DNA of 64,000 nt from Frondihabitans sp. PAMC 28766 (GTDB lineage: Bacteria; Actinomycetota; Actinomycetes; Actinomycetales; Microbacteriaceae). The notes below the pieces were generated by a model. That model saw only the letters and a program-made list of their open reading frames with translations, did not search any database and had not been told where the DNA came from. Below are positions 1-64,000 of this stretch, in pieces; within the stretch, counting starts at the first letter, position 1; every line of letters starts with the position of its first letter. Location: NCBI RefSeq assembly GCF_001577365.1, contig NZ_CP014513.1:3720001-3784000 (forward strand), read 5' to 3'. The position numbers and the translations under genes are program-made.

Positions 1-210
1 GAGGTACGACTGGGCGAAGGCCTGCACCCCGAAGACGACAGCGTGAGTCGAGCCGGGCAGCAGCTTGTTACTGCGGTTCGTCCAGTTGATCAGGATGCGA
101 GTGGTGCCCTTCGGGTACAGCTGACGGTGGCTCTGCTTGTAGCCGTCGGTGGTGAGGAGCGCCTGGATCGGGCTCGCGGTGGTCAGGCGGGGTGCGATGG
201 TGGTGGTCAC
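1..210 (-). CDS. nadV: Nicotinamide phosphoribosyltransferase, N-terminal part only
   Basis: This is the first 70 codons of a minus-strand gene that runs off the left edge. The residues fit the N-terminus of the NAMPT/NadV family, which condenses nicotinamide with PRPP to give NMN for NAD salvage: TDGYKQSH followed by YPKGTTRI matches the family's D-x-YK-x-SH...YP-x-x-T pattern. The GTG start (208-210) overlaps the TGA stop of the upstream PRPP synthetase gene as GTGA, so the two are almost certainly one translationally coupled operon that makes PRPP and then uses it. The catalytic part lies outside the window, so activity cannot be judged here. Confidence 0.85.
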   Translation of the reverse strand, partial: MTTTIAPRLTTASPIQALLTTDGYKQSHRQLYPKGTTRILINWTNRSNKLLPGSTHAVVFGVQAFAQSYL

Positions 211-1082
211 TTGACGGCTCCGGTGAGGGTGGTGATGGCCCCGGTCAGGTAGGGGTGCAGGTCGATGGTGCGAAGGCCCGGGATGTCGGCCTTCGCGGGG
301 TAGCTGTCGGTGGTGACGATCTCGCCGAAGTGGTCGGCGAGCGAGGCTGCGCGACCCGAGAAGACCCCGTGGCTCACGTAGAGGCCGAGGCGCTCCTTCG
401 GCAGGCCGGTCGACTCGGCGAGCCCCATGAAGGTGCCGCCGCCATCGCAGATGTCGTCGACGACCAGGAACCGGCCCGTGTCGGGCAGCGGCTCGCAGCT
501 GAACCCGTCGAGCTTGCCGGTGTCGGGGTTGCGGTGCTTCTCGGCCCGGTAGACGGGGAGGTGGCAGATCTGGGCGACCTCGGTGGCCCGGGCGACCGCG
601 CCCTTGTCAGGGGCGATGATGCCGGCGTAACGCTGCGGCGCGGTGTCGCGGTCGGCGCGGCCGACGACGTGCTGGCGCACCAGGTGGGCCGAGTCGACGA
701 TGGTGAGCCGTTCGATCAGCGACGGCATGACCGGCGAGTGCGGGTCGAAGCAGACGATCTGGTCGATGCCGAAGCCGTTGATGATCGTCGCGTAGACGTT
801 CGCGCCGAACGGGAGGCCGCGATCCTGCCGGGCACCGGGCAGGTACGGGATGAGGGCGACGGTGCGAGCGGCACGCTGCCGCGCGGCGTCGGCCCACATG
901 CCGAGGAGGATCAGGTCGTCGGCGTCGGCGCCGGTGAGAGTGGCGACCTCGGTGAGAGGCCCCTTGCCGGCATTGTCGTGGGCGACCTTGATGTGGCCTT
1001 CGCCGGCGGGAAAGCGCATGCTCTCGAATGTCGGTGTGGTGACGTATCCCGGTCCGACCCGGGTAGCGAATGTGATTGCCAT
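207..1082 (-). CDS. prs: Ribose-phosphate pyrophosphokinase (PRPP synthetase), short NAD-salvage type
   Basis: A cytosolic enzyme of 291 residues that makes PRPP from ribose 5-phosphate and ATP. Visible motifs are PYLPGARQDR (79-88, ATP/flexible loop), FDPHSP (112-117) and the PRPP-binding LVVDDICDGGGTF (206-218). I chose the ATG at 1080-1082 (MAITFATR); codons further upstream belong to the operator region. It is shorter than the housekeeping hexameric Prs (about 315-325 residues), as is common for prs copies paired with nadV. It overlaps nadV by 4 bases. A 35-bp dyad lies about 20 bases upstream, so repression by an NAD-responsive regulator is plausible. An alternative is the related Adps/Namat enzyme pair known from phage NAD reconstitution; sequence inspection alone cannot separate them. 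Confidence 0.85.
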   Translation of the reverse strand: MAITFATRVGPGYVTTPTFESMRFPAGEGHIKVAHDNAGKGPLTEVATLTGADADDLILLGMWADAARQRAARTVALIPYLPGARQDRGLPFGANVYATIINGFGIDQIVCFDPHSPVMPSLIERLTIVDSAHLVRQHVVGRADRDTAPQRYAGIIAPDKGAVARATEVAQICHLPVYRAEKHRNPDTGKLDGFSCEPLPDTGRFLVVDDICDGGGTFMGLAESTGLPKERLGLYVSHGVFSGRAASLADHFGEIVTTDSYPAKADIPGLRTIDLHPYLTGAITTLTGAVK

Positions 1083-1103
1083 GACGCCACCATAGCGCAT
1101 TTT

Positions 1104-1138
1104 ACTCACTCTGAGCAAATAATTTGCTCGCTATGAGT
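1104..1138 (-). promoter_or_regulatory. 35-bp dyad-symmetric operator candidate for prs-nadV
   Basis: The core GAGCAAATAATTTGCTC (1113-1129) is a perfect palindrome around the A at 1121. Outer arms ACTCA (1104-1108) and TGAGT (1134-1138) are also exact reverse complements placed symmetrically, separated from the core by unpaired 4-base spacers. It is an AT-rich island in very GC-rich DNA, just upstream of the prs start. A repressor of NAD salvage such as NrtR or a functional analogue is the obvious candidate binder, but no regulator gene is adjacent and the assignment is inference. Confidence 0.7.
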
Positions 1139-1154
1139 TTTTTGCGACGCGGCG

Positions 1155-1565
1155 TTAGTCGCCGAGTGCCTCTTCGGCGAGGTAGTCGGTGACCGCGGAC
1201 TTCTCGATATTGAGGATGTCGGCGATGTCGCGCTTCTTGAGCCCCAGGTTGCGAAGGGCGACGACCGCGGCGAGCGCGTCGTCGTAGGCCTGCTCGATGG
1301 CCTCTTCGGCCGCCGCGTCGCTCTCGAGGGCGTCGCGGACGAGACTCTCCGCCTCGGGGGTCGTCGTGGTCGACCAGGCGAGCGTCCAGTCCTCGCCGCC
1401 GAGAAGCCCGGCGCGTCGCGCTTCGGCCTCGCCGAGCTCGAGCGCCTCCTCGAGGTTGGCCGCCGTCACCTCGCCCGCGCCTTTCACCTGGACGACCCAG
1501 GCGCCGCCGGTGAACACCACGTCGAGCGTGATCTCGGTGTCGATCGGTTCGGTGATGTCGGTCAT
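1155..1565 (-). CDS. Small acidic protein with C-terminal helix-turn-helix
   Basis: A 136-residue acidic cytosolic protein that I cannot assign to a named family. The N-terminal part (about residues 10-55) looks like a small beta/alpha domain (VVFTGGAWVVQVKG followed by a glutamate-rich helix), resembling antitoxin-like or type II HicB-like folds only loosely. The C-terminal 30 residues (GLKKRDIADILNIEKSAVTDYL) have helix-turn-helix spacing, so DNA binding is likely. The ATG at 1563-1565 follows GAGGAG at ideal spacing. It lies upstream of the prs-nadV operator on the same strand, so it could be its regulator, but nothing in the sequence proves that. Confidence 0.6.
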   Translation of the reverse strand: MTDITEPIDTEITLDVVFTGGAWVVQVKGAGEVTAANLEEALELGEAEARRAGLLGGEDWTLAWSTTTTPEAESLVRDALESDAAAEEAIEQAYDDALAAVVALRNLGLKKRDIADILNIEKSAVTDYLAEEALGD

Positions 1566-2032
1566 GGTGCTCCTCGTGGTCGCCGGGCGAATGCCCGGGC
1601 CCAGCGTACCGATGCCCGGGCCGGACGGCGACGCCGCACCCGTGCCGGCAGGCGCGAACTTCACCTGCTTCGAGGCCCGGCTCAGCATCGAACTCGACCA
1701 TCAGGCCTCTGAAGAATTCGTCGGCGGGCCGTACGGGGCGACGTCGCGCTTCTGTGCGGCTGCGCCGACCTCGTCGGACTGGAGCGCGCCGCCGTAGATC
1801 AGGCGAACGATGCAGGTGATGATTACGCCGTGGCCGGGTCTCCCGTTGTCCACATGTTCCACGGTATCCCGCGGGAATGCCGACTGGGCCGACGGTCGAG
1901 GCGGTGAAGGCCCGCAAGCGGGAACTCCGTGGCAAGCGACCCGGAGGCTGAGTGCCTGGAGACCGTCCGCCTCGCCCGCAGGTGCCCGACCCCGTGCTCG
2001 CCTCGGCTCCCAGGTCCAATGCCCTCAGGCAC
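1566..2032. other. Intergenic region with no convincing gene
   Basis: Open frames here on both strands have no recognisable family signal or ribosome site. It contains TTGTCCACA (1846-1854), which matches the actinobacterial DnaA-box consensus, but a single box without clustering is not evidence of an origin. It may hold degraded remnants of an earlier gene. Confidence 0.4.
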
Positions 2033-2599
2033 TCAGGAGAGCGGGCCGACCATCTGGCTGATCAGCAGCAGGTGCTCGCGGGTCTTCACTTTGTCCAAGT
2101 GCTCGACGTCTTTCGGGCCGCCGAGCGCGAGCAGGGGTACGTGCCCGAAGATCGTTCCCGAATCCAGGGGCCCGAACTTCTCGACGGCCGTGACGTAGAG
2201 GGCCCGGTCCAGCTCGGGGTCGAGGAAGGTGTCGTCGGCCAAGAGCTGTAGCAGGACGTCGAAGGAGCGCGAGACGTACCGGTTGATCTCTTTCCGGAAC
2301 GAGAGCAGGCGGAACCAGCCGTCCTCCCACACGATGACGTCACCGAAAGCGGTCTGGAGAATCGGGACGGCGCCCGCAATGCCGGTGTACGACGACGAGA
2401 TCAGCACGGCGGCGGTGTAGGGGTCGACGACTTGGATGAAGCCGTCGAGCATCGTGCCGATGCCCGCGCGCCAGCCCTCCACGACCTCGGCCGGAACGCG
2501 CGAGCCGAAGCTGCCGATGACGTCCTTCGACACTTCACCCCCCTTGTCGAAGCCCGGGTAGGGCGATTCGATGGGCGCTTTCTTGCCGCGTCTGAACAT
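2033..2599 (-). CDS. GAD-like / Tdi1-type immunity domain protein
   Basis: A 188-residue protein. The N-terminal half (FGSRVPAEVVEGW ... LQTAFGDVIVW, about residues 22-90) fits the GAD-like domain; the C-terminal half (AVEKFGPL ... FGHVPLLALGG ... LDKVKTREHLLL) fits the Tdi1/DUF1851 C-terminal domain. In Proteobacteria such proteins neutralise T6SS DNase effectors; in actinobacteria they usually appear as orphan immunity proteins or next to polymorphic toxins. No toxin gene is visible here. The ATG at 2597-2599 is preceded by AAGGAC; longer arginine-rich extensions upstream look non-coding. Family call is good, function (immunity) is inference. Confidence 0.7.
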   Translation of the reverse strand: MFRRGKKAPIESPYPGFDKGGEVSKDVIGSFGSRVPAEVVEGWRAGIGTMLDGFIQVVDPYTAAVLISSSYTGIAGAVPILQTAFGDVIVWEDGWFRLLSFRKEINRYVSRSFDVLLQLLADDTFLDPELDRALYVTAVEKFGPLDSGTIFGHVPLLALGGPKDVEHLDKVKTREHLLLISQMVGPLS

Positions 2600-2805
2600 T
2601 TCTGTGTCCTTCCGTCGAATTCGAACTGCTCGCCTTTGTTCAGGCTCGCTGCGACGGGTTCGTCGCCTGCGGTAGTTTTCGGTACTCATGTCGACTCGGA
2701 GCGACCGGATTGATGACGGCGGTCGCGTCTCACGCGGTCAGCACCCCGTCGAGCTGCTGTCGTGATTTCCATGTTCCCCCTCGATCGCCTTGAGCGCTCT
2801 GGCCG

Positions 2806-3169
2806 TCAGGTGCCGGTGGAGGCTGCTTGGCCGAGTGTGGCGATCTGGGTGACGCCGACGGCGAAGCCCGCTCGGAGCGCGACGAGCCCGGTGGACCACC
2901 CGAGCGCCACTTGGCGACCCAGATGGTGAAGCCGAGGCCTATCCACCAGAGTGCGAGGGAGAGGGGCCAGCCGATCTTCATGGCGGTCTGGGCGACCTGA
3001 CACTGCTCCCGTGGTTGGGCGTTTCGATGCCGCCTGCGGTCGAGTACGCCACGAGGTCGGCGATGCTCGCGATCATCAGGGCGCTCCCGGAGAGGACGGA
3101 CATGGCGACGGCTCCGCCGAGCGTGCGTGGCTCCTCGATCGCGGGCTGCGGTTCGCTCTCCGGATGCAC
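2806..3169 (-). CDS. Small three-helix membrane protein, apparently frameshifted twice
   Basis: Read as it stands, this stretch gives two broken pieces. Adding one base at the CCC of 3008-3010 and one near 2894-2902 restores a single 121-codon protein from GTG 3167-3169 to TGA 2806, with three hydrophobic segments (AMSVLSGSALMIASIADLVA, IGWPLSLALWWIGLGFTIWV, TGLVALRAGFAVGVTQIATL). The total span plus two bases is an exact multiple of three, which supports this reading. Without repair, the two pieces overlap as ATGA at 2978-2981 and could be read as two tiny genes. Function unknown. It sits in a patch of accessory genes beside an immunity-like gene. Confidence 0.45.
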
Positions 3170-3202
3170 GCTACCGTGGGTCTCGACTGATCGGGGGCTG
3201 CC

Positions 3203-3727
3203 ATGAAGTACGTGTACTGCACGAGTTGGGACCGCGACGCCTGGCAGCCGCGCCGCGTCCTCACCGAAGACGAGGCCCGCGCGCGCTACGCAGGCCAGGT
3301 CCCAGCTCCCGACCACTGGTTCACCGTCGCCGCCTTCCGGGACGACGTGGCGATCACCGACAACCCCGAGTTCATGGTCGAGGTGCTTCCCGGCGCCGAG
3401 ATGGCCAACGTCCACTTCATCGACATGGCCCATAATCTGTGCTTCATCTATGGTTTCAAGTCGATCGACGGACGCCTGTTCCTCACTGAGAGCACCGAGT
3501 ACACCTACGCCCCCGGTGGGCACCACCCACTTCAGGAGGCCGTCGCCGGCGAGACGGCGACGTTCGAGGTCGACGGCAGCTTCCACGTCGACACCTGGGA
3601 CAAGCGCCGGGAGCCTCTCCCCACCGATGACGCCGACGGCGAGGGACTGAATCTGGCGAAGCACTGGGTCGACATTCCGGAGTTCGGTGCATGGGCGCCA
3701 CTGGGCGAGTATCTGCGCCTGCACTGA
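3203..3727 (+). CDS. Conserved-looking cytosolic protein of unknown function
   Basis: A 174-residue, acidic, aromatic-rich protein (MKYVYCTSWD start) without signal peptide, membrane segment or motif that I recognise. The start at 3203 has a GGGGG stretch a few bases upstream. Composition and lone position near a Tdi1-type immunity gene are compatible with another orphan immunity or SMI1/SUKH-like protein, but this is guesswork. Codon use (strong third-position G/C) supports real coding on this strand over the long antisense frame. Confidence 0.6.
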   Translation: MKYVYCTSWDRDAWQPRRVLTEDEARARYAGQVPAPDHWFTVAAFRDDVAITDNPEFMVEVLPGAEMANVHFIDMAHNLCFIYGFKSIDGRLFLTESTEYTYAPGGHHPLQEAVAGETATFEVDGSFHVDTWDKRREPLPTDDADGEGLNLAKHWVDIPEFGAWAPLGEYLRLH

Positions 3728-3919
3728 CGAGCCTTCGATCCCCGCCTCGTCGGCGTCAGTCACTCGTCACCTCTCCGGGCCCCAAGATCCAGGGTTTCAC
3801 CGCTGAGGCACGCGTGTCAGGGCGAGTGTGGGTCGTCGAGTACGCCGGACAGATCGCACGGCAGCTCTCCGAGGTCGCCATCGCGTGGGCCAGATCCTTG
3901 ATGCGGGACAGGCCTCGTG
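3728..3919. other. Convergent intergenic region
   Basis: The spacer between two convergent stop codons. I see no gene, strong hairpin or repeat in it. Confidence 0.4.
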
Positions 3920-4942
3920 TCAGGCGGCGGTCGGCGCCCAGCCGAGCTCGGGGCCGAGGTGCTCGGCGAGGTCGGTGAGGATCTGCGCGTAGTCGTCGGG
4001 CTCGAGGGCGAAGGGCAGCGCGAACGCGACCTCGTCGACGGCCTGGTAGGCGGGGTCGGCGTGAAGTGTGTCGGCGATCTCGGCGGAGGTGCCGACGAGG
4101 TCTGCCGCGAACAGCAGCTTGCCCGGGCCCTGGGGCACGCCGACGCGCCCTGCCCGCGATTCGGCGTAGGCGGCGTAGCGGGCGCGCTGCTCCGGCGTCG
4201 CCGAGTCCGTGGGCACGACGACGAGGCCCTGCGAGACGCGGGCGGACGCGCCGGCCGGGCGGGCGTCGCGGTACGCATCGATCTGGGCGCGTTGGGTGGT
4301 GGCGAAATCGGTGCCCTGCTCGGCGCGGGTCACGCTCGAGGCGAGCAGGTGGAACCCGTTCTCGCCCGCCCACACCGCCGAACGGGTGCTGCCGACGCCG
4401 CACCAGAGCCGATCGGCGAGGCCGGGGCTGTGCGGCTGGACGATGCCGCTGAACTCCTCGATTCCCCGTCGGCCCGGCGACTCGCTGACGAGGTCGCCCC
4501 GCACCAGGTTGCGGAAGCGAAGGAGGCGGTCGTAGCCGAGGTCCTCCTGGTCGGCGGTGTCGGGGTAGATCGCGTCACGGTAGAGGTCGAAGTTCATCGG
4601 GGTTCCCGCTGAGAAGCCGGGGTTGAGGCGGCCGCCGAGCAGGACGTCGACGGTGCCGAGGTCTTCGGCGAGGCGGAACGGGTTCTCGGCCCCGATCGGC
4701 GTGACCGCGGTGCCGAGCTCGATGCGGCTTGTCCGCTGCGATGCCGCAGCCATGATCGCGACGGGCGACGAGATGCCGGGCTGCAGGTGCCGGTGACGCA
4801 GCCACGCACTGTCGAAGCCGAGCTGCTCGCCGCGCTCGATCACCCGCAGGGTGTCTTCATGGCCGGCAGCCGGGGCCGCGGGGTCGAACGACCCGATCGT
4901 GAGGAAGCCGAGGCGCTGCAGCGGGGAACCATGGACGGGCAT
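3920..4942 (-). CDS. LLM-class flavin-dependent oxidoreductase (luciferase-like monooxygenase)
   Basis: A 340-residue cytosolic enzyme of the bacterial-luciferase fold, which uses reduced FMN or F420 to oxidise an unidentified small substrate. Family hallmarks are the N-terminal LGFLTIGSFDP strand, GFDSAWLRHRH (active-site region), TSRIELGTAVTPIG and LGGRLNPGFSAGTP, then a C-terminal DEVAFALPF strand. ATG 4940-4942 (MPVHGSPLQRLG) gives the usual family length; upstream codons run into the tRNA terminator. It stands alone between the small accessory patch and tRNA-Lys, so its substrate cannot be inferred. Confidence 0.85.
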   Translation of the reverse strand: MPVHGSPLQRLGFLTIGSFDPAAPAAGHEDTLRVIERGEQLGFDSAWLRHRHLQPGISSPVAIMAAASQRTSRIELGTAVTPIGAENPFRLAEDLGTVDVLLGGRLNPGFSAGTPMNFDLYRDAIYPDTADQEDLGYDRLLRFRNLVRGDLVSESPGRRGIEEFSGIVQPHSPGLADRLWCGVGSTRSAVWAGENGFHLLASSVTRAEQGTDFATTQRAQIDAYRDARPAGASARVSQGLVVVPTDSATPEQRARYAAYAESRAGRVGVPQGPGKLLFAADLVGTSAEIADTLHADPAYQAVDEVAFALPFALEPDDYAQILTDLAEHLGPELGWAPTAA

Positions 4943-4979
4943 GCAGCAATTCTCGCAGGGACGGCTGGGGCCCGCAGAC

Positions 4980-5014
4980 AAACAGAAAGGCCCAATCCAC
5001 GTGGGATCGGGCCT
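4980..5014 (-). terminator. Rho-independent terminator of tRNA-Lys
   Basis: On the minus strand AGGCCCGATCCC pairs with the downstream GGATTGGGCCT across a short ACGT loop (4988-5014), followed by a T-rich TTTCTGTTT. It lies immediately 3' of the tRNA gene. Confidence 0.75.
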
Positions 5015-5019
5015 GCCGG

Positions 5020-5092
5020 TGCACCCCCTCGGACTTGAACCGAGAACCCACTGATTAAGAGTCAGTTGCTCTGCCGATTGAGCTAGAGGTGC
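5020..5092 (-). tRNA. tRNA-Lys (anticodon CUU)
   Basis: The 73-nt cloverleaf starts GCACCTC at 5092 and ends GGGGTGC plus discriminator A at 5020. The anticodon arm is ACTGA-CTCTTAA-TCAGT, giving anticodon CTT for lysine codon AAG. The D-arm (TAGCTCAATCGGCAGAGCA) and T-loop GTTCAAGTC are canonical. CCA is not encoded. Confidence 0.95.
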
Positions 5093-5196
5093 GTTGGCTG
5101 TGTGAACCGGAGTTCTGCAACCGAGGAACAACATTAGCATGAAGTCGGAGCCGGGCCGAACGGGTGCGGCACCAGTCATGTCACCGGAGGAGAACC

Positions 5197-5673
5197 ATGT
5201 CAGATCGTCTCGAGGCGGGCCAGAAGGCCCCCGATTTCACCCTTCCCGACGAGACGGGCAAGCCGGTCTCGCTGCACGACTACCGGGGCGAGAAGGTCAT
5301 CGTGTACTTCTATCCGGCGGCGGGCACGCCGGGGTGCACTACCGAGGCGTGCGATTTCCGCGACAACATCAACTCGTTGAAGTCGGCCGGCTACCAGGTG
5401 CTCGGTGTCTCGAAAGACACGACCGCTGATCTGGCGAAGTTCCGCGACGACCAGGGCCTCAACTTCCCGTTGCTGAGCGACCTCGACCTCACGGTGCACA
5501 ACGAGTACGCGGCCTACGGCGAGAAGTCGCTCTACGGCAAGACGGTCACCGGCGTCATCCGCTCGACGATCGTCGTCGGCGAGGACGGCACCGTCGAGCT
5601 GCCGCTCTACAACGTCAAGGCCACGGGCCACGTGAAGTCGCTGCGCAAGAAGCTGGGGCTCGACGCGGCCTGA
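5197..5673 (+). CDS. bcp: Thioredoxin-dependent thiol peroxidase (Bcp/PrxQ)
   Basis: A 158-residue cytosolic peroxiredoxin that reduces H2O2 and organic peroxides. The active-site stretch GTPGCTTEACDF carries the peroxidatic Cys and, five residues later, the resolving Cys typical of the PrxQ/BCP subgroup; FTLPDETGKPVSL and YFYPAAGTPG are family landmarks. The ATG at 5197 has an ideal GGAGGAG; earlier in-frame starts lack one and overlap the promoter region. It is transcribed away from tRNA-Lys and ends in a hairpin-rich spacer. Confidence 0.95.
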   Translation: MSDRLEAGQKAPDFTLPDETGKPVSLHDYRGEKVIVYFYPAAGTPGCTTEACDFRDNINSLKSAGYQVLGVSKDTTADLAKFRDDQGLNFPLLSDLDLTVHNEYAAYGEKSLYGKTVTGVIRSTIVVGEDGTVELPLYNVKATGHVKSLRKKLGLDAA

Positions 5674-6029
5674 CCTGGGGAGCGCGAGTCGTCAGGATCC
5701 TGTCGCCCCGTCAGGATCCTGCGTCTCGGCTCTGCTGCCAGGAGGATGTCTGCGCATGCCGAGGTAGTCCAGCCGCCCAAGCACCGCGTTTTTCCTCCCG
5801 GCTCAGTGTCGCTGCGGGAGGAAGCAGATGCGCGGGAGGAGAACGGTGCCGCCGTTCCTCCCGGCACAGTGCCGGCGTGCCCCTCATCCTCCTGGAGAGA
5901 GCGGCCCGTGCCGTTGTCCCTCCCCGGAGGTCGGCGCTTCCTCCCGAACGGACACTTCCTCCCTGGGGCAGACGGTTTTGGGGCGGACGGCCTCCCCGCG
6001 CCGCGAGCGGCGACCGCGGGTCTGCTGCG
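5674..6029. other. Convergent spacer with several hairpins and TTCCTCCC repeats
   Basis: A 356-bp gene-free spacer between bcp and a convergent membrane gene. It holds two copies of GTCAGGATCCTG (5691-5702, 5710-5721) and several TTCCTCCC/GGGAGGA words that form stacked hairpins: TTCCTCCCG with CGGGAGGAA (5792-5823), GGGAGGA-AACGG with CCGTTCCTCCC (5834-5862), and CCGGCAC/GTGCCGG (5861-5875). Probably a bidirectional termination region. Confidence 0.6.
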
Positions 6030-6467
6030 TTAGTCGCGGCGGTCGGTGACGGCGCGGATCGGCGGCGACACGAGCAGCGCGACGATCGCGACGGCCGGCA
6101 CCACGAGCAGCCAGCCGACGACGGGCGCCGCGGTGAGGCCCTCGAAGCAGCCGAGGCCGATGGCGAACTGCAGCACCTGCCAGACGATGGAGGCGCCGCG
6201 CATCCACGCTCGGCCCTTCCAGGCGGCGACCACGATGAAGCCGAGCCAGACCGAGGCGACCGCCGCCATGACGATGACGGCGATACCGGCGGCGTACGAG
6301 ACGGGCGGCGCGACGAACAGGTCGACGATGAACACCACGGTGATCACCGCGACCGCGACGAATTCGGCTGCCATCAGCACAATCAGCAGCCAGAGCAGAG
6401 CCGGGCGACGCCGCGACAGCTGTCGCCTGTCGCTGCCGTCGACTCCGCTTGCCAGTGGTCCAGTCAC
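6030..6467 (-). CDS. Four-helix integral membrane protein, unknown function
   Basis: A 145-residue protein with a short basic N-terminus (SRRRPA) and four hydrophobic segments (about residues 23-50, 55-82, 90-108 and 113-133). The architecture resembles small actinobacterial DUF membrane proteins, but I cannot assign a family. It is transcribed divergently from the WhiB1-like gene across a 185-bp spacer, so the two could share control. Confidence 0.7.
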   Translation of the reverse strand: MTGPLASGVDGSDRRQLSRRRPALLWLLIVLMAAEFVAVAVITVVFIVDLFVAPPVSYAAGIAVIVMAAVASVWLGFIVVAAWKGRAWMRGASIVWQVLQFAIGLGCFEGLTAAPVVGWLLVVPAVAIVALLVSPPIRAVTDRRD

Positions 6468-6652
6468 GCTGAAGGCCTCCCGTTAACCCCTTGATTTGGT
6501 CACACCAGTATGCGACCATATTCGAGGTCGAAGTGACGCGTACATCGCTGTGCGTGCCTCCCACATTCTTTTCTTTCCCCTCACAGAACGTCCGGCGTTT
6601 CGCTGTCCCATTCGGCATGCCCAGACGTGCGTTACCAAAGGAGTACCCATAG

Positions 6653-6901
6653 ATGGATTGGCGTGACAAGGCCGCCTGCCTGACTGCAGACCCCGAGCTC
6701 TTCTTCCCCGTCGGGAACACGGGCCCCGCCGTCGACCAGATCGACAAGGCCAAGGCGGTGTGCGGTCGTTGCTCCGTCACCGAGACCTGCCTCCAGTACG
6801 CACTCGAGACGTCTCAGGACTCCGGCGTCTGGGGCGGCCTCAGCGAAGACGAGCGTCGCGCGCTCAAGCGTCGCGCTGCTCGCGCCCGTCGCGCCAGCTA
6901 G
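6653..6901 (+). CDS. whiB1: WhiB1-like iron-sulfur transcription regulator
   Basis: An 82-residue Wbl protein. The four cluster-binding cysteines are C9, C37, C40 and C46 (C-x27-C-x2-C-x5-C), followed by the GVWGG turn at 58-62 and a basic tail KRRAARARR for DNA contact. Wbl proteins carry a [4Fe-4S] cluster, respond to NO or redox state and bind the housekeeping sigma factor. The AAGGAG at 6638-6643 fixes the start. WhiB1 next to pdtaS matches Rv3219/Rv3220c in M. tuberculosis, which favours this subfamily. Confidence 0.9.
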   Translation: MDWRDKAACLTADPELFFPVGNTGPAVDQIDKAKAVCGRCSVTETCLQYALETSQDSGVWGGLSEDERRALKRRAARARRAS

Positions 6902-6949
6902 CTCTGGCCGATCAGCACACAACTCCAGAGATCACAGCAGTTGCGCCGG

Positions 6950-6989
6950 GGGCGCGTCACCAGCCGGTTTGTCGGCGGGTGACGCGCCC
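6950..6989 (+). terminator. Hairpin terminator of the WhiB1-like gene
   Basis: GGGCGCGTCACC (6950-6961) pairs perfectly with GGTGACGCGCCC (6978-6989) over a 16-base loop, about 50 bases after the stop codon. There is no proper T-tract. Confidence 0.6.
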
Positions 6990-7006
6990 TTCGTGCGTCT
7001 GCCGCA

Positions 7007-7050
7007 GGTCGCGGCTGTCGCCGGTCGCGGCTGTCGCCGGTCGCGGCTAC
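7007..7050. repeat. Tandem 16-bp repeat
   Basis: GGTCGCGGCTGTCGCC occurs at 7007-7022 and 7023-7038 with a third partial copy from 7039. It lies between the terminator hairpin and a second, longer hairpin. Confidence 0.7.
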
Positions 7051-7064
7051 CTGTGCCCGCACAG

Positions 7065-7124
7065 CCTTACCTTTTCGGCACGTCCAGCCCTTTCAGACGG
7101 GCAGAACCTGCCGAAAAGGTAAGG
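7065..7124. terminator. Long hairpin between convergent whiB1 and pdtaS
   Basis: CCTTACCTTTTCGGCA (7065-7080) and TGCCGAAAAGGTAAGG (7109-7124) are perfect 16-bp inverted arms; the loop holds a smaller GCCC/GGGC stem. It lies 21 bases past the pdtaS stop codon, so bidirectional termination is the simplest role. Confidence 0.75.
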
Positions 7125-7145
7125 GCACGCGGTGGCGAGCGCCGG

Positions 7146-8642
7146 CTACGCCGGCTGCTGCAGCCAGCGCAGTGGCACGTCGATCGTGACCTCGGTGCCT
7201 GAGCCGACGAGCGTATGCCAGTCGATGGTGCCCGCGAGCTCTCCCTGGATGAGCGTGCGCACGATCTGAGTGCCGAGCCCCGAGCCGACCTTGCCTTCGG
7301 GCAGTCCGATACCGTTGTCGCGCACTTTCACCGTGAGCTCGTCATCGGTGCGGTGCGCATTGATCTCGACGTCGCCGTCGCGACCGTCGAGGCCGTGCTC
7401 GACGGCGTTCGTGACGAGTTCGGTGAGCGCCAGCGCGAGCGGCGTCGCGTACTCCGACGGCAGTTCGCCGAAGCTGCCCGTGCGCTGCGGACGCACCGTG
7501 GTGTTGTGGCTCGAGGCGACCTCGGCGATCAGCATCAGCACCCGGTCGAAGACGGTGTCGAAGTCGACGTTCTGGTTGAGCCCCTCGGAGAGGGTGTCGT
7601 GCACGACGGCGATCGACGCGACACGGCGCATGGCCTGGTTGAGGGCATCGCGGGCGACGTCCGTCTGCGTCCTGCGCGCCTGGATGCGAAGCAGCGACGC
7701 GACCGTCTGAAGGTTGTTCTTGACACGGTGGTGGATCTCGCGGATGGTCGCGTCTTTCGTGATGAGTTCGCGCTCCTGGTGGCGCAGCTCGGTGACGTCG
7801 CGGCACAGCACGATCGCGCCGACACGCTCGCCCCGGTCGCGCAGCGGGATCGCCCGCAGCGACACGGTCACGCCTTTCGCCTCGACGTCGGTGCGCCACG
7901 GCGCACGACCGGTGACCACCAGCGGCAGCGATTCGTCGACGACGAGCTTGCCCGAGAGCAGCTCGGTCGTGACTTCGGCCAGGCTCTCGCCTTCGAGCTC
8001 GCCGAGGAAGCCCATGCGGTTGAACGCCGAGAGGCCGTTCGGGCTGGCGAAGACGACGACGCCGTCGACGTCGAGCCGCAGGAGGCCGTCGCTCGCGCGG
8101 GGCGCACCGCGTCGCGGCCCGGTCGGGGCGCCGAGGTCGGGGAAGTCGCCAGCTGCGATCATGGCGAAGAGGTCGTTGGCGCACTGGTTGAAGGTGAGCT
8201 CTTGGCGGCTGGGCGTTCGCGCCTCGGAGAGGTTCGTGTGGCGGGTGATGACTGCGACCGGGTGCTCGCTGATGTCGGGGCGGCTGGCCCCCAGGCGCCG
8301 AAGAACGGGCACGGCACGCACACGCGTCGGAGTCTCCTCGTACCAGTCGGGAGCCGCCGAATCGACGATCTGAGCCGTCTCGAACGCCTGACTGATCTGC
8401 GCGCGCCACTCGGGGCGCACCTCGTGCCCGACGAAGTCGCGGTAGAACAGCGTCGCCGAGCTCGACGGGCGGGCGTGCGCGACGGCCACGAAGCTTCCGG
8501 AGTCGGTCGGCACCCAGAGCACCATGTCGGCGAACGCGAGATCGGCCAGCAGCTGCCAGTCGCCGACGAGCAGGTGCAGCCACTCGACGTCGGCCTCCGA
8601 CGAGAGGCCTTGGGCGAGAACGAGATCACTGAGCGTCGACAC
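7146..8642 (-). CDS. pdtaS: Cytosolic sensor histidine kinase PdtaS
   Basis: A 498-residue soluble kinase: an N-terminal GAF-like sensor (about 1-140), PAS domain (about 180-280), HisKA_2 segment EIHHRVKNNLQTVASLLRI with the phospho-acceptor His, and a C-terminal HATPase (DNGIGLPEGKVGSGLG). It phosphorylates PdtaR, an ANTAR RNA-binding response regulator not present in this window, and in mycobacteria senses NO and copper. I chose the GTG at 8640-8642 (STLSDLVL) because family members start there; an ATG at 8670-8672 is the alternative. Adjacent to whiB1 as in M. tuberculosis. Confidence 0.9.
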   Translation of the reverse strand: MSTLSDLVLAQGLSSEADVEWLHLLVGDWQLLADLAFADMVLWVPTDSGSFVAVAHARPSSSATLFYRDFVGHEVRPEWRAQISQAFETAQIVDSAAPDWYEETPTRVRAVPVLRRLGASRPDISEHPVAVITRHTNLSEARTPSRQELTFNQCANDLFAMIAAGDFPDLGAPTGPRRGAPRASDGLLRLDVDGVVVFASPNGLSAFNRMGFLGELEGESLAEVTTELLSGKLVVDESLPLVVTGRAPWRTDVEAKGVTVSLRAIPLRDRGERVGAIVLCRDVTELRHQERELITKDATIREIHHRVKNNLQTVASLLRIQARRTQTDVARDALNQAMRRVASIAVVHDTLSEGLNQNVDFDTVFDRVLMLIAEVASSHNTTVRPQRTGSFGELPSEYATPLALALTELVTNAVEHGLDGRDGDVEINAHRTDDELTVKVRDNGIGLPEGKVGSGLGTQIVRTLIQGELAGTIDWHTLVGSGTEVTIDVPLRWLQQPA

Positions 8643-8706
8643 GTCGTTCAGCCTAACCGCCGCTCGCTCCATGGTCGCACCGCGCACGAGGGCCGATAAT
8701 CGACGT

Positions 8707-9009
8707 ATGGAGCCTCAGGATCGCGAGCGGCCCGACCGGCTCTTTCTCGCTGTTTCGCAGGTGGCCCAGATGCTCAGCCTCGACGATGGCGAGATCGAGG
8801 GACTCCTCGAGCGGGGCGAGCTGCGGGGTATCAGGATCGGGACGCGAGACGAGTGGCGCATCGAGCGCAGCGAGCTCGACTCCTACATCGAGGCGAAGTA
8901 CGAGGAGGCTCGGCGATCCGCCCTCTTCAATGGCTTCGACTTCGGAGCCGTGTCCGACTTCGACCAGCGTCGAAGGCCCACCCCTCCCCCGTCGGACGAC
9001 ATCGACTGA
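8707..9009 (+). CDS. MerR/excisionase-type HTH protein (BldC-like)
   Basis: A 100-residue DNA-binding protein. Residues 13-60 (FLAVSQVAQMLSLDDGEI ... GIRIGTRDEWRIERSELDSYI) follow the HTH_17 winged-helix pattern, with the usual R-I-G-x-x-x-x-W-R-I wing. The tail is acidic and proline-rich. It is divergent from pdtaS and upstream of the Rv3235-like gene, a position conserved in related actinobacteria. Targets unknown; may be a developmental or housekeeping regulator like BldC. Confidence 0.8.
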   Translation: MEPQDRERPDRLFLAVSQVAQMLSLDDGEIEGLLERGELRGIRIGTRDEWRIERSELDSYIEAKYEEARRSALFNGFDFGAVSDFDQRRRPTPPPSDDID

Positions 9010-9035
9010 GGCTTTCTTCTCTCGCCTAGAAGCAG

Positions 9036-9044
9036 TTGTCCACA
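9036..9044 (+). other. DnaA-box-like TTGTCCACA
   Basis: An exact match to the actinobacterial DnaA-box consensus in the 136-bp spacer 9010-9145. It is isolated, so a titration or regulatory site at most. Confidence 0.3.
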
Positions 9045-9145
9045 GAATTCGACATGGCGGCGTGTCGATCCCTTCGAATGTCATATGTTGATGCTACGCC
9101 CGTCGCAGCGGGGCGCTCAGTCCGTTCACGAGCGAGAGCAGCACC

Positions 9146-9739
9146 ATGACCATCTCGACGACCGCCGAGTCGAATCTCCCCTTCCCTCCCCTTCCCCTGG
9201 GCGCCCACCCGCCGGCCGGCAATGATGCCACCGCGCCCGGGGTGACTCCCCCGAGCCTGCGGGCGGTGCCCCGCGACGAGAGCCCGGAGGAGCCCGACGA
9301 CGCAGGCGACGGTGGCAGCGTCGGCCCGTCCGCGGACACGGCCACGGACACGGCCACGGCCACGGCCACGGCCACAGCCACGCTCGCGGCCGCGGCAGTC
9401 CTGCCCGACCCACGGCCGCTCGTGACGAACCTCGCTCGGTGCGTGATCGAGATCCTGGCCGGGGCTCGCGACATCGAGCAGATCGCCCGGTGGGTCTCCG
9501 ACGAGGTCTACCGGCACCTGCTGAAGCGCTGCGTGCTCGCCACGCGTGCCCGAAGCGCCCGCAGCGCGTCGGCCCCGCGCCCGACGTTCTCGGTCGGCGC
9601 TGTTCGGCTCACCGAGCCCGATGCGGGCGTCGTCGAGGCGGTCGTGGTGATGCACGGGCGGGCACGCAGCCGTGCCGTCGCAATCCGGCTCGAAGCGATG
9701 GGGGCACGCTGGCGCGCGACCGCGATCCACGTGCTCTAG
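9146..9739 (+). CDS. Rv3235-family protein
   Basis: A 197-residue protein with a low-complexity, proline- and Thr-Ala-rich N-terminal half and a compact C-terminal domain (about 90-197: PRPLVTNLARCVIEILAG ... RVVAIRL-like strand ... WRATAIHVL) typical of the Rv3235 family found upstream of secA in actinobacteria. Function unknown. The Thr-Ala stretch comes from a tandem GGCCAC hexamer (about 9337-9384), so its length may vary between strains. It converges on secA with a long hairpin between. Confidence 0.75.
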   Translation: MTISTTAESNLPFPPLPLGAHPPAGNDATAPGVTPPSLRAVPRDESPEEPDDAGDGGSVGPSADTATDTATATATATATLAAAAVLPDPRPLVTNLARCVIEILAGARDIEQIARWVSDEVYRHLLKRCVLATRARSARSASAPRPTFSVGAVRLTEPDAGVVEAVVVMHGRARSRAVAIRLEAMGARWRATAIHVL

Positions 9740-9744
9740 TCGGT

Positions 9745-9812
9745 GAGACCTCGTCTTTCGGCCGACGTCCCAGCGCCGCGGCGCGGGGACCTCGGCCGAA
9801 AGACGAGGTCTC
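9745..9812. terminator. Long hairpin between convergent Rv3235-like gene and secA
   Basis: Perfect 21-bp arms at 9745-9765 (GAGACCTCGTCTTTCGG...) and 9792-9812, with an inner GTCCC/GGGAC stem and a GCCGCGGC palindrome in the loop. It starts six bases after the upstream stop codon. Confidence 0.8.
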
Positions 9813-9891
9813 TCTGAACGACGAGCGGCGGGTACGCACAGCAGAGGGGCCCCGGCGAACCGAAGCCCCTCTGGCGCGCAGCCGCGAGCGG

Positions 9892-12753
<2,862 letters not shown>

Positions 12754-12816
12754 GGAAACTCCCAAAGTGTGTGGTGCTGATACCAGCCCGTGATCTTACC
12801 AAGCCTAGTGACCGCT

Positions 12817-12861
12817 GCCCTGGGAGGCGGCTCGGCTCCGTGCCGAGCCGCCTCCCAGGGC
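12817..12861 (-). terminator. Perfect 20-bp hairpin after hpf
   Basis: GCCCTGGGAGGCGGCTCGGC (12817-12836) pairs perfectly with 12842-12861 around a 5-base loop TCCGT. It begins 18 bases past the hpf stop codon and precedes secA on the same strand, so it separates the two transcripts. Confidence 0.85.
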
Positions 12862-12878
12862 GCGAACGGAAGGAACGG

Positions 12879-13577
12879 TCAGCTGACGAGGCCGCCGCGG
12901 ATCGCCATCTCGGTCTCCTGGCGCACGGGCGCCTGGTCGTCGAGGCCGATGACCCCGTAGTCCCAGCCCTTGCGCCGGTAGACGACACTGGGGCGGCCCG
13001 ACTCGGAGTCGGTGAAGAGGTAGAAGTCGTGCCCGACGAGCTCCATGTAGTAGAGCGCGTCGTCGACCGTCATCGGGGTGGATGAGAAGACCTTCGTGCG
13101 GATCACGACGGGGCAGTACTCGTCTTCGAGTTCTGTCTTGTCGTCGGGCACGCTCTCGACCACGCCGGTGCGCACCTGCTCGAGGGTCTCTGCCGAGGCC
13201 GGCGTGATGCCGGTGTGGCTGAAGTCGGCCGCCGAGGCCTCGTGCAGCGACGTCGGCCGATGCTGGCCGCGGTGCACCTTGCTGCGATCTTTCGCTCGTC
13301 GCACGCGTTCGAGCAGGCGACCGATCGCCAGGTCGAACGCGACGTACTTGTCGGGCCCGCTCGATTCGGCCCGCACCAGCGGGCCCGGGCCGATCAGGGT
13401 CAGCTCGACGCGGTCGTCGCCGGACTGCCCGGACGACTTCTCGTTGTGCCGTGTGACCTTGATCTCGAAGGCGAGAGCGCGCGGCGCGAGAGCTGCGACC
13501 TTCTCGGACTTCTCGGTGGCGTATTCGCGGAACCGATCGGTGATCCCGACGTTTCGACCCGTTACGGAAATGTCCAT
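12879..13577 (-). CDS. hpf: Long-form ribosome hibernation promoting factor
   Basis: A 232-residue protein with the N-terminal S30AE domain (MDISVTGRNVGITDRFREYATEKSEKV, about 1-105) and the C-terminal dimerisation domain (DEYCPVVIRTKVFSSTPMTVDDALYYMELVGHDFYLF, about 165-225) that distinguishes the long form. It dimerises 70S ribosomes into inactive 100S particles in stationary phase. ATG 13575-13577 has GGGAGAA upstream. A CRP/GlxR-type site and a 15-bp palindrome lie 90-140 bp upstream, so carbon- or cAMP-linked control is likely. Confidence 0.93.
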   Translation of the reverse strand: MDISVTGRNVGITDRFREYATEKSEKVAALAPRALAFEIKVTRHNEKSSGQSGDDRVELTLIGPGPLVRAESSGPDKYVAFDLAIGRLLERVRRAKDRSKVHRGQHRPTSLHEASAADFSHTGITPASAETLEQVRTGVVESVPDDKTELEDEYCPVVIRTKVFSSTPMTVDDALYYMELVGHDFYLFTDSESGRPSVVYRRKGWDYGVIGLDDQAPVRQETEMAIRGGLVS

Positions 13578-13666
13578 GACGTTCTCCCAGCCACTCCAGC
13601 GTGCCGCCGTTCGTGTAGGCGGTAGTGCTTTCACGCCTCGTCTGCCCACCGTAACGAGGTGGACGC

Positions 13667-13681
13667 TCACGTGTCACGTGA
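13667..13681 (-). promoter_or_regulatory. 15-bp palindrome upstream of hpf
   Basis: TCACGTGTCACGTGA is a perfect palindrome around the central T, about 90 bp upstream of the hpf start. Binder unknown. Confidence 0.5.
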
Positions 13682-13701
13682 TGTTCTCCGATTCGCCCGA
13701 C

Positions 13702-13717
13702 TGTGACGTCATTCACA
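13702..13717 (-). promoter_or_regulatory. CRP/GlxR-type operator upstream of hpf
   Basis: TGTGACGTCATTCACA matches the TGTGA-N6-TCACA consensus of actinobacterial CRP/GlxR regulators exactly. It lies 125-140 bp upstream of the hpf start, in the spacer after comF. Confidence 0.65.
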
Positions 13718-13733
13718 CGAGAGACCGGCGACA

Positions 13734-14393
13734 TCACACGCCCTTCTCAGACATGAGCGGCGTGGCGGCCACGCTCGCCGCCCCGACGACATCGGCGCCG
13801 GCCGAGCGCGCTGCCCGGACGGCCTCGGCGAGGCTGGCCCCGGTCGTCGTGACGTCGTCGACGACGACCACGCGCCGCCCGGCGAGGCGAGGCGAGGCCC
13901 GCATGCTGCCTCGCCGGGCGTCGGCCCGCTCGGCCCGCGACCGATGCTTCTGCGACCCCGTGGCGCGCAGGATCCGCAACCCCGGCCGGAAGGGCACCCT
14001 CCCTGCGGCCTTCAGCAGCAGCTCGACGGGCTCATAGCCGCGCACCCGCCGCCCCCGGGCCGACCCCGGCACCGGCAGAACCTCGGCGTCGGGCCAGGGC
14101 TCGAGCGCCCGCGCCATGGCCGGGCCGAGGGGCCGGGCGAGCCGGAGGCGGCCCTGCTGCTTGAAGGCGAGCACGACGTCGCGCACCATGCCCTCGTAGG
14201 TCAGGACCGTTCGCAACGGTGTGCCGTCCGGCAGCCGCGTGACGTGCGCCGGCGGAGGCGAGGCGAGCGTCGCACGGCACCGGGTGCAGAGCTCGACGTC
14301 GGCGCGGCCGCAGCCGGCGCAGTCACAGGGCGAGACGAGCGCGAGGGCGCCTCGGAGGGAGTCGACCAGCCAGGGCGGAAGAGAACGGGACAT
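13734..14393 (-). CDS. comF: ComF-family phosphoribosyltransferase-like protein
   Basis: A 219-residue protein. An N-terminal zinc-finger-like set CDCAGCG ... CTRC (about 23-39) is followed by a type I phosphoribosyltransferase domain with the PRPP loop VVVVDDVTTTGAS (about 175-187). In competent bacteria ComF works with ComFA in DNA uptake; in actinobacteria it is conserved between hpf and lpqB without a known role. The acidic pair DD in the PRPP loop is intact, so binding is plausible. Confidence 0.88.
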   Translation of the reverse strand: MSRSLPPWLVDSLRGALALVSPCDCAGCGRADVELCTRCRATLASPPPAHVTRLPDGTPLRTVLTYEGMVRDVVLAFKQQGRLRLARPLGPAMARALEPWPDAEVLPVPGSARGRRVRGYEPVELLLKAAGRVPFRPGLRILRATGSQKHRSRAERADARRGSMRASPRLAGRRVVVVDDVTTTGASLAEAVRAARSAGADVVGAASVAATPLMSEKGV

Positions 14394-14487
14394 GGCTCGA
14401 AGGTGGCAGCCATGGCATCCTGCGGCGCCGTGAAGAACGAATCTGTGGACGACCGGCGGTTCTCCACAGGCCGATCGGGAGAGGACG
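14394..14487. other. Spacer between lpqB and comF
   Basis: CTGTGGA (14450s) pairs with TCCACAG (14460s-14470) as a 7-bp hairpin across a 13-base loop, a weak terminator candidate for lpqB. Nothing else is seen. Confidence 0.35.
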
Positions 14488-16170
14488 TCAGCGCTGCGTC
14501 GCGAGCAGTTGCGCGGTGATTCCGGTGTCTTCCCAGCCGTTGCCGCGCGGCTCGAGGATGCCGCCGTCGGACGTCAGGACGCGCACGCGGTCGACCCCGT
14601 TGCCGCCCACGATGTCGACGCCGGTGCCCGTCGGGCGGCCGAGGTCGGTGGACTCCCCGCCCACGTCGTGCTCGGAGACCATCGAGTCGCCGGCGTTGTC
14701 GGTCGACAGCGTGGCGACCGTCAGCTCGTCGACCCAGGTGACGGCCACGGGGGTGCCCGTCGGCGCCGTGATGTCGAGGGCGTCGCCGAGGCCTGTCGGC
14801 ACGTGCTTGCTGTCGCGGAGGATCGCCGCGACCAGGAGGCGGGTGGTGCCGTCGGCGTCGAGCAGCATCGCGATGCGGGTGCCGTCGCGCGAGATCTTGA
14901 AGGCGACGAGCTGTTGGTCGGCCGGCAGCGAGGTCGTGATCGTGTGCGGGGTGCCGTCGATGCCGTAGGCGGTGATCGAGCGCGGATCGGTCGACTGGGC
15001 CGACCAGACGTAGCCGAGGCTGTCCATGGTGGGCGCCACGAGCCCCGGCCTCGGGTCGAGTTTCGTGGTCGTGCCGTTGCCCTGCACGGCGGAGACGCCG
15101 ACCGCGGTGCCGACGGCCGCGACGCCCTCTTTGGCGGAGTACTCGACCGAGGTGGGGTGCAGCGCGACGACGGCCTTCGAGAGCCCGCTGATCTGCGCGA
15201 CGCTCGTCGACGACCCGAAACCGAACTCGTCTTTCACCAGGATCAACGGCCGAGCGTCGACCGGAGGGTCGGTCGACGCGACCGAACCCGCGTCGTCGGG
15301 GATCGAGAGGTGCGCGCCGTCGACGCTGATGTCGACGGCACTGACCGTGGCCACCGTCGAGAAGCTCGCGACGAGCTGGGCCCGCATGCGGGATCGCTCG
15401 GTGGCGTCGGCCGACCCGGCATCGCCCGAGAGGTCGACGTGGGCCGTGCCCGAGTCGATCGTGACCGAGTCGAGGGCCAGCTGCGTGCCCTCGGGGAAGG
15501 CCGACACGACCGCCCCCCGCAGCCACTTCGAGGGCCCGGCCAGCAGCGCCTCGGCGATGCGGGTCGTGGTCGACGACCGCGCCAGGAACCAGCGCTCGTC
15601 GGGCACCAGGTAGGTGTACGTCGGGTCATAGAAGTACACCGCGTGCGGGCGGAAGACCAGGTCGAAGTTGGCCGTCGTCAGCACGATGCCGGGTGGCGCG
15701 TACGACAGGCGCCACTCGGTGCCGACCTTCTGCAGACGGAAGGTCAGGGTGGAGTTCGTCGACGGCTGCGACTCGGTGTAGTGGCCGCTGGCATCGACCG
15801 TCGCCGCCGTCTGCACCGTGTAGGTGACCTGTGTGGGCGACTGCGCGGTGACGGTGCCCGAACCCTGCCGCACGATCACGCTGGCCCGCGGGTTCCACTT
15901 CGCCGCGAACGACTTGGTGAGGTATTCGCGAGCGACCCCGTAGTTGCTCTGCGAACCGGTGCCCGCCTCGATGAAGTCGCGCACGATGCGCTCCTGGTCG
16001 CTGCCCGCGACGGGGCCCGACGGCAGGTACTCGATGTCGCTCTGCACGTTGCTGGTGATCTTCTGGCCGGTCTGCACGCCGCCGCCGGAGGGCAGGTTGG
16101 CGCAGCCGGCGAGCGCGACAGCCAACAGGATGCCGAGGGCGACGGCGACCGCGCGGCGCGGACGAATCAC
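14488..16170 (-). CDS. lpqB: Lipoprotein LpqB, MtrAB accessory factor
   Basis: A 560-residue lipoprotein: signal peptide with lipobox LAGC (lipidated Cys about residue 23), a GerMN/Gmad1-like module (about 190-320), and a C-terminal beta-propeller region. In mycobacteria LpqB binds the extracellular part of MtrB and tunes MtrA activation and wall homeostasis. Its GTG start overlaps the mtrB stop as GTGA, so the mtrA-mtrB-lpqB operon of actinobacteria is conserved here. Confidence 0.93.
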   Translation of the reverse strand: MIRPRRAVAVALGILLAVALAGCANLPSGGGVQTGQKITSNVQSDIEYLPSGPVAGSDQERIVRDFIEAGTGSQSNYGVAREYLTKSFAAKWNPRASVIVRQGSGTVTAQSPTQVTYTVQTAATVDASGHYTESQPSTNSTLTFRLQKVGTEWRLSYAPPGIVLTTANFDLVFRPHAVYFYDPTYTYLVPDERWFLARSSTTTRIAEALLAGPSKWLRGAVVSAFPEGTQLALDSVTIDSGTAHVDLSGDAGSADATERSRMRAQLVASFSTVATVSAVDISVDGAHLSIPDDAGSVASTDPPVDARPLILVKDEFGFGSSTSVAQISGLSKAVVALHPTSVEYSAKEGVAAVGTAVGVSAVQGNGTTTKLDPRPGLVAPTMDSLGYVWSAQSTDPRSITAYGIDGTPHTITTSLPADQQLVAFKISRDGTRIAMLLDADGTTRLLVAAILRDSKHVPTGLGDALDITAPTGTPVAVTWVDELTVATLSTDNAGDSMVSEHDVGGESTDLGRPTGTGVDIVGGNGVDRVRVLTSDGGILEPRGNGWEDTGITAQLLATQR

Positions 16171-17795
16171 GAGGCACCCCCTTCGAGAACGGGCCGGTCG
16201 AGCGCTGCCGCGTCGGCATCGGGCCAGTCGACACCGATCGGAGACGACAGGATCAAGGCGCCGTGCGTCCGCGGCAGGGTCACGACGAACCGCGTGCCGA
16301 TGCCGAGTGCCGAGCGAACCTCGAGACGACCGCCGTGCAACTGGGCGTCCTCACGGCTGATCGAGAGGCCGAGTCCGGTGCCGCCGATGCTGCGCTGACG
16401 CGAGGGGTCGGCCCGCCAGAACCGGTCGAAGACCCGCTCGACGCTCTCCGGGCTCATGCCGACCCCGTGATCGTCGACGGCGATCGCGACGGCCTCGGCG
16501 TTGCTGTCGACCGTGACGACGATCGTGCGACCCTCACCGTGCTCGATCGCGTTGCCCAGGAGGTTGCGCAGCACCCGCCGGACCCGCCGAGGGTCGACCT
16601 CGGCCTCGAAGTAGCCGCCCCGGCCGTCCACCGAGATCTGCGAGCCCGCGCTGGCCGCGAGCGGGCCGAACTCCTCGACGCTCTCTTCGACCAGGTGCAC
16701 GAGCACGACCGGCTCGATCTCGAGTTCGACGGCGCCCGCGTCGAACCGCGAGATCTCGAGCAGGTCGGCGAGCAGCAGCTCGAACCGGTCGACCTGGGTG
16801 TGCAGCAACTCGGCCGTCCGTGCCGAGGGGGCGTCGAAACCATCTCGATTGTCGAACAGCAGGTCGCCGGCGAGCCGGATCGTGGTGAGCGGGGTGCGCA
16901 GCTCGTGCGACACGTCGGAGACGAACCGCTGCTGCATGCGCGAGAGGTCGGCGAGCTGCTCGATCTGTCGCTGCATCGCGTCGGCCATGCCGTTGAAGGA
17001 GCGGCCCAGGGTGGCGATGACATCCTGCCCCGCCTCGGGGATCCGCTCTTCGAGGTGGCCGGCGGCGATCTTCTCGCTCGTCTCGGCCGCCACCCGGATC
17101 GGCCCGACCACCAGCCGCACCACCACGTAGGTGATCGCGGCGATCAGCAGCACGAGCGCGATCGAGCCGATGGCGAGGGTCTGCTGCATGAAGTCGAGCG
17201 TCTTCTGGGCGTCGCTCAGATCGTAGACGAGGTAGAGCTCGTACTGGCCGGCGGTGGGCACGTCGAGAGTCGACCCCACGGCGAGACCCGGCTGGGTGCC
17301 CTGACTGGTCGAGAGCGACACGGCCTGGAAGTGCAGCGAGTCGGTGTTCTTCTCGACGGCCGCCCGGAGCTCTTTGGAGATGGCCGAGTTGGGGAAGTCG
17401 GGGCTCGCGATGTTCTGGATGGTCTGGCTCGTGGTCTGGCCCGGCGAGCGCAGGATCGCGATGCTCGTGCCGCCGGGGCTCGACGTCGACGACAGGATCG
17501 CCGACTGGGCCTGGTTCTGCAGGCCGTCGAGCTCGACCTGGTTGTTGTCTTCGGTCGCCGTGGCGGAGTCGAAGATGCTCTGCGCCAGCACGGTGGCGCG
17601 CTGCGACTCGGACTCGATCTGCTGGCGGCGCTGCTCGTAGATGTTGTTGCTGATCGAGATCGAGATCGACGCGCCGATGACCGTCACTGCGATCCCCGAG
17701 AGGATCACGGTGATCGCGATCGTGCGGAACTCCAGCGACGAGCGCCACAGCCCGAGCACCCGGCGAGGCCAGCTGCGCCAGCGCAGCGATCTCAC
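16167..17795 (-). CDS. mtrB: Two-component sensor histidine kinase MtrB
   Basis: A 542-residue membrane kinase. TM1 (about 25-48, TIAITVILSGIAVTVIG), an extracellular sensor loop, TM2 (about 190-215, IGSIALVLLIAAITYVVV), HAMP, HisKA with VSDVSHELRTPLTTIRL (phospho-acceptor His), and HATPase (DHGVGMSPESVERVF, GGTGLGLSI). It phosphorylates MtrA to couple cell-wall synthesis, division and osmotic response. The GTG start lies 50 bp after mtrA; the stop overlaps lpqB. Confidence 0.95.
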   Translation of the reverse strand: MRSLRWRSWPRRVLGLWRSSLEFRTIAITVILSGIAVTVIGASISISISNNIYEQRRQQIESESQRATVLAQSIFDSATATEDNNQVELDGLQNQAQSAILSSTSSPGGTSIAILRSPGQTTSQTIQNIASPDFPNSAISKELRAAVEKNTDSLHFQAVSLSTSQGTQPGLAVGSTLDVPTAGQYELYLVYDLSDAQKTLDFMQQTLAIGSIALVLLIAAITYVVVRLVVGPIRVAAETSEKIAAGHLEERIPEAGQDVIATLGRSFNGMADAMQRQIEQLADLSRMQQRFVSDVSHELRTPLTTIRLAGDLLFDNRDGFDAPSARTAELLHTQVDRFELLLADLLEISRFDAGAVELEIEPVVLVHLVEESVEEFGPLAASAGSQISVDGRGGYFEAEVDPRRVRRVLRNLLGNAIEHGEGRTIVVTVDSNAEAVAIAVDDHGVGMSPESVERVFDRFWRADPSRQRSIGGTGLGLSISREDAQLHGGRLEVRSALGIGTRFVVTLPRTHGALILSSPIGVDWPDADAAALDRPVLEGGAS

Positions 17796-17844
17796 GGCTG
17801 TGCCCTCACGGTGTCGACCTCTCGGTGGCCCTCATGCCGTGGCG

Positions 17845-18527
17845 CTACGACGCACTCGTGCCGGCCCGGTAGCCGACTCCGCGCACGGTGCTGACGATGC
17901 GCGGGTTGTCGGGGTCGTGCTCGACCTTCGCGCGGAGACGCTGCACGTGCACGTTGACCAGCCGTGTGTCGGCCTTGTAGTGGTAGCCCCAGACCTGCTC
18001 GAGCAGCATCTCGCGCGTGAAGACCTGCTGCGGCTTCGACGCGAGCGCGAGCAGCAGCTCGAACTCGAGCGGGGTGAGGTTGATGACCGCGTCTCCGCGA
18101 CGCACCTCGTGCGCCGCGACGTCGACCGTGAGGTCGCCGACAGCGAGGGTGTCGCCCGACTGGTCGGGCGCCGGTCGCAGCCGCGTGCGGATTCGCGCGA
18201 CCAGCTCTTTCGGGTTGAACGGCTTGACGACGTAGTCGTCGGCCCCGACTCGAGGCCGCGCACCACGTCGGTGGTGTCGCTCTTGGCCGTGAGCATGATG
18301 ATCGGCACGCCGCTCTCGGCACGGATGAGGCGACAGACCTCGATGCCGTCGATGCCCGGCAGCATGAGGTCGAGCAGCACGAGGTCGGGCTGGGTGCTCG
18401 TGTAGGCGGCGAGGGCTGCGGCGCCGTCGCCGCAGAACGACGGCTCGAACCCCTCGGCGCGAAGCACGATGCCGATCATCTCGGCGAGGGCGGGATCGTC
18501 GTCAACCACCAGGATGCGCGGGTTCAT
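17845..18527 (-). CDS. mtrA: Response regulator MtrA, reading frame broken by one base
   Basis: OmpR-type regulator: receiver domain with phospho-Asp D53 (LVLLDLMLPGIDGIEVCR) and a winged-helix output domain (LTPLEFELLLALASKPQQVF ... ADTRLVNVHVQRLRAKVE ... VRGVGYRAG). ATG 18525-18527 has GGAGACC upstream. The frame shifts after VVRGLESG: the CCCC at 18243-18246 (GGGG on the coding strand) needs one more base to continue as GADDYVVKPFNPKEL. With it the gene is 227 codons, normal for MtrA. Because MtrA is essential in relatives and mtrB/lpqB are intact, a sequencing deletion is more likely than a real knockout. Confidence 0.88.
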
Positions 18528-18679
18528 GGTCTCCAGAGTCGGTACAGGTGCGACCACAGTAGCGAATGGAGCCGAGGATCAGGGGTACCGCCCACGGCGA
18601 TCGGCCCGAAAGCGGGTCGCGGTGGAATCATGGACCAGCCGATGAGGGTCATGGGCGCGACGAAACCCCGGGGGAAGCC

Positions 18680-19884
18680 ATGAGCGACGACCGCTACAAC
18701 GGGCCGCCGCCCGGCTACGGGCCTCCTCCGGGTTGGGGCCCGCCGCCCGGCGCTCAGCCCCCGGGATATGGCGGGCCGCCCTCCGGGTTCGGGCCGCCTC
18801 CCGGCTATGGGCCGCCGCCCTGGGGCCCTCCTCCCCGCCGGCCCCGAAGCCGGGCGTGATCCCCCTCCGCCCCCTGCAGGTCGGCGACGTCCTCCGCGGC
18901 TCCTTCGGGGTGATCCGCCGCAGCCTCCGCACGACGGTCGGCACGGCCCTGCTGTTCGTGCTGCTGATGTTCGTCGTCTTCGGCGGTCTCTTCGCTGCCG
19001 TCTTCGCCGTGGTCTTCGTGCCGGCGTCGCATCACCAGGCGCCGTCGGTCGGGGCGATTGTCGGCGTCGCAGCGCTCTTCGTCTTCGCCGTCGTCGTCGT
19101 CTGGGTCGGCGAGGCGGTCCTCCTGGGGGTGCTCACGCTGGCCGCCGCGCGACAGGTCGTCGGCGAGCGGGTGCGGCTGCCGGCCCTCCTGCGGCAGGCG
19201 AGGGGCCGCATCCGCGCGCTGACCGGCTTCTTCCTGCTGATCGGCGCCGCGGCCTTCGTCGCGTTCGCCGTGATCGGCGGCCTGTCGGCTCTCCTGATCG
19301 CCAGCGGCACGACAGGCGGTGCGGCCGGCGGCGGCGCCCTCTTCGTAGTCGGATTCATCGCCCTGGAGGTGGCGGCCGTCTGGATCGGCGTCAAGCTGTG
19401 CCTCGTGCCCAGCGTCCTGATGCTCGAGCGTCGGCCGCTGCGTGCGGCGATCGCCCGGTCGTGGCGCCTCACCCGGCACCGCTTCTGGCCGACGCTCGGC
19501 ACGATCCTGCTCGTCGGCCTGATCATCTACGGCGCGACTCTTATCGTCACGATTCCGTTCTCGTTCGCGGGGTCGTTCAGCGTCGGCATCAGCGGCCACG
19601 TGGGGTCGTCTCACACCACGGTCTCCGCGCCCGACTGGAACATGTTCAAGACCTACGGCATCCTCCTCGGCATCGGACAGCTCGTCTCGGCCGTCGTCAC
19701 AGCGATCGGCCTCGCGCTCGAAACGGCTGCCGTCGCGCTCGTCTACGTCGACCTGCGGATCCGCGCAGAGCGCCTGGACGTGCAGCTGGTGCGATACACC
19801 GAGCAGCGCGACGCCGGGCAGGAGGGGCTGCCCGATCCGTTCGCGGCCCCTGATCCTGGTGCCGCGGCGGCACCGCTGAATTAG
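18680..19884 (+). CDS. GPDPase_memb-type multi-pass membrane protein with PPG-rich N-terminus, frameshifted
   Basis: About 401 residues once repaired. Residues 1-52 are a PPPGYGPPPGW-type low-complexity tail; the rest starts with PKPGVIPLRPLQVGDVL and holds about six membrane segments, like the membrane domain of glycerophosphoryl diester phosphodiesterases (catalytic domain absent). Function in actinobacteria unknown. The frame breaks at the CCCC of 18833-18836; one more C joins the two halves and makes the total span a multiple of three. ATG 18680 follows GGGGGAAG. Its stop overlaps csoR's stop by 4 bases, convergently. Confidence 0.75.
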
Positions 19885-20165
19885 CTGCGAACGAGCCGGG
19901 CGATCGCGGCGGAGGCCTCGCGCACCTTCTGGTCGGCGACGTCGCCGCCCTCGGCCACGGCTTCGGCGACGCAGTGCGCCAGGTGGTCGTCGAGCAGTTG
20001 CAGGGCGACGGTCTCGAGTGCCCTCGTGGCGGCGCTGACCTGAGTCAGGATGTCGATGCAGTACGTATCGTCTTCGACCATGCGCTGGAGGCCCCGCACC
20101 TGGCCCTCGGCCCGCTTCAGCCGCTTGAGGATCTGGTCTTTGTCGCCGCTGTATCCGTGTTGCAC
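19881..20165 (-). CDS. csoR: CsoR-family copper-sensing repressor
   Basis: A 94-residue all-helical repressor. Counting from the GTG at 20163-20165, the metal ligands fall at C36, H61 and C65 (TYCIDIL ... DDHLAHC), the same numbering as M. tuberculosis CsoR, which strongly favours Cu(I) over RcnR or FrmR specificity. Cu(I) binding releases DNA. A matching operator lies just upstream, so it is autoregulated. No copper ATPase or chaperone gene adjoins it here, which is unusual for csoR; its other targets must be elsewhere. Confidence 0.88.
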   Translation of the reverse strand: MQHGYSGDKDQILKRLKRAEGQVRGLQRMVEDDTYCIDILTQVSAATRALETVALQLLDDHLAHCVAEAVAEGGDVADQKVREASAAIARLVRS

Positions 20166-20182
20166 CGTGCCGCCTCTCGCCG

Positions 20183-20197
20183 TACCCCCATGGGGTA
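20183..20197 (-). promoter_or_regulatory. CsoR operator
   Basis: TACCCCCATGGGGTA carries inverted TACCCC/GGGGTA half-sites, the known CsoR/RcnR-type GC-tract operator. It is 18 bp upstream of the csoR start. Confidence 0.75.
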
Positions 20198-20212
20198 TGC
20201 ACACTCTACGCG

Positions 20213-20263
20213 CCGTGCCGCCGTGCCCCGTGCTCCGTGCCCCGTGCCCCGTGCCCCGTGCCG
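20213..20263. repeat. Tandem CGTGCCC microsatellite
   Basis: About seven imperfect copies of a 7-bp CGTGCCC unit in the csoR-manB spacer, followed by a small CCGAAA/TTTCGG stem at about 20260-20277. Confidence 0.7.
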
Positions 20264-20353
20264 AAAATCGGTTTCGGCCGCCGCCACGCTCGAGGGACGG
20301 GACGTAGTGCTATCTCGTCGAAAGGAACGTGCGGCCGCCCCACGCACCGCAAG

Positions 20354-20413
20354 ACTCCGCCGACCGGCACAGGCTCTAGCCCGCGGGCTAGATCGTGTGC
20401 CGGTCGGCGGAGT
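20354..20413 (-). terminator. Long two-part hairpin after manB
   Basis: ACTCCGCCGACCGGCACA (20354-20371) pairs perfectly with 20396-20413; inside sits a second perfect palindrome CTAGCCCGCGGGCTAG (20376-20391). It begins 25 bases beyond the manB stop codon. Confidence 0.8.
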
Positions 20414-20438
20414 TCAGTTCAGGGGGGCGGGGCCGGGG

Positions 20439-21869
20439 CTACGCGCGGATGAGCGCGAGCACGGTGTCGCGCACGCGCTCCATGCCGGCGGGGGTTGCGG
20501 CCTCGGCGTTCAGGCGCAGCAGCGGCTCGGTGTTCGAGGGGCGCACGTTGAACCACCAGAACTCGCCCGAGCCGTCGGTGCCCGAGACGGTGAGGCCGTC
20601 GAGCTCGTCGAACTCGCCCACGCCCGAGTACGCGTCGACGATGCGCGCGTACGCCGCGGGCACGTCGGTGACGGTCGAGTTGATCTCGCCCGAGGCGGAG
20701 TAGGGCGTGTACCGGTCGGTGAGCTGCGACAGCGGCGCCGTGCCCGAGCCGAACTCGGCCAGCACGTGCAGGGCTGCGAGCATGCCGTTGTCGGCGCCCC
20801 AGAAGTCTCTGAAGTAGTAGTGCGCCGAGTGCTCGCCGCCGAAGATCGCGCCGGTGGCCTTCATCTCGTCTTTGATCAACGAGTGCCCGACGCGGGTGCG
20901 GACGGGGTTCGCCCCGGCGTTCACGATCGCCTCGGGCACTGCGCGAGACGTGATCAGGTTGTGGATGACGGAGATCGGAGCGGTGGGATCCAGGGCACGC
21001 ACCCGCGCGATCTCGCGCACGGCCACGATCGCGGCCACGGCCGACGGGGTGACGGCGTCGCCCTTCTCGTCGACCACGAAGCAGCGGTCGGCGTCGCCGT
21101 CGAAGGCCAGCCCGAGGTCGGCGCCGTGCTCGACGACGGCCTTCTGCAGGTCGACGAGGTTCGCCGGCTCGAGCGGGTTCGCCTCGTGGTTGGGGAAGGT
21201 GCCGTCGAGCTCGAAGTAGAGCGGGATGATCTCGATGGGCAGCTTGGGCAGGCCGGCGGCCGTGCCGAGGACGGCGGGCACCGTGAGGCCGCCCATACCG
21301 TTGCCGGCGTCGACGACGATCTTGATGGGCCGGATCGACGAGAGGTCGACCAGCGAGCGCAGGTACGAGGCGTACGACGGCAGTGCGTCGAACGGGGTCA
21401 CCGTGCCGGGCGAGTCGACCGACGAGATGCCGGAGGCGAGGAACCCTGAGGCGCGGTCACGGATCGACGAGAGCCCGGTGTCGAGGCTGATGCCCTGAGC
21501 GCCCGCTCGTGAGAACTTGATGCCGTTGTAGGTGGCCGGGTTGTGGCTCGCCGTGAACATGGCCGCGGGGGCGTTGCGAGACCCCGACGCGAAGTAGGTC
21601 TCGTCGGTCGAGCAGAGACCGAGCAGCGTGACGTTCGCCCCTCGAGCCGTGGCGCCGGCGCCGAACGCTGCGGCGAAGGTCGGCGAGGAGTCGCGCATGT
21701 CGTGGCCGACGACGATCTCGGTGGCATCGGGCGACGAGGCTGCGATCTCGTCGGCGAAGGCGGCACCGAAGGCCTCGACGACTTCGGGCGTGAGCTGCGA
21801 GCCCACCAGGCCTCGAACGTCGTACGTCTTGACGAAGGCGGTGAGGTCTAACGGCGTCTCAGAAGTCAT
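20439..21869 (-). CDS. manB: Phosphomannomutase/phosphoglucomutase
   Basis: A 476-residue alpha-D-phosphohexomutase that interconverts mannose 6- and 1-phosphate for GDP-mannose. Active-site phosphoserine loop TASHNP (about 108-113), metal loop DGDADR (about 250) and sugar-binding GGEHSAHYYF are intact, and the C-terminal phosphate loop RPSNTEPLLR is present. Its start overlaps the DUF3499 stop by 11 bases. Together with manA and galE in this region it feeds nucleotide-sugar synthesis for the glycan locus downstream. Confidence 0.94.
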   Translation of the reverse strand: MTSETPLDLTAFVKTYDVRGLVGSQLTPEVVEAFGAAFADEIAASSPDATEIVVGHDMRDSSPTFAAAFGAGATARGANVTLLGLCSTDETYFASGSRNAPAAMFTASHNPATYNGIKFSRAGAQGISLDTGLSSIRDRASGFLASGISSVDSPGTVTPFDALPSYASYLRSLVDLSSIRPIKIVVDAGNGMGGLTVPAVLGTAAGLPKLPIEIIPLYFELDGTFPNHEANPLEPANLVDLQKAVVEHGADLGLAFDGDADRCFVVDEKGDAVTPSAVAAIVAVREIARVRALDPTAPISVIHNLITSRAVPEAIVNAGANPVRTRVGHSLIKDEMKATGAIFGGEHSAHYYFRDFWGADNGMLAALHVLAEFGSGTAPLSQLTDRYTPYSASGEINSTVTDVPAAYARIVDAYSGVGEFDELDGLTVSGTDGSGEFWWFNVRPSNTEPLLRLNAEAATPAGMERVRDTVLALIRA

Positions 21870-22071
21870 TCCCCAAAACTACATGCCGCACGACCTGCCA
21901 CCCCTGCGGCGCACTCAGCCGCTCGGCGTGCTTCTCGCACAGGTCGTAGCCGTGCGGCTCGACCGTGCTGCTCAGAGGGCCCACGACCGCCATCGAATCG
22001 GCGTAGTCGTACGTGAGAGTCGCCACCGCCTCGTTGTGGCAGGTGACCTTGCTGCAGGGGCGACCGTTCAT
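21859..22071 (-). CDS. DUF3499 small cysteine-containing protein
   Basis: A 70-residue protein with the DUF3499 pattern: RPCSKVTCHNEAVATLTYDYAD, VVGPL, EPHGYDLCEKHAERLSAPQGW. Two Cys pairs plus a His (CxxxxC ... CxxH) suggest a zinc ribbon. It is conserved beside phosphomannomutase across actinobacteria (the manB-Rv3258-type neighbourhood), function unknown. The start codon at 22069-22071 is preceded by AGGAT. Confidence 0.8.
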   Translation of the reverse strand: MNGRPCSKVTCHNEAVATLTYDYADSMAVVGPLSSTVEPHGYDLCEKHAERLSAPQGWQVVRHVVLGNDF

Positions 22072-22149
22072 ATCCTGATCACCATAACCCCGACAGGCGC
22101 AGGATCCGGGGAGGCGGCCCGGCCACGCCCGCGCGACTACCATGGGCGA

Positions 22150-22596
22150 ATGGCCACGCCCCCACGCGCACGCCCCACGGGGCGAGCGGCTTCGCGCGAT
22201 CGTCACGGCCGAGGCCTGCGCTCGTCGGCAGCCGGCCCGCACCTGCCCTTCCTGCGGACGCGCGTCGACCTGTTCGACGACATCGTCGCGCAGACGGCGC
22301 AATATTTGAAAGAGCTGTGGCCCGACGAGCTTGAGGACGTCACGTTCGAGATCGCCGGCCTGCCCTCCGGTCGGCCCGAGCGCTCGTTCGAGCGGTGGCA
22401 CGTCGACGCGATCCGGCGCACGGTCACGCTCTACCGCCTGCCGATCGAGCGCCTCGCCCGCACACGCGAATCGCGACAGGCGGTCGACGCCGAGTGGGAT
22501 CACCGCGTGCTCGTCGAGGGCTACGTCTTCCGGGCCGTCGGCGACCTCATGGGCAAGGACCCCTGGGACCTCGCCCCCGACCGCTACCGCCAGTAG
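22150..22596 (+). CDS. Degenerate zincin-like metallopeptidase family protein
   Basis: A 148-residue protein of the PF06262 type found beside DUF3499. The N-terminus RDRHGRGLR is a family signature, followed by FLRTRVDLFDDIVAQTAQYL. The HExxH zinc motif of true members is absent; the corresponding helix reads DHRVLVEGYVFRAVGDLMG, so peptidase activity is unlikely. It is divergent from the DUF3499 gene. Its conserved position suggests a structural or regulatory role in the same pathway. Confidence 0.7.
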   Translation: MATPPRARPTGRAASRDRHGRGLRSSAAGPHLPFLRTRVDLFDDIVAQTAQYLKELWPDELEDVTFEIAGLPSGRPERSFERWHVDAIRRTVTLYRLPIERLARTRESRQAVDAEWDHRVLVEGYVFRAVGDLMGKDPWDLAPDRYRQ

Positions 22597-22621
22597 CGAG
22601 CCGCTCGGCCCGCAATCCGCC

Positions 22622-24049
22622 TCACGGGTAGACGGTCACCGGGGACGCCGCGGCGGTCGGGCCGAAGAGCGCGTATGCCGCGATCTGCCCCGCACCGGCG
22701 TAGCTGACGGCTCCGTGAAGACCGCTGGCCTTGGTCAGCGTCATCACCGAACCGGGTTGCAGGCGCACGACGGACAACGAGTTGGCGGGCACCGAGATCG
22801 TCGTCGAGGTGCTCTTGCCGGTGCCGCCGACGTGCGCCAGAGTGGTCGTGATCGCCTTGGCTGTCGGGTTCGACAGCGAGAGCTGGATGTTCTGCCCCGG
22901 CGCGACCGTGAACATCGTGTCGGTGCCGAGGCTCGGCGCCCCGCCCGTCCACGCCACGTCGATCCCACCGTCGGGTGCGATGCTCGATGTACGAGCCCCG
23001 GCGACCACCGGCTGCGACGAGCGCACCGTCGCCGTGTAGAGCCCGTCGGCCAGCCCGTCGAGCGAGACGTCGGTGACCCGACCCGCCTCGGCCGTGGCGG
23101 TGAAGGTCGTACCGGTGCCGTTGGCCGTCGCCAGCTGCACCGTCACCTGGGCATTGGTCGTGCCCGGCACGAAGGTGCGGAGGATCGACTTCAGGTCGGC
23201 GTAGCCCGCCTGCCCGGTCTTGGCCTGCACCTCCGCCCCGTCGCGGATCACGATGCCGGGCACCGTCACCACTTTCGACGGTGCCGCCGACGCACTCACG
23301 ATGTCGGCGCCACCGGCCTCGAGAGTGCGGACGACGCCCACCTGCAGCGACGCCGCGATGAGGCCGCCGCGGCTGGTGACGTGAACCACCGGCGACACGA
23401 GCCCGGTTTGGAACCCGGAGAGCGGCACCAACTTCTGGCTGCGCGGGGCGACGACGATGCCCTGGAGGCCAGGGCCGTCGACGGCGCCATTCTCGGCGAA
23501 GACGTTCAGGTCGACCGTCGAGTTGACGTCGGAGGGGTTGACGAGGTCGATGAGGGTGGTGCGGCCGGTCTCGGTGGAGCCGCCGACGAGCCACGTCGAC
23601 GACGTCGGCTCGGCGCAGGGGGCCACGGCGAACCCGCGCAGGTCGGTCTCGGCGACGCTCTGGCTCTGGGATCCTGCGACCTGCGGAACCTTTTCGTCGG
23701 TCGCCTTCGCGGTGACCGACTGGGGGTGCGACGAGGCGCCGTCGGCCCCCTTCAGCGTGCCGGTGGTGGGTGTGACCGAGTCGCCGGCGCCGGTCACCGT
23801 GTTGGCCGCCCCGATCGCCGTGACGGTGGTCGCTGAGGCGCCGCTGTCGCCCGCGAGGCGCAGCAGCGACCCCGAGCAGACGCGCTGCTGGTCGAGCGCG
23901 ACCGGTTTCACGAGGCGACCCGCCGGGGTCTCGGCGAGGCTCGGCAGCGGGACGGCCGAAGCGCTGACGACGACGACGGCGCCGACGGCGAGAGCCACGA
24001 CGCCGATCGCTGCGCGGATTCCGGTGCGGACGACGCGGCGGCTATTCAT
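22622..24049 (-). CDS. DUF5719 secreted/anchored protein
   Basis: A 475-residue protein with one N-terminal membrane segment (GIRAAIGVVALAVGAVVVVSASAV) and a long extracytoplasmic part rich in beta-strands and Thr/Ser/Ala, matching DUF5719. It starts 8 bases inside the end of the membrane glycosyltransferase gene with GAGGAGAG as its ribosome site, so the two are cotranscribed and likely act together at the envelope. Role unknown. Confidence 0.78.
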   Translation of the reverse strand: MNSRRVVRTGIRAAIGVVALAVGAVVVVSASAVPLPSLAETPAGRLVKPVALDQQRVCSGSLLRLAGDSGASATTVTAIGAANTVTGAGDSVTPTTGTLKGADGASSHPQSVTAKATDEKVPQVAGSQSQSVAETDLRGFAVAPCAEPTSSTWLVGGSTETGRTTLIDLVNPSDVNSTVDLNVFAENGAVDGPGLQGIVVAPRSQKLVPLSGFQTGLVSPVVHVTSRGGLIAASLQVGVVRTLEAGGADIVSASAAPSKVVTVPGIVIRDGAEVQAKTGQAGYADLKSILRTFVPGTTNAQVTVQLATANGTGTTFTATAEAGRVTDVSLDGLADGLYTATVRSSQPVVAGARTSSIAPDGGIDVAWTGGAPSLGTDTMFTVAPGQNIQLSLSNPTAKAITTTLAHVGGTGKSTSTTISVPANSLSVVRLQPGSVMTLTKASGLHGAVSYAGAGQIAAYALFGPTAAASPVTVYP

Positions 24050-26881
24050 CTCTCTCCTCGTCGAAGGTGGTGGCGGGCAGCTCGTTCTCGAGGCGGCCCG
24101 TGCGGGCACGGCGGCGACGGGGAGTCGTCGGGATGGCCAGCAGCAGGGCCGAGCCGAAGATGATCGCCCAGCTGATCAGCACGATCGGCCGCAGCGGGCC
24201 GTCTGCGGGCGTCGCCCGGGTGCGCTCGGTCGCGTCGGTGTAGCGCCAGAGCAGGCCGGAGGTCGTGTCGCCGACCGGCAGGAAGCGCGCGTTGCCGTCG
24301 AGCGCCTGCGACGAGCGCTGCTCGAGATCGCCGGCCGCACCGCCGTCCTTGGTGGACGACAGCAGCACGAAGCCGATGCCGAGCTCGGAGAGGTCGTGCT
24401 GCGGGTCGAACCCCGAGCGGCTCACCAGGTTGCCGGCCAGGATCGTGAGGTCGCGGCTGTGCGACGACAGCTGCTGCTGGGTCGAGTCGAGGGTCGACTG
24501 CGCGTCGAGCGTCTCGCCCTGGCCGCGCTGCAACGACACCGAGAGCGACCCGTCGGGCTGGGGGCTGAGCACGAGGGTGCCCACGTCGGGCTTCGCGACG
24601 GCCTCGGCGGTGACGTACGCCGAGAGGATCCTGCCGGTCGACGGAATGACGGCACCGGTGCCGACGAGCGTGGCGATGATGAGAGGCACCGAGGCCGCGA
24701 TCCCGACGACGCCGAGCAGCAGGCCGACCGGCGGCGTGAAGCGCGGGATGCGGTCGAGGCTGACGGCGGCCGCGCCGACGAGGCCGGCGAAGTAGACCGA
24801 GAGACCCGCGCCCGCCCAGATGCCGGTCGTCGTCGAACCGACTCCGGTGATCAGCACGTGCGTGCTGGCGACGGCGGTGACGTAGCCGAGGAGGGCGACC
24901 GCGAGGCACGCGAGGGCCCGGCCGCGGGTGGGCAGGAAGACCGAGCAGGCCGCCAGGATGCCGAGGGGCAGCATCGCGAGCACGATGATGATCGCCATGG
25001 TCGCGCCGGTGATCCCGACCCCGCCACGAGCGACGTCCAGCCGTTCAGGCCGGTCTCGGGCGAGCCGAGGGCCAACTGCAACGGGGAGGCGGCGGCGCTG
25101 CGGGTCGGCACACCGGGGTCGGCGAAGATCGCCCACCAGGTGCCGCGGCCGATCTGGGCGACGGCGAGCGGTGCGAACAGGGCGATCGCGGGCAACGGGA
25201 TCGCGAGCATGCGATGCGTGCCGCGCGGCCGCGTGGCGATGGCGCCGAGCCAGCCGATCACGAGGGCCGGGATCAGCGACGGGGTCGCGCTGGCGACGAC
25301 GGCGAACAGGATCGAGGCGGTCGCCCCCGCCGACCACGATCGGGCCGACGACACCATGGCGAGCACGAGGAAGGGCAGCGCCGCGTGCGCGACGACGGCG
25401 CCGAGGTGCCCGGTCTGAAGACCCGAGAGGACGGGCGGCGAGACCGCGTAGACGAGGGCTGCGACCGAGGGCACCCAGGAGCGCTCGGTGATCCTTCGCG
25501 CAGCCAACCAGGCCCCGAGAGCCGACACCGGCAGCGCGACGAAGAAGAAGATGACGATCGCGGTGGACGGCGACCAGAAGGTGATCGAGCCGAGCACGGC
25601 CACGATGCCGGCGAACGGGTCGGAGGGCCCGACGAAGCCGGTGCCGATCTCGTGCCAGCCGTAGCCGACGGCGTGCCAGAGGGCCCCGAGAGTCGTGCTG
25701 ACCGGCAGCAGGCCGCCGCCGGTCACCGCGGGCGAGCCGAGCAGCGGGAAGAAGGCGACGACGCCGACGACGACGGCGAAGAGGAAGACCCAAAGGCCGC
25801 CCGACGAGATGAACCCGGCCTTCGCCACGGCTGCGTCTTCGGCGGTGGCCAGCAGAGCATCGCGCTCGGAGACACGGCGCTCTCGGATGCGGGCCCAGTC
25901 AGCGCGCAGGGGGTCGACGGCGCCCCAGCCGAGCTTCTTCGACCGGCCGAGGGCGATTCGGGCGGGCCCGACGTGCGAGCGCCCGAACGCTGTGCCGAGC
26001 GCCGTGCGGAATTCACCGACGACCGCGCCGGGATTCTTGGCGAGCAGGTGCCAGACCGAGCGGATGATCGCCAGGGGCACGAGGCTCAGCCAGTGGAAGG
26101 GCAGAGCCCAGCTGGGCGAGTAGACCAGGCGGCGGTGCAGCTGGGCACCGCGTCGAAGGCGGGATCGGCGGGCATGGCCGCCGGGCTTGCGACCGAAGTC
26201 TTCGGGGTTGCCCTGGCTCAGCACGCGCGCCGACGGCACGAGCACGACGCGGTGCCCGGCGAGGCGGGCCCGTGTCGAGAAGTCGAGAGAGGCGTCGATG
26301 TGCGGCAGGCCCGGGTCGAAACCGCCGAGCGCCGTCCACACCGAGCGGCGCACGAGCATGCCGCCGGCCGCCACACCGAGCACGTCGGCCTGGACGTCGT
26401 GCTGCGCCTGGTCGAGCTCACCCGAAACCAGGGCGAGCGAGGCGCCGAAGCGCGTCATCGTCTCGCCGAACTCGGCGATGACCCTCGGCTCGTCCCAGCG
26501 CATCAGCTTGGGGCCGGCGACGGCGACCGACGGGTTGACCTCGACCGTGGCCATCAGCTCTTGGAGGGCGACGTCTTCGGGGGCGTTGTCGTCGCCGAGA
26601 ATCCAGAGCCACTCGTCATCGGCGTCGGCGCCCTGGGCGCCGGGGCCCATCACTCGCAGGGCGTGCGTCACCGCGAGACCGAGGGTGGTGGCGCCCGGAG
26701 CCGAGGTGAGCTGGGCCGCACCCGACAGGGTCAGGCGACCGGCTGCGGATCCTGCGCCCCCCGTGTCGACGACGACCAGCTGCTCAGGAGGTCGCGTTTG
26801 GCGCGACAGCCCGTCGAGGGTTCTGTCGAGGGTGGTCGCCCCGCCGGGGGCGACGAGGATCGCTGTGACTCTCGGCTGCAT
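24042..26881 (-). CDS. Large GT2-family membrane glycosyltransferase, frame broken by one base
   Basis: About 946 residues when repaired. The N-terminal GT-A domain (about 1-250) has VTAILVAPGGATTLDRTL, VVVDTGG and WILGDDNAPEDV (metal-binding acidic motif) and the acceptor stretch GGFDPGLPHIDASLDF; then come roughly 12 membrane segments and an extracytoplasmic C-terminal part ending in a basic tail. The frame shifts at CCCC 25019-25022; one more base joins VAGS to VGITGATMAIIIV. It likely adds a sugar to a lipid-linked or wall glycan. Operon with DUF5719. Confidence 0.8.
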
Positions 26882-26962
26882 GACGGTGAGACTCTAAGGG
26901 GCCGGAAACGCCGAGAGGCGCACCCCGTGGGCGCGCCGTCTCGATTCATAGCAAGGCGGGGA

Positions 26963-27295
26963 TCAGGCCCGCTTGCGAAGCTTTCTGCGCTCGCGCTCGG
27001 AGAGCCCGCCCCAGATGCCGAAGCGCTCGTCGTTCTGCAGCGCGTACTCGAGGCACTGGGCCTTCACGTCGCACGAGGCGCAGATCTTCTTGGCGTCGCG
27101 GGTCGAGCCGCCCTTCTCAGGGAAGAACGCCTCGGGATCGGTCTGGGCGCAGAGCGAGTCTGCCTGCCAGGACAGCTGGCTCTCGTCGGTCTCGACGCCC
27201 TCCGGCGCCGACGAGCGAACCCCTGGGACACCCAGCAGGATCGGATCGACGTGCCAGTCTTCGGGTACAGAGCCGCTTCGGTCGTGGATGGCCAT
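26963..27295 (-). CDS. whiB2: WhiB2/WhmD-like regulator
   Basis: A 110-residue Wbl protein with cluster cysteines C49, C72, C75 and C81, the GIWGG turn at 93-97 and a basic tail ERRKLRKRA. The extra 40 N-terminal residues fit WhiB2/WhmD, which controls septation and division in mycobacteria and Streptomyces. Its location beside manB, DUF3499 and manA matches Rv3260c. A TTACAC-N2-GTGTAA palindrome lies about 55 bp upstream. Confidence 0.9.
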   Translation of the reverse strand: MAIHDRSGSVPEDWHVDPILLGVPGVRSSAPEGVETDESQLSWQADSLCAQTDPEAFFPEKGGSTRDAKKICASCDVKAQCLEYALQNDERFGIWGGLSERERRKLRKRA

Positions 27296-27348
27296 TGCGC
27301 ATCTCCCCTCGTCTGCATTCGCTTCCCCGGCGGTCGCGATACCTGTAA

Positions 27349-27362
27349 TTACACTCGTGTAA
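27349..27362 (-). promoter_or_regulatory. Palindrome in the whiB2 promoter
   Basis: TTACACTCGTGTAA: perfect 6-bp half-sites around a 2-base centre, in the AT-richest part of the whiB2 upstream region. Candidate operator; binder unknown. Confidence 0.5.
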
Positions 27363-27386
27363 CTAGGGGTACGTCAAGTCGAGCAT

Positions 27387-27415
27387 CATAAAACCCTCGA
27401 CCCCCGAGTGAGGGT
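27387..27415 (-). terminator. Rho-independent terminator of galE
   Basis: On the minus strand ACCCTC (27410-27415) pairs with GAGGGT (27393-27398) around a GC-rich loop and is followed by TTTTATG. It lies 60 bases after the galE stop codon. Confidence 0.7.
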
Positions 27416-27474
27416 AATTTGCGTCTCGGGCGTGTCGCGTGTCGGCGACTCGGCGGACAGAACGGGGGACACGG

Positions 27475-28437
27475 TCAGGCCGCGGACTTCCGCGCCTCCC
27501 ACGCGCTCGACACCATCTCGAGCAGGGTGTGACGCATCTTCCAGTCGAGGTCGCGGCCCGCCAGGACGCCCTCCGCGACGATGCGATCGGGGTCGCCAGG
27601 GCGGCGTGGTGCGATCTCGGGCGTGAACGCGATGCCTGTCCCCTCGGCCATGGCGTCCATGATCTGCCTGACCGAGACACCGTCGCCCGAACCCAGGTTG
27701 TAGGCCGGCTCCAGCGTCTCACCCGCATCGAGCCGGCGCGCGGCGACCGCGTGCGAGACCGCGAGGTCGGCGACGTGCACGTAGTCGCGCACGCAGGTGC
27801 CGTCGGGGGTGTTGTAGTCGTCGCCGTTGATCCGCGGCGTCTTCCCGTCGAGCAGTGCCTGGAAGACCAGCGGGAAGAGGTTGTGCGGGCTGGCGTCGTA
27901 CAGGTCGCTCTCGCCCGAGCCCACCACGTTGAAGTACCGGAGGCTCGTGTGGCGCAGCCCGGTCGCCGTGCCCTGGTCGCGCAGCAGCCACTCGCCGATC
28001 AGCTTCGACTCGCCGTAGGGCGACTCGGGCGCCTTGGGCGTGTCTTCGGTGACAGTGTCGAAGTCGGGCGTGCCGTAGACGGCGGCACTGGAAGAGAAGA
28101 CGATGCGGTCGACCCCGTGATCCTGCATCGCCTCCAGCAGTCGTGCGGTGCCGGTGACGTTCTGCTCGTAGGTGTGCAGGGGGCGCTGCACCGAGACGCC
28201 CGCGTACTTGAAGCCGGCGACGTGGACGACCCCGGTGACGCCGTGCTCGGCGATCGTCTCGCCGATCAGCTGCCGGTCGAGGATGGTGCCGCGCACGAAG
28301 GGGACGCCCTCGGGCACGAACGACTCGATGCCCGACGAGAGGTCGTCGAGCACGACCGGCTCGAGACCCTCCTTCGCAAGCGCGCGCACGACATGGGATC
28401 CGATGTAGCCGGCACCGCCGGTGACAAGCCAAGACAT
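27475..28437 (-). CDS. galE: UDP-glucose 4-epimerase
   Basis: A 320-residue short-chain dehydrogenase-type epimerase. NAD-binding GGAGYIGSH (7-15), catalytic SSSAAVYG and Tyr-x3-Lys in PYGESKLIGE are intact. It interconverts UDP-glucose and UDP-galactose for surface glycans. It has its own terminator and lies divergent from the GlxA-type regulator. Confidence 0.95.
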   Translation of the reverse strand: MSWLVTGGAGYIGSHVVRALAKEGLEPVVLDDLSSGIESFVPEGVPFVRGTILDRQLIGETIAEHGVTGVVHVAGFKYAGVSVQRPLHTYEQNVTGTARLLEAMQDHGVDRIVFSSSAAVYGTPDFDTVTEDTPKAPESPYGESKLIGEWLLRDQGTATGLRHTSLRYFNVVGSGESDLYDASPHNLFPLVFQALLDGKTPRINGDDYNTPDGTCVRDYVHVADLAVSHAVAARRLDAGETLEPAYNLGSGDGVSVRQIMDAMAEGTGIAFTPEIAPRRPGDPDRIVAEGVLAGRDLDWKMRHTLLEMVSSAWEARKSAA

Positions 28438-28524
28438 GAGGCAAACCTACCGGCTCGAGCATTTATGGCAGGATCTGGACGAGTCTCACTTTTCTGCCAC
28501 GCGCCCATGCCCAGGAGGTCCGCC

Positions 28525-29466
28525 ATGCTCCGCTCCGTCGCCGTCCTCGCCGTCGAGGGCCTCCCGCCGTTCGAGTTCGGCGTCGCCTGCGAGGTCTTCG
28601 GCATCGACCGGCGCGACACCGGCGGCCCCGCCTTCGACTTCCGCGTGGTGACGGCGCACCCCGGCCGGGTCCGCACGAGCCTCGGCTTCGACCTGGTCGT
28701 CGACGCCGGCCTCGACCAGGCGGAGGACGTCGACCTGGTCGTCGTGCCCGCCCACGGGACCGGCGCCGTCGATCCTGCCTACGTCTCGTTCCTGCGCGAC
28801 GCGCACGCTCGTGGCGCGACGATCCTGAGCATCTGCAGCGGCGCCTTCGTGCTCGCCGCCACGGGCATTCTCGACGGAAGGCGGGCTGCGACGCACTGGA
28901 TGCATGCCGACGAGCTGCATCGGCAGCACCCGCTCGTCACCGTCGACCGTGACGTGCTGTTCGTCGACGAGGGCTCGATCGTGACGAGCGCCGGCACCTC
29001 GGCCGGCATCGACGCGGCCCTGCACGTCGTGCGTCGCGAGCTCGGCGCGGGCCCCGCGAACGCCATCGCCCGGCGAATGGTGATCCCGGCGCAGCGCGAG
29101 GGCGGCCAGGCGCAGTACATCGCCCAGCCCGTGCCCGAGCGCCGCACCGAGTCTCTCGCCGGCGTCACCGACTGGATGCTCGACCACCTCGACCGCGACC
29201 TCACCGTCGACGAGCTCGCGCGACGCGCCCTGATGTCGCCGCGCACCTTCGCGAGGCGCTTCCGTGCCGACATCGGCACAACGCCCGCCGCCTGGCTGAA
29301 CCGGCAGCGGCTGCTGCGCGCCCAGCACCTGCTGGAGGCCACCGACGACACCCTCGACGCCATCGCCACGGCCACGGGGTTCGGATCGGCCGCCGTGCTG
29401 CGCCACCACTTCGCGCGCACGCTGCAGACGACGCCCACGGCCTATCGCCGCGCCTTCGCCGCCTAG
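28525..29466 (+). CDS. GlxA-type regulator: DJ-1/PfpI domain plus AraC DNA-binding domain
   Basis: 313 residues. The N-terminal DJ-1/PfpI-like domain (about 1-185) has the ICSGAFVLAA nucleophile-elbow Cys; the C-terminal AraC-type double helix-turn-helix (about 215-310, DRDLTVDELARRALMSPRTFARRFR, then LDAIATATGFGSAAVLRHHF) binds DNA. Members regulate amino-acid, carnitine or nicotinamide catabolism genes; no target operon is adjacent. ATG 28525 has AGGAGG at good spacing; upstream in-frame starts lack one. It converges with manA across a very long hairpin. Confidence 0.88.
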   Translation: MLRSVAVLAVEGLPPFEFGVACEVFGIDRRDTGGPAFDFRVVTAHPGRVRTSLGFDLVVDAGLDQAEDVDLVVVPAHGTGAVDPAYVSFLRDAHARGATILSICSGAFVLAATGILDGRRAATHWMHADELHRQHPLVTVDRDVLFVDEGSIVTSAGTSAGIDAALHVVRRELGAGPANAIARRMVIPAQREGGQAQYIAQPVPERRTESLAGVTDWMLDHLDRDLTVDELARRALMSPRTFARRFRADIGTTPAAWLNRQRLLRAQHLLEATDDTLDAIATATGFGSAAVLRHHFARTLQTTPTAYRRAFAA

Positions 29467-29576
29467 CCCCTCCTCCCCCTCCCTCCGTTTTACCTATAGG
29501 CAAGCGTTTGCCCCACAGAAGTTTCTGTGCGGCAAACGCTTGCCTATAGGTAAAACGGAGGGGGGAGGGGGCTAGG
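29462..29576. terminator. Very long hairpin spanning both convergent stop codons
   Basis: The core has 31-bp perfect arms (29482-29512 and 29531-29561, reading CCTCCGTTTTACCTATAGGC... inward), extended by a CACAGAA/TTCTGTG tip (one mismatch away). Outside it, CCTAGCCCC (29462-29470) pairs with GGGGCTAGG (29568-29576), and these outer arms include the TAG stop codons of both genes. Confidence 0.85.
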
Positions 29577-30747
29577 CGGAGGTGGCGACAAACGCCTCGC
29601 CGGTGCCGGTGACCGCCAGGCGCCACTCGTCGGGCGTGACGTAGACGGCCTCGCCGCGGCTGACGCGGACGTTGCCGTCCTGCCCCTTCAGGTGCAACTC
29701 GCCGTCGGTGACCAACACGATCGAGGGGCCGCCGAGGGGCACGACGGCGCCCGACTCGCCGGGCACGACGTGCAGCAGTGCGAACCCGACGTCGGTCGGG
29801 TCGAACCGCTCGACACCTGCGCCCTGCTCGGTCGGCCGCAGGTACGGCAGCGGCAGAGGCTCGAACTCGAGGACGGTCAAGAGCTCGGCCACGTCGACGT
29901 GCTTCGGTGTCAGGCCGCCGCGCAGCACGTTGTCGCTCGGCGCCATCAGTTCGATGCCGAGGCCGCCGAGATAGGCGTGGATGTTGCCGGCGGGCAGGAA
30001 GAGCGCCTCGCCGCGCTTCAGCGTGACCCGGTTGAGCAGCAGCGAGATGACGACGCCCGCGTCGCCCGGGTAGAGCCCGGCGAGCTGCGCCACCGTCGCC
30101 ACGCTCGGAGAGACGCCACCGCCCGCGGCGACCTGCGCCGCGGCGAGCTCACCGACAGCGGCGATGGTCTCGTCGGCCGACTCGTCGTCGAACAGCCACG
30201 CCACGGTCGATTCGAGCGACTCGGACAGGTGCTCGCGCAGGGCGGCGAGGCGACCGGATCCTGCGTCCACGGCCTCTACGTCGGCGAGCGCTTCGTCGAC
30301 CGGCCGGAACCCGCACAGGGCGTCGAACGTCTCGCTGAGCGCGTAGATGATCTCGGGCTTGGGGAAGGGGTCTTTGTAGTTGCGCTCGCTCGCGACGAGC
30401 GGCACGCCCTCGCGGTTCTCGCGGGCGAACCCCTGGCGCGCCTGCTCGGGCGTCGGGTGGGCCTGGATCGACAGGGGCGACGCCGCGGCGAGCACCTTCA
30501 TCAGGAACGGCAGGTGTCGGCGGCCCTGCCCGAGGGCGCGTTCGGGCTCGGCCTCGATCCAGTCGGCGAGGGTGGCGGCGCCGTCGACCACCGCCGGGTT
30601 CACCACGATGCTCGGCGACGCGGGGTGCGCGCCCAGCCAGAGCTCCGCCTCGGGGCGCCCCGACGGGGTGCGGCCCAGCAGCGTCGCTATGGCGTCGGTC
30701 GAGCCCCACGCGTAGTCGCGAGGGACGTTGGTGATGGGAAGGAACAT
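29572..30747 (-). CDS. manA: Mannose-6-phosphate isomerase, class I
   Basis: A 391-residue zinc enzyme converting fructose 6-phosphate to mannose 6-phosphate, the entry to GDP-mannose. Zinc-site residues sit in SIQAHPTPEQAR and PKPEIIYAL, and the cupin GNIHAYLGGLGIELMA is present. I chose ATG 30745-30747 (MFLPITNVPRDYAWG), which has GAGGTAG upstream and fits the family N-terminus. It diverges from the glycan locus with an 88-bp shared promoter region. Confidence 0.95.
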   Translation of the reverse strand: MFLPITNVPRDYAWGSTDAIATLLGRTPSGRPEAELWLGAHPASPSIVVNPAVVDGAATLADWIEAEPERALGQGRRHLPFLMKVLAAASPLSIQAHPTPEQARQGFARENREGVPLVASERNYKDPFPKPEIIYALSETFDALCGFRPVDEALADVEAVDAGSGRLAALREHLSESLESTVAWLFDDESADETIAAVGELAAAQVAAGGGVSPSVATVAQLAGLYPGDAGVVISLLLNRVTLKRGEALFLPAGNIHAYLGGLGIELMAPSDNVLRGGLTPKHVDVAELLTVLEFEPLPLPYLRPTEQGAGVERFDPTDVGFALLHVVPGESGAVVPLGGPSIVLVTDGELHLKGQDGNVRVSRGEAVYVTPDEWRLAVTGTGEAFVATSA

Positions 30748-30835
30748 GGGTGCTACCTCGAGGGAAGGATCGGTGCGGTCGTCGCCCACGCTACCAATCG
30801 GCTGACGCCCCGGCCTCGTCGTCTACCGTGGCCTT

Positions 30836-32230
30836 ATGACGTCCCTCCCCCTCGCGCGGCCCACCGTCCGCGACGGCGACCACGCACCGCGCGAGTCGAT
30901 CGCTCTCGCGACCGCCCTCTTCCTCGTCCTGTTCGGCGGCGACGCGCTGCGCAACTCCGTGGGCTGGACCGCGTGGGGGATCATCGCGGGGCTGCTCGCC
31001 GCGGCGTCGATCGTCGTCAGCGTCCGGCATCGGCTGCCGCTCAACAGGATCCCGTGGCCGCTGGTGGCGCTCCTTCTCACGATGGTGCTCTCGATCCTGT
31101 GGTCGGACTACCCGACGGGCTCCCTCCTGGGCGTCGGCTCGCAGCTCATGACCACGGCCGCGCCCCTGGCGATGGCGTCGACTCTCACCTGGCCGGCCAT
31201 CGTGAAGGCGCTGGGGCGGGCCCTTCGCATCATCGTGGTGCTGTCGCTGCTGTTCGAGCTGTTCGTGTCGCTCGTCGTGCGCCACCCGATCTGCCCGATC
31301 TACACCCGGTCGCTCTGCGTCGGGCACTACCCGGCCGCCTTCGACTGGAGCCGCGACAACCTCTTGCACGGCGGCCCCATCGGCGGTCTGCCCGGCAACA
31401 GCAACCTGCTCGCGATCTTCGCCCTTCTGGCCCTCGTCGTGACGGCCGTCGAAGCCGCCGACCGTTCGATCACGCGTGTGACCGCCTGGGTGGGGATCGT
31501 CTCTGCCGTACTCGCCTACGGCCTCACGCGGTCGTCGACCGTGCTGGTCTGCACCCTCGCCTGCGCCGTCGTCCTCGGCGTCGCCCTCATGATCCGTCGC
31601 AGCTCGCACCGGATGCGGCGCATGGTGTACCCCGCCGCCCTCGTCGTGATCCTGGCGCTCGCGGCCCTCGCGCTGGTCTTCAACAAGCCGCTGCTGCACC
31701 TGCTCGGCAAGAGCTCGACCTTCACCGGGCGGCGCACCATCTGGCAGAGCGTCTACGAGCTGGCCATCCAGAGGCCCGTCGCCGGCTGGGGCTGGACGGG
31801 CTGGTGGCAGCCCTACCTCGAGCCGTTCAAGGGCCTCGCCGTGCGGAACGGGGTCGTCTACCTGCAGGCGCACGAGGCGTACCTCGACATGTTCTTCCAG
31901 CTCGGCTGGATCGGCCTCGTCATCTTCCTCGCGGTGATCGTCAGCACCGTCGCCCGAGCCTGGTGGTGGGCGACCGACCGCCGCATGCTGGCGGCGGGCC
32001 AGCCTGCGAAGTGGTCGGCACGCGACCTGCTGCCGATCCTGCTGCTCGCGGTCATGCTCGTGCACGGGCTCGGCGAGTCACGGCTCAACGTCGAATGGGG
32101 CTGGGGTCTCTTGGTCGTGATCTGCCTGGTGACGCGCGTCGACTGGTTCCGGTGGTACGGCGGGCCCCCGCCACGCCAGAAGACCGCGACAGGCGACCCG
32201 ACGCCCACCAAGGCCGGGGCGACCACCTGA
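30836..32230 (+). CDS. O-antigen ligase/polymerase-like membrane protein (first copy)
   Basis: A 464-residue polytopic protein of the Wzy_C/O-antigen-ligase type, with about 10-12 membrane segments and a large periplasmic-side loop RHPICPIYTRSLCVGHYPAAFDWSRDNL..HGGPIGGLPGNSN. The catalytic-type Arg/His cluster (GRRTIWQSVYELAIQRPVAGWGW) is the usual ligase motif. It probably polymerises or attaches lipid-linked glycan outside the membrane. A paralogue follows 12 bp downstream; this copy has two loop cysteines that the other lacks. Confidence 0.82.
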   Translation: MTSLPLARPTVRDGDHAPRESIALATALFLVLFGGDALRNSVGWTAWGIIAGLLAAASIVVSVRHRLPLNRIPWPLVALLLTMVLSILWSDYPTGSLLGVGSQLMTTAAPLAMASTLTWPAIVKALGRALRIIVVLSLLFELFVSLVVRHPICPIYTRSLCVGHYPAAFDWSRDNLLHGGPIGGLPGNSNLLAIFALLALVVTAVEAADRSITRVTAWVGIVSAVLAYGLTRSSTVLVCTLACAVVLGVALMIRRSSHRMRRMVYPAALVVILALAALALVFNKPLLHLLGKSSTFTGRRTIWQSVYELAIQRPVAGWGWTGWWQPYLEPFKGLAVRNGVVYLQAHEAYLDMFFQLGWIGLVIFLAVIVSTVARAWWWATDRRMLAAGQPAKWSARDLLPILLLAVMLVHGLGESRLNVEWGWGLLVVICLVTRVDWFRWYGGPPPRQKTATGDPTPTKAGATT

Positions 32231-32242
32231 CACAATGAGTCG

Positions 32243-33586
32243 ATGACGATTCCCGACGACACGCGCGACCACTGGCGCCGCTACCTGTCGGCGTGGATCG
32301 GCTTCTCGGCCGGCGGTCAGTTCAGCCAGGCGCTCTCGGTCGCCATCGTCCTCTACGCGTTCGGCATCAACACGGTGCTGGCGCTGGTCAAATGGCCTGG
32401 GTCGCTGGCGATCCTGTCGACCCTCGTCGTGCTCGCCATCCTGTCGCTGGTCGGGGCGCGGCACCGCATCGAGTGGCACGGCCTTCTGCCGGTGTCGCTG
32501 ATCGCCCTCTTCGCCTACCTCGGCGCCAGCGTGTTCTGGAGCCAGTACACCTGGGTGTCGATCGGCGGCTTCTGCTATTCGCTGGCGTTCGGCATGCTGG
32601 GCATGTTCCTCGCGCTCAGCCGTGACCTCGTGCAGGTGATCCGTGCGATGGGCGACGCCTTCCGCATCCTGCTGGCCGTCTCGATCGGCCTGGAGGTGCT
32701 GAGTGGTCTGCTGATCGACACCCCCATCTCGTTCCTCGGCATCCAGGGCAACCTCGCGCACGGCGGGCCGATCCAGGGCATCGCGGGCACCCGCAACTTC
32801 CTCGGCTTCCTGGCCGCGATCGGCCTCGTCACCTTCGTCGTCGAGTGGCTGATGAAGTCGGTGACCTGGCCCGTCGCCCTCGCCAGCTCGGTGGGGGCCG
32901 CCGCCGTGGTGTTCTTCGCGTCGTCGCCGGTGACGTCGATCGCGATCGTGGTGCTGGTCATCGCGACGATCGCGCTCTGGATCCTCCGCCGCGCCCCGGC
33001 CGAGCGACGGCCCGTCGTGCAGGGGGTGCTGCTCGTGCTCGTGGTGACCGGGCTCGTGCTCGCCTATGTCAGCCGGGCCCGCCTCATCGCCGCCATCGGC
33101 GCGCGCTCCGACCTCAACACGCGCCTGTCCCTCTGGGGGGCCATGAGGCCCTTCATCGACCTGCACTCGATGATCGGCTGGGGGTACGTCGGCAAGTGGC
33201 CGAACGACATCATCCCGTTCGAATTCCTCACCGTGCCCGGCGGGCGGCCGTCGGCCTCCGGCCTCGGGGCGTTCTTCGACGCCTGGCTGCAGATCGGTGC
33301 GTTGGGCGTGATCCTGCTTCTGATCGCCGGCACGCTCGCCTTCCTGCGGGCCTGGACGACGGCGTCGAGCCACCCGATCGTCGCCTACGTGTGGCCGCCG
33401 CTCGTGCTGCTGCTGATCGCCGTGACTGACACGGCCGAGAGCTTCGTGCTCGACGAGGGCACGCTCATGGTGTTCGTCGCCATCGCCACGGTGTCGGCAC
33501 GCAAGAGGTCGTGGCGGTCCCGGCTCGCACCGTTGCCCGGGCGCACGGGGCCGACGCCGACTCTGCCCGGTGCGCGGGAGTCCTGA
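32243..33586 (+). CDS. O-antigen ligase/polymerase-like membrane protein (second copy)
   Basis: A 447-residue paralogue of the upstream gene with the same topology and loop motif (FLGIQGNLAHGGPIQGIAGTRN) and cytosol-distal motif DLNTRLSLWGAMRPFIDLHSMIGWGYVG. Twelve bases separate it from the first copy, so they form an operon. Two tandem ligases suggest that one polymerises and the other transfers to the wall, or that two polymers are made; the sequence does not decide. Confidence 0.82.
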   Translation: MTIPDDTRDHWRRYLSAWIGFSAGGQFSQALSVAIVLYAFGINTVLALVKWPGSLAILSTLVVLAILSLVGARHRIEWHGLLPVSLIALFAYLGASVFWSQYTWVSIGGFCYSLAFGMLGMFLALSRDLVQVIRAMGDAFRILLAVSIGLEVLSGLLIDTPISFLGIQGNLAHGGPIQGIAGTRNFLGFLAAIGLVTFVVEWLMKSVTWPVALASSVGAAAVVFFASSPVTSIAIVVLVIATIALWILRRAPAERRPVVQGVLLVLVVTGLVLAYVSRARLIAAIGARSDLNTRLSLWGAMRPFIDLHSMIGWGYVGKWPNDIIPFEFLTVPGGRPSASGLGAFFDAWLQIGALGVILLLIAGTLAFLRAWTTASSHPIVAYVWPPLVLLLIAVTDTAESFVLDEGTLMVFVAIATVSARKRSWRSRLAPLPGRTGPTPTLPGARES

Positions 33587-33619
33587 CCGAGCGGCGGCAC
33601 CAGAGCGGTGTCGGCGGCG

Positions 33620-35677
33620 CTACTTCACGGTGACGGTCTGGCAGCCGAGCAGCGTGTGCCCTCCCCCGGCCGAGTCGAGCCCGTAGGCGCATACCCGATG
33701 CTCGCCCGCCGTCACCGTCTGCTTCGCCACGTAGCCGTGCAATGCCGACCGCAGCTTGTACGCGGCGGCGACATCGGGCCTTGCCGTCGACGCCTTCGCC
33801 ACCGACCCTGCCGCGTCGACGTAGATCGCAACCGAGATGGACGACGCGGTGTCGGGATCGAAGGCCCACCCGCGCTCACTCACCGTGGGCCCGGACACCG
33901 CGACGGAGTCGAGCCGGCCGACGGGCAGCCGGTCAGTGGTGACCGTCGTGCACGAGAGGAGCGCGTTCGACCCCGGCGTGCCCAAGACGTCGAGTCCGTA
34001 GACGCAGACCTGGTGCTTTCCCAGAGTGGTCTTCACGGTCGTCGCGAAGCCGTGAGCCGCACCGTAGAGCGGGTACGCGAGCGCGATGTCCGAACGGGCG
34101 GCCGAGGCGTTGGCGACGGCGGTGCCCTTGCCGTCTACGTAGACGGCCACGCGGGTCGAGGCCGTCGTGTCGCCATCGATTGCCCAGCCGCGCAGGCTGA
34201 TCGACGTCGGCGTGGTCGTGACCGACTCGACTTTGCCGGCCGGAGAGCTGCCGATGACGATGACCGTCTTGCAGCCCACCGAGGCGTCGGATCCGCGCCC
34301 GACGTTGATGCCCTGGACGCAGATGGTGTGCGTGCCCGCCGACGCCGCCACGACGGCCGCATAGCCGTGGGCAGAACCGAGACCCGGGTGCGCAGCAGCG
34401 ACATCCGGTCGGGAGAGCGCAGCCGTGATCGTCGTGGGCTTGCCGCCGTCGACGGTGACGCGGGCACCGATCGACGCGCTCGTCTCCGGGTCCGCAGCCC
34501 AGCCGACGACGCGGACGCCCGCCGGGGCGGCAGAGACGGAGTCCACGGATCCGATGGGCGAGGCCGACGTCACCGTCGCCGACGTGCACGAGATGGGCTG
34601 GGCTGTGCCCGCGGTCGCCCCGCCGGAGACACAGACGGCGTAGGTGCCCGCCGGTGCGCCGATCGTGCCGGAGAAGCCGTGCAGGGCGCCGGCCGCCGGG
34701 TAGGCCGCGCCGACGTCGGGCCGCGACAAGTTCGCCGTCAGGGTGCTGGCGGTGCCTGCCGCACTCACGACGACTGTGGCCGTCTTGGTCGGCGTCGTCG
34801 AGGAGAATGCCCAACCGCGGACGGTCAGCTGGCCGAGACCGCCCGTGACGGCGTCGACGTGACCGACGACGGGGTCGGATGCGACGATCGTCGGCGACCC
34901 GAACCAGTCGGTGAAGTACACCCAGAAATTGCGGTTGCCGTACGACGAGCAGCTGTCGCCCGTGCCCCGCAGGTTGGCGAGAGCCGCCGCGTTCGGGGTG
35001 TACGGCGTGTAGTAGTAGAGGTCGGCCGTGGCCTGGTTCTGGATGGTCACCCTGGCGACGCCGCAGGGCGAGTTCGGGCTGTAGGCGATGGACGCCGTCG
35101 TGCCAGGCTTGTAGGCGGTGAAGGCTGCCGACGTGCCTGCCGGATTCGCGTAGCGCTTGAACTGCCAGGCGGCCCAGTAGAGCTGGTTGTAGAGCCCACT
35201 GTAGGTCGTGTTGCACCCCGAGCCGTCCGGGCAGCCGTAGCCCATGGCGCGCGCCAGAGCCGTGGTCGAGGGCGCGGTCGCGGTGACGAGCCCCTGTTCT
35301 TTCTGCAGGGTCACGAGGAGCACACGCGGGTTGATGCCGCAGGCCGCGGCGACCTTGGCGATGATCTGCGACGCCGGCTCCGACGCCGCCCCGGTGTAGG
35401 CCGAGCACATGGCGTCGACCGATCGGCTCGCGGTCGTCTGCCGGTAGTCACTCAGACAGTTGGTGTTGCCGCAGGAGCCCTCCTTCTGAGCGAGAAAGGT
35501 CTGGACGGCCGACTGGGTCATGGCGGCGGAGTCGAAGAAGACGGCGTCGCTGACGATGTTGCCAGGGTTGAACGACGACCCGGAAAGCGTGGCCGCCGAC
35601 GCGGACTGCCCCAGCATCGCGGCCGCCAGGCCGCCGATGACGGCGAGGGCGACCGCGATGCCGAGTTGTCGCCTCAC
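33620..35677 (-). CDS. Secreted lysozyme-like protein with four copies of a ~100-residue repeat
   Basis: A 685-residue secreted protein: signal peptide (QLGIAVALAVIGGLAAAMLG ... ASA), then an actinobacterial lysozyme-like domain (about 28-270) with paired Cys motifs, the conserved ACGINPRVLLVTLQKEQGLV helix (Glu as likely catalytic acid), and YGNRNFWVYFTDWFG. The rest is four tandem repeats of about 100 residues (PxGxxDSV ... RGWAxDxDT ... RxDVxxAYP ... HGF ... CVYG ... C). The GTG start overlaps the stop of the upstream GH25 gene (GTGA), so both are one operon. Probably a wall hydrolase anchored by the repeats; substrate not proven. Confidence 0.75.
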   Translation of the reverse strand: MRRQLGIAVALAVIGGLAAAMLGQSASAATLSGSSFNPGNIVSDAVFFDSAAMTQSAVQTFLAQKEGSCGNTNCLSDYRQTTASRSVDAMCSAYTGAASEPASQIIAKVAAACGINPRVLLVTLQKEQGLVTATAPSTTALARAMGYGCPDGSGCNTTYSGLYNQLYWAAWQFKRYANPAGTSAAFTAYKPGTTASIAYSPNSPCGVARVTIQNQATADLYYYTPYTPNAAALANLRGTGDSCSSYGNRNFWVYFTDWFGSPTIVASDPVVGHVDAVTGGLGQLTVRGWAFSSTTPTKTATVVVSAAGTASTLTANLSRPDVGAAYPAAGALHGFSGTIGAPAGTYAVCVSGGATAGTAQPISCTSATVTSASPIGSVDSVSAAPAGVRVVGWAADPETSASIGARVTVDGGKPTTITAALSRPDVAAAHPGLGSAHGYAAVVAASAGTHTICVQGINVGRGSDASVGCKTVIVIGSSPAGKVESVTTTPTSISLRGWAIDGDTTASTRVAVYVDGKGTAVANASAARSDIALAYPLYGAAHGFATTVKTTLGKHQVCVYGLDVLGTPGSNALLSCTTVTTDRLPVGRLDSVAVSGPTVSERGWAFDPDTASSISVAIYVDAAGSVAKASTARPDVAAAYKLRSALHGYVAKQTVTAGEHRVCAYGLDSAGGGHTLLGCQTVTVK
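33623..34880 (-). repeat. Four tandem ~100-residue GW(A/T)xD wall-protein repeats
   Basis: Approximate units 34566-34880, 34246-34565, 33936-34245 and 33623-33935. Each shows G-x-x-D/ESV, a GWA motif followed by an acidic patch, R-x-D-V/I, HGF/Y and a conserved Cys pair near its end. The same repeat occurs three times in the neighbouring GH25 protein. Confidence 0.75.
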
Positions 35678-37661
35678 TTGACTGTGACTGTGACGCACTT
35701 CAGCGTGGGGTTGCTGCCCCCGCTGGTGTCGATCCCGTAGGCGCAGACGCGGTGCTTGCCGCTGGTCGTGGTGAGGGAGACCTTGTAGCCGTGCAGGGCA
35801 CCGGCACCCGCATAGACCTTCGCCACATCGGGGCGTGAGACGTTCGCCGTGACTTGTGCCCCCGCGGCGTCGACGTAGACCGCGACGCGCGTGGAGGTCG
35901 TCGGGGTGTCCTCGTCGATCGTCCAGCCGGTGGCTGTGATCGTCTTGCCCGAGACCGTCACTGAGTCGAGTCGGCCGATGGGCGGCTGGTTGACGACGAC
36001 CGTGCGGCACACGCCGAGCCGGGGGTTCGACGCAGCGGCGCCCACATTGATGGCGTACGCGCAGACGGAGTGCGTCCCCTGCTTTTCGGACAGAGTGACC
36101 GAGAAGCCGTGATTCGACCCGTAGTTCGGGAATCGCGCGCCGACATCGGCTCGGGCGGCGTTCGCGGTGGCCATTGTGCCCTTGCCGTCGACATACACGG
36201 CGACGTGGATCGGCGACGAGGTGTCTCCGTCGAGTGCCCAGCCCTTAAGGGTCACGGTCTTCGGGGTGGACGAGACAGAGTCCAAGCCGCCGATGGGGGT
36301 GGAGCCAGCCGAGGTGCCGGTGCCGCACTGTGACAGCAGGTCGTTCGAACCGGCGCCGACGTTGATGCCGTACACGCAGACCTTGTAGGCACCCTCCGCG
36401 GCGGGGATGACCGCGTCGAAGCCGTGCAGGGCGCCGTCCGCCGGATACTGGGTCGCCACGTCGGGCCTCGAGAGGTTGGCCTTCAGGTTGTAGCCCTTTG
36501 CACCCAGGTAGACAGCGACCCCGATGGAGCCCGTGGAGTTGGGATCGATCGCCCAGCCGCGCACTTCGATGCCGCCGGGAACGGTCGAGACCTCGTCGAC
36601 ACTGCCCTTCGGCGACTGCAGGCTCGCCGGGACAGCCAGCCCGGCGAGGGCGGTCGATCCGCCGTTGATGACGTCCTGGTCGCCGGGGAAGGCGCCCGCG
36701 TCGGCGTACTGCCAGATCGTCCAGCTCGACCAGCTCTTCGGAAGGGTGCCCGGGCCGGCCGACAGCGCGGGGCCGTAGTGGGCGATGAAGAGCGGGTTGT
36801 GGCCGAAGGCCGAGCTGTTGCCGGTGCACTTCGACCACCAGTCGGTCGTGGAGTAGATGGCCGGGTACCGGCCCGTCTCGGCGAAGACCTGGTTCGAGAA
36901 CGACGTGATCCAGTTGACCATCGCGCTCGCGCTCAGGCCGTAGCAGGTGTTCGTCCCGTCAGTGCTGGTGTAGGGGTCGTACTCGATGTCGAGCAGCGGG
37001 GCAGCGTCTTGCCGTCAGCTGTCCACCCACCTCCGTTCTTGACCAGGTAGTCGGCCTGGACCGCGCCCGACGACTTGTTGGGCACGGCGAAGGCGTAGGC
37101 CCCGCGAACGATGCCCGCGGCGGCGGCGCCGGCGTACTGGCTCGCGAAGGTGCTGCTCTTGTAGGTGCTGCTCTCGGTCGCCTTGATGTAGGCGAACCGC
37201 GCGCCGTTCGAGTAGGCGCCTTTCCAATTGACGGTCCCCTGCCAGGCGCTCACATCCATGCCGAGCACCTGCGAGCTGGACGCCGAGGCGTTCGGTGTCG
37301 CGAGCAGGGAGTGGAGCTTCGGAGCGGCCGTCGTGGCCTCGTTGACCGGGACAGTCGAGCCCATGGCGTGATCGCCGGCGGCGTTCTGCGTCGCGAGCGA
37401 AGGGTTGTCGCCCTGGGTCGCCGTCCCACTGGTCGTGCCGGGCGTCGTCGTGCTCGGCGTCGCAGCAGGCGCCGGTGCCGCCGTCGCGGTCGCAGTTGCG
37501 GTCGCGGTCGGAGCAGCTGTGGCGGTCGGAAGAGCCGTCGCAGTCGAAGCAGCCGAAGACGACACGGTCGACGTCGCCGCAGTCGCGGATGCCGCGCCAA
37601 GGGCCGACACGGCGCTGACGGCGATGAGGACGCCGACGACGACGGGCGCCAGACGAGACAT
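35674..37661 (-). CDS. Secreted GH25 muramidase with three copies of the same repeat, frame broken by one base
   Basis: About 662 residues when repaired. Signal peptide (LAPVVVGVLIAVSAVSALGA), a long Ala/Thr/Pro linker (about 30-105), a GH25 domain starting LGMDVSAWQGTVNWKG (catalytic Asp) with YIKATESSTYKSS and the DxE pair in LLDIEYDP, then three ~100-residue repeats as in the downstream gene. The frame breaks at GGGG 36998-37001 (CCCC on the coding strand) inside LPPLLDIE; one more base restores it and the total is an exact codon multiple. GH25 enzymes cut N-acetylmuramyl bonds, so this remodels peptidoglycan. Confidence 0.8.
35677..36620 (-). repeat. Three tandem ~100-residue repeats in the GH25 protein
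   Basis: Approximate units 36303-36620, 35990-36302 and 35677-35989, each homologous to the four repeats in the adjoining lysozyme-like gene (PxGxxDSV, GWAxD, DV, HGF, paired Cys). Confidence 0.75.
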
Positions 37662-37920
37662 CACTGGGCGGCTGCCGATGAGGCGGTCGACGACGACCGC
37701 CGGAGGGCGAACGGGTGCATCGAAGCGGTAGTCACGTGTGCGCCTCCCTAAGGCAGCTGTGGCGGGGTCGACGCGGCCCGTTCTGATCGCACCTCGCCGC
37801 GACGAGCACCCGAATGCTCCCGCGGAAGGCAACGGCTTCCAGTCGACTTCTTTACGGTACGTCACTCTGGTCACATGCAACAGGGGCCCGTTCACCCCCG
37901 ATAGGGGGCGAGCATCCGCC
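37662..37920. other. Upstream region of the GH25-lysozyme operon
   Basis: A 259-bp spacer on the minus strand. It contains CCCCC-GATA-GGGGG (37895-37908), a short stable stem after the upstream glycosyltransferase, but no T-tract. No gene seen; the promoter of the muramidase operon should lie here. Confidence 0.4.
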
Positions 37921-38955
37921 TCAGAGCAGCAGCCGTTCGACCTCTCGACGCCGCGATGAGGCAACGCCGTCGCGACGTCGCGCAGACAGCGAATGACGCA
38001 CCAGACCGGGCAGCCGACCGAGTACCCGGCCCCAGCTCGGTCGGTCGATGTAGGCGTTGCGGGGGCGCACGAAGTCCGCGACCAGCCGAAGAGCGGTGCG
38101 CGCTGCGACTCGCGCGATCATGGACGGCGAGCCGTTGCGCACCACGACGGCCAGGCGATTCGTCATGCTCTGGCTGCGCACGAGCGTGCCGTTGCTCGAC
38201 GAGCTCGCGGCGTGCCGGTGCACTACGACGGCATCGGCGGCGAGCGCTATGCGGTAGCCGGCGAGGCGGAGGCGCCACGCCACGTCGACGTCCTCGTAGT
38301 ACATGAAGAGCGCAGGATCGAAGCCTCCTACGGCTTCGAGCGCGCCGCGTCGAATGAAGACGGCCCCGCCCGAGAAGCCGAACGGGTCCGGCCGAGAGAG
38401 GTCGTGCGACGCGAGGTCGCCCTCGACCGGCGCAAGCCAGTCGCGATCGAAGCCGTTGCCGTCGCGGGTGAGCTCGACACCGGTGCCGTTGAGCAGGGCT
38501 CTGCCTGTCTCCCCGTCTCGGACCCGGCGCCATAGGCGTCCGTCGAGCCCTACGAGGGTGTCGGAGTCGCGATCGACGGCCGGGACGAACTGCCCTTCGA
38601 GGATCACTGCGCCCGCGACCGCAGCGACGTCGCCGCCAGCACCCTGCAGAGCCTGGATCCCCGCTTGGAGGAAACCCGGCTCGACGACCGCGTCATTGTT
38701 GACGAGGACGACGACGGGCGCGTCGGACTCCCGGATGCCGCGATCGACGCCGCCGGCGAAGCCGGAGTTCTCGCGCACCTCGACCACCGTGACTGCGCCC
38801 AGATCGGAGAAGTCGGGGGCGGCACCCGGCGCGACCTCGTTCTCGACGACGACCACGTCGAATCCTGAGGCCGTCTGCTGTTTCATGAGAGCCGCGACGC
38901 ACCGCCTGGTGAGCTCGGGTTGATGCCAGTCGACGACGATCACGGAGGCGCGCAT
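37921..38955 (-). CDS. GT2-family glycosyltransferase (rhamnosyltransferase-like)
   Basis: A 344-residue GT-A enzyme: ASVIVVDWHQPELTRRCV, VRENSGFAGGVDRGI, VVVLVNNDAVVEPGFL (metal-binding NDA), and the acceptor motif FGFSGGAVFIRRGALEAVGGF-type followed by YYEDVDVAWRLRLAGY. Such enzymes extend surface polysaccharides with rhamnose or galactofuranose. Rhamnose donor genes rmlA/rmlC lie in the same locus. Divergent from the large GT gene across about 115 bp. Confidence 0.85.
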   Translation of the reverse strand: MRASVIVVDWHQPELTRRCVAALMKQQTASGFDVVVVENEVAPGAAPDFSDLGAVTVVEVRENSGFAGGVDRGIRESDAPVVVLVNNDAVVEPGFLQAGIQALQGAGGDVAAVAGAVILEGQFVPAVDRDSDTLVGLDGRLWRRVRDGETGRALLNGTGVELTRDGNGFDRDWLAPVEGDLASHDLSRPDPFGFSGGAVFIRRGALEAVGGFDPALFMYYEDVDVAWRLRLAGYRIALAADAVVVHRHAASSSSNGTLVRSQSMTNRLAVVVRNGSPSMIARVAARTALRLVADFVRPRNAYIDRPSWGRVLGRLPGLVRHSLSARRRDGVASSRRREVERLLL

Positions 38956-39071
38956 CCGACCATTCTGTCGGACGCCGATCCTCTCGACGCCGACCAGCCC
39001 TCCGGGTTCGTTCGGAGACGGCTGACTATAGTGAGAGCGCCCATCGCGGGCCGATCCCACCTGTCACCAAC

Positions 39072-41654
39072 GTGTTGGAGCATTTCGCCTTGTCAGTTTC
39101 CACGTCGAGCGTCGTCTCCGTCGTCATCGTCAACTTCCGAGGCACCGACGACACCCTCGAGTGCGTCGCACGGCTCAACGACGTCGACTGGCCGGCCGAG
39201 CAGCTCGAGATCGTCATCGTCGAGAACGGCTCCGGCGACGACAGCGAGACGCGGCTGCGCGCGGCCCTCGGCGAGCAGGAGAACGTCACCCTCATCGTCT
39301 CGAAAGAGAACCTCGGGTTCACCGGCGGAAGCAACCTCGGCGCCGAGAAGGCCCGCGGCGAGTTCGTCGCCTTCTTGAACAACGACGCCAAGCCCGGTGC
39401 CGACTGGATCCGGGGCGCTCTCGGCCAGTTCGCGGTCAGCCCGAGAGTCGCCGCCGTCGGCAGCAAGGTGCTCGACTGGGACGGCAAGGCGATCGACTTC
39501 GTGCAGGGCAGCCTGACCTGGTTCGGCATGGGCTACAAAGACCGGGTCACCGAGATCGACACCGGCGAGTTCGACACCCCCCGCGACATCCTGTTCGGCA
39601 CCGGTTCGGCGCTGTTCGTGCGCAAGGCGATCTTCCACGAGGTGGGCGGCTTCGACGAGCGTCTCTTCATGTTCTACGACGACGTCGACCTGGGCTGGCG
39701 CCTCAACCTGCTCGGCTACCGGGTGCGCTTCGCCCCCGAGTCGGTCGTCTACCACAAGCACCACGGCTCGATGAAGAGCTTCGGCGAGTACCGCGAGATG
39801 TACCTGCTCGAGCGCAACGCGCTGATCCTGCTCTTCAAGAACCTCGACGACGAGAGCCTGTCGCGGTTCCTGCCCGGCGCCCTCGCTCTCCTGGCGCGTC
39901 GCGCCGTCGCGAAGAGCGGGCTCGACTCCGAGATGTTCGACATCCGCCGCTTCACCGGCGCCGAGGACGAGTTCGAGCGCGACACCCCCGTGAACAAAGA
40001 CACGGTGGCCGGTCTCTTCGCCCTCGACCAGTTCGTGCAAGAGCTGCCGTCGCTGCAGCAGACCCGCGACGAACTGCAGGCCCGGCGCCAGCGCACGGAC
40101 GGCGACCTCTTCCGGCTCTTCGGCGACATCTTCAAGCCGCTCTTCTCGGACGCCTACTTCCTCGACGGACTGCACTCGATCGTCGACGCCTTCGGGATCC
40201 GCGAGCACACCGAGCGCCGTCACATCCTGGTGATCACCGGCGACGCCATCGGCGAGAAGATGGCCGGCCCCGCCATGCGCGCGTGGAAGATCAGCGAGGC
40301 GCTGTCGCAGCAGAGCGACGTGCGCCTGCTCACCTGGAACGTCGCCAACCGCAAGTCGGATCTCTTCGAGGTCGACCGGGTGCGCCTCCAGAACGAGCGC
40401 GAGATGAAGGACCACGAAGAGTGGGCCGACGTCATCATCTTCCAGGGCCATGCGCTCCACCACTTCACGACGCTGAAGCACTCCACCAAGATCATGGTCG
40501 CCGACCTCTACGACCCGATGCACCTCGAGCAGCTCGAGCAGGGCCGCGAGTGGGGCCTCGCGCAGTGGAAGAACCAGGTGCAGTCGGCCACCGACGTGCT
40601 CAACGAACAGCTGCTGCGCGCCGACTTCTTCCTCTGCGCCTCCGAGCGCCAGCGCCTGTTCTGGCTGGGCCAGCTCGCGGGCCTCGGGCGGATCAACCCC
40701 GAGAACTACGCGGCCGAAGAGAACCTCAACAACCTCATCGCCATCGCGCCGTTCGGCATGGACTCGACGCCTCCCGTCCACACGCGCAAGGCCATCCGCG
40801 GCGTGGTGCCCGGCATCTCGGACGACGACAAGGTCGTCATCTGGGGCGGCGGGCTCTACAACTGGTTCGACACCATCACGCTGGTGCGCGCGATCGCGCA
40901 ACTCGCCGAGCGTCGCCCCGACGTGCGCCTGTTCTTCCTCGGCGTGGCGCACCCGAACCCGGACGTGCCCGAGATGGCCATCGTCGCGAAGACCCGCGAG
41001 GAGGCCCGCCGCCTCGGCGTCTACGACAAGAACGTCTTCTTCAACGAGCAGTGGGTGGCCCTCGACGACCGCCAGAACTACCTGCTCGAGGCCGACGCGG
41101 GCGTCAGCACGCACTACGACCACATCGAGACTCAGTTCTCGTTCCGCACCCGAATCCTCGACTACATGTGGGCGAACCTGCCCATCGTCACCACCCGCGG
41201 CGACAGCTTCGGCGACCTCGTCGGCGCCGAGGGCATGGGTGTCTCGGTGCCCGAGCGCGACGTCGACGCCCTGACCGACGCCCTCGAGAAGATGCTCTAC
41301 GACGAGAAGGCGGTCACGGCCGCGCGGCAGGCCGTCGGCCGCGTGCGCCAGGACTTCACCTGGGAGAATGCACTGGCTCCGCTCGTCGAGTTCTGCAACG
41401 ACCCGCAGCCCGCTCCCGACCGGGCCGCGACCATGCAGTCGTCCGCCGCGGCCGTCGTGGTGCGGCAGCGCGTCCGCAGCCCGCAGACGAGCGAAGAGAA
41501 GTTCCACGTGATCGCGAACAGCCGCCACGGCCTCGTCCGCGACCTCAACCTGGCCCGCTGGTACCTCACCGAGGGCGGCGGCGTCAGCCTCCTGCAGAGC
41601 AAGGTCAAGAACCGCCTCGCGACGACCCGCGCCAGCAAGTACGGCAAGGACTGA
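39072..41654 (+). CDS. Bifunctional GT2-GT4 fusion glycosyltransferase
   Basis: An 860-residue two-domain enzyme. Residues 12-260 are a GT-A/GT2 domain (VSVVIVNFRGTDDTLECV, FLNNDAKPGADWI, FMFYDDVDLGWRLNLLGY). Residues about 385-770 are a GT-B/GT4 domain (HILVITGDAIGEKMAGPAMR, KVVIWGGGLYNWFDTITLV, YDKNVFFNEQWVALDDRQNY, FSFRTRILDYMWANLPIV). It could add two consecutive sugars. The GTG start at 39072 has no strong ribosome site; a TTG at 39090 is an alternative. Intact, but a very long antisense frame exists on the other strand. Confidence 0.85.
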   Translation: MLEHFALSVSTSSVVSVVIVNFRGTDDTLECVARLNDVDWPAEQLEIVIVENGSGDDSETRLRAALGEQENVTLIVSKENLGFTGGSNLGAEKARGEFVAFLNNDAKPGADWIRGALGQFAVSPRVAAVGSKVLDWDGKAIDFVQGSLTWFGMGYKDRVTEIDTGEFDTPRDILFGTGSALFVRKAIFHEVGGFDERLFMFYDDVDLGWRLNLLGYRVRFAPESVVYHKHHGSMKSFGEYREMYLLERNALILLFKNLDDESLSRFLPGALALLARRAVAKSGLDSEMFDIRRFTGAEDEFERDTPVNKDTVAGLFALDQFVQELPSLQQTRDELQARRQRTDGDLFRLFGDIFKPLFSDAYFLDGLHSIVDAFGIREHTERRHILVITGDAIGEKMAGPAMRAWKISEALSQQSDVRLLTWNVANRKSDLFEVDRVRLQNEREMKDHEEWADVIIFQGHALHHFTTLKHSTKIMVADLYDPMHLEQLEQGREWGLAQWKNQVQSATDVLNEQLLRADFFLCASERQRLFWLGQLAGLGRINPENYAAEENLNNLIAIAPFGMDSTPPVHTRKAIRGVVPGISDDDKVVIWGGGLYNWFDTITLVRAIAQLAERRPDVRLFFLGVAHPNPDVPEMAIVAKTREEARRLGVYDKNVFFNEQWVALDDRQNYLLEADAGVSTHYDHIETQFSFRTRILDYMWANLPIVTTRGDSFGDLVGAEGMGVSVPERDVDALTDALEKMLYDEKAVTAARQAVGRVRQDFTWENALAPLVEFCNDPQPAPDRAATMQSSAAAVVVRQRVRSPQTSEEKFHVIANSRHGLVRDLNLARWYLTEGGGVSLLQSKVKNRLATTRASKYGKD

Positions 41655-41662
41655 CATCCGCC

Positions 41663-41698
41663 TGGGCCGACACGGCGACGACGTGCCCTCGGCCCAGC
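41663..41698 (+). terminator. Hairpin between the GT2-GT4 gene and the exporter operon
   Basis: CTGGGCCGA (41663-41671) pairs with TCGGCCCAG (41690-41698), with an inner CACG/CGTG stem. A TATAGT (41708-41713) ten bases downstream and 31 bp before the permease start may be the -10 of the next promoter, though no good -35 is visible. Confidence 0.5.
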
Positions 41699-41744
41699 CC
41701 CTCGGGGTATAGTTTCCAGGTTTTCCAAGGATGAGGTAGCAGCC

Positions 41745-42701
41745 ATGACCACGACCACGACCACGACGGCGTTCACCCCCCTCGGTGACGAGCCGGACCC
41801 GGTCAGCGCCGCCCGTTTCGCGCGGCTCAAGGATGAGCCGCTCGTCGTCGCGGGCCAGCCGACCGGCGCCTTCGCCGGCCGCATCGGGATCATCCGCGAC
41901 ATCTTCGCGCACCGCAGCCTGCTCGATCTCCTCGTGCGCCGCGACCTCAAGTCGCGCTACAAGGACAGCGCGCTCGGCTTCGTCTGGACCCTGATCCGCC
42001 CGATCACCCAGCTGCTGATCTACTACGTGATCCTCGGCCAGGTGCTGGGCGCCGCCCGCAACATTCCCGAGTTCGCGGTCTACGTCTTCTCCGGCCTGAC
42101 GGTCTACAACCTCTTCAGCGAGATCATCGGCGGCGCCACCGGCTCGATCGTGGCCAACGCCGGGCTCATCAAGAAGGTCTACGTGCCGCGCGAGATCTAT
42201 CCGCTCGCCAGCATCGGCTCGGCGATGTTCAACTTCGGCATCCAGATCATCGTGCTGCTCGCGGCAACGGCCGTGACCGGCCAGTTCCCGATCCACCTGG
42301 GCCTGCTCTACTTCTTCCCATCGACGCTGCTGATCCTGATCTACGGCACCGCCTTCGGCCTCCTGCTCGCCGCTGCGAACGTCTACCTGCGCGACATGGG
42401 ATACCTCGTCGAGGTGCTGCTGATGCTGCTGATGTGGGGCTCGCCCATCGTCTACGCCTGGGCGACCGTGGCTGCGCACGCCAAGCACTTCGGCCTCCTG
42501 CTGTCCATCTACACCGACAATCCGATCACCCTCGCCGTGCTCGGCTTCCACCGGGCGTTCTGGGTCGCCGGCCCCGACAACAACTACCCGAACGACATGC
42601 TTCTGCACATGATCGTCGCCGGCGTCATCGGCCTCGTGCTGATCGTCGTCTTCCAGCGCGTGTTCTCGCGCCTCCAGGGCAACTTCGCTCAAGAGCTCTA
42701 G
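41745..42701 (+). CDS. wzm: Wzm-type polysaccharide ABC exporter permease
   Basis: A 318-residue permease of the ABC2/Wzm family with six membrane segments; the N-terminal amphipathic region ends RRDLKSRYKDSALGFVWTLIRP, a motif of polysaccharide exporters, and AGLIKKVYVPREIYPLASI follows TM2. It exports lipid-linked glycan together with the Wzt ATPase encoded 17 bp downstream. The N-terminus is a threonine run. A short terminator and possible promoter precede it, so the exporter operon may start here. Confidence 0.88.
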   Translation: MTTTTTTTAFTPLGDEPDPVSAARFARLKDEPLVVAGQPTGAFAGRIGIIRDIFAHRSLLDLLVRRDLKSRYKDSALGFVWTLIRPITQLLIYYVILGQVLGAARNIPEFAVYVFSGLTVYNLFSEIIGGATGSIVANAGLIKKVYVPREIYPLASIGSAMFNFGIQIIVLLAATAVTGQFPIHLGLLYFFPSTLLILIYGTAFGLLLAAANVYLRDMGYLVEVLLMLLMWGSPIVYAWATVAAHAKHFGLLLSIYTDNPITLAVLGFHRAFWVAGPDNNYPNDMLLHMIVAGVIGLVLIVVFQRVFSRLQGNFAQEL

Positions 42702-42718
42702 AACGGACTCCCCCGATC

Positions 42719-43975
42719 ATGACCATCACCACCGAGAACCGGCCCGTCTTCGAAGAAGAGCCCTTCCGCCCCCTGCGCGGCGCTCCGACAGTCGTCACCG
42801 TCGAGAACGTCTCCAAGCGCTTCACCATCCGCAAGGACAACTCGCTGAAAGAGCGGCTCGTCACGCTCGGTCGCGCCGGGCGCCGCAACAGCGAGGAGTT
42901 CTGGGCGCTCAAGAACGTCAGCCTCGAGATCCCCGCCGGCGCGACCATCGGGCTCCTCGGCCCGAACGGGTCAGGCAAGAGCACGCTGCTCAAGGCCATC
43001 GGCGGCATCCTCGACCCCACCTCCGGCACGATCAAGCGTCGGGGGCGCCTCGCCGCCCTGCTCGAACTCGGCGCCGGGTTCCACCCCGACCTCACCGGCC
43101 GCGAGAACGTCTTCCTCAACTCGGCCATCCTCGGCATGACGCGAGAAGAGACCGAGGCGAAGTTCGACGACATCCTCAACTTCTCGGGCATCGGCGACTT
43201 CATCGACACGCAGGTGAAGTTCTACTCGTCCGGCATGTACGTGCGACTCGCCTTCGCCGTGGCGATCCACACCGACCCTGACGTCCTGCTCGTCGACGAG
43301 GTGCTGGCCGTCGGCGACGAGGCGTTCCAGCGCAAGTGCCTCGACAAGATCCGCGAGTTCCAGCAGCAGGGCCGCACCATCATCCTGGTCAGCCACTCGC
43401 TCGGCCAGGTGCAGGAGATGTGCGACATGGCCGTCGTTCTCGCCAAAGGCGAGGTCATGTTCCAGGGCTCGGCTCGAGACGCGGTCAAGAACTTCCGCGA
43501 CATCCTCGAAGACCGCCGCATCGCCGAGGCCGAGGCCCAGGGCAAGCAAGAAGAAGAGGTCAACCCCGGCAAGGTGCTGAGCGCCGAGATCATCGCCGAG
43601 GGCCGGGCGCCTGGCGACGAGTTCCAGCCGGGCGACAACCTGATCGTGCGGATGACCTACTCTCACGCGACGCGACTCGAGTCGTGGCACTCCGGCTTCA
43701 AGATCGAGGGCAACCTCGGTCAACCGGTGTACGGCACCGACAGCCGCATGCTCGGTTTCGTCCACCCGCCGATGGTCGGCGAGGCGACGGTCGAATACCG
43801 CATCGAAGACATCCACTTCGGGGGCGGCGCATTCTTCCTCCACGCGTTCTTCGCCAAGCCGACCGGCGAGCACATCGCCATCGAGCGGCAGGCGGCCCGG
43901 TTCGTGATGACGAACGACCTCGAGGGGTCAGGAACCGTGCGCCAGCACTCGACCCTCCGCCAGACGGCGGGATAG
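42719..43975 (+). CDS. wzt: Wzt-type polysaccharide ABC exporter ATPase with C-terminal extension
   Basis: A 418-residue ATPase: Walker A GPNGSGKST, signature SSGMYVRLAFAVAI, Walker B VLLVDEVLAVGDEAF and H-loop VSHS are intact. Beyond residue about 270 it carries an extra beta-rich domain (FQPGDNLIVRMTYSHATRLE ... GGGAFFLHAFFAKPTGEH) like the Wzt C-terminal domain that recognises the glycan's non-reducing-end cap. Its partner permease lies 17 bp upstream. The presence of a Wzt-C-like domain suggests that the exported polymer is completed and capped in the cytosol. Confidence 0.9.
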   Translation: MTITTENRPVFEEEPFRPLRGAPTVVTVENVSKRFTIRKDNSLKERLVTLGRAGRRNSEEFWALKNVSLEIPAGATIGLLGPNGSGKSTLLKAIGGILDPTSGTIKRRGRLAALLELGAGFHPDLTGRENVFLNSAILGMTREETEAKFDDILNFSGIGDFIDTQVKFYSSGMYVRLAFAVAIHTDPDVLLVDEVLAVGDEAFQRKCLDKIREFQQQGRTIILVSHSLGQVQEMCDMAVVLAKGEVMFQGSARDAVKNFRDILEDRRIAEAEAQGKQEEEVNPGKVLSAEIIAEGRAPGDEFQPGDNLIVRMTYSHATRLESWHSGFKIEGNLGQPVYGTDSRMLGFVHPPMVGEATVEYRIEDIHFGGGAFFLHAFFAKPTGEHIAIERQAARFVMTNDLEGSGTVRQHSTLRQTAG

Positions 43976-44032
43976 ACGGGCACGGCGCCCGGGCACCGCA
44001 GCACGACCAGAGACGACCGTAGGAGCACCTGA

Positions 44033-45160
44033 ATGAAACTGGCCGTCACCGCAATGGTCCGCGACGAAGCGGACATCATCCGACAGTGGGTCGACTACCA
44101 CGTAGCCCAAGGCGTCGACGTCATCCTGGTCACCGACAACGGGTCGATCGACGGCACGCGCGAGATCCTGCAGAGCTACGCCGACCGAGGCCTCGTCGAT
44201 CTCCGCGACGAGCCCGTGCAGATGAAGCAGCAGGGCCAGCTGGTCACCGGGATGGCGCGCGAGGCATCGTCCCGCTACGGTGCCGACTGGGTGATCAACG
44301 CCGACGCCGACGAGTTCCTGATGCCCGTCGATCGCAGTCTGCGGCTGCGCGACGTGTTCGAGAGGCTCGACCCGGCACTGGCCGCGTTCACCGTGCCGAT
44401 CGTCAACATGGTCGGCAGGATCGCGAGGTCGGGCGCCGGCATCGATCGCCTCGTGTGGCGCGACGAGCGCACGAACGACGAACTGCAGCAGCGGGGTGTA
44501 CTCGCCCAGCCCACGCCGAACGCGATCCATGTCGGCTCGCCCGACGTGACCGTCGTGCAGGGCAACCACCTCGTCAGCATCGGCAGCCAGGGCACTCCCC
44601 CGCCCACCCTCGCCCTCGAGGTCATCCACCTGCCGTGGCGCTCGTGGAAGCAGCTCGACAACAAGGTCGAGATCTCGGGGCGGGCCTACGACGCGAACCC
44701 CGACTTGGCGCCGAGCCCCAACCACCACGGCATGCTCGACTATCGCCGGCACCACGACGGCACCCTCTTCTTCTACTACGCCCTGCGAATGGTCACCGAC
44801 GACGAGGCCGAAGCCGGCCCCTTCCGTCTCGACCGCAGCCTTCCCGACTTCTTCGACTCCCTCGAGCACGAGGGCGCCCCCTACCCGGCCGACCACCCCT
44901 ACGCGGTCGATGCCGGTAAGGCCGCGTCCCGCGCGGGCGAGATCATCCTCTCGCGCGACCGAGAGCTGCGGCGCGAGCGTGATGAACGCCGTGTCGAGGC
45001 TGCGGGCGCGCAGCAGCGCGTCCTCGAGCTCGAACGCCACACCCGCGGCCTCGAGGCCGAGAACGCGCGGATCACGGCCGAGCTCGACGCCACTCATGCG
45101 CGCAAGGTCGTCCGCCTCGCGGACGCGCTGGGCAGCGCGGCGCGGCGCGGCCGCCGGTGA
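44033..45160 (+). CDS. GT2-like (Glyco_tranf_2_4) transferase with C-terminal coiled coil
   Basis: A 375-residue protein with a GT-A-type domain (VTAMVRDEADIIRQWVDYH, VTDNGSIDGTREIL, WVINADADEFLMP as the metal motif) typical of Glyco_tranf_2_4, found near Wzt in capsule loci. Residues about 295-365 form a charged heptad coiled coil (RELRRERDERRVEAAG ... LEAENARI), which may hold it to a partner or the membrane. Sugar specificity unknown. AGGAGCACC lies upstream of the ATG. Confidence 0.8.
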   Translation: MKLAVTAMVRDEADIIRQWVDYHVAQGVDVILVTDNGSIDGTREILQSYADRGLVDLRDEPVQMKQQGQLVTGMAREASSRYGADWVINADADEFLMPVDRSLRLRDVFERLDPALAAFTVPIVNMVGRIARSGAGIDRLVWRDERTNDELQQRGVLAQPTPNAIHVGSPDVTVVQGNHLVSIGSQGTPPPTLALEVIHLPWRSWKQLDNKVEISGRAYDANPDLAPSPNHHGMLDYRRHHDGTLFFYYALRMVTDDEAEAGPFRLDRSLPDFFDSLEHEGAPYPADHPYAVDAGKAASRAGEIILSRDRELRRERDERRVEAAGAQQRVLELERHTRGLEAENARITAELDATHARKVVRLADALGSAARRGRR

Positions 45161-45275
45161 CACCGCATGTAAACTCGTCGAGGCCCTTCCCCGAGAGCGA
45201 TCCGGCGCCGAGCGCGCGGGGGGAGACGACAACGAACGCTCCCGACGTTCTCGAGAACCCAGGACTCAGACCCGC

Positions 45276-46217
45276 GTGAAACTCTTCATCCAGATCCCGT
45301 GCCTCAACGAGGAGACGACCCTCCCAGCCGTCCTCGAGACGATGCCCACACACATCGACGGAATCGACGAGATCGAGATCCTCGTGATCGACGACGGCTC
45401 GTCCGACCGGACGGTCGAGGTCGCGAAGTCGTACGGGGTCACCCATTTCGTGCGTCACGCGCGCAACATGGGCCTCGCCCGTTCCTTCCGCGACGGCGTG
45501 GACTACGCCCTCCTCCACGGCGCCGACATCGTCGTGAACACCGACGGCGACAACCAGTACCCGCAGGCGGCGATCCCCGAGCTCGTGCAGCCGATCCTGC
45601 GCGGCGAGGCCGAGATCGTCGTGGGCGATCGCCAGACCAAGACCATCGAGCACTTCTCGGGCTTCAAGAAGTCGATGCAGCAGCTCGGCAGCTGGGTCGT
45701 CAGCCGTGCCGCCGGCCTCGACCTGCCCGACGCGGCCAGCGGGTTCCGCGCGTACTCGAAGTACTCCCTGATCCGCCTGAACATCGTCACGCAGTTCAGC
45801 TACTGCATGGAGACGATCGTGCAGGCCGGCTACAAGCGCATCGCGATCACCAGCATCCCGATCACCACCAACCCGAAGACCCGCGAGTCGCGTCTCTTCT
45901 CGAACATCTTCCAGCACATGTTCCAGTCGGGCTCGGCGATCGTCCGGGCCTACCTGATGTACCGGCCCGTGGCCCTTTTCGCCTGGATCAGCATCGTGCT
46001 CGCCGTGGCCGGCCTGATCCCCTTCGTGCGCTATCTCGTGCTCCTCGCCGAGCACGAGGCCGGATCGAACCTGCAGTCGCTGCTCCTCGGCCTCCTGCTG
46101 ATCGTGAGCGCCCTGCTCTCGCTCGTCATGGGCGTCGTGGCCGACCTCACGCGAATAAACCGGACGCTCGCCGAAGAGTCCCTCGACTACCAGAAGCTCC
46201 AGCGCTATGGCGACTGA
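45276..46217 (+). CDS. GT2 polyprenyl-phosphate glycosyltransferase
   Basis: A 313-residue transferase with GT-A core (FIQIPCLNEETTLPAVL, VIDDGSSDRTVEVA, VVNTDGDNQYPQAAI) and two C-terminal membrane segments (VALFAWISIVLAVAGLI, LQSLLLGLLLIVSALLSLV), like DPM1/GtrB-type enzymes that charge polyprenyl phosphate with a hexose. The product could be used by the membrane glycosyltransferases encoded next. GTG 45276 is the chosen start. Its end overlaps the YfhO-like gene by 11 bases. Confidence 0.85.
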   Translation: MKLFIQIPCLNEETTLPAVLETMPTHIDGIDEIEILVIDDGSSDRTVEVAKSYGVTHFVRHARNMGLARSFRDGVDYALLHGADIVVNTDGDNQYPQAAIPELVQPILRGEAEIVVGDRQTKTIEHFSGFKKSMQQLGSWVVSRAAGLDLPDAASGFRAYSKYSLIRLNIVTQFSYCMETIVQAGYKRIAITSIPITTNPKTRESRLFSNIFQHMFQSGSAIVRAYLMYRPVALFAWISIVLAVAGLIPFVRYLVLLAEHEAGSNLQSLLLGLLLIVSALLSLVMGVVADLTRINRTLAEESLDYQKLQRYGD

Positions 46218-49122
46218 GGCGGCGGTGACTCCGCCGTCAGCCGAGACCCGTCCTCGCGACGAGCAGGCTGCCGACGAGCCCCGCCCCGGGCGCCGCTCCC
46301 GGTTCTCAACGTGGCTGCGGACCCCCGGCGCGTGGATCGAGATCGCGGCCTGGGCGGCTCTCGTCGCGTTCGTCGTCTTCAGCCTCGGCATCCCCCTCCT
46401 CGGCCAGGGCACTTTTCTCAACACCGCGTTCCTGCACGACTTCGCCCCGTGGAGCGACGCGGCAAAGTCCGCGACGTCGACCAGCAACGTCTACGACAGC
46501 GATACGATTGACAGCGGCGCCCCGCAGGTCGCCCTTCTTGTCCGACTGGCCCACGAGGGCGTCTTCGCGCAGTGGAACCCCTATCTCTCCGGTGGCACGG
46601 AGCTCGGCGGTCTCCCCGACTCGGGCGCGTACTCGCCGCTCTCGCTTCCCTGGTGGATCCTGCCCCTCTCGTACGCTCCCGGCGTCGTCAAGCTGCTCGA
46701 GATCGTGGTCGTCACGGTCGGCATGGCCCTCCTCCTCCGCCGGTACAGCGTGCCCCGTGCCGGATGGCCGATCGCCGCCCTCGTCTTCTCGTCGTCCGGT
46801 TTCATGGTGGCCTGGACCAATTGGCCGCAGACCCGGGTCGCCGCCTTCATCCCGCTGCTGTTCTGGGCGATCGATCGCGCCGCCGCTGAGAAGAAGGCGC
46901 GCGACATCATCAGTGTCGGCGTCGCGCTCGCCTGCATGCTACTCGGCGGATTCCCGGCCGTCGTCGGCTACACGCTCTTCGTCGGAGCCTTCTACTTCGT
47001 CGTCCGCACGATCGTCGCCCACCCACGGATGCGGGAAATGGTCGTCAGCCTGGGGATCGTCGTTGGGGGGCTGCTGTTCGGCGTGCTCCTGGCCGCCTGG
47101 CAGATCGTGCCCTTTGCCCACAACGCCCTCAGCGTCATCAACTTCGGCGTCCGGGCCCAGAGCGGCGGCAGCGGAGCTCTCGGCATAGGCGCCCTCGTCA
47201 CCTCGTGGCTGGCGGACGCCGAGAGCGAGCAGTCGCGCGGCCCCATCTTCGGCGGCGGCAACCCCACCGAGATCTACTCGTACGTCGGCGCTGCAGCTGT
47301 TGTGCTCGTCGCAGCGGCCGTGCTCATCCGCTCGCGATCACCGCACCGAACGGGTGCCGTGCCGCTCCTCATCGGCCTGCTCGCCCTGAGCGTCATCCTC
47401 GTGTTCCTCGGCGGGCCCTTGCTCGCAGCGGTCCGGCACCTCCCCGTCTTTGACTCCAACCCCATCGGCCGCATGCGATGCGACGTCGGCTTCTTCGCGG
47501 CCGCCCTCGCCGGCATCGGCCTGGGCAAGCTCGTCGAGCCCGAGAACCTCCGCGCCGAGTTCGCCCGCGTGCGTCGCGTCGCTCCGCTCTACTGGATCGG
47601 CCGCGCTGCAGTGGCCATGCTGGTGCTCGCCGCGGCCGCCTGGATCATCTGGCAGACGCGCGAGATCCTGTTCCCGATCTCGGCGGAGTACGTGCACCAG
47701 GTCAAGCTGGGCGTGCTCTGGACGGGCGGTGTCGCCGGTGCCGCCGTGATCCTGGTGCTCCTCGCCTGGATCCTGCGCTCGCGCATCGTCGGCCTCGTCG
47801 CCGGGGTAGGCATCATCGCCCTGGTCGCGGTTCCCGCCATCACCTCGGTGCAGGCCTGGTGGCCCGTCGCCTCCGACGCGTCGTTCTATCCGAATACCCC
47901 CGCTCTGAACTTCTTGAAGAAGAACCTCACGGCACAGCAGCGCTTCGCGACGTCCGGCCAGTCGACCCTCCCGGGCACGGCCTCGTATTACCAGGTGCGC
48001 TCGCTCACCGGTCACACCTTCCAGACCACGGCCTGGAAGCAGCTGATGACGGCCGTCGACCCGGCCTCCGCGACGACGCCGACCTATTCCACGCTATCGC
48101 CCGGCAACCTGCCCCGGTCGATCACCTCGCCGATCCTCGATCGCCTCGGCACCCGCTACGTCATCAACGATCCGTCGTACCCGCTCGTCGGGACGGGCGT
48201 GGGCGGGCCCGCGCCGGTCACGACTGACTCGCTGACGAGCACCTCGACATCGGTGAACACGACCACCTGGTCGGGTCCGGTCAACGGCTTCCAGTTCGCC
48301 GGGCCGGCGAACCTCGTCCACGTGCAGAAGGGGATGGAGCTCACCGTCTCGCTCATCGCCGACGGCACCGGCAAGACCCTGGCCTCGACGACCACCTGGG
48401 TCCAGACGTTCCAGGGAGCACGGTGGGTCGCGCTCAAGGGCGATTCGATCCCGACATCGACCTCCTGGCACGCGCGCATCTCGATTACCGGCATCCCGAC
48501 CGGCAAGTCGGTGCAGGTCGGCACCACGTCCGCAGGGCTCGCCGCTGTCAACATCTACCGGCCCACGCCGGGCGCCGACGTGCGCGTCGTCCACACCGGC
48601 GACGCCACCATCTACCAGCTCCTCGACGCGGGCGACCGCGTGCACTGGGCTTCCAACCAGTCGGTCGAGACGACGGCCAAGGCCCGGATCGCGACGCTGC
48701 AGGATCCTGCAACACCGGCCGACGAGGTCGTCCTCAGCTCCCCGACGACGCACCAGGCCGACCCGCAGGGCACCGCGAGTCTCAAGCTTGACGCCAGCGA
48801 CGTCAACGCGACCGTCGTGCACGTGAACGCCACGCTGGGTGGTTGGGTCGTAGTGGAGGACTCCCTGCAGCGTCCCGGCTGGTCGGCGACCGTCGACGGG
48901 AAGGCGACCGACCTCGTCACCGCCGACAACGCCGGCGCAGCGGTCTGGGTGCCGAAGGGCGAGCACACGGTCGACCTGCAGTACTCGACTCCGGGTCTCG
49001 GCGAAGGCGTCGTGCTCACCGTCGCCTCGATCGTCATCGCGGCGATCGTGTCGGCTCTCGTGATCGTGCTCGGGCGTCGAAAGCGCCCTCGCGGCCGTCT
49101 CGCTGCCCGCCCCCGGCAGTGA
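46207..49122 (+). CDS. YfhO-like large membrane glycosyltransferase
   Basis: A 971-residue protein: about 12 membrane segments (FLHDFAPWSDAA and QWNPYLSGGTELGGLPDSGAY are the YfhO-family loop motifs after TM1), then a long extracytoplasmic C-terminal domain (about 560-930) and a final membrane helix plus basic tail. YfhO members transfer sugars from polyprenyl phosphate to teichoic acid or other glycans outside the membrane. Directly downstream of a polyprenyl-phosphate GT2, which fits donor and transferase in one operon. Confidence 0.82.
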   Translation: MATEAAVTPPSAETRPRDEQAADEPRPGRRSRFSTWLRTPGAWIEIAAWAALVAFVVFSLGIPLLGQGTFLNTAFLHDFAPWSDAAKSATSTSNVYDSDTIDSGAPQVALLVRLAHEGVFAQWNPYLSGGTELGGLPDSGAYSPLSLPWWILPLSYAPGVVKLLEIVVVTVGMALLLRRYSVPRAGWPIAALVFSSSGFMVAWTNWPQTRVAAFIPLLFWAIDRAAAEKKARDIISVGVALACMLLGGFPAVVGYTLFVGAFYFVVRTIVAHPRMREMVVSLGIVVGGLLFGVLLAAWQIVPFAHNALSVINFGVRAQSGGSGALGIGALVTSWLADAESEQSRGPIFGGGNPTEIYSYVGAAAVVLVAAAVLIRSRSPHRTGAVPLLIGLLALSVILVFLGGPLLAAVRHLPVFDSNPIGRMRCDVGFFAAALAGIGLGKLVEPENLRAEFARVRRVAPLYWIGRAAVAMLVLAAAAWIIWQTREILFPISAEYVHQVKLGVLWTGGVAGAAVILVLLAWILRSRIVGLVAGVGIIALVAVPAITSVQAWWPVASDASFYPNTPALNFLKKNLTAQQRFATSGQSTLPGTASYYQVRSLTGHTFQTTAWKQLMTAVDPASATTPTYSTLSPGNLPRSITSPILDRLGTRYVINDPSYPLVGTGVGGPAPVTTDSLTSTSTSVNTTTWSGPVNGFQFAGPANLVHVQKGMELTVSLIADGTGKTLASTTTWVQTFQGARWVALKGDSIPTSTSWHARISITGIPTGKSVQVGTTSAGLAAVNIYRPTPGADVRVVHTGDATIYQLLDAGDRVHWASNQSVETTAKARIATLQDPATPADEVVLSSPTTHQADPQGTASLKLDASDVNATVVHVNATLGGWVVVEDSLQRPGWSATVDGKATDLVTADNAGAAVWVPKGEHTVDLQYSTPGLGEGVVLTVASIVIAAIVSALVIVLGRRKRPRGRLAARPRQ

Positions 49123-49129
49123 CAAGGCC

Positions 49130-50710
49130 GTGAGCGTTCCCCCGATCGCCCGGCGCGACGGGATCGCGATCGGCGCCGCGACAGCCGCGTTCCTAGTGGT
49201 GCTCGTGCTGTGGTCGATGCTGACGCCGGTCTTCGGGGCGCCCGACGAGCTCGCGCACTTCGACTCGGTACTGCGGTTCGCTCTCGGATACGGCTGGGCG
49301 GCTCCCGGCCACGCGCCCTACCTGAACGCGGTCCTCGCCGCACGCTCCGAACTCCTGACGACGGGGCCCTCGGCACGGCCGACTCTCGAGGCTCTGCTGG
49401 CCGCCCATCCCGGTACGTCGCCGAGCACGATCGACCAGATGTCGCAGCACCCTCCGACGTATTATGCCGTCGCAGCCGGGCTGATGCACGCCGTCGGATT
49501 CCTTCACCTACGCTGGGACGTCGACCTCGCGATCCTGCGCCTCTTCGACTCCTGCCTCATCGCACCCCTCCCCCTCCTCGCGTGGGCGACGGTCCGCCGA
49601 CTTGCGCACTCGAATCGCGCCGGCCTCGTCGGGGCCATGAGCATCGTTCTCGTTCCACAGGTCGCACTCGTCGGATCGGCGGTCACGAACGACGCGCCGC
49701 TGATGCTCTTCGGCGGCCTGACGATCTGGCTCGGCGCACTCGTGCTCACAGGCGACGTTCGCTGGCGAACCACGGTCGCGCTCGCGCTGGCGAGTGCCGC
49801 CGCAGTCGCCACGAAGGCCACCGGCTATCCGAGCCTGTTCTTCGTCATCCTGGTGCTCCTGGTGCTCTTCACAGGACGCCTGCGCTCTGCGCGCAGCGTC
49901 GCCCAGTTCGTGGTCGCCGGCGTCATCGTCGCAGCCCTGGGCGGCGCGTGGTGGCTCCGGAACATCGTCGTCTACCACCAGCTGCAGCCGGCCGGTCTCG
50001 TCCGAGCCGTCCTTCCGTGGCCGCCCGGTCACGGCCCGAACGTCGGTGGGTTCTTCGTAACCGAGTGGAACCACGTCACCTCGTCATTCTGGGGCGATTT
50101 CGGGCTGGTCCCGACGCCGACTGCGATCACGATCAGCGGCACCCTCACCGGAGTGCTCACCGTCGGCTCGATCGCTGTGATCGTGCTGTTCGCGTTCCGC
50201 CGGCGGTCGGGTCTGCGCGCGCCCATCGCCCTGGGGGCGCTTGTCGTGACCACGATCGTGTTGCAGCTCGGCAACAACTGGCAGTCCTATGCCGCCACCC
50301 ATCTCGTGTCGGGCGACCAAGGGCGCTACTACTTCCCGTCGATCATCGCGCTCGTGGCTCTCGTCGCCCTCGGGCTCTCCAACGCGGTGCGGTCGGAGGT
50401 CACCCGGTTGATGGTCGGACGCGCTCTGGTGACTCTCGCCGTCCTGGTGGCCCTCTATGGCCTCGTCGTCGCTTTTCTCGGCTTCTACCAGGGTGGGAGC
50501 GAGCTCCCGACCCCCGCGGGCTTCCAGGCGCTGCGAGGAGCCACGACACTGGGATCGATATCGCTCCTCGCAGTGATCGTGCTCACCGTTGTCTTCGGGG
50601 GCGTCACCGTCGTCCTGGTGTGGCGCGGCCTCGCCGCCCCGCCCCGCGAGACCGGGCCTCACGAGCGCGGAATGCTGCGGCGAGGCGCCCACGCCGGCAC
50701 GAGCTCGTGA
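49130..50710 (+). CDS. DUF2142-type membrane protein (putative GT-C)
   Basis: A 526-residue polytopic protein. The first loop has VFGAPDELAHFDSVLRFALGYGW, with the Asp-Glu pair expected at a GT-C active site, and MSQHPPTYYAVAAGL, both typical of DUF2142. About 11 membrane segments follow. Eight bases separate it from the YfhO-like gene. Likely another polyprenyl-dependent sugar transferase. Its end converges on the GT4 gene. Confidence 0.8.
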   Translation: MSVPPIARRDGIAIGAATAAFLVVLVLWSMLTPVFGAPDELAHFDSVLRFALGYGWAAPGHAPYLNAVLAARSELLTTGPSARPTLEALLAAHPGTSPSTIDQMSQHPPTYYAVAAGLMHAVGFLHLRWDVDLAILRLFDSCLIAPLPLLAWATVRRLAHSNRAGLVGAMSIVLVPQVALVGSAVTNDAPLMLFGGLTIWLGALVLTGDVRWRTTVALALASAAAVATKATGYPSLFFVILVLLVLFTGRLRSARSVAQFVVAGVIVAALGGAWWLRNIVVYHQLQPAGLVRAVLPWPPGHGPNVGGFFVTEWNHVTSSFWGDFGLVPTPTAITISGTLTGVLTVGSIAVIVLFAFRRRSGLRAPIALGALVVTTIVLQLGNNWQSYAATHLVSGDQGRYYFPSIIALVALVALGLSNAVRSEVTRLMVGRALVTLAVLVALYGLVVAFLGFYQGGSELPTPAGFQALRGATTLGSISLLAVIVLTVVFGGVTVVLVWRGLAAPPRETGPHERGMLRRGAHAGTSS

Positions 50711-50730
50711 CGGCACCCGCCCCGACGCTG

Positions 50731-51846
50731 TCAGAGCACGCTGAGCCGCTCGTCGAGGGCAGCGACCGACGCTTCGGGCCGGAACGACTCCGCAGCCTCG
50801 CGCGCCGCAGCCTTTCGCGCGGCCAGGAGCGCAGGATCGCGGGCGAGCCGGACGATCGCATCGGCGAGAGCTTCGGGGTCTCCCGCAGCCACGTAGTCCA
50901 CTGCGTCGCCGAACGCCCGGCGCTGCGGAGCAGTGTCGCTCGTCACGACGGCGATGCCGGCAGCCGCGCACTGGTAGACCTTGTTCGGTACGACCTTGGC
51001 GGCCTTCTCGGTGGCGCCCATGATGCCGATGCCGATGTCGCGGGAGGCCACGACGGCGGGCAGCTCGGCAGCGTCGACCCAGGGCTCCCACATGACCGGC
51101 GCGCCGCCCTGCGCCTTCGACCTGGCTGCCTTGAGATCCTGCCCCGACCCGATCATCGTCACCCGGATGCTGCCGTCGCCCGGCAGCAGGCCAATGGCGG
51201 CACCGATCGTCTCCGCGCCCTGCAGAGGCGTGAAGAGTCCGAAGAAGACCACGCTGACAGCCGCACCGCCGTCTCGGGGCGCGCCGTGCGCCGCCGCGGC
51301 AGCATCGTACCAGGGGCCGCTCGCACCGACCGGCACCACGACCGCCTTGCGACGAAGGCTCTCGGGCACCAGCGCCCGATGCTCCTCGGTGTCGACGACG
51401 TCGATGTCGGCCAGGGTCAGAGCACCGCGGTCAAGAAAGCGCAGCAGACGCTGCTTGAGGCCCGTATCGCCGACGCCGCGATCGGTCGCGGTCGTCGATG
51501 CGAAGATCAGGTGGTCGAGCACGATGGTCGTGCGCGGGAACATCAGGCGGGCGAGCCAGACGTCGAAGTGGCCCATGTAGCCGACGATCACCACGTCAGG
51601 CCTCGCTCGGCGCCGCGTGCGTGCCGCCGTCACGACCAGACGAGACCAGGCTCCTGCGAGCTTCCCGAGCATGCGGATCGCCCCCGTCTTGGAGCCGAGG
51701 AGCTCGACGCGCTGGGCGGTCGAGAGACCCAACGGCACGTTGGCCTCGTCGACGGTGTACCCGCGATCGCGGAGCCCTTCGAGGATCACCGCGATTCGCG
51801 GATGGCTCGCGACTTGATAGGTTCCAAAGGCAAGAATGCGCAACAC
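50731..51846 (-). CDS. GT4-family glycosyltransferase
   Basis: A 371-residue GT-B enzyme. N-domain: RILAFGTYQVASHPRIAVIL, VIVGYMGHFDVWLARLM; C-domain: AVSVVFFGLFTPLQGAETIGAA, RVTMIGSGQDL and the donor-site KAAKVVPNKVYQCAAAGIAVVTSD. Transfers an unknown sugar in the cytosol. GTG 51844-51846 and TTG 51841-51843 are both possible, with GGAGGC just upstream favouring the TTG slightly. Divergent from the flippase-like gene across 53 bp. Confidence 0.82.
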   Translation of the reverse strand: MLRILAFGTYQVASHPRIAVILEGLRDRGYTVDEANVPLGLSTAQRVELLGSKTGAIRMLGKLAGAWSRLVVTAARTRRRARPDVVIVGYMGHFDVWLARLMFPRTTIVLDHLIFASTTATDRGVGDTGLKQRLLRFLDRGALTLADIDVVDTEEHRALVPESLRRKAVVVPVGASGPWYDAAAAAHGAPRDGGAAVSVVFFGLFTPLQGAETIGAAIGLLPGDGSIRVTMIGSGQDLKAARSKAQGGAPVMWEPWVDAAELPAVVASRDIGIGIMGATEKAAKVVPNKVYQCAAAGIAVVTSDTAPQRRAFGDAVDYVAAGDPEALADAIVRLARDPALLAARKAAAREAAESFRPEASVAALDERLSVL

Positions 51847-51899
51847 GCCTCCGTGGTCGGCCGAACGGGCCGACTACTCACGGCCCCATGAAACACTAG

Positions 51900-52874
51900 G
51901 TGACCATGACTTCCCCCGACGAACCCGCCACACGAGCCCCCCGCAACTGGAGGCGTCTCATTCGCGTCGGCGCGCTGGTGGTCGCGCTCGTGCTCTGCAT
52001 CGTCTTCCTCATCCCCCGCGCCTCCGACATCGTCGACGCCCTGGGTCGCCAGAACCCCCTCTCGATCGTGATCGGCCTCGTTCTGGCGATCGCGGCGACC
52101 TATGCCACGTTCCTCTCCTGGCGCGAGCTCATGCGCGGCGCGGGCCACCCCCTGGCTCTGATGGCCGCGCAGCGCGTCTTCTTCCTGTCCCAGATCGGCA
52201 AGTACATCCCCGGCTCGATCTGGGCGATCGCAGCGCAGGCCGACCTCGGTCGCGAGCACAGGGTGCCCGTGGTCAAGTCGGTCGCGGTCGGGCTGCTGAC
52301 GCTTCTGGTCAGCTGCGGCGCCGGCGTCTGCGTCGCTGCCGCGAGTCTGCCGTTCGTGATCCCCGACGCGCTCTCGAAGTACTGGTTCGTCATCGTCTTC
52401 GTCCCGATCGCGCTCGCCGCCCTCCACCCGGCAGTCCTCGGCCTCGTCATGCGGCTCGCATCGCGCGTCATGAAGCGCGACTTCGGCACGATCCGCCTTC
52501 CGCTCCCGTCCGTGGCGAAAGCCTTCGGCTGGGCCGTCATCGCCTGGATCCTGTTCGGGGCCCACATCGCCACCCTGTCGGCCGCGCTGATCCGCCTCGA
52601 CGGGCACACCTTCGTGCTCGCGATCGGCGGTTACTCTCTCGCCTGGCTCGTCGGGTTCCTCGTCTTCTTCCTCCCCGCGGGCCTCGGCGGTCGTGAGGCC
52701 GTGCTCACGGCGCTTCTCGTCGCCGGCTCGGCCATGAGCCTCAACGGCGCCGTCAGCGTCGCCGTGATGTCGCGCGTGCTTCTGACGGCGACCGACCTCC
52801 TGCTGGCGCTGGCTGCCGGCCTGAGCCGCCGGCGCAAGGGCGTCGTCGTTCGGGCTGCTTCCGAGCGCTCGTGA
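51900..52874 (+). CDS. Flippase-like / AglD-LPG synthase TM-domain protein
   Basis: A 324-residue protein with eight or so membrane segments: FLSWRELMRGAGHPLALMAAQRVFFLSQIGKYIPGSIWAIA is the family's signature loop, and FFLPAGLGGREAVLTALL another. It belongs to the lysylphosphatidylglycerol synthase transmembrane/UPF0104 family, some members of which act as lipid-linked sugar flippases or transporters. The cytosolic aminoacyl domain of true LPG synthase is absent. Start may be GTG 51900 or ATG 51906. The stop overlaps the next gene as GTGA. Confidence 0.78.
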   Translation: MTMTSPDEPATRAPRNWRRLIRVGALVVALVLCIVFLIPRASDIVDALGRQNPLSIVIGLVLAIAATYATFLSWRELMRGAGHPLALMAAQRVFFLSQIGKYIPGSIWAIAAQADLGREHRVPVVKSVAVGLLTLLVSCGAGVCVAAASLPFVIPDALSKYWFVIVFVPIALAALHPAVLGLVMRLASRVMKRDFGTIRLPLPSVAKAFGWAVIAWILFGAHIATLSAALIRLDGHTFVLAIGGYSLAWLVGFLVFFLPAGLGGREAVLTALLVAGSAMSLNGAVSVAVMSRVLLTATDLLLALAAGLSRRRKGVVVRAASERS

Positions 52875-53818
52875 CGCTCGTGGTCCGCGAGCGGGCCCGG
52901 CAGGCGGTGCGTCGCGCCGGTGCCGAGGCCCTCTACGATCGGCTGATCCTCGCTGCGCGTCGCCTGAAGGCGGTTCCGCGAGAGCGAGCCTGGTTGCGCG
53001 TCGTCGGGGGCCTCCTTCACGACGGGGTGGTCGTGCACGGCTCAGGAGGGTGGGCGCGCCCCGAGGCCGGCGTGCTGCCTCTGGTAATGTGTCTCTGGAA
53101 CCGCCCCGAGCGCATCGACGAGGTGCTCGCGATGCTGCGATCTCTCTCGGGCCCGCACCGCGTCGCCCTCCTGCTCTGGAACAACAATGCGGCCGACGCC
53201 GACTTCTACGCGGGCAGGATCACCGACGCTGCCGGTGGTTCGCTGGCCGGCGTCGACCTCGTGCAGAGCCCTGTCAACATCGGCGGCCTCGCTCGCTTCG
53301 TCGCGGCCCGCCTTCTCGCCAACGGCGGCTACACGGGCCCCGTGCTCATGCTCGACGACGACCAGGACGTGTCGCCGAACTTCGTCGAGGACCTGCTTCG
53401 CGACTACAGCGAGCGCTCCGTCGTCGCCTGGTGGGCCTTCAGCCTGCACGGCTCCTACTGGCGACGCGCCGAGATCGAGCCGGGCAGCGACGCCGACCAT
53501 GCGGGCACCGGAGGCACTGTCTACGACAGCTCGCTCGTCAGAGACGACCGCTTCTTCGCGAACCTGCCCCGTGAGTTCGCCTTTCTGGAAGACCAGTGGA
53601 TGACGTTCCTCGCCCACGCCAAGGGCTGGCGAGTGATCAAGGGTCGGACGACCATCGACCTGGTCTCGGAGGAGAAGAACCAGTATCACGGCCTGTCGCC
53701 CCTGAAAGACCGGTTCTATCGGGTGCAGCGCACCCAGCGCGCGTGGCTCACACGCCGGGCCCGGGTTCGCACCGCATGGAACGACGGGCGCATCACGTCG
53801 GAGGGGGTCAGCCCCTGA
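52871..53818 (+). CDS. GT2-like glycosyltransferase
   Basis: A 315-residue protein with a GT-A-type core: [49 protein letters not shown], and [19 protein letters not shown] as the metal motif. The C-terminal part carries [16 protein letters not shown] and a basic end. It overlaps the flippase-like gene (GTGA), and its end overlaps the convergent rmlA end by 11 bases. Sugar specificity unknown. Confidence 0.8.
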
Positions 53819-54671
53819 GGAGGTTCTGCAGGTAGACGCCGTAGCCGCTCTTCGCGAGCGGGGCTGCAAGCGCCTCGAGGGCCGCGTCGTCGATCCAGCC
53901 GTTGCGCCAGGCGATCTCTTCGATGCAGCCGATCTTGTGGCCCTGGCGATCCTCGATCACGCGGACGTACTCGGAGGCCTGCATCATCGACTCGAACGTG
54001 CCGGTGTCGAGCCACGCCGTGCCGCGGTCGAGCACCTGCACCTGCAGCTTTCCGTCGGCGAGGTAGCGCTCGTTCACGGTCGAGATCTCGAGTTCGCCGC
54101 GGGCGCTCGGCTTGATCGACTTCGCGATCTCGACGATCGAGTTGTCGTAGAAGTAGAGGCCGGGCACCGCGTAATTGCTCTTGGGCTCCTTCGGCTTCTC
54201 TTCGATCGAGACGGCCTTGAAGTCGTCGTCGAAGTCGACCACGCCGTACCGGTGCGGGTCGGAGACGTGGTAGGCGAAGATCGTCGCGCCGTCGACCTCG
54301 GTGTTGCTCTTGAGGTTCGAGCCGAGGCCGACACCGTGGAAGATGTTGTCGCCGAGCACGAGGGCGACGCTGTCGCCCGCCAAGAACTCCTCGCCGATGA
54401 TGAACGCCTGCGCGAGGCCGTCGGGCGAGGGCTGCGCGGCGTACTCGATGCGCATGCCGAGGCTCGACCCGTCGCCGAGAAGCTCGCGGAACTGCTCGTT
54501 GTACTCAGGCGTGGTGATGATCAGCACCTCGTTGATGCCGGCCATCATCAGGGTCGACAGGGGGTAGTAGACCATCGGCTTGTCGTAGATCGGCATGAGC
54601 TGCTTCGAGACGCCCTTGGTGATCGGCCAGAGGCGCGAGCCGGTGCCGCCCGCGAGGATGATGCCCTTCAT
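53808..54671 (-). CDS. rmlA: Glucose-1-phosphate thymidylyltransferase
   Basis: A 287-residue nucleotidyltransferase: [11 protein letters not shown] (8-18), [26 protein letters not shown] and ISTVNERYL match RmlA. It makes dTDP-glucose from dTTP and glucose 1-phosphate, the first step to dTDP-L-rhamnose. ATG 54669-54671 overlaps the rmlC stop (ATGA). rmlB and rmlD are not in this window. Confidence 0.96.
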
Positions 54672-55303
54672 CGGCCTGTCTCCTTCGGCGACGCAGCCGC
54701 CTTCTCGTTGAGCGACGCATAGTACGCGCGCATGTCGTCCCACGTGGGCACGAGGCCCGATGCCGCGGCCTCGGCGAGCGAGGGGGCGTCGGTGTCTTTC
54801 GGCGAGAGCAGCGGCTCGCCGGCCTCGTCGGGGAAGACCAGGGCGACGTCAGGATCCAAAGGGTTGATGCCGTGCTCGCGGGGCGCGTTGAAGACGTCGG
54901 TCACCAGGTAGCTCACCGTGGCGTCGTCGGTCAGCGCGACGAAGCAGTGGCCGAGGCCCTCGGCGATGTAGATGGCGCGGCGATCGGTTCCGTCGAGCAG
55001 CACGGAGTCCCACTGCCCGAACGTCGGCGAGCCCACGCGGATGTCGATGACGTAGTCGAGCACGGCACCGTGGGTCGCCGTCACGTACTTGGCCTGGCCG
55101 AGCGGCACGTCGGCGAAGTGGATGCCGCGCACGACGCCGCGCTTCGACACCGAGGTGTTCGCCTGCCGGAGGTCGATCGAGTGCCCCACGGTCTCTTCGA
55201 GACGGTCGAAGCGATACCACTCGAGGAACACGCCGCGGTCGTCACCGAACTGCTTGGGGGTGATCTCGTAGCTGTCGGGAATCTTCAGTTCGCGGATCTG
55301 CAC
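54668..55303 (-). CDS. rmlC: dTDP-4-dehydrorhamnose 3,5-epimerase
   Basis: A 211-residue cupin epimerase: [18 protein letters not shown], the catalytic-His region [17 protein letters not shown], catalytic Asp in [15 protein letters not shown], and [17 protein letters not shown]. Third step of dTDP-rhamnose synthesis. Translationally coupled to rmlA. Divergent from the CWB2 gene across 281 bp. Confidence 0.93.
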
Positions 55304-55584
55304 GCCGGAAGCCTAGCAAGAGCGCCGACGCGGCCCCGAGCTTCCCCCTTCCTGCGGCCGTCACCGGCGGCAGCGTCGCAAACCTGCAGCTCGGCTCGGA
55401 TGCGGCTTCACAGCGCTGTTGCGACCACGACCCCCGTTCGGGGGCGATGTGCCTAATCCTGCCTTCGATGTACCGTGAGCCCGTCGCAGGTCCAGGGGGA
55501 TCACTGGTGAAGGGCCGCGGCATCCGATCACTCTGCACACCGCGTTCCCTCGGTCGTCGCCACCACTCCGAGGAGAGCACTGCC
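55304..55584. other. Divergent promoter region of rmlCA and the CWB2 operon
   Basis: A 281-bp spacer that must carry promoters for both directions. The ribosome site GAGGAG (about 55570) belongs to the rightward gene. I see no gene or strong palindrome in it. Confidence 0.4.
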
Positions 55585-57770
55585 GTGTCCCGTCGCACCA
55601 CCCTTCCGCGCCTGGGGCCCTCGCTGCCGCAGCCGGCGTCGTCCTGGCCTCCAGCCTTCTGGCCCTTCCCGCTCACGCCGCACCCGTCGCGACGCCGAAC
55701 GCCGCGAACTATGTGAAGTATCCCGTGCCGAAAACTCTCGGCGAGGCTGCCGGTCTCATCAAGGGCGCCGACGGATCGATCTGGTTCAGCGCGGAGGACA
55801 ACGGGGCTTTCGGCGACGCGAGCATGCGTTCGATCAGCCACATCTCGACCACCGGCGCGGTGACGACCTACGAGGTGTCTTCTCAGGAGCAGTACGCCGA
55901 GGGCCTCGTCCTCGGCTCGGACGGCAACATGTGGTTCACTACCACCGACTCCATCGGCCGCATCACGCCGACCGGCGACATCTCGTACTTCCCGGTCTCG
56001 TCGACTGACGGCTTCCCCGACCTCCAGCAGGGATTCCTCGGCAGCGATGGCGACCTCTGGTTCCCGCTCCAGGAGGATCAGAACGGGAGTGGGACCCTGC
56101 CGAAGAACGTCTCGCTCCTCCGCGTCGACACCGCGGGCGATATCTCGAAATTCCCAGTCTTCTCGAACCTACCGGAGACGGACAGCGAGACCCTCGGGTC
56201 TGCAGTCCTGGGCCATGACGGGGACCTGTACTTCGCCGACAGCATCTACAACGGAAAGACATTCACGGAGTCGGGCGCAATCGAGCGAATCGCACCCGAC
56301 GGCACTGCGCACAAATTCGCGCTTCCGGCCGGCGCGGTGGCGGGGGCCATCACTCTCGGCCCGGACGACAACATCTGGGCTTCGGCTGTCGTCGACGCCA
56401 ACGCCCCCACCGTCCCTGAAAGCGTGATCAAGCTGACCCCGGGCGGCACCCTCACGTCGTATGCGGTCGGCCCCGATTCGACCGACGGCTTCTCGGGAAC
56501 GAACATCGTGGCGGGAACGTCGGCCCTGTGGGAGGCGTTCGACGGCAATATCATCCAGATCTCGACCGCAGGGAAGGTCGTCGGCCGCTACAAGTCAGGC
56601 GCGGCGCAAGCCTTCGTCTACCCGGGCACGGACGGCGGCGTCGCCTTCGCGTCGGGGAACTACAAGAACGTCCCCTTCGCCGAGCCCGCCCTCGAGATCC
56701 AAACCGTCGGCACCGTCAGCCCGGCGGGTGCACTCACCACCTACTACGCGTCGTCGACCTCTGACATCCTCTCGTTCCAATGGGATGGCACCGGTCACCT
56801 CTGGCTCGCCGACTCGAACGACAAGACCATCGCGAAGGCCACGCCGCTGAGCGAGACCAGGATCGCGGGCTCGTCCCGCTATGCGACGTCCGTCGCGATC
56901 TCGCAGGCCGCCTACCCCGGCACCGCGCCCGTGGTGTTCGTGGCCACCGGGCTCAACTACCCCGACGCCCTGTCGGCGGCGCCCGCCGCCGTGAAGGAGG
57001 GCGGCCCCCTGCTGCTGACCAGCCCGAACTCGCTGCCGAGCGATGTCGCGGCCGAGATCACGCGCCTCAAGCCGAGCCGAATCGTCATCGTCGGCGGCAC
57101 GTCCGCCATCAGCGCCGCAGTCGAGCAGCAGCTCGACACGCTCGCGAGCAGCGAGTCGACGCCCGGCACTGTCGACAGGATCGCCGGCTCCAACCGCTAC
57201 CAGACCTCCGACCTGGTCACCGATGACGCGTTCGGCACGTCGGGAGCAACCAGCGCCTTCGTCGCCACCGGGCAGAACTACCCCGACGCCCTCGCTGCAA
57301 GCGCTGCCGCGGGCAAACTGGACGCCCCGGTGATCCTGGTCAAGGGCACCGCGTCGGCCCTCGACGACGCGACCACGCAACTGCTCAGCACCCTCGGCGC
57401 GACGAGCGTCGACATCGCCGGCGGCACCACCGTCGTCAGCAGCGGGGTCCAGTCGGGCCTCGCGGCTCTGTCGGGCGTGACCGTCACCCGATTCGCAGGA
57501 TCGACGCGCTACAACACGTCCGAGCTGATCAACAAGGCCGTCTTCTCGAGTGCGGGCACCGCGTACTTCGCCACCGGCACCGGCTTCGCCGACGCCCTTT
57601 CGGGCGCGGCCCTCGCCGGCTCTGCGGGCGACCCCCTCTACGTCGTGAAGCCGACCTGCGTCCCTTCGAACGTCGCATCCGACCTCGACACCTACGCCAC
57701 CTCGACCGTCACCCTCCTCGGTGGCACCTCCGCCCTCACCCCCGCCGTCGCCGAACTGGAGCACTGCTGA
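55585..57770 (+). CDS. Secreted beta-propeller protein with three CWB2 cell-wall-binding repeats, frame broken by one base
   Basis: About 728 residues when repaired. A signal peptide (ALAAAAGVVLASSLLALPA, AHA cleavage) appears only if one G is added to GGGG 55614-55617; then GTG 55585 with GAGGAGAG is the start. The middle (about 40-415) is a Vgb/streptogramin-lyase-like propeller (repeated GSDGNMWFT-type motifs). The end has three CWB2 repeats (RIAGSSRYATSVAIS, RIAGSNRYQTSDLV, RFAGSTRYNTSEL) and a terminal Cys (EHC). CWB2 modules bind secondary wall polymers. Confidence 0.85.
56919..56990 (+). repeat. 72-bp stretch repeated in the next gene
   Basis: Identical, by eye, to 59067-59138; both encode the second half of the first CWB2 repeat. 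Further near-identical stretches occur in the third repeat (about 57620-57690 and 59760-59830). Points to recent duplication or gene conversion and to possible assembly confusion. Confidence 0.8.
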
Positions 57771-59911
57771 TGCGATCGACCCTCCTCCGTGCCGCGGCCA
57801 CCGCCGCTGCCCTCTCGGCTGCGGCCCTGCTCTGCATCGTCGCGGCGCCGGCGAACGCCGCCCCCGCCCCGACGATCAACGCCGCGAACTACGTCAAGTA
57901 CGCTGTGCCGTCCGACGAGGCCTACGTGCCCGAAGAGCTCGTCGCAGGAGCCGACGGGGCGATGTGGTACACCGACTACGACACCAAGATCGGGGTCACG
58001 AGCGCGACCGGCAAGATCACCGAGTTCTCGATGACCGGTGGACACACGACCGCCTACAGCCTCACCCAGGGGTCGGACGGCAACATCTGGTTCACGACCT
58101 ACGACGACAAGACCAAGGTCGGCTACATCGGCCGGATCACCCCTGCCGACGTGCAGACCTACTTCGAGGTTCCCTCCGGGAGCGACATCTCCAACCTCGC
58201 CCTCGGGCCCGACGGCAACATCTGGTTCTCGGCAGACGACTCGGGTGACGTCGACACGATCACGCCGTCGGGCACGATCACCGACCACAAGATGTCCGCC
58301 ATCACGTCTCCCGTGCAGATCGTCCGCCGGATCACGGCCGGCTCGGACGGCACCATGCTGATCGCGTCGAACTCGTACGCGTCCGACACGGCCACCAACC
58401 TGACCGCGACCGGCCACTTCGGCAGCATGACGACCGCTGGCGCCTACACTGACCACGCCCTCCCAATCGGCCACCTCGCTCAAGACCTCACGATCGGCTC
58501 GGACGGCAATATCTGGGGCACCACCGTCACCAGGGCCTCCGCCACATCGGAATACCCGGTCGCCATCGGCGTCGACGAGATCACGTCGGGCGGCGTCATC
58601 GCGCCCTACTCGGTCGGCTCGGATTCGAACGGCCAGTACATCGCCCCGAGATCGAGACTGACGGCGCCGACGTGTACGTCTCCGCCGCCAACACGGTGGC
58701 TCAGGTGACACCGGCCGGCGCCATCACGAAGTTCGCTGTCGAACAGGCCAGATCGCCGGCCTGACCGTCTCACCCGACGGCTCGCTCACGTACGTGCTCG
58801 GAACGGTCACCGCGCCCGACAGTGACGGCAACGAGTACCTCGACGCCGGCAAGGTCGGCCAGGTGACCACCGCCGGCGTCGTGTCGACGCTCTACGACAA
58901 CTCGGACACCCAGATCGAAGCCAACGGCTGGAGCAGCGACGGCCACCTGTGGATCACCGACTCGAACGACAACACGATCGTGAAGCTCGACCGCCTGACG
59001 CAGACGCGACTCTCGGGGTCGTCGCGTTATGCCACGTCGGTTGCGATCTCGCAGGCCGCTTACCCTGGCACCGCGCCCGTGGTGTTCGTGGCCACCGGGC
59101 TCAACTACCCCGACGCCCTGTCGGCGGCGCCCGCCGCCGCCAAGGAGGGCGGCCCGCTCCTGCTCACCAGCCCGAATTCGCTGCCCGCCGACGTCGCCGC
59201 CGAGATCACACGCCTGAACCCGAGCCGCATCGTCGTCGTCGGCGGACCGTCCGCGATCAGCGACACCGTGCTGCAGCAGCTGACAGCCATCCAGAGCAAC
59301 ACCGTGAGGATCGCCGGCACCACGCGGTACCAGACCTCCGACCTGGTCACCGAGGACGCGTTCGGAACCGGGGCGACGACCCCCGGCGCCACGCACGCGT
59401 TCATCGCAACCGGCCTCAACTACCCCGACGCCCTCGCGGCGGGGGCCGCGGCCGGGAAACTGGCCGCCCCCGTGATCCTGGTCAAGGGCACGGCCGCCAC
59501 GGCCGACTCGACGACGACACAGCTGCTGCAGAGCCTCGGAGCCACCACGGTCTACATCGCCGGCGGAACGACCGTCGTCAGCAGCGGCGTGCAGTCCGGC
59601 CTGGCGGCGCTCCCCGGCGTGGCTGTGACCCGGTTCGCCGGTTCGACCCGCTACAACACGTCGGAGCTGATCAACCACGCGGTCTTCCCTCGGCGAGCAC
59701 CGCGTACTTCGCCACCGGCACCGGCTTCGCCGACGCGCTCTCCGGCGCCGCACTGGCCGGTTCTGCCGGCGACCCCCTCTACGTCGTGAAGCCGACCTGC
59801 GTCCCCTCGAACGTCGCATCCGACCTCGACGGCTACGCGACGTCGACGGTCACGCTGCTCGGCGGCACCAGCGCCCTCAGCCCAGCCGTGGCCGCGCTCG
59901 ACCACTGCTGA
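57770..59911 (+). CDS. Paralogous propeller-CWB2 protein with three apparent one-base deletions
   Basis: About 714 residues when repaired. Signal peptide (TLLRAAATAAALSAAALLCI ... ANA), mature start NAANYVKYAVP shared with the upstream paralogue, a propeller with GSDGNIWFTT and GPDGNIWFSADD units, and three CWB2 repeats ending in DHC. The frame breaks at CCCC 58644-58647, GG 58746-58747 and CCC 59687-59689; one base at each restores continuous, family-like sequence (for example VYVSAANTVAQVTPAGAITK). Its ATG overlaps the upstream stop (TGATG), so the pair is one operon. Confidence 0.82.
59067..59138 (+). repeat. 72-bp stretch repeated in the previous gene
   Basis: The second copy of the 56919-56990 sequence, inside the first CWB2 repeat of the paralogue. 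Confidence 0.8.
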
Positions 59912-59993
59912 GGCGATCGGGCTTCGAGATAGGCGATACTGAATCGAGTACCGGCCTCCGCGTGGGGGCATCGGGGGACGCCGGGGAGGCACC

Positions 59994-61829
59994 ATGACGC
60001 GCATCGTTGCGCCCACCAGTTCGCTGCGACTTCGACTCGCGGGGGCGATGGCTCTGGCCGTCGCTCTGGCTGCCGGAGGGGGCGCCGTCTCGGCGAGCGC
60101 CGCCCCCGCGACCAGTACGGTCGAGACACCGGCTGACGGCGGCCATTCGATGGGCTGGTCGATGCCGGCCGGCCCGCAGGTGGCCGCGCCGTCGGTGCGA
60201 AGCCGCGACGCGGCCGCCGCCTCGGGTGGATCGTCGCTGCCGGTGCAGGGGATGGACGTCAGCTCGTACAACGGCGACGTCGACTGGGCGGCTGCGAAGA
60301 ACGCCGGCAAGCAGTTCGCCTTCGTCAAAGCCAGCGAGGGCACGACCATCACCAACGAGAACTTCACCCAGCAGTGGACGGGGTCGGCCACTCTCGGCTA
60401 CCACGGCGCGTACGCCGTCGGCAGCCCGGGGATCTCGTCGGGCACGTCGCAGGCCGACTACTTCGTGAAGCAGGTCGAGGCCGGAGCACGAGTGACGTCG
60501 TGGTCGGCGCTCGGCGCCGTCCTCCCGCCCGTGCTCGACCTCGAGAACGGCGCCACGACGGAGTGCTGGAACCTGACGCAGGCCCAGATGGTCGCCTGGA
60601 TCCAGTCGTACGCCGTCGAGATCCTCGCGAAGACGGGCCAGAACGTCTCGATCTATTCCAACCCCTCGTGGTGGAGCGACTGCACCGGCAACAGCGGCGG
60701 CTTCGGCATCTCGCCGCTGTACATCGCGCGTTACACGACGGCCGCCACGCCCAATCCGCTGCCGTCCAGCTGGTCGGCCTGGAGCTTCTGGCAGTACGAG
60801 AAGCCCACCGGCAACGCAAGCCCGACAAGCTACGACTTCGACGCGTTCAACGGCAACATCAGCCAGCTCGCGAGCATGACCACGACGAGTGCCGCTTCGC
60901 GTCTGGCTGGAACCAATCGCTTCGCCACAAGCGCCGATCTGTCTGCATCGACGTTCTCGCCGTTCGCCGCGGGGCAGGGCACCGTCTACATCGCCAGCGG
61001 TCTGAGCTACCCCGACGCGCTAGCTGGTGGCGCCCTCGCGGGTCACCTGGATTCCCCCGTGCTGCTCGTGACGTCGACCGCGGTTCCCCCCGCGACCCAG
61101 GCGGAGCTGACCCGCCTCGATCCTGCCCGCATCGTGATCCTCGGCGGCACCACCGTGATCACACCGGCCGTCCAGACGGCGCTTCAGCAGTACACCCAGG
61201 CCCAGAGCGCCCCATTCGTCACGCGCCTCGCCGGCAGCAACCGCTTCGTGACGAGCGCCGACATCGCCACGGGCTTCACGACCACCGGCGGCGTCGTCTA
61301 CCTCGCCACCGGGCTCGCCTACCCCGACGCCCTCTCCGGCGCCGCCGTCGCAGCCGAGTCCGGGGCCCACAGCGGCCCTCTCATGCTCGTCGCGCCCAAC
61401 GGCATCTCGACCGCCGTCGCAGCCCAGCTCACCCGGCTCAAGCCGAGCAAGATCATCCTGTTGGGCGGAACATCGGCGGTTTCGACGACCGTGGCCAGCC
61501 AGGCGGCGAAGTACGCCCCGACCGTGACGCGATTCGCGGGCACCACCCGCTACAACACGAGCGCGCTGATCTCGTCCTCCACGTTCCCCAGCAGTACGCC
61601 TCCGACCACGGTGTACATCGCCGTCGGCACCAACTTCCCCGACGCCCTGTCAGGTGCACCCGTTGCCGGTCTGGCCGACTCGCCGGTGCTCCTGGTCACG
61701 TCGACGGGCATCCCCACCCTCGTCGCGCAGGAGCTCCACCGCCTGAAACCTCAGTCGATCGTCGTGCTCGGCGGCACGTCGGCGATCTCGACCGAAGTCG
61801 AGGCTCAACTCGACGGGCTCGCGCGCTAG
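59994..61829 (+). CDS. Secreted GH25 muramidase with three CWB2 repeats
   Basis: A 611-residue secreted enzyme. Signal peptide (LRLRLAGAMALAVALAAGGG ... ASA), GH25 domain (about 80-295) with GMDVSSYNGDVDW (catalytic Asp), FVKASEG, the DxE pair in PPVLDLENG, and SWSFWQYEKPTG. Then three CWB2 repeats (RLAGTNRFATSADLS, RLAGSNRFVTSADIA, RFAGTTRYNTSALIS). Cuts peptidoglycan glycan strands while bound to the wall. GGGGAGG precedes ATG 59994. Unlike the GH25 protein at 36 kb it has CWB2 rather than the GWA repeats. Confidence 0.92.
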   Translation: MTRIVAPTSSLRLRLAGAMALAVALAAGGGAVSASAAPATSTVETPADGGHSMGWSMPAGPQVAAPSVRSRDAAAASGGSSLPVQGMDVSSYNGDVDWAAAKNAGKQFAFVKASEGTTITNENFTQQWTGSATLGYHGAYAVGSPGISSGTSQADYFVKQVEAGARVTSWSALGAVLPPVLDLENGATTECWNLTQAQMVAWIQSYAVEILAKTGQNVSIYSNPSWWSDCTGNSGGFGISPLYIARYTTAATPNPLPSSWSAWSFWQYEKPTGNASPTSYDFDAFNGNISQLASMTTTSAASRLAGTNRFATSADLSASTFSPFAAGQGTVYIASGLSYPDALAGGALAGHLDSPVLLVTSTAVPPATQAELTRLDPARIVILGGTTVITPAVQTALQQYTQAQSAPFVTRLAGSNRFVTSADIATGFTTTGGVVYLATGLAYPDALSGAAVAAESGAHSGPLMLVAPNGISTAVAAQLTRLKPSKIILLGGTSAVSTTVASQAAKYAPTVTRFAGTTRYNTSALISSSTFPSSTPPTTVYIAVGTNFPDALSGAPVAGLADSPVLLVTSTGIPTLVAQELHRLKPQSIVVLGGTSAISTEVEAQLDGLAR

Positions 61830-61894
61830 CGCATCGCGCGCGCCGCGGTGAGGCGTCCGATCACCCGACGCCCAGACGGTAGCCTGGCTGGATC

Positions 61895-63046
61895 GTGAAT
61901 TCCACCGTCCTCGTCGATGCGACGTCGATCCCCGCCAACGCGGGCGGCGTCGGCCGATACCTCCTCAACCTGATCCCGGCCCTCGATCGACGAGACGACG
62001 TCCGGCTGATCGTGGCGACGCAACCGCGCGACGCCGAGATGTGGGCATCGCGCGCGCCGAAGGCCACGATCGAGGCCGTGCCGGGCTGGGCGAGCAGCGT
62101 GCCCGGGCGGCTCGCGTGGGAGCAGCTCGCGCTGCCTCGGCTGGCGAAGCGAACCAGGGCGGACGTGATCCTGTCGCCCCACTACACGATGCCGGTCGCC
62201 GCGCGCGTGCCTGTCGTCGTGACGCTGCACGACGCGACGTTCTTCTCGCACCCGCACTTGCACTCGCGCCTCAAGCGTCTGTTCTTCCGGTCGTGGACGC
62301 GCTTTTCGGTGCGCCGCGCCGCCGTCTGCGTCACCCCGAGCAAGGCCACCCTCGACGAGGTGCGCCGGGCCACGCACCGCCGCCTCGACAATGCGGTGGT
62401 CGCGTACCACGGCATCGACACGACCCGCTTCCGCCCAGTCGGCACAGCGACCGTCGAGCGCGCCACCAAGACCTTCCACGGATCGGGCCCGTACGTCGCC
62501 TTCGTCGGCACCATCGAGCCGCGCAAGAACGTCGTGCCGCTGGTCGACGCGTTCCTTGCCGCGATCGACGACGAGCGCCTGGCCGGCTGGCGGCTGCTGC
62601 TCGCCGGCGGCGCCGGGTGGGACGCCGAGGCCGTCGAGCTGCTCTCGTCGCAGAGGCACTCCCCCGCCGTGCAGTGGACCGGCTTCGTCGACGACGCCGA
62701 CCTGCCGGGCCTCCTCTCGGGCAGCGACCTCGTGGCGTACCCGAGCGACGGCGAGGGCTTCGGCCTGCCGGTGCTCGAGGCGATGGCCTGCGGCACCGCC
62801 GTGCTGACGACCGACCGGCTCGCCCTGCCCGAGGTCGGCGGCGACGTCGCATACTATGCCGAGCCCGACCGGGGCTCTCTCGAAGAGGCGATCCGCCGGA
62901 TCCTGCTCGAACCTCGAGGCCGTGCCGAGCGCGCCGAAGCGGGCCCCAAGCGCGCCGCCGAGTTCACCTGGGCGGCCTCCGCCGAGGCTCACGCCCACGC
63001 GTTCCACGCCGCGGCGGCCAGTCGCACCGCGGCGGCCGGGCGATGA
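61895..63046 (+). CDS. GT4-family glycosyltransferase (mannosyl/rhamnosyl type)
   Basis: A 383-residue GT-B enzyme: VLVDATSIPANAGGVGRYLLN, VVVTLHDATFFSHP, YVAFVGTIEPRKNVVPLVDA, and the GT4 donor site SDGEGFGLPVLEAMACGTAVLTTD with E-x7-E. Likely transfers mannose or rhamnose from a nucleotide sugar. GTG 61895 is the chosen start. The stop overlaps the next gene (ATGA). Confidence 0.9.
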   Translation: MNSTVLVDATSIPANAGGVGRYLLNLIPALDRRDDVRLIVATQPRDAEMWASRAPKATIEAVPGWASSVPGRLAWEQLALPRLAKRTRADVILSPHYTMPVAARVPVVVTLHDATFFSHPHLHSRLKRLFFRSWTRFSVRRAAVCVTPSKATLDEVRRATHRRLDNAVVAYHGIDTTRFRPVGTATVERATKTFHGSGPYVAFVGTIEPRKNVVPLVDAFLAAIDDERLAGWRLLLAGGAGWDAEAVELLSSQRHSPAVQWTGFVDDADLPGLLSGSDLVAYPSDGEGFGLPVLEAMACGTAVLTTDRLALPEVGGDVAYYAEPDRGSLEEAIRRILLEPRGRAERAEAGPKRAAEFTWAASAEAHAHAFHAAAASRTAAAGR

Positions 63047-63894
63047 GCGCTTCGGTCGGCGTCGTGACCATCACCTACTCCCCAGGCGACACCCTCGAGC
63101 AGTTCATCCGCTCGTTCGAGACCGAGCAGAGCGCAGGATCCGACATCGTCGTCGTCGACAACGGCTCGACCGACGGGGCTCCCGAGCGGGCCGCCGAGCA
63201 GCACTCCGGCGTTCGGCTCATCCATGCCCCCGGTAACGTCGGCTACGGCTCCGCCGCCAACATCGGGGTGCGGAGCCTCGACCCGGGCGTCGAGTGGGTG
63301 CTGGTCTGCAACCCCGACACGCAGGTGACACCCGGCGCGGTCGACCACCTCGTCGAGGCGGCGAAGGCGCACCCGCGCGCCGGGGTCCTGGGCCCTCGCA
63401 TCCTCGAGCCCGACCAGACCGTGTACCCGTCGGCCCGCTCGCTGCCGTCCATCCGCACCGGCATCGGGCACGCCGTGCTGTCGGGCGTGTGGCCGACGAA
63501 CCCGTGGACGAAGCGCTACCAGCAGCGCGACGTCTCGTCGTCGGACGAAGCCGTGCCGGTGGGCTGGTTGTCGGGCGCCTTCCTGCTGATCCGGCGGGAG
63601 GCGTTCGACGCGGTCGGCGGGTTCGACGACGCCTTCTTCATGTATTTCGAAGACGTCGACCTCGGGCGCCGAATGCACCTGGCCGGCTGGCAGAACGTCT
63701 TCGTGCCGACCGCGACCGTCGTGCACATCGGCGGCGCCAGCACCGAGAGCGTCGCCGGCGCCATGGTGCTCGCGCACCACCGCAGCGCCTACCGGTACAT
63801 CGCCAAGACGCACCCCGGTCTGCAGTGGAAGCCGGTGCTGCTGGCCGTCCGCCTCGGCCTCTTTGTGCGCGCGCGTTTCCTCACGCGTCGTTAG
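63043..63894 (+). CDS. GT2-family glycosyltransferase (WbbL/rhamnosyltransferase type)
   Basis: A 283-residue GT-A enzyme: VGVVTITYSPGDTLEQFI, VVVDNGSTDGAP, APGNVGYGSAANIGV, VLVCNPDTQVTPGAV, and GAFLLIRREAFDAVGGFDDA followed by FEDVDLGRRMHLAGW. Resembles WbbL-type rhamnosyltransferases that act on decaprenyl-linked GlcNAc or galactan. ATGA-coupled to the GT4 gene. Its stop overlaps the stop of the partial minus-strand gene. Confidence 0.9.
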   Translation: MSASVGVVTITYSPGDTLEQFIRSFETEQSAGSDIVVVDNGSTDGAPERAAEQHSGVRLIHAPGNVGYGSAANIGVRSLDPGVEWVLVCNPDTQVTPGAVDHLVEAAKAHPRAGVLGPRILEPDQTVYPSARSLPSIRTGIGHAVLSGVWPTNPWTKRYQQRDVSSSDEAVPVGWLSGAFLLIRREAFDAVGGFDDAFFMYFEDVDLGRRMHLAGWQNVFVPTATVVHIGGASTESVAGAMVLAHHRSAYRYIAKTHPGLQWKPVLLAVRLGLFVRARFLTRR

Positions 63895-64000
63895 CGCCGC
63901 CCCGAACGGCCGGCCGGCCTCGCACCACGCGATCCCTCTCGAACCAAGGCATCCTGCGGCGCGAACCGGATCGCGTGGTTCCACTCCAGCACCTCGCCGT
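63891..64000 (-). CDS. C-terminal end of an unidentified gene
   Basis: The last 35 or so codons of a minus-strand gene entering from the right edge: GEVLEWNHAIRFAPQDAL then a basic tail ending at the TAA of 63891-63893. I do not recognise it; too little is visible. The stop overlaps the plus-strand GT2 stop by 4 bases, convergently. Strong GC3 and the tryptophan-containing motif make coding likely. Confidence 0.55.
   Translation of the reverse strand, partial: GEVLEWNHAIRFAPQDALVREGSRGARPAGRSGRR

Follow-up and report, generated by a model that had tools for sequence, protein, structure and literature searches.

A putative wall-glycan-targeting repeat on two co-encoded wall proteins of Frondihabitans

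Two neighbouring genes in a surface-glycan locus of Frondihabitans sp. PAMC 28766 share a tandem Ig-like repeat, which sequence comparisons lead us to favour, somewhat over other readings, as a non-covalent wall-glycan-targeting module holding two co-encoded wall enzymes on the glycan of the locus. The repeat lies within surface-sugar gene clusters of actinobacteria and is replaceable by known wall-binding modules, and so it probably steers its enzymes to the cell's own surface glycan. The window analysed here is a stretch of 64,000 nt (NZ_CP014513.1, positions 3,720,001–3,784,000), to which all coordinates below refer.

Results

Seven copies of one repeat in two overlapping genes

Gene 1 (33620..35677, minus strand) encodes a signal peptide, an N-terminal domain of about 240 aa, here called ND, and four Ig-like repeats. 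ND (34871..35590, minus strand) is mainly helical and carries an invariant Lys-Glu at protein residues 126–127. Repeats 1 to 4 of gene 1 occupy 34559..34870, 34244..34558, 33926..34243 and 33623..33925 (all minus strand), the first being the most divergent. Gene 2 (35674..37661, minus strand) encodes a signal peptide, a GH25 domain (from 37262) and three further repeats at 36298..36612, 35983..36297 and 35677..35982 (all minus strand). The GTG start of gene 1 and the TGA of gene 2 share four bases (GTGA), an overlap that makes translational coupling of the two genes likely.

The frame of gene 2 is broken, an observation that the first-pass annotation of this DNA did not contain. Its N-terminal half runs in one frame (start at 37661, GH25 from 37262, stop at 36933) and its C-terminal half, repeats included, in a second (35674 to about 37014), which places the break within about 36933–37014, inside the catalytic domain. 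The C-terminal part of that domain matches PF01183 (E 8.1e-13). An unbroken counterpart of the same gene arrangement, in which the whole GH25 domain is matched, is present in Frondihabitans sp. Leaf304.

The first-pass annotation had proposed a seven-copy repeat across the two genes, and pairwise comparison confirmed it: all 21 repeat pairs were alike above chance (local-alignment identity 34–56%, 17 to 52 standard deviations over shuffled copies), repeat 4 of gene 1 and repeat 3 of gene 2 reaching 56%. The repeats are 101–106 residues long and share 12 invariant columns, including G19 W20, R50, D52, H64 G65, C80 and C96. The motifs that had been read from them (PxGxxDSV, GW(A/T)xD, R-x-DV, HGF/Y and two late cysteines) are present with small departures only, namely VVGHVDAV at the start and GWAFS in repeat 1 of gene 1, and RSDI in place of R-x-DV in one copy. 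Four of the seven copies have their nearest relative in the other gene of the pair, and the remaining three are closest to their Leaf304 counterpart. Conserved positions stayed clear across 378 repeats, and their W, H, R, D and aromatic columns might form a ligand site. Of 7987 sequences scored, 3876 were homologues of the gene 1 protein at E up to 0.001; these are annotated by their sources as 'Hemagglutinin' or hypothetical, and the 120 best carry arrays of 4 to 8 copies.

An ordinary fold without a family name

The repeat had been suspected to be an undescribed domain, a claim that holds for the family and fails for the fold. Searches of Pfam and NCBIfam at E up to 10 returned no family for the repeats, with the proviso that few matches above about 0.1 pass the HMMER filters. 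Neither the gene 1 nor the gene 2 protein matched CWB2 (PF04122) in Pfam, and the window repeats gave no Pfam match to LGFP, LysM or SH3/GW wall-binding repeats. Big_7, Gmad2, Y_Y_Y and fn3, families of the same general fold class as predicted for the repeat, were likewise without a match to the window repeats at E up to 10; three distant repeats (L026, L027 and L030), unlike those of the window, match Big_7, Gmad2 or Y_Y_Y weakly or near the cut-off. Among solved structures, neither the seven-repeat profile nor the whole-protein profile found a significant match by sequence. In a confident AlphaFold2 model of gene 1, each repeat is an Ig/FN3-like two-sheet sandwich of about seven strands, and a fold search with residues 268–685 of the model likened the predicted rod to fibronectin and adhesin extender regions. 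A single-sequence fold of gene 1 (pLDDT 36.1) was set aside. By this model the repeat is a known fold belonging to a family without a name. Titles and abstract openings in the open-access collection searched yielded no description of the repeat or of ND.

ND is a conserved, probable wall hydrolase

ND was present in 139 of 150 same-family genomes, small ones (1.3–1.8 Mb) included. The description of this domain as lysozyme-like gained no confirmation: 40 members gave no meaningful match in Pfam, and PDB profiles gave none. Aligned to the SLT profile with hhalign, ND scored a probability of 0.1%, its invariant Glu falling in register with the SLT Glu. PF01832 occurred among relatives in 2 of 40 genomes, with no match above the cut-off; neither comparison identified ND. 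We consider ND, which falls in no recognised catalytic family, a probable, still putative, wall hydrolase.

Modules are exchanged on ND

The C-termini of ND proteins were compared in 80 loci from 80 same-family genomes. Twenty of these, chosen for their repeat, carry the Ig-like repeat; 21 carry an unnamed repeat, 13 LGFP, 7 CWB2, 4 CBM_4_9, 2 FG-GAP and 9 other modules, and 4 are without a module. Three of the seven CWB2-type proteins were scanned with Pfam, and these three hold LGFP as well. The seven of nine 'other' proteins that were scanned contain DUF4214 (four, one just at the cut-off), PG_binding_1 (two) or LysM (one). LysM and PG_binding_1 are peptidoglycan binders; FG-GAP and DUF4214 are, to our knowledge, not established as wall-binding modules. 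In one closely related pair (L247 and L092) the ND domains are 81% identical and the C-termini unrelated. GH25 shows the same exchange within the window, where a second GH25 enzyme (59943..61829, plus strand; PF01183, PF04122) carries three CWB2 modules and no Ig-like repeat. The suggestion that the repeat is an analogue of CWB2 thus holds by position, since on ND it is replaced by CWB2, LGFP, LysM, PG_binding_1 and CBM_4_9. Module types follow kinship on the ND tree, which needs 32 changes where shuffling gave 50.1 on average, and well-supported branches force only 2 of the 12 changes involving the Ig-like repeat; both points count against the targeting reading.

Repeat-type ND genes lie in glycan loci

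Genes around the pair encode an O-antigen ligase-like membrane protein (Wzy_C; 30836..32230, plus strand; PF04932, E 1e-15), a family 2 glycosyltransferase upstream of gene 2 on the same strand (37921..39060, minus strand), a two-domain glycosyltransferase with GT2 and GT1 domains (39072..41654, plus strand), an ABC-2 permease that is probably a glycan exporter (41745..42701, plus strand), a Glyco_tranf_2_4 glycosyltransferase (44033..45160, plus strand) and a dTDP-4-dehydrorhamnose 3,5-epimerase (54668..55312, minus strand; PF00908). We scored glycan association with 15 markers taken from this locus, requiring at least three. All 20 sampled loci with ND and the repeat, spanning 15 genera, reached this threshold and contained a permease homologue, vs none of 20 arbitrary regions and none of 20 M23-hydrolase regions. 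Among the named genomes, 70 of 79 loci had at least three markers and 62 of 79 the permease; for loci of genera outside Microbacteriaceae (n = 18) the figures were 15 and 10. ND loci with LGFP scored in 5 of 12 cases and those of ND without a module in none of 4, values to be read with the markers' bias to the glycan class of the window, because drawing them from its own locus undercounts loci of other modules. The regions surrounding the four module-free ND copies contain no marker at all, and each of these four genomes has a second, longer ND frame about 5–12 kb from a permease. Neither the glycan-locus link as a conserved rule nor module exchange on ND figured in the first-pass annotation.

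A close permease was found in 33 of 46 repeat genomes vs 32 of 104 repeat-negative genomes of the same family (Fisher test), in a hand count whose threshold of 1e-70 was picked after inspection of the list. Its presence in 32 of 104 genomes lacking the repeat means that the exporter can do without the repeat. When the ND arrays of 80 loci were ranked by the partner array, the own-locus array came in the top 7 in 11 of 13 cases (ranks 3, 1, 1, 3, 3, 22, 4, 7, 6, 17, 1, 1 and 3; among these rows, that of L190 and one of two for L162 probably represent fragments of broken genes). Such matched arrays within a locus may hint at targeting, a reading confounded by kinship.

Carriers of the repeat

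As the first-pass annotation had held, the repeat is joined to differing peptidoglycan-cutting domains, here GH25, Amidase_2, CHAP, M23 and Amidase_3. Wall hydrolases are not its only carriers. A scan of 20 other repeat proteins, representing 19 genes (L017 and L040 are one), found a wall-lytic Pfam domain in seven (six of 19 genes), and two are ND proteins; the remainder carry GH43, an M10 protease, CAP, DUF4185, fn3 or a beta-propeller, are glycosyltransferase-linked, or belong to no family. That only 7 of 20 are wall-lytic counts against strict wall specificity, and the spread over non-lytic proteins agrees with a role as a spacer or as a general means of holding proteins at the surface. 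Thirteen further repeat-bearing ORFs occur in the named loci, and the ten scanned comprise six with Amidase_2, one with GH25, a second ND protein and two without a Pfam match. The repeat also occurs in other lineages.

A phage origin of the repeat was rejected, the three-repeat array having no match in 50,697 phage records (tblastn). A scan of viral contigs with array peptides gave no confirmed relative, and a degenerate DNA pattern for GWALDPDT hit three viral stretches, none of which scored as the repeat. Three endolysin families of PHROGs align to the GH25 part of gene 2, beginning at residue 2, and one of these stretches reaches residue 183, into the first repeat; the remaining matches had E > 0.009. 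A viral fold search returned mostly fn3-type proteins, including a hydrolase and a tail protein of Microbacterium phages, which have only the fold in common with the repeat.

Discussion

We propose that the secreted Ig/FN3-like repeats would attach non-covalently to wall glycan, and that multi-copy arrays would keep both proteins, ND and the GH25 muramidase, on the surface glycan that the cluster synthesizes and exports. Enzymes tethered in this way would act at sites of glycan attachment, where they could let glycan through or anchor it, release it or remodel the wall locally. The array would be one of several interchangeable ND C-termini across strains, alongside CWB2, LGFP, CBM_4_9, LysM, PG_binding_1 and others. 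A bolder extension, which we hold tentatively and rate below the targeting role itself, is a plug-in system: the near-universal ND and its partner hydrolases would be refitted with a module recognizing the strain's current glycan, so that glycan type could be read from the module, the Ig-like repeat would be the plug for one ABC-exported glycan class, and the arrays of the two enzymes would stay matched.

The ligand of the repeat might instead be a wall constituent of general occurrence, either peptidoglycan or some common polymer, and the gene clustering would then reflect only co-regulation or joint transfer. LysM and PG_binding_1 do stand in for the repeat on some ND proteins, and its range extends to further lineages and enzymes; we nevertheless regard this as rather unlikely, since repeat-type ND lies in glycan loci in 20 of 20 cases vs 5 of 12 for LGFP and 0 of 4 for ND alone (on markers favouring the window's glycan class), and since the repeat tracks one permease class (33/46 vs 32/104 genomes, by the hand count above). 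Less probable still is a stalk, in which an Ig-like rod without a ligand would determine how far the catalytic domain sits from an anchor or allow it to extend through the wall. Ig/FN3 folds are frequent spacers, and the predicted likeness to fibronectin and adhesin extender regions, the variation from 4 to 8 copies among the 120 best homologues and the occurrence on unrelated secreted proteins would all suit one. Against it, the array is C-terminal in both window genes, with nothing past it to hold the protein, and on ND it is swapped for modules known to bind walls or sugars.

It is quite improbable, finally, that the repeats act as adhesins for external polysaccharides, whether from plants, fungi or other sources, on enzymes that attack other cells. 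GH43 on some repeat proteins, CBM_4_9 on some ND proteins and strain names such as 'Leaf304', which suggest that several relatives are leaf isolates, point in that direction; GH25 and Amidase_2 belong to the families that cut peptidoglycan, the genes sit in the strain's own glycan locus, and ND is found also in family members with small genomes, all of which speak against it. Targeting to the locus glycan remains our preferred reading.

We know of few proteins that read the surface glycans of Microbacteriaceae. Here, a widespread unnamed repeat marks glycan-locus enzymes and, on a single conserved domain, trades places with modules known to bind walls, an exchange that allows the prediction of glycan type from module type to be tested directly. 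If the repeat does target glycan, a role could be suggested for thousands of proteins that currently go under the names hypothetical or 'hemagglutinin', and the repeat could yield strain-specific wall probes.

By analogy, the best reading is that the repeat works like the variable C-terminus of AtlE of Enterococcus faecalis. AtlE is a GH25 protein encoded in the EPA decoration locus, combines a constant catalytic domain with variable C-terminal repeats (GW or DUF5776) and requires strain-specific decorations for activity (PMC12208459). The two systems share a wall hydrolase gene inside a wall-polysaccharide locus and a constant domain with exchanged C-termini, here ND, a putative enzyme. They differ in repeat fold, SH3-related in AtlE and predicted to be Ig/FN3-like here, and in that the range of modules is wider here, the main enzyme, ND, lacks any match to GH25, and the module is common to two enzymes. 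YccB of Lactococcus joins GH25 to an Ig-like YjdB domain, its gene lies beside the cwps operon, and its protein type is reported to show a strong, incomplete match to polysaccharide type (PMC10675428); by description, it resembles our case in having GH25 and an Ig-like domain beside a cell-wall polysaccharide operon. CWB2 proteins of C. difficile, for which binding to PSII has been demonstrated, similarly carry tandem wall-anchoring modules and are encoded beside the likely polymer locus (PMC4973711). CWB2 has no sequence match to the repeat, and that demonstrated binding contrasts with the putative binding proposed here; it is nonetheless the module that takes the place of the Ig-like repeat on ND and, in the same window, on GH25.

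Seven copies of an Ig-like repeat in two adjoining genes

The first-pass annotation had described seven copies of an about 100-residue repeat in two adjoining genes, four in one and three in the other, and this was borne out by alignment. The copies, for which an Ig/FN3-like fold is predicted, are 101-106 residues long and share 34-56% pairwise identity (z-scores of 17-52 against shuffled copies), with twelve invariant columns; in a wider set of 378 repeats (79 loci), conservation is strongest at W, C, C, H, F/Y, D and R. Both genes lie on the minus strand. Gene 1 (33620-35677) encodes a signal peptide, an N-terminal domain (ND, approximately residues 30-269, window 34871-35590; a putative wall hydrolase) and four repeats reaching the C-terminus, while gene 2 (start 37661) encodes a signal peptide, a GH25 domain and three repeats. 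The gene 2 stop overlaps the gene 1 start (GTG) by four bases, which makes joint translation of the two genes probable.

Gene 2 is discontinuous. Its N-terminal half stops at 36933 and its C-terminal half reads open in a different frame up to ∼37014; the break (within about 36933-37014) falls in the catalytic domain, beside a short C run. The counterpart from Frondihabitans sp. Leaf304 (L113) encodes GH25 and three repeats in an uninterrupted frame. The break may reflect a sequencing error or a real loss.

Thirteen additional repeat-bearing ORFs were found in the 79 loci, i.e. loci from named genomes with both ND and repeat. Scanning ten of them yielded Amidase_2 in six, GH25 in one, a second ND protein in one and no family in two. 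The GH25 and Amidase_2 partners indicate that the array is common to enzymes predicted to cut different bonds within one locus. For partner arrays (additional ORFs plus gene 2), the ND array of the same locus was in the top 7 of 80 in 11/13 cases, a count that includes probable fragments of broken genes. The nearest relative of a window repeat was a repeat of the other window gene in 4/7 and the Leaf304 counterpart in 3/7, e.g. gene 1 repeat 4 is 56% identical to gene 2 repeat 3 and 51% to its Leaf304 counterpart. Kinship may largely explain this locus-level resemblance.

Repeat genes reside in surface-glycan loci

The window encodes a Wzy_C protein, several glycosyltransferases, an ABC-2 permease (the probable glycan exporter), a rhamnose-pathway epimerase and a GH25-CWB2 protein. 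Seventeen window genes were chosen as markers, and counts rest on 15 of these (24851 and 51900 were dropped as out-of-frame translations). Pfam scans of nine of the 17 gave a fitting family in eight and none for 32243-33586; the other eight were named by eye. Twenty repeat loci, from 20 genomes and 15 genera, had 4 to 8 markers each and the permease in 20/20. As controls, 20 arbitrary regions (13 genomes) had zero markers in 17 and one in 3, and the surroundings of 20 M23 hydrolase genes, each in a different genome and taken from the best-scoring listed matches with short contigs skipped, had zero in 18 and one in 2; ND and repeat were absent from both control sets.

Among the 79 named loci, some of which are ended by contig ends, three or more markers were found in 70, the permease in 62 and none of the markers in 4; where at least 20 kb of sequence was available, the first two counts were 59/62 and 52/62. 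Genus names served to pick 18 loci presumably outside Microbacteriaceae (Cellulomonas, Cellulosimicrobium, Sanguibacter, Blastococcus and Modestobacter); at least three markers were present in 15 and the permease in 10 (three order-level MAG loci were excluded). ND loci of repeat-negative genomes reached three markers in 36/60 and had the permease in 21/60; other glycan classes are undercounted with markers taken from a repeat-type locus. The four module-less ND copies had 0 markers, but each of their genomes has another, longer ND frame ∼5-12 kb from a permease. A close permease (E <= 1e-70, a threshold picked after the list was seen) was found in 33/46 repeat genomes versus 32/104 others (hand count; Fisher p 5e-6), and these 32 show that the exporter does not need the repeat.

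ND exchanges its C-terminal modules

An ND-only search found the domain in 139/150 Microbacteriaceae genomes, including genomes of 1.3-1.8 Mb; ND is a near-core secreted protein domain of the family, with no relatives found in Pfam or PDB. An invariant Lys-Glu at 126-127, close to a helix end, is placed by hhalign in register with the SLT Glu, but at 0.1% probability, and we treat 'lysozyme-like' as a lead only.

C-termini were compared at 80 ND loci, one per genome: 20 genomes came from the 46 with the repeat, and 60 were repeat-negative ones taken from the upper part of the matches listed. By similarity to reference C-termini, these were labelled as Ig-like repeat (20), an unnamed repeat (21), LGFP (13), CWB2 (7), CBM_4_9 (4), FG-GAP (2), other (9) or none (4). 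Pfam on ten reference proteins confirmed the LGFP, CWB2, CBM_4_9 and FG-GAP labels and named nothing over cut-off in the unnamed repeat (two proteins scanned). Further Pfam scans found LGFP as well in three CWB2-labelled proteins (all three that were scanned) and, in 7 of the nine 'other', DUF4214 (4, one just at cut-off), PG_binding_1 (2) or LysM (1).

Three further observations concern these modules. The unnamed VYLV-type repeat (L195, L209, L213, L221 and others) is the commonest module in the repeat-negative ND loci sampled (21/60). The ND-DUF4214 fusions (L241, L255, L270, L280) have phycobilisome-linker matches, one over its cut-off. A single ND protein, L064, carries three Ig-like repeats and three CWB2 modules.

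A quick ND tree requires at least 32 module changes (12 for the Ig-like repeat) versus a shuffled mean of 50.1, and thus modules also track kinship; well-supported branches force only 2/12 changes of the Ig-like repeat. In the clearest swap, ND proteins L247 and L092 have unrelated C-termini and NDs that are 81% identical over 226 positions. GH25 likewise occurs twice in the window, carrying the Ig-like repeat in one case and CWB2 in the other. Of the modules found on ND, LysM and PG_binding_1 are peptidoglycan binders and CBM_4_9 is a sugar binder. CWB2 proteins have been shown to bind the wall polymer PSII (PMC4973711). The Ig-like repeat thus takes the place held elsewhere by known wall- or sugar-binding modules.

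Other carriers of the repeat

Homologues of gene 1 number 3876 at E <= 0.001 (7987 scored), and each of the best 120 of these has 4 to 8 repeats. The repeat profile matches 24/396 phylum and 46/150 family genomes, the window's own included in both. Pfam was run on 20 more repeat-bearing proteins, mostly from the phylum search and representing 19 genes (L017 and L040 are one). Seven (six genes) have a wall-lytic domain, i.e. CHAP, M23 or Amidase_3 plus Glucosaminidase, and two others are ND proteins, of which one also has CWB2. The remaining 11 have GH43, M10, CAP, DUF4185 (two), fn3 or PD40 beta-propeller repeats, or are a glycosyltransferase with a marginal repeat (L033), one protein with sub-threshold Pfam matches only (L021) and two without a significant family (L015, L003). 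The module is therefore not limited to wall hydrolases. The earlier proposal of attachment to peptidoglycan-cutting domains holds for GH25, CHAP, M23, Amidase_3 and Amidase_2, but covers just those 7/20 further carriers; likewise, the repeat is a CWB2 analogue by position, as CWB2 replaces it on ND and on the window GH25, but it also occurs on non-wall-lytic proteins. Weak matches of distant copies to Gmad2, Y_Y_Y and Big_7 are in keeping with an Ig-like origin.

L003 (G000:C1:2089271-2089897) is a third protein of the window's genome, with two repeats at its end and an N-terminal part without clear Pfam family; ∼95 residues at the start of its open frame are apparently read out of frame. L015 combines a cysteine-rich N-terminal domain without Pfam match with five repeats. 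The Amidase_3-Glucosaminidase proteins L026 and L027, from same-phylum genomes of 1.7-1.8 Mb, have three distant repeats ∼150 residues apart. The array also matches the Microbacterium phage protein A0A386KKK0 ('Hydrolase') by fold, with no sequence relationship as far as tested.

Proposed role and known parallels

We propose that the repeat-bearing enzymes are secreted and that the array probably binds the locus-exported glycan after its fixation to the wall; cutting would therefore probably be restricted to glycan-bearing wall. Alternatively, the array may be a spacer, or may bind a general wall component. For glycan binding by the array, we regard AtlE of Enterococcus faecalis as the closest worked case. 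AtlE is a GH25 enzyme of the EPA decoration locus with C-terminal GW or DUF5776 repeats, which digests walls of its own strain, is very poor on those of another strain and has no activity on walls without decorations (PMC12208459). Lactococcus YccB is a GH25 protein with an Ig-like YjdB domain, encoded next to the cwps operon, whose type tracks polysaccharide type strongly, though not completely (PMC10675428). The window enzymes resemble AtlE and YccB in gene position and design, and their glycan binding is inferred.
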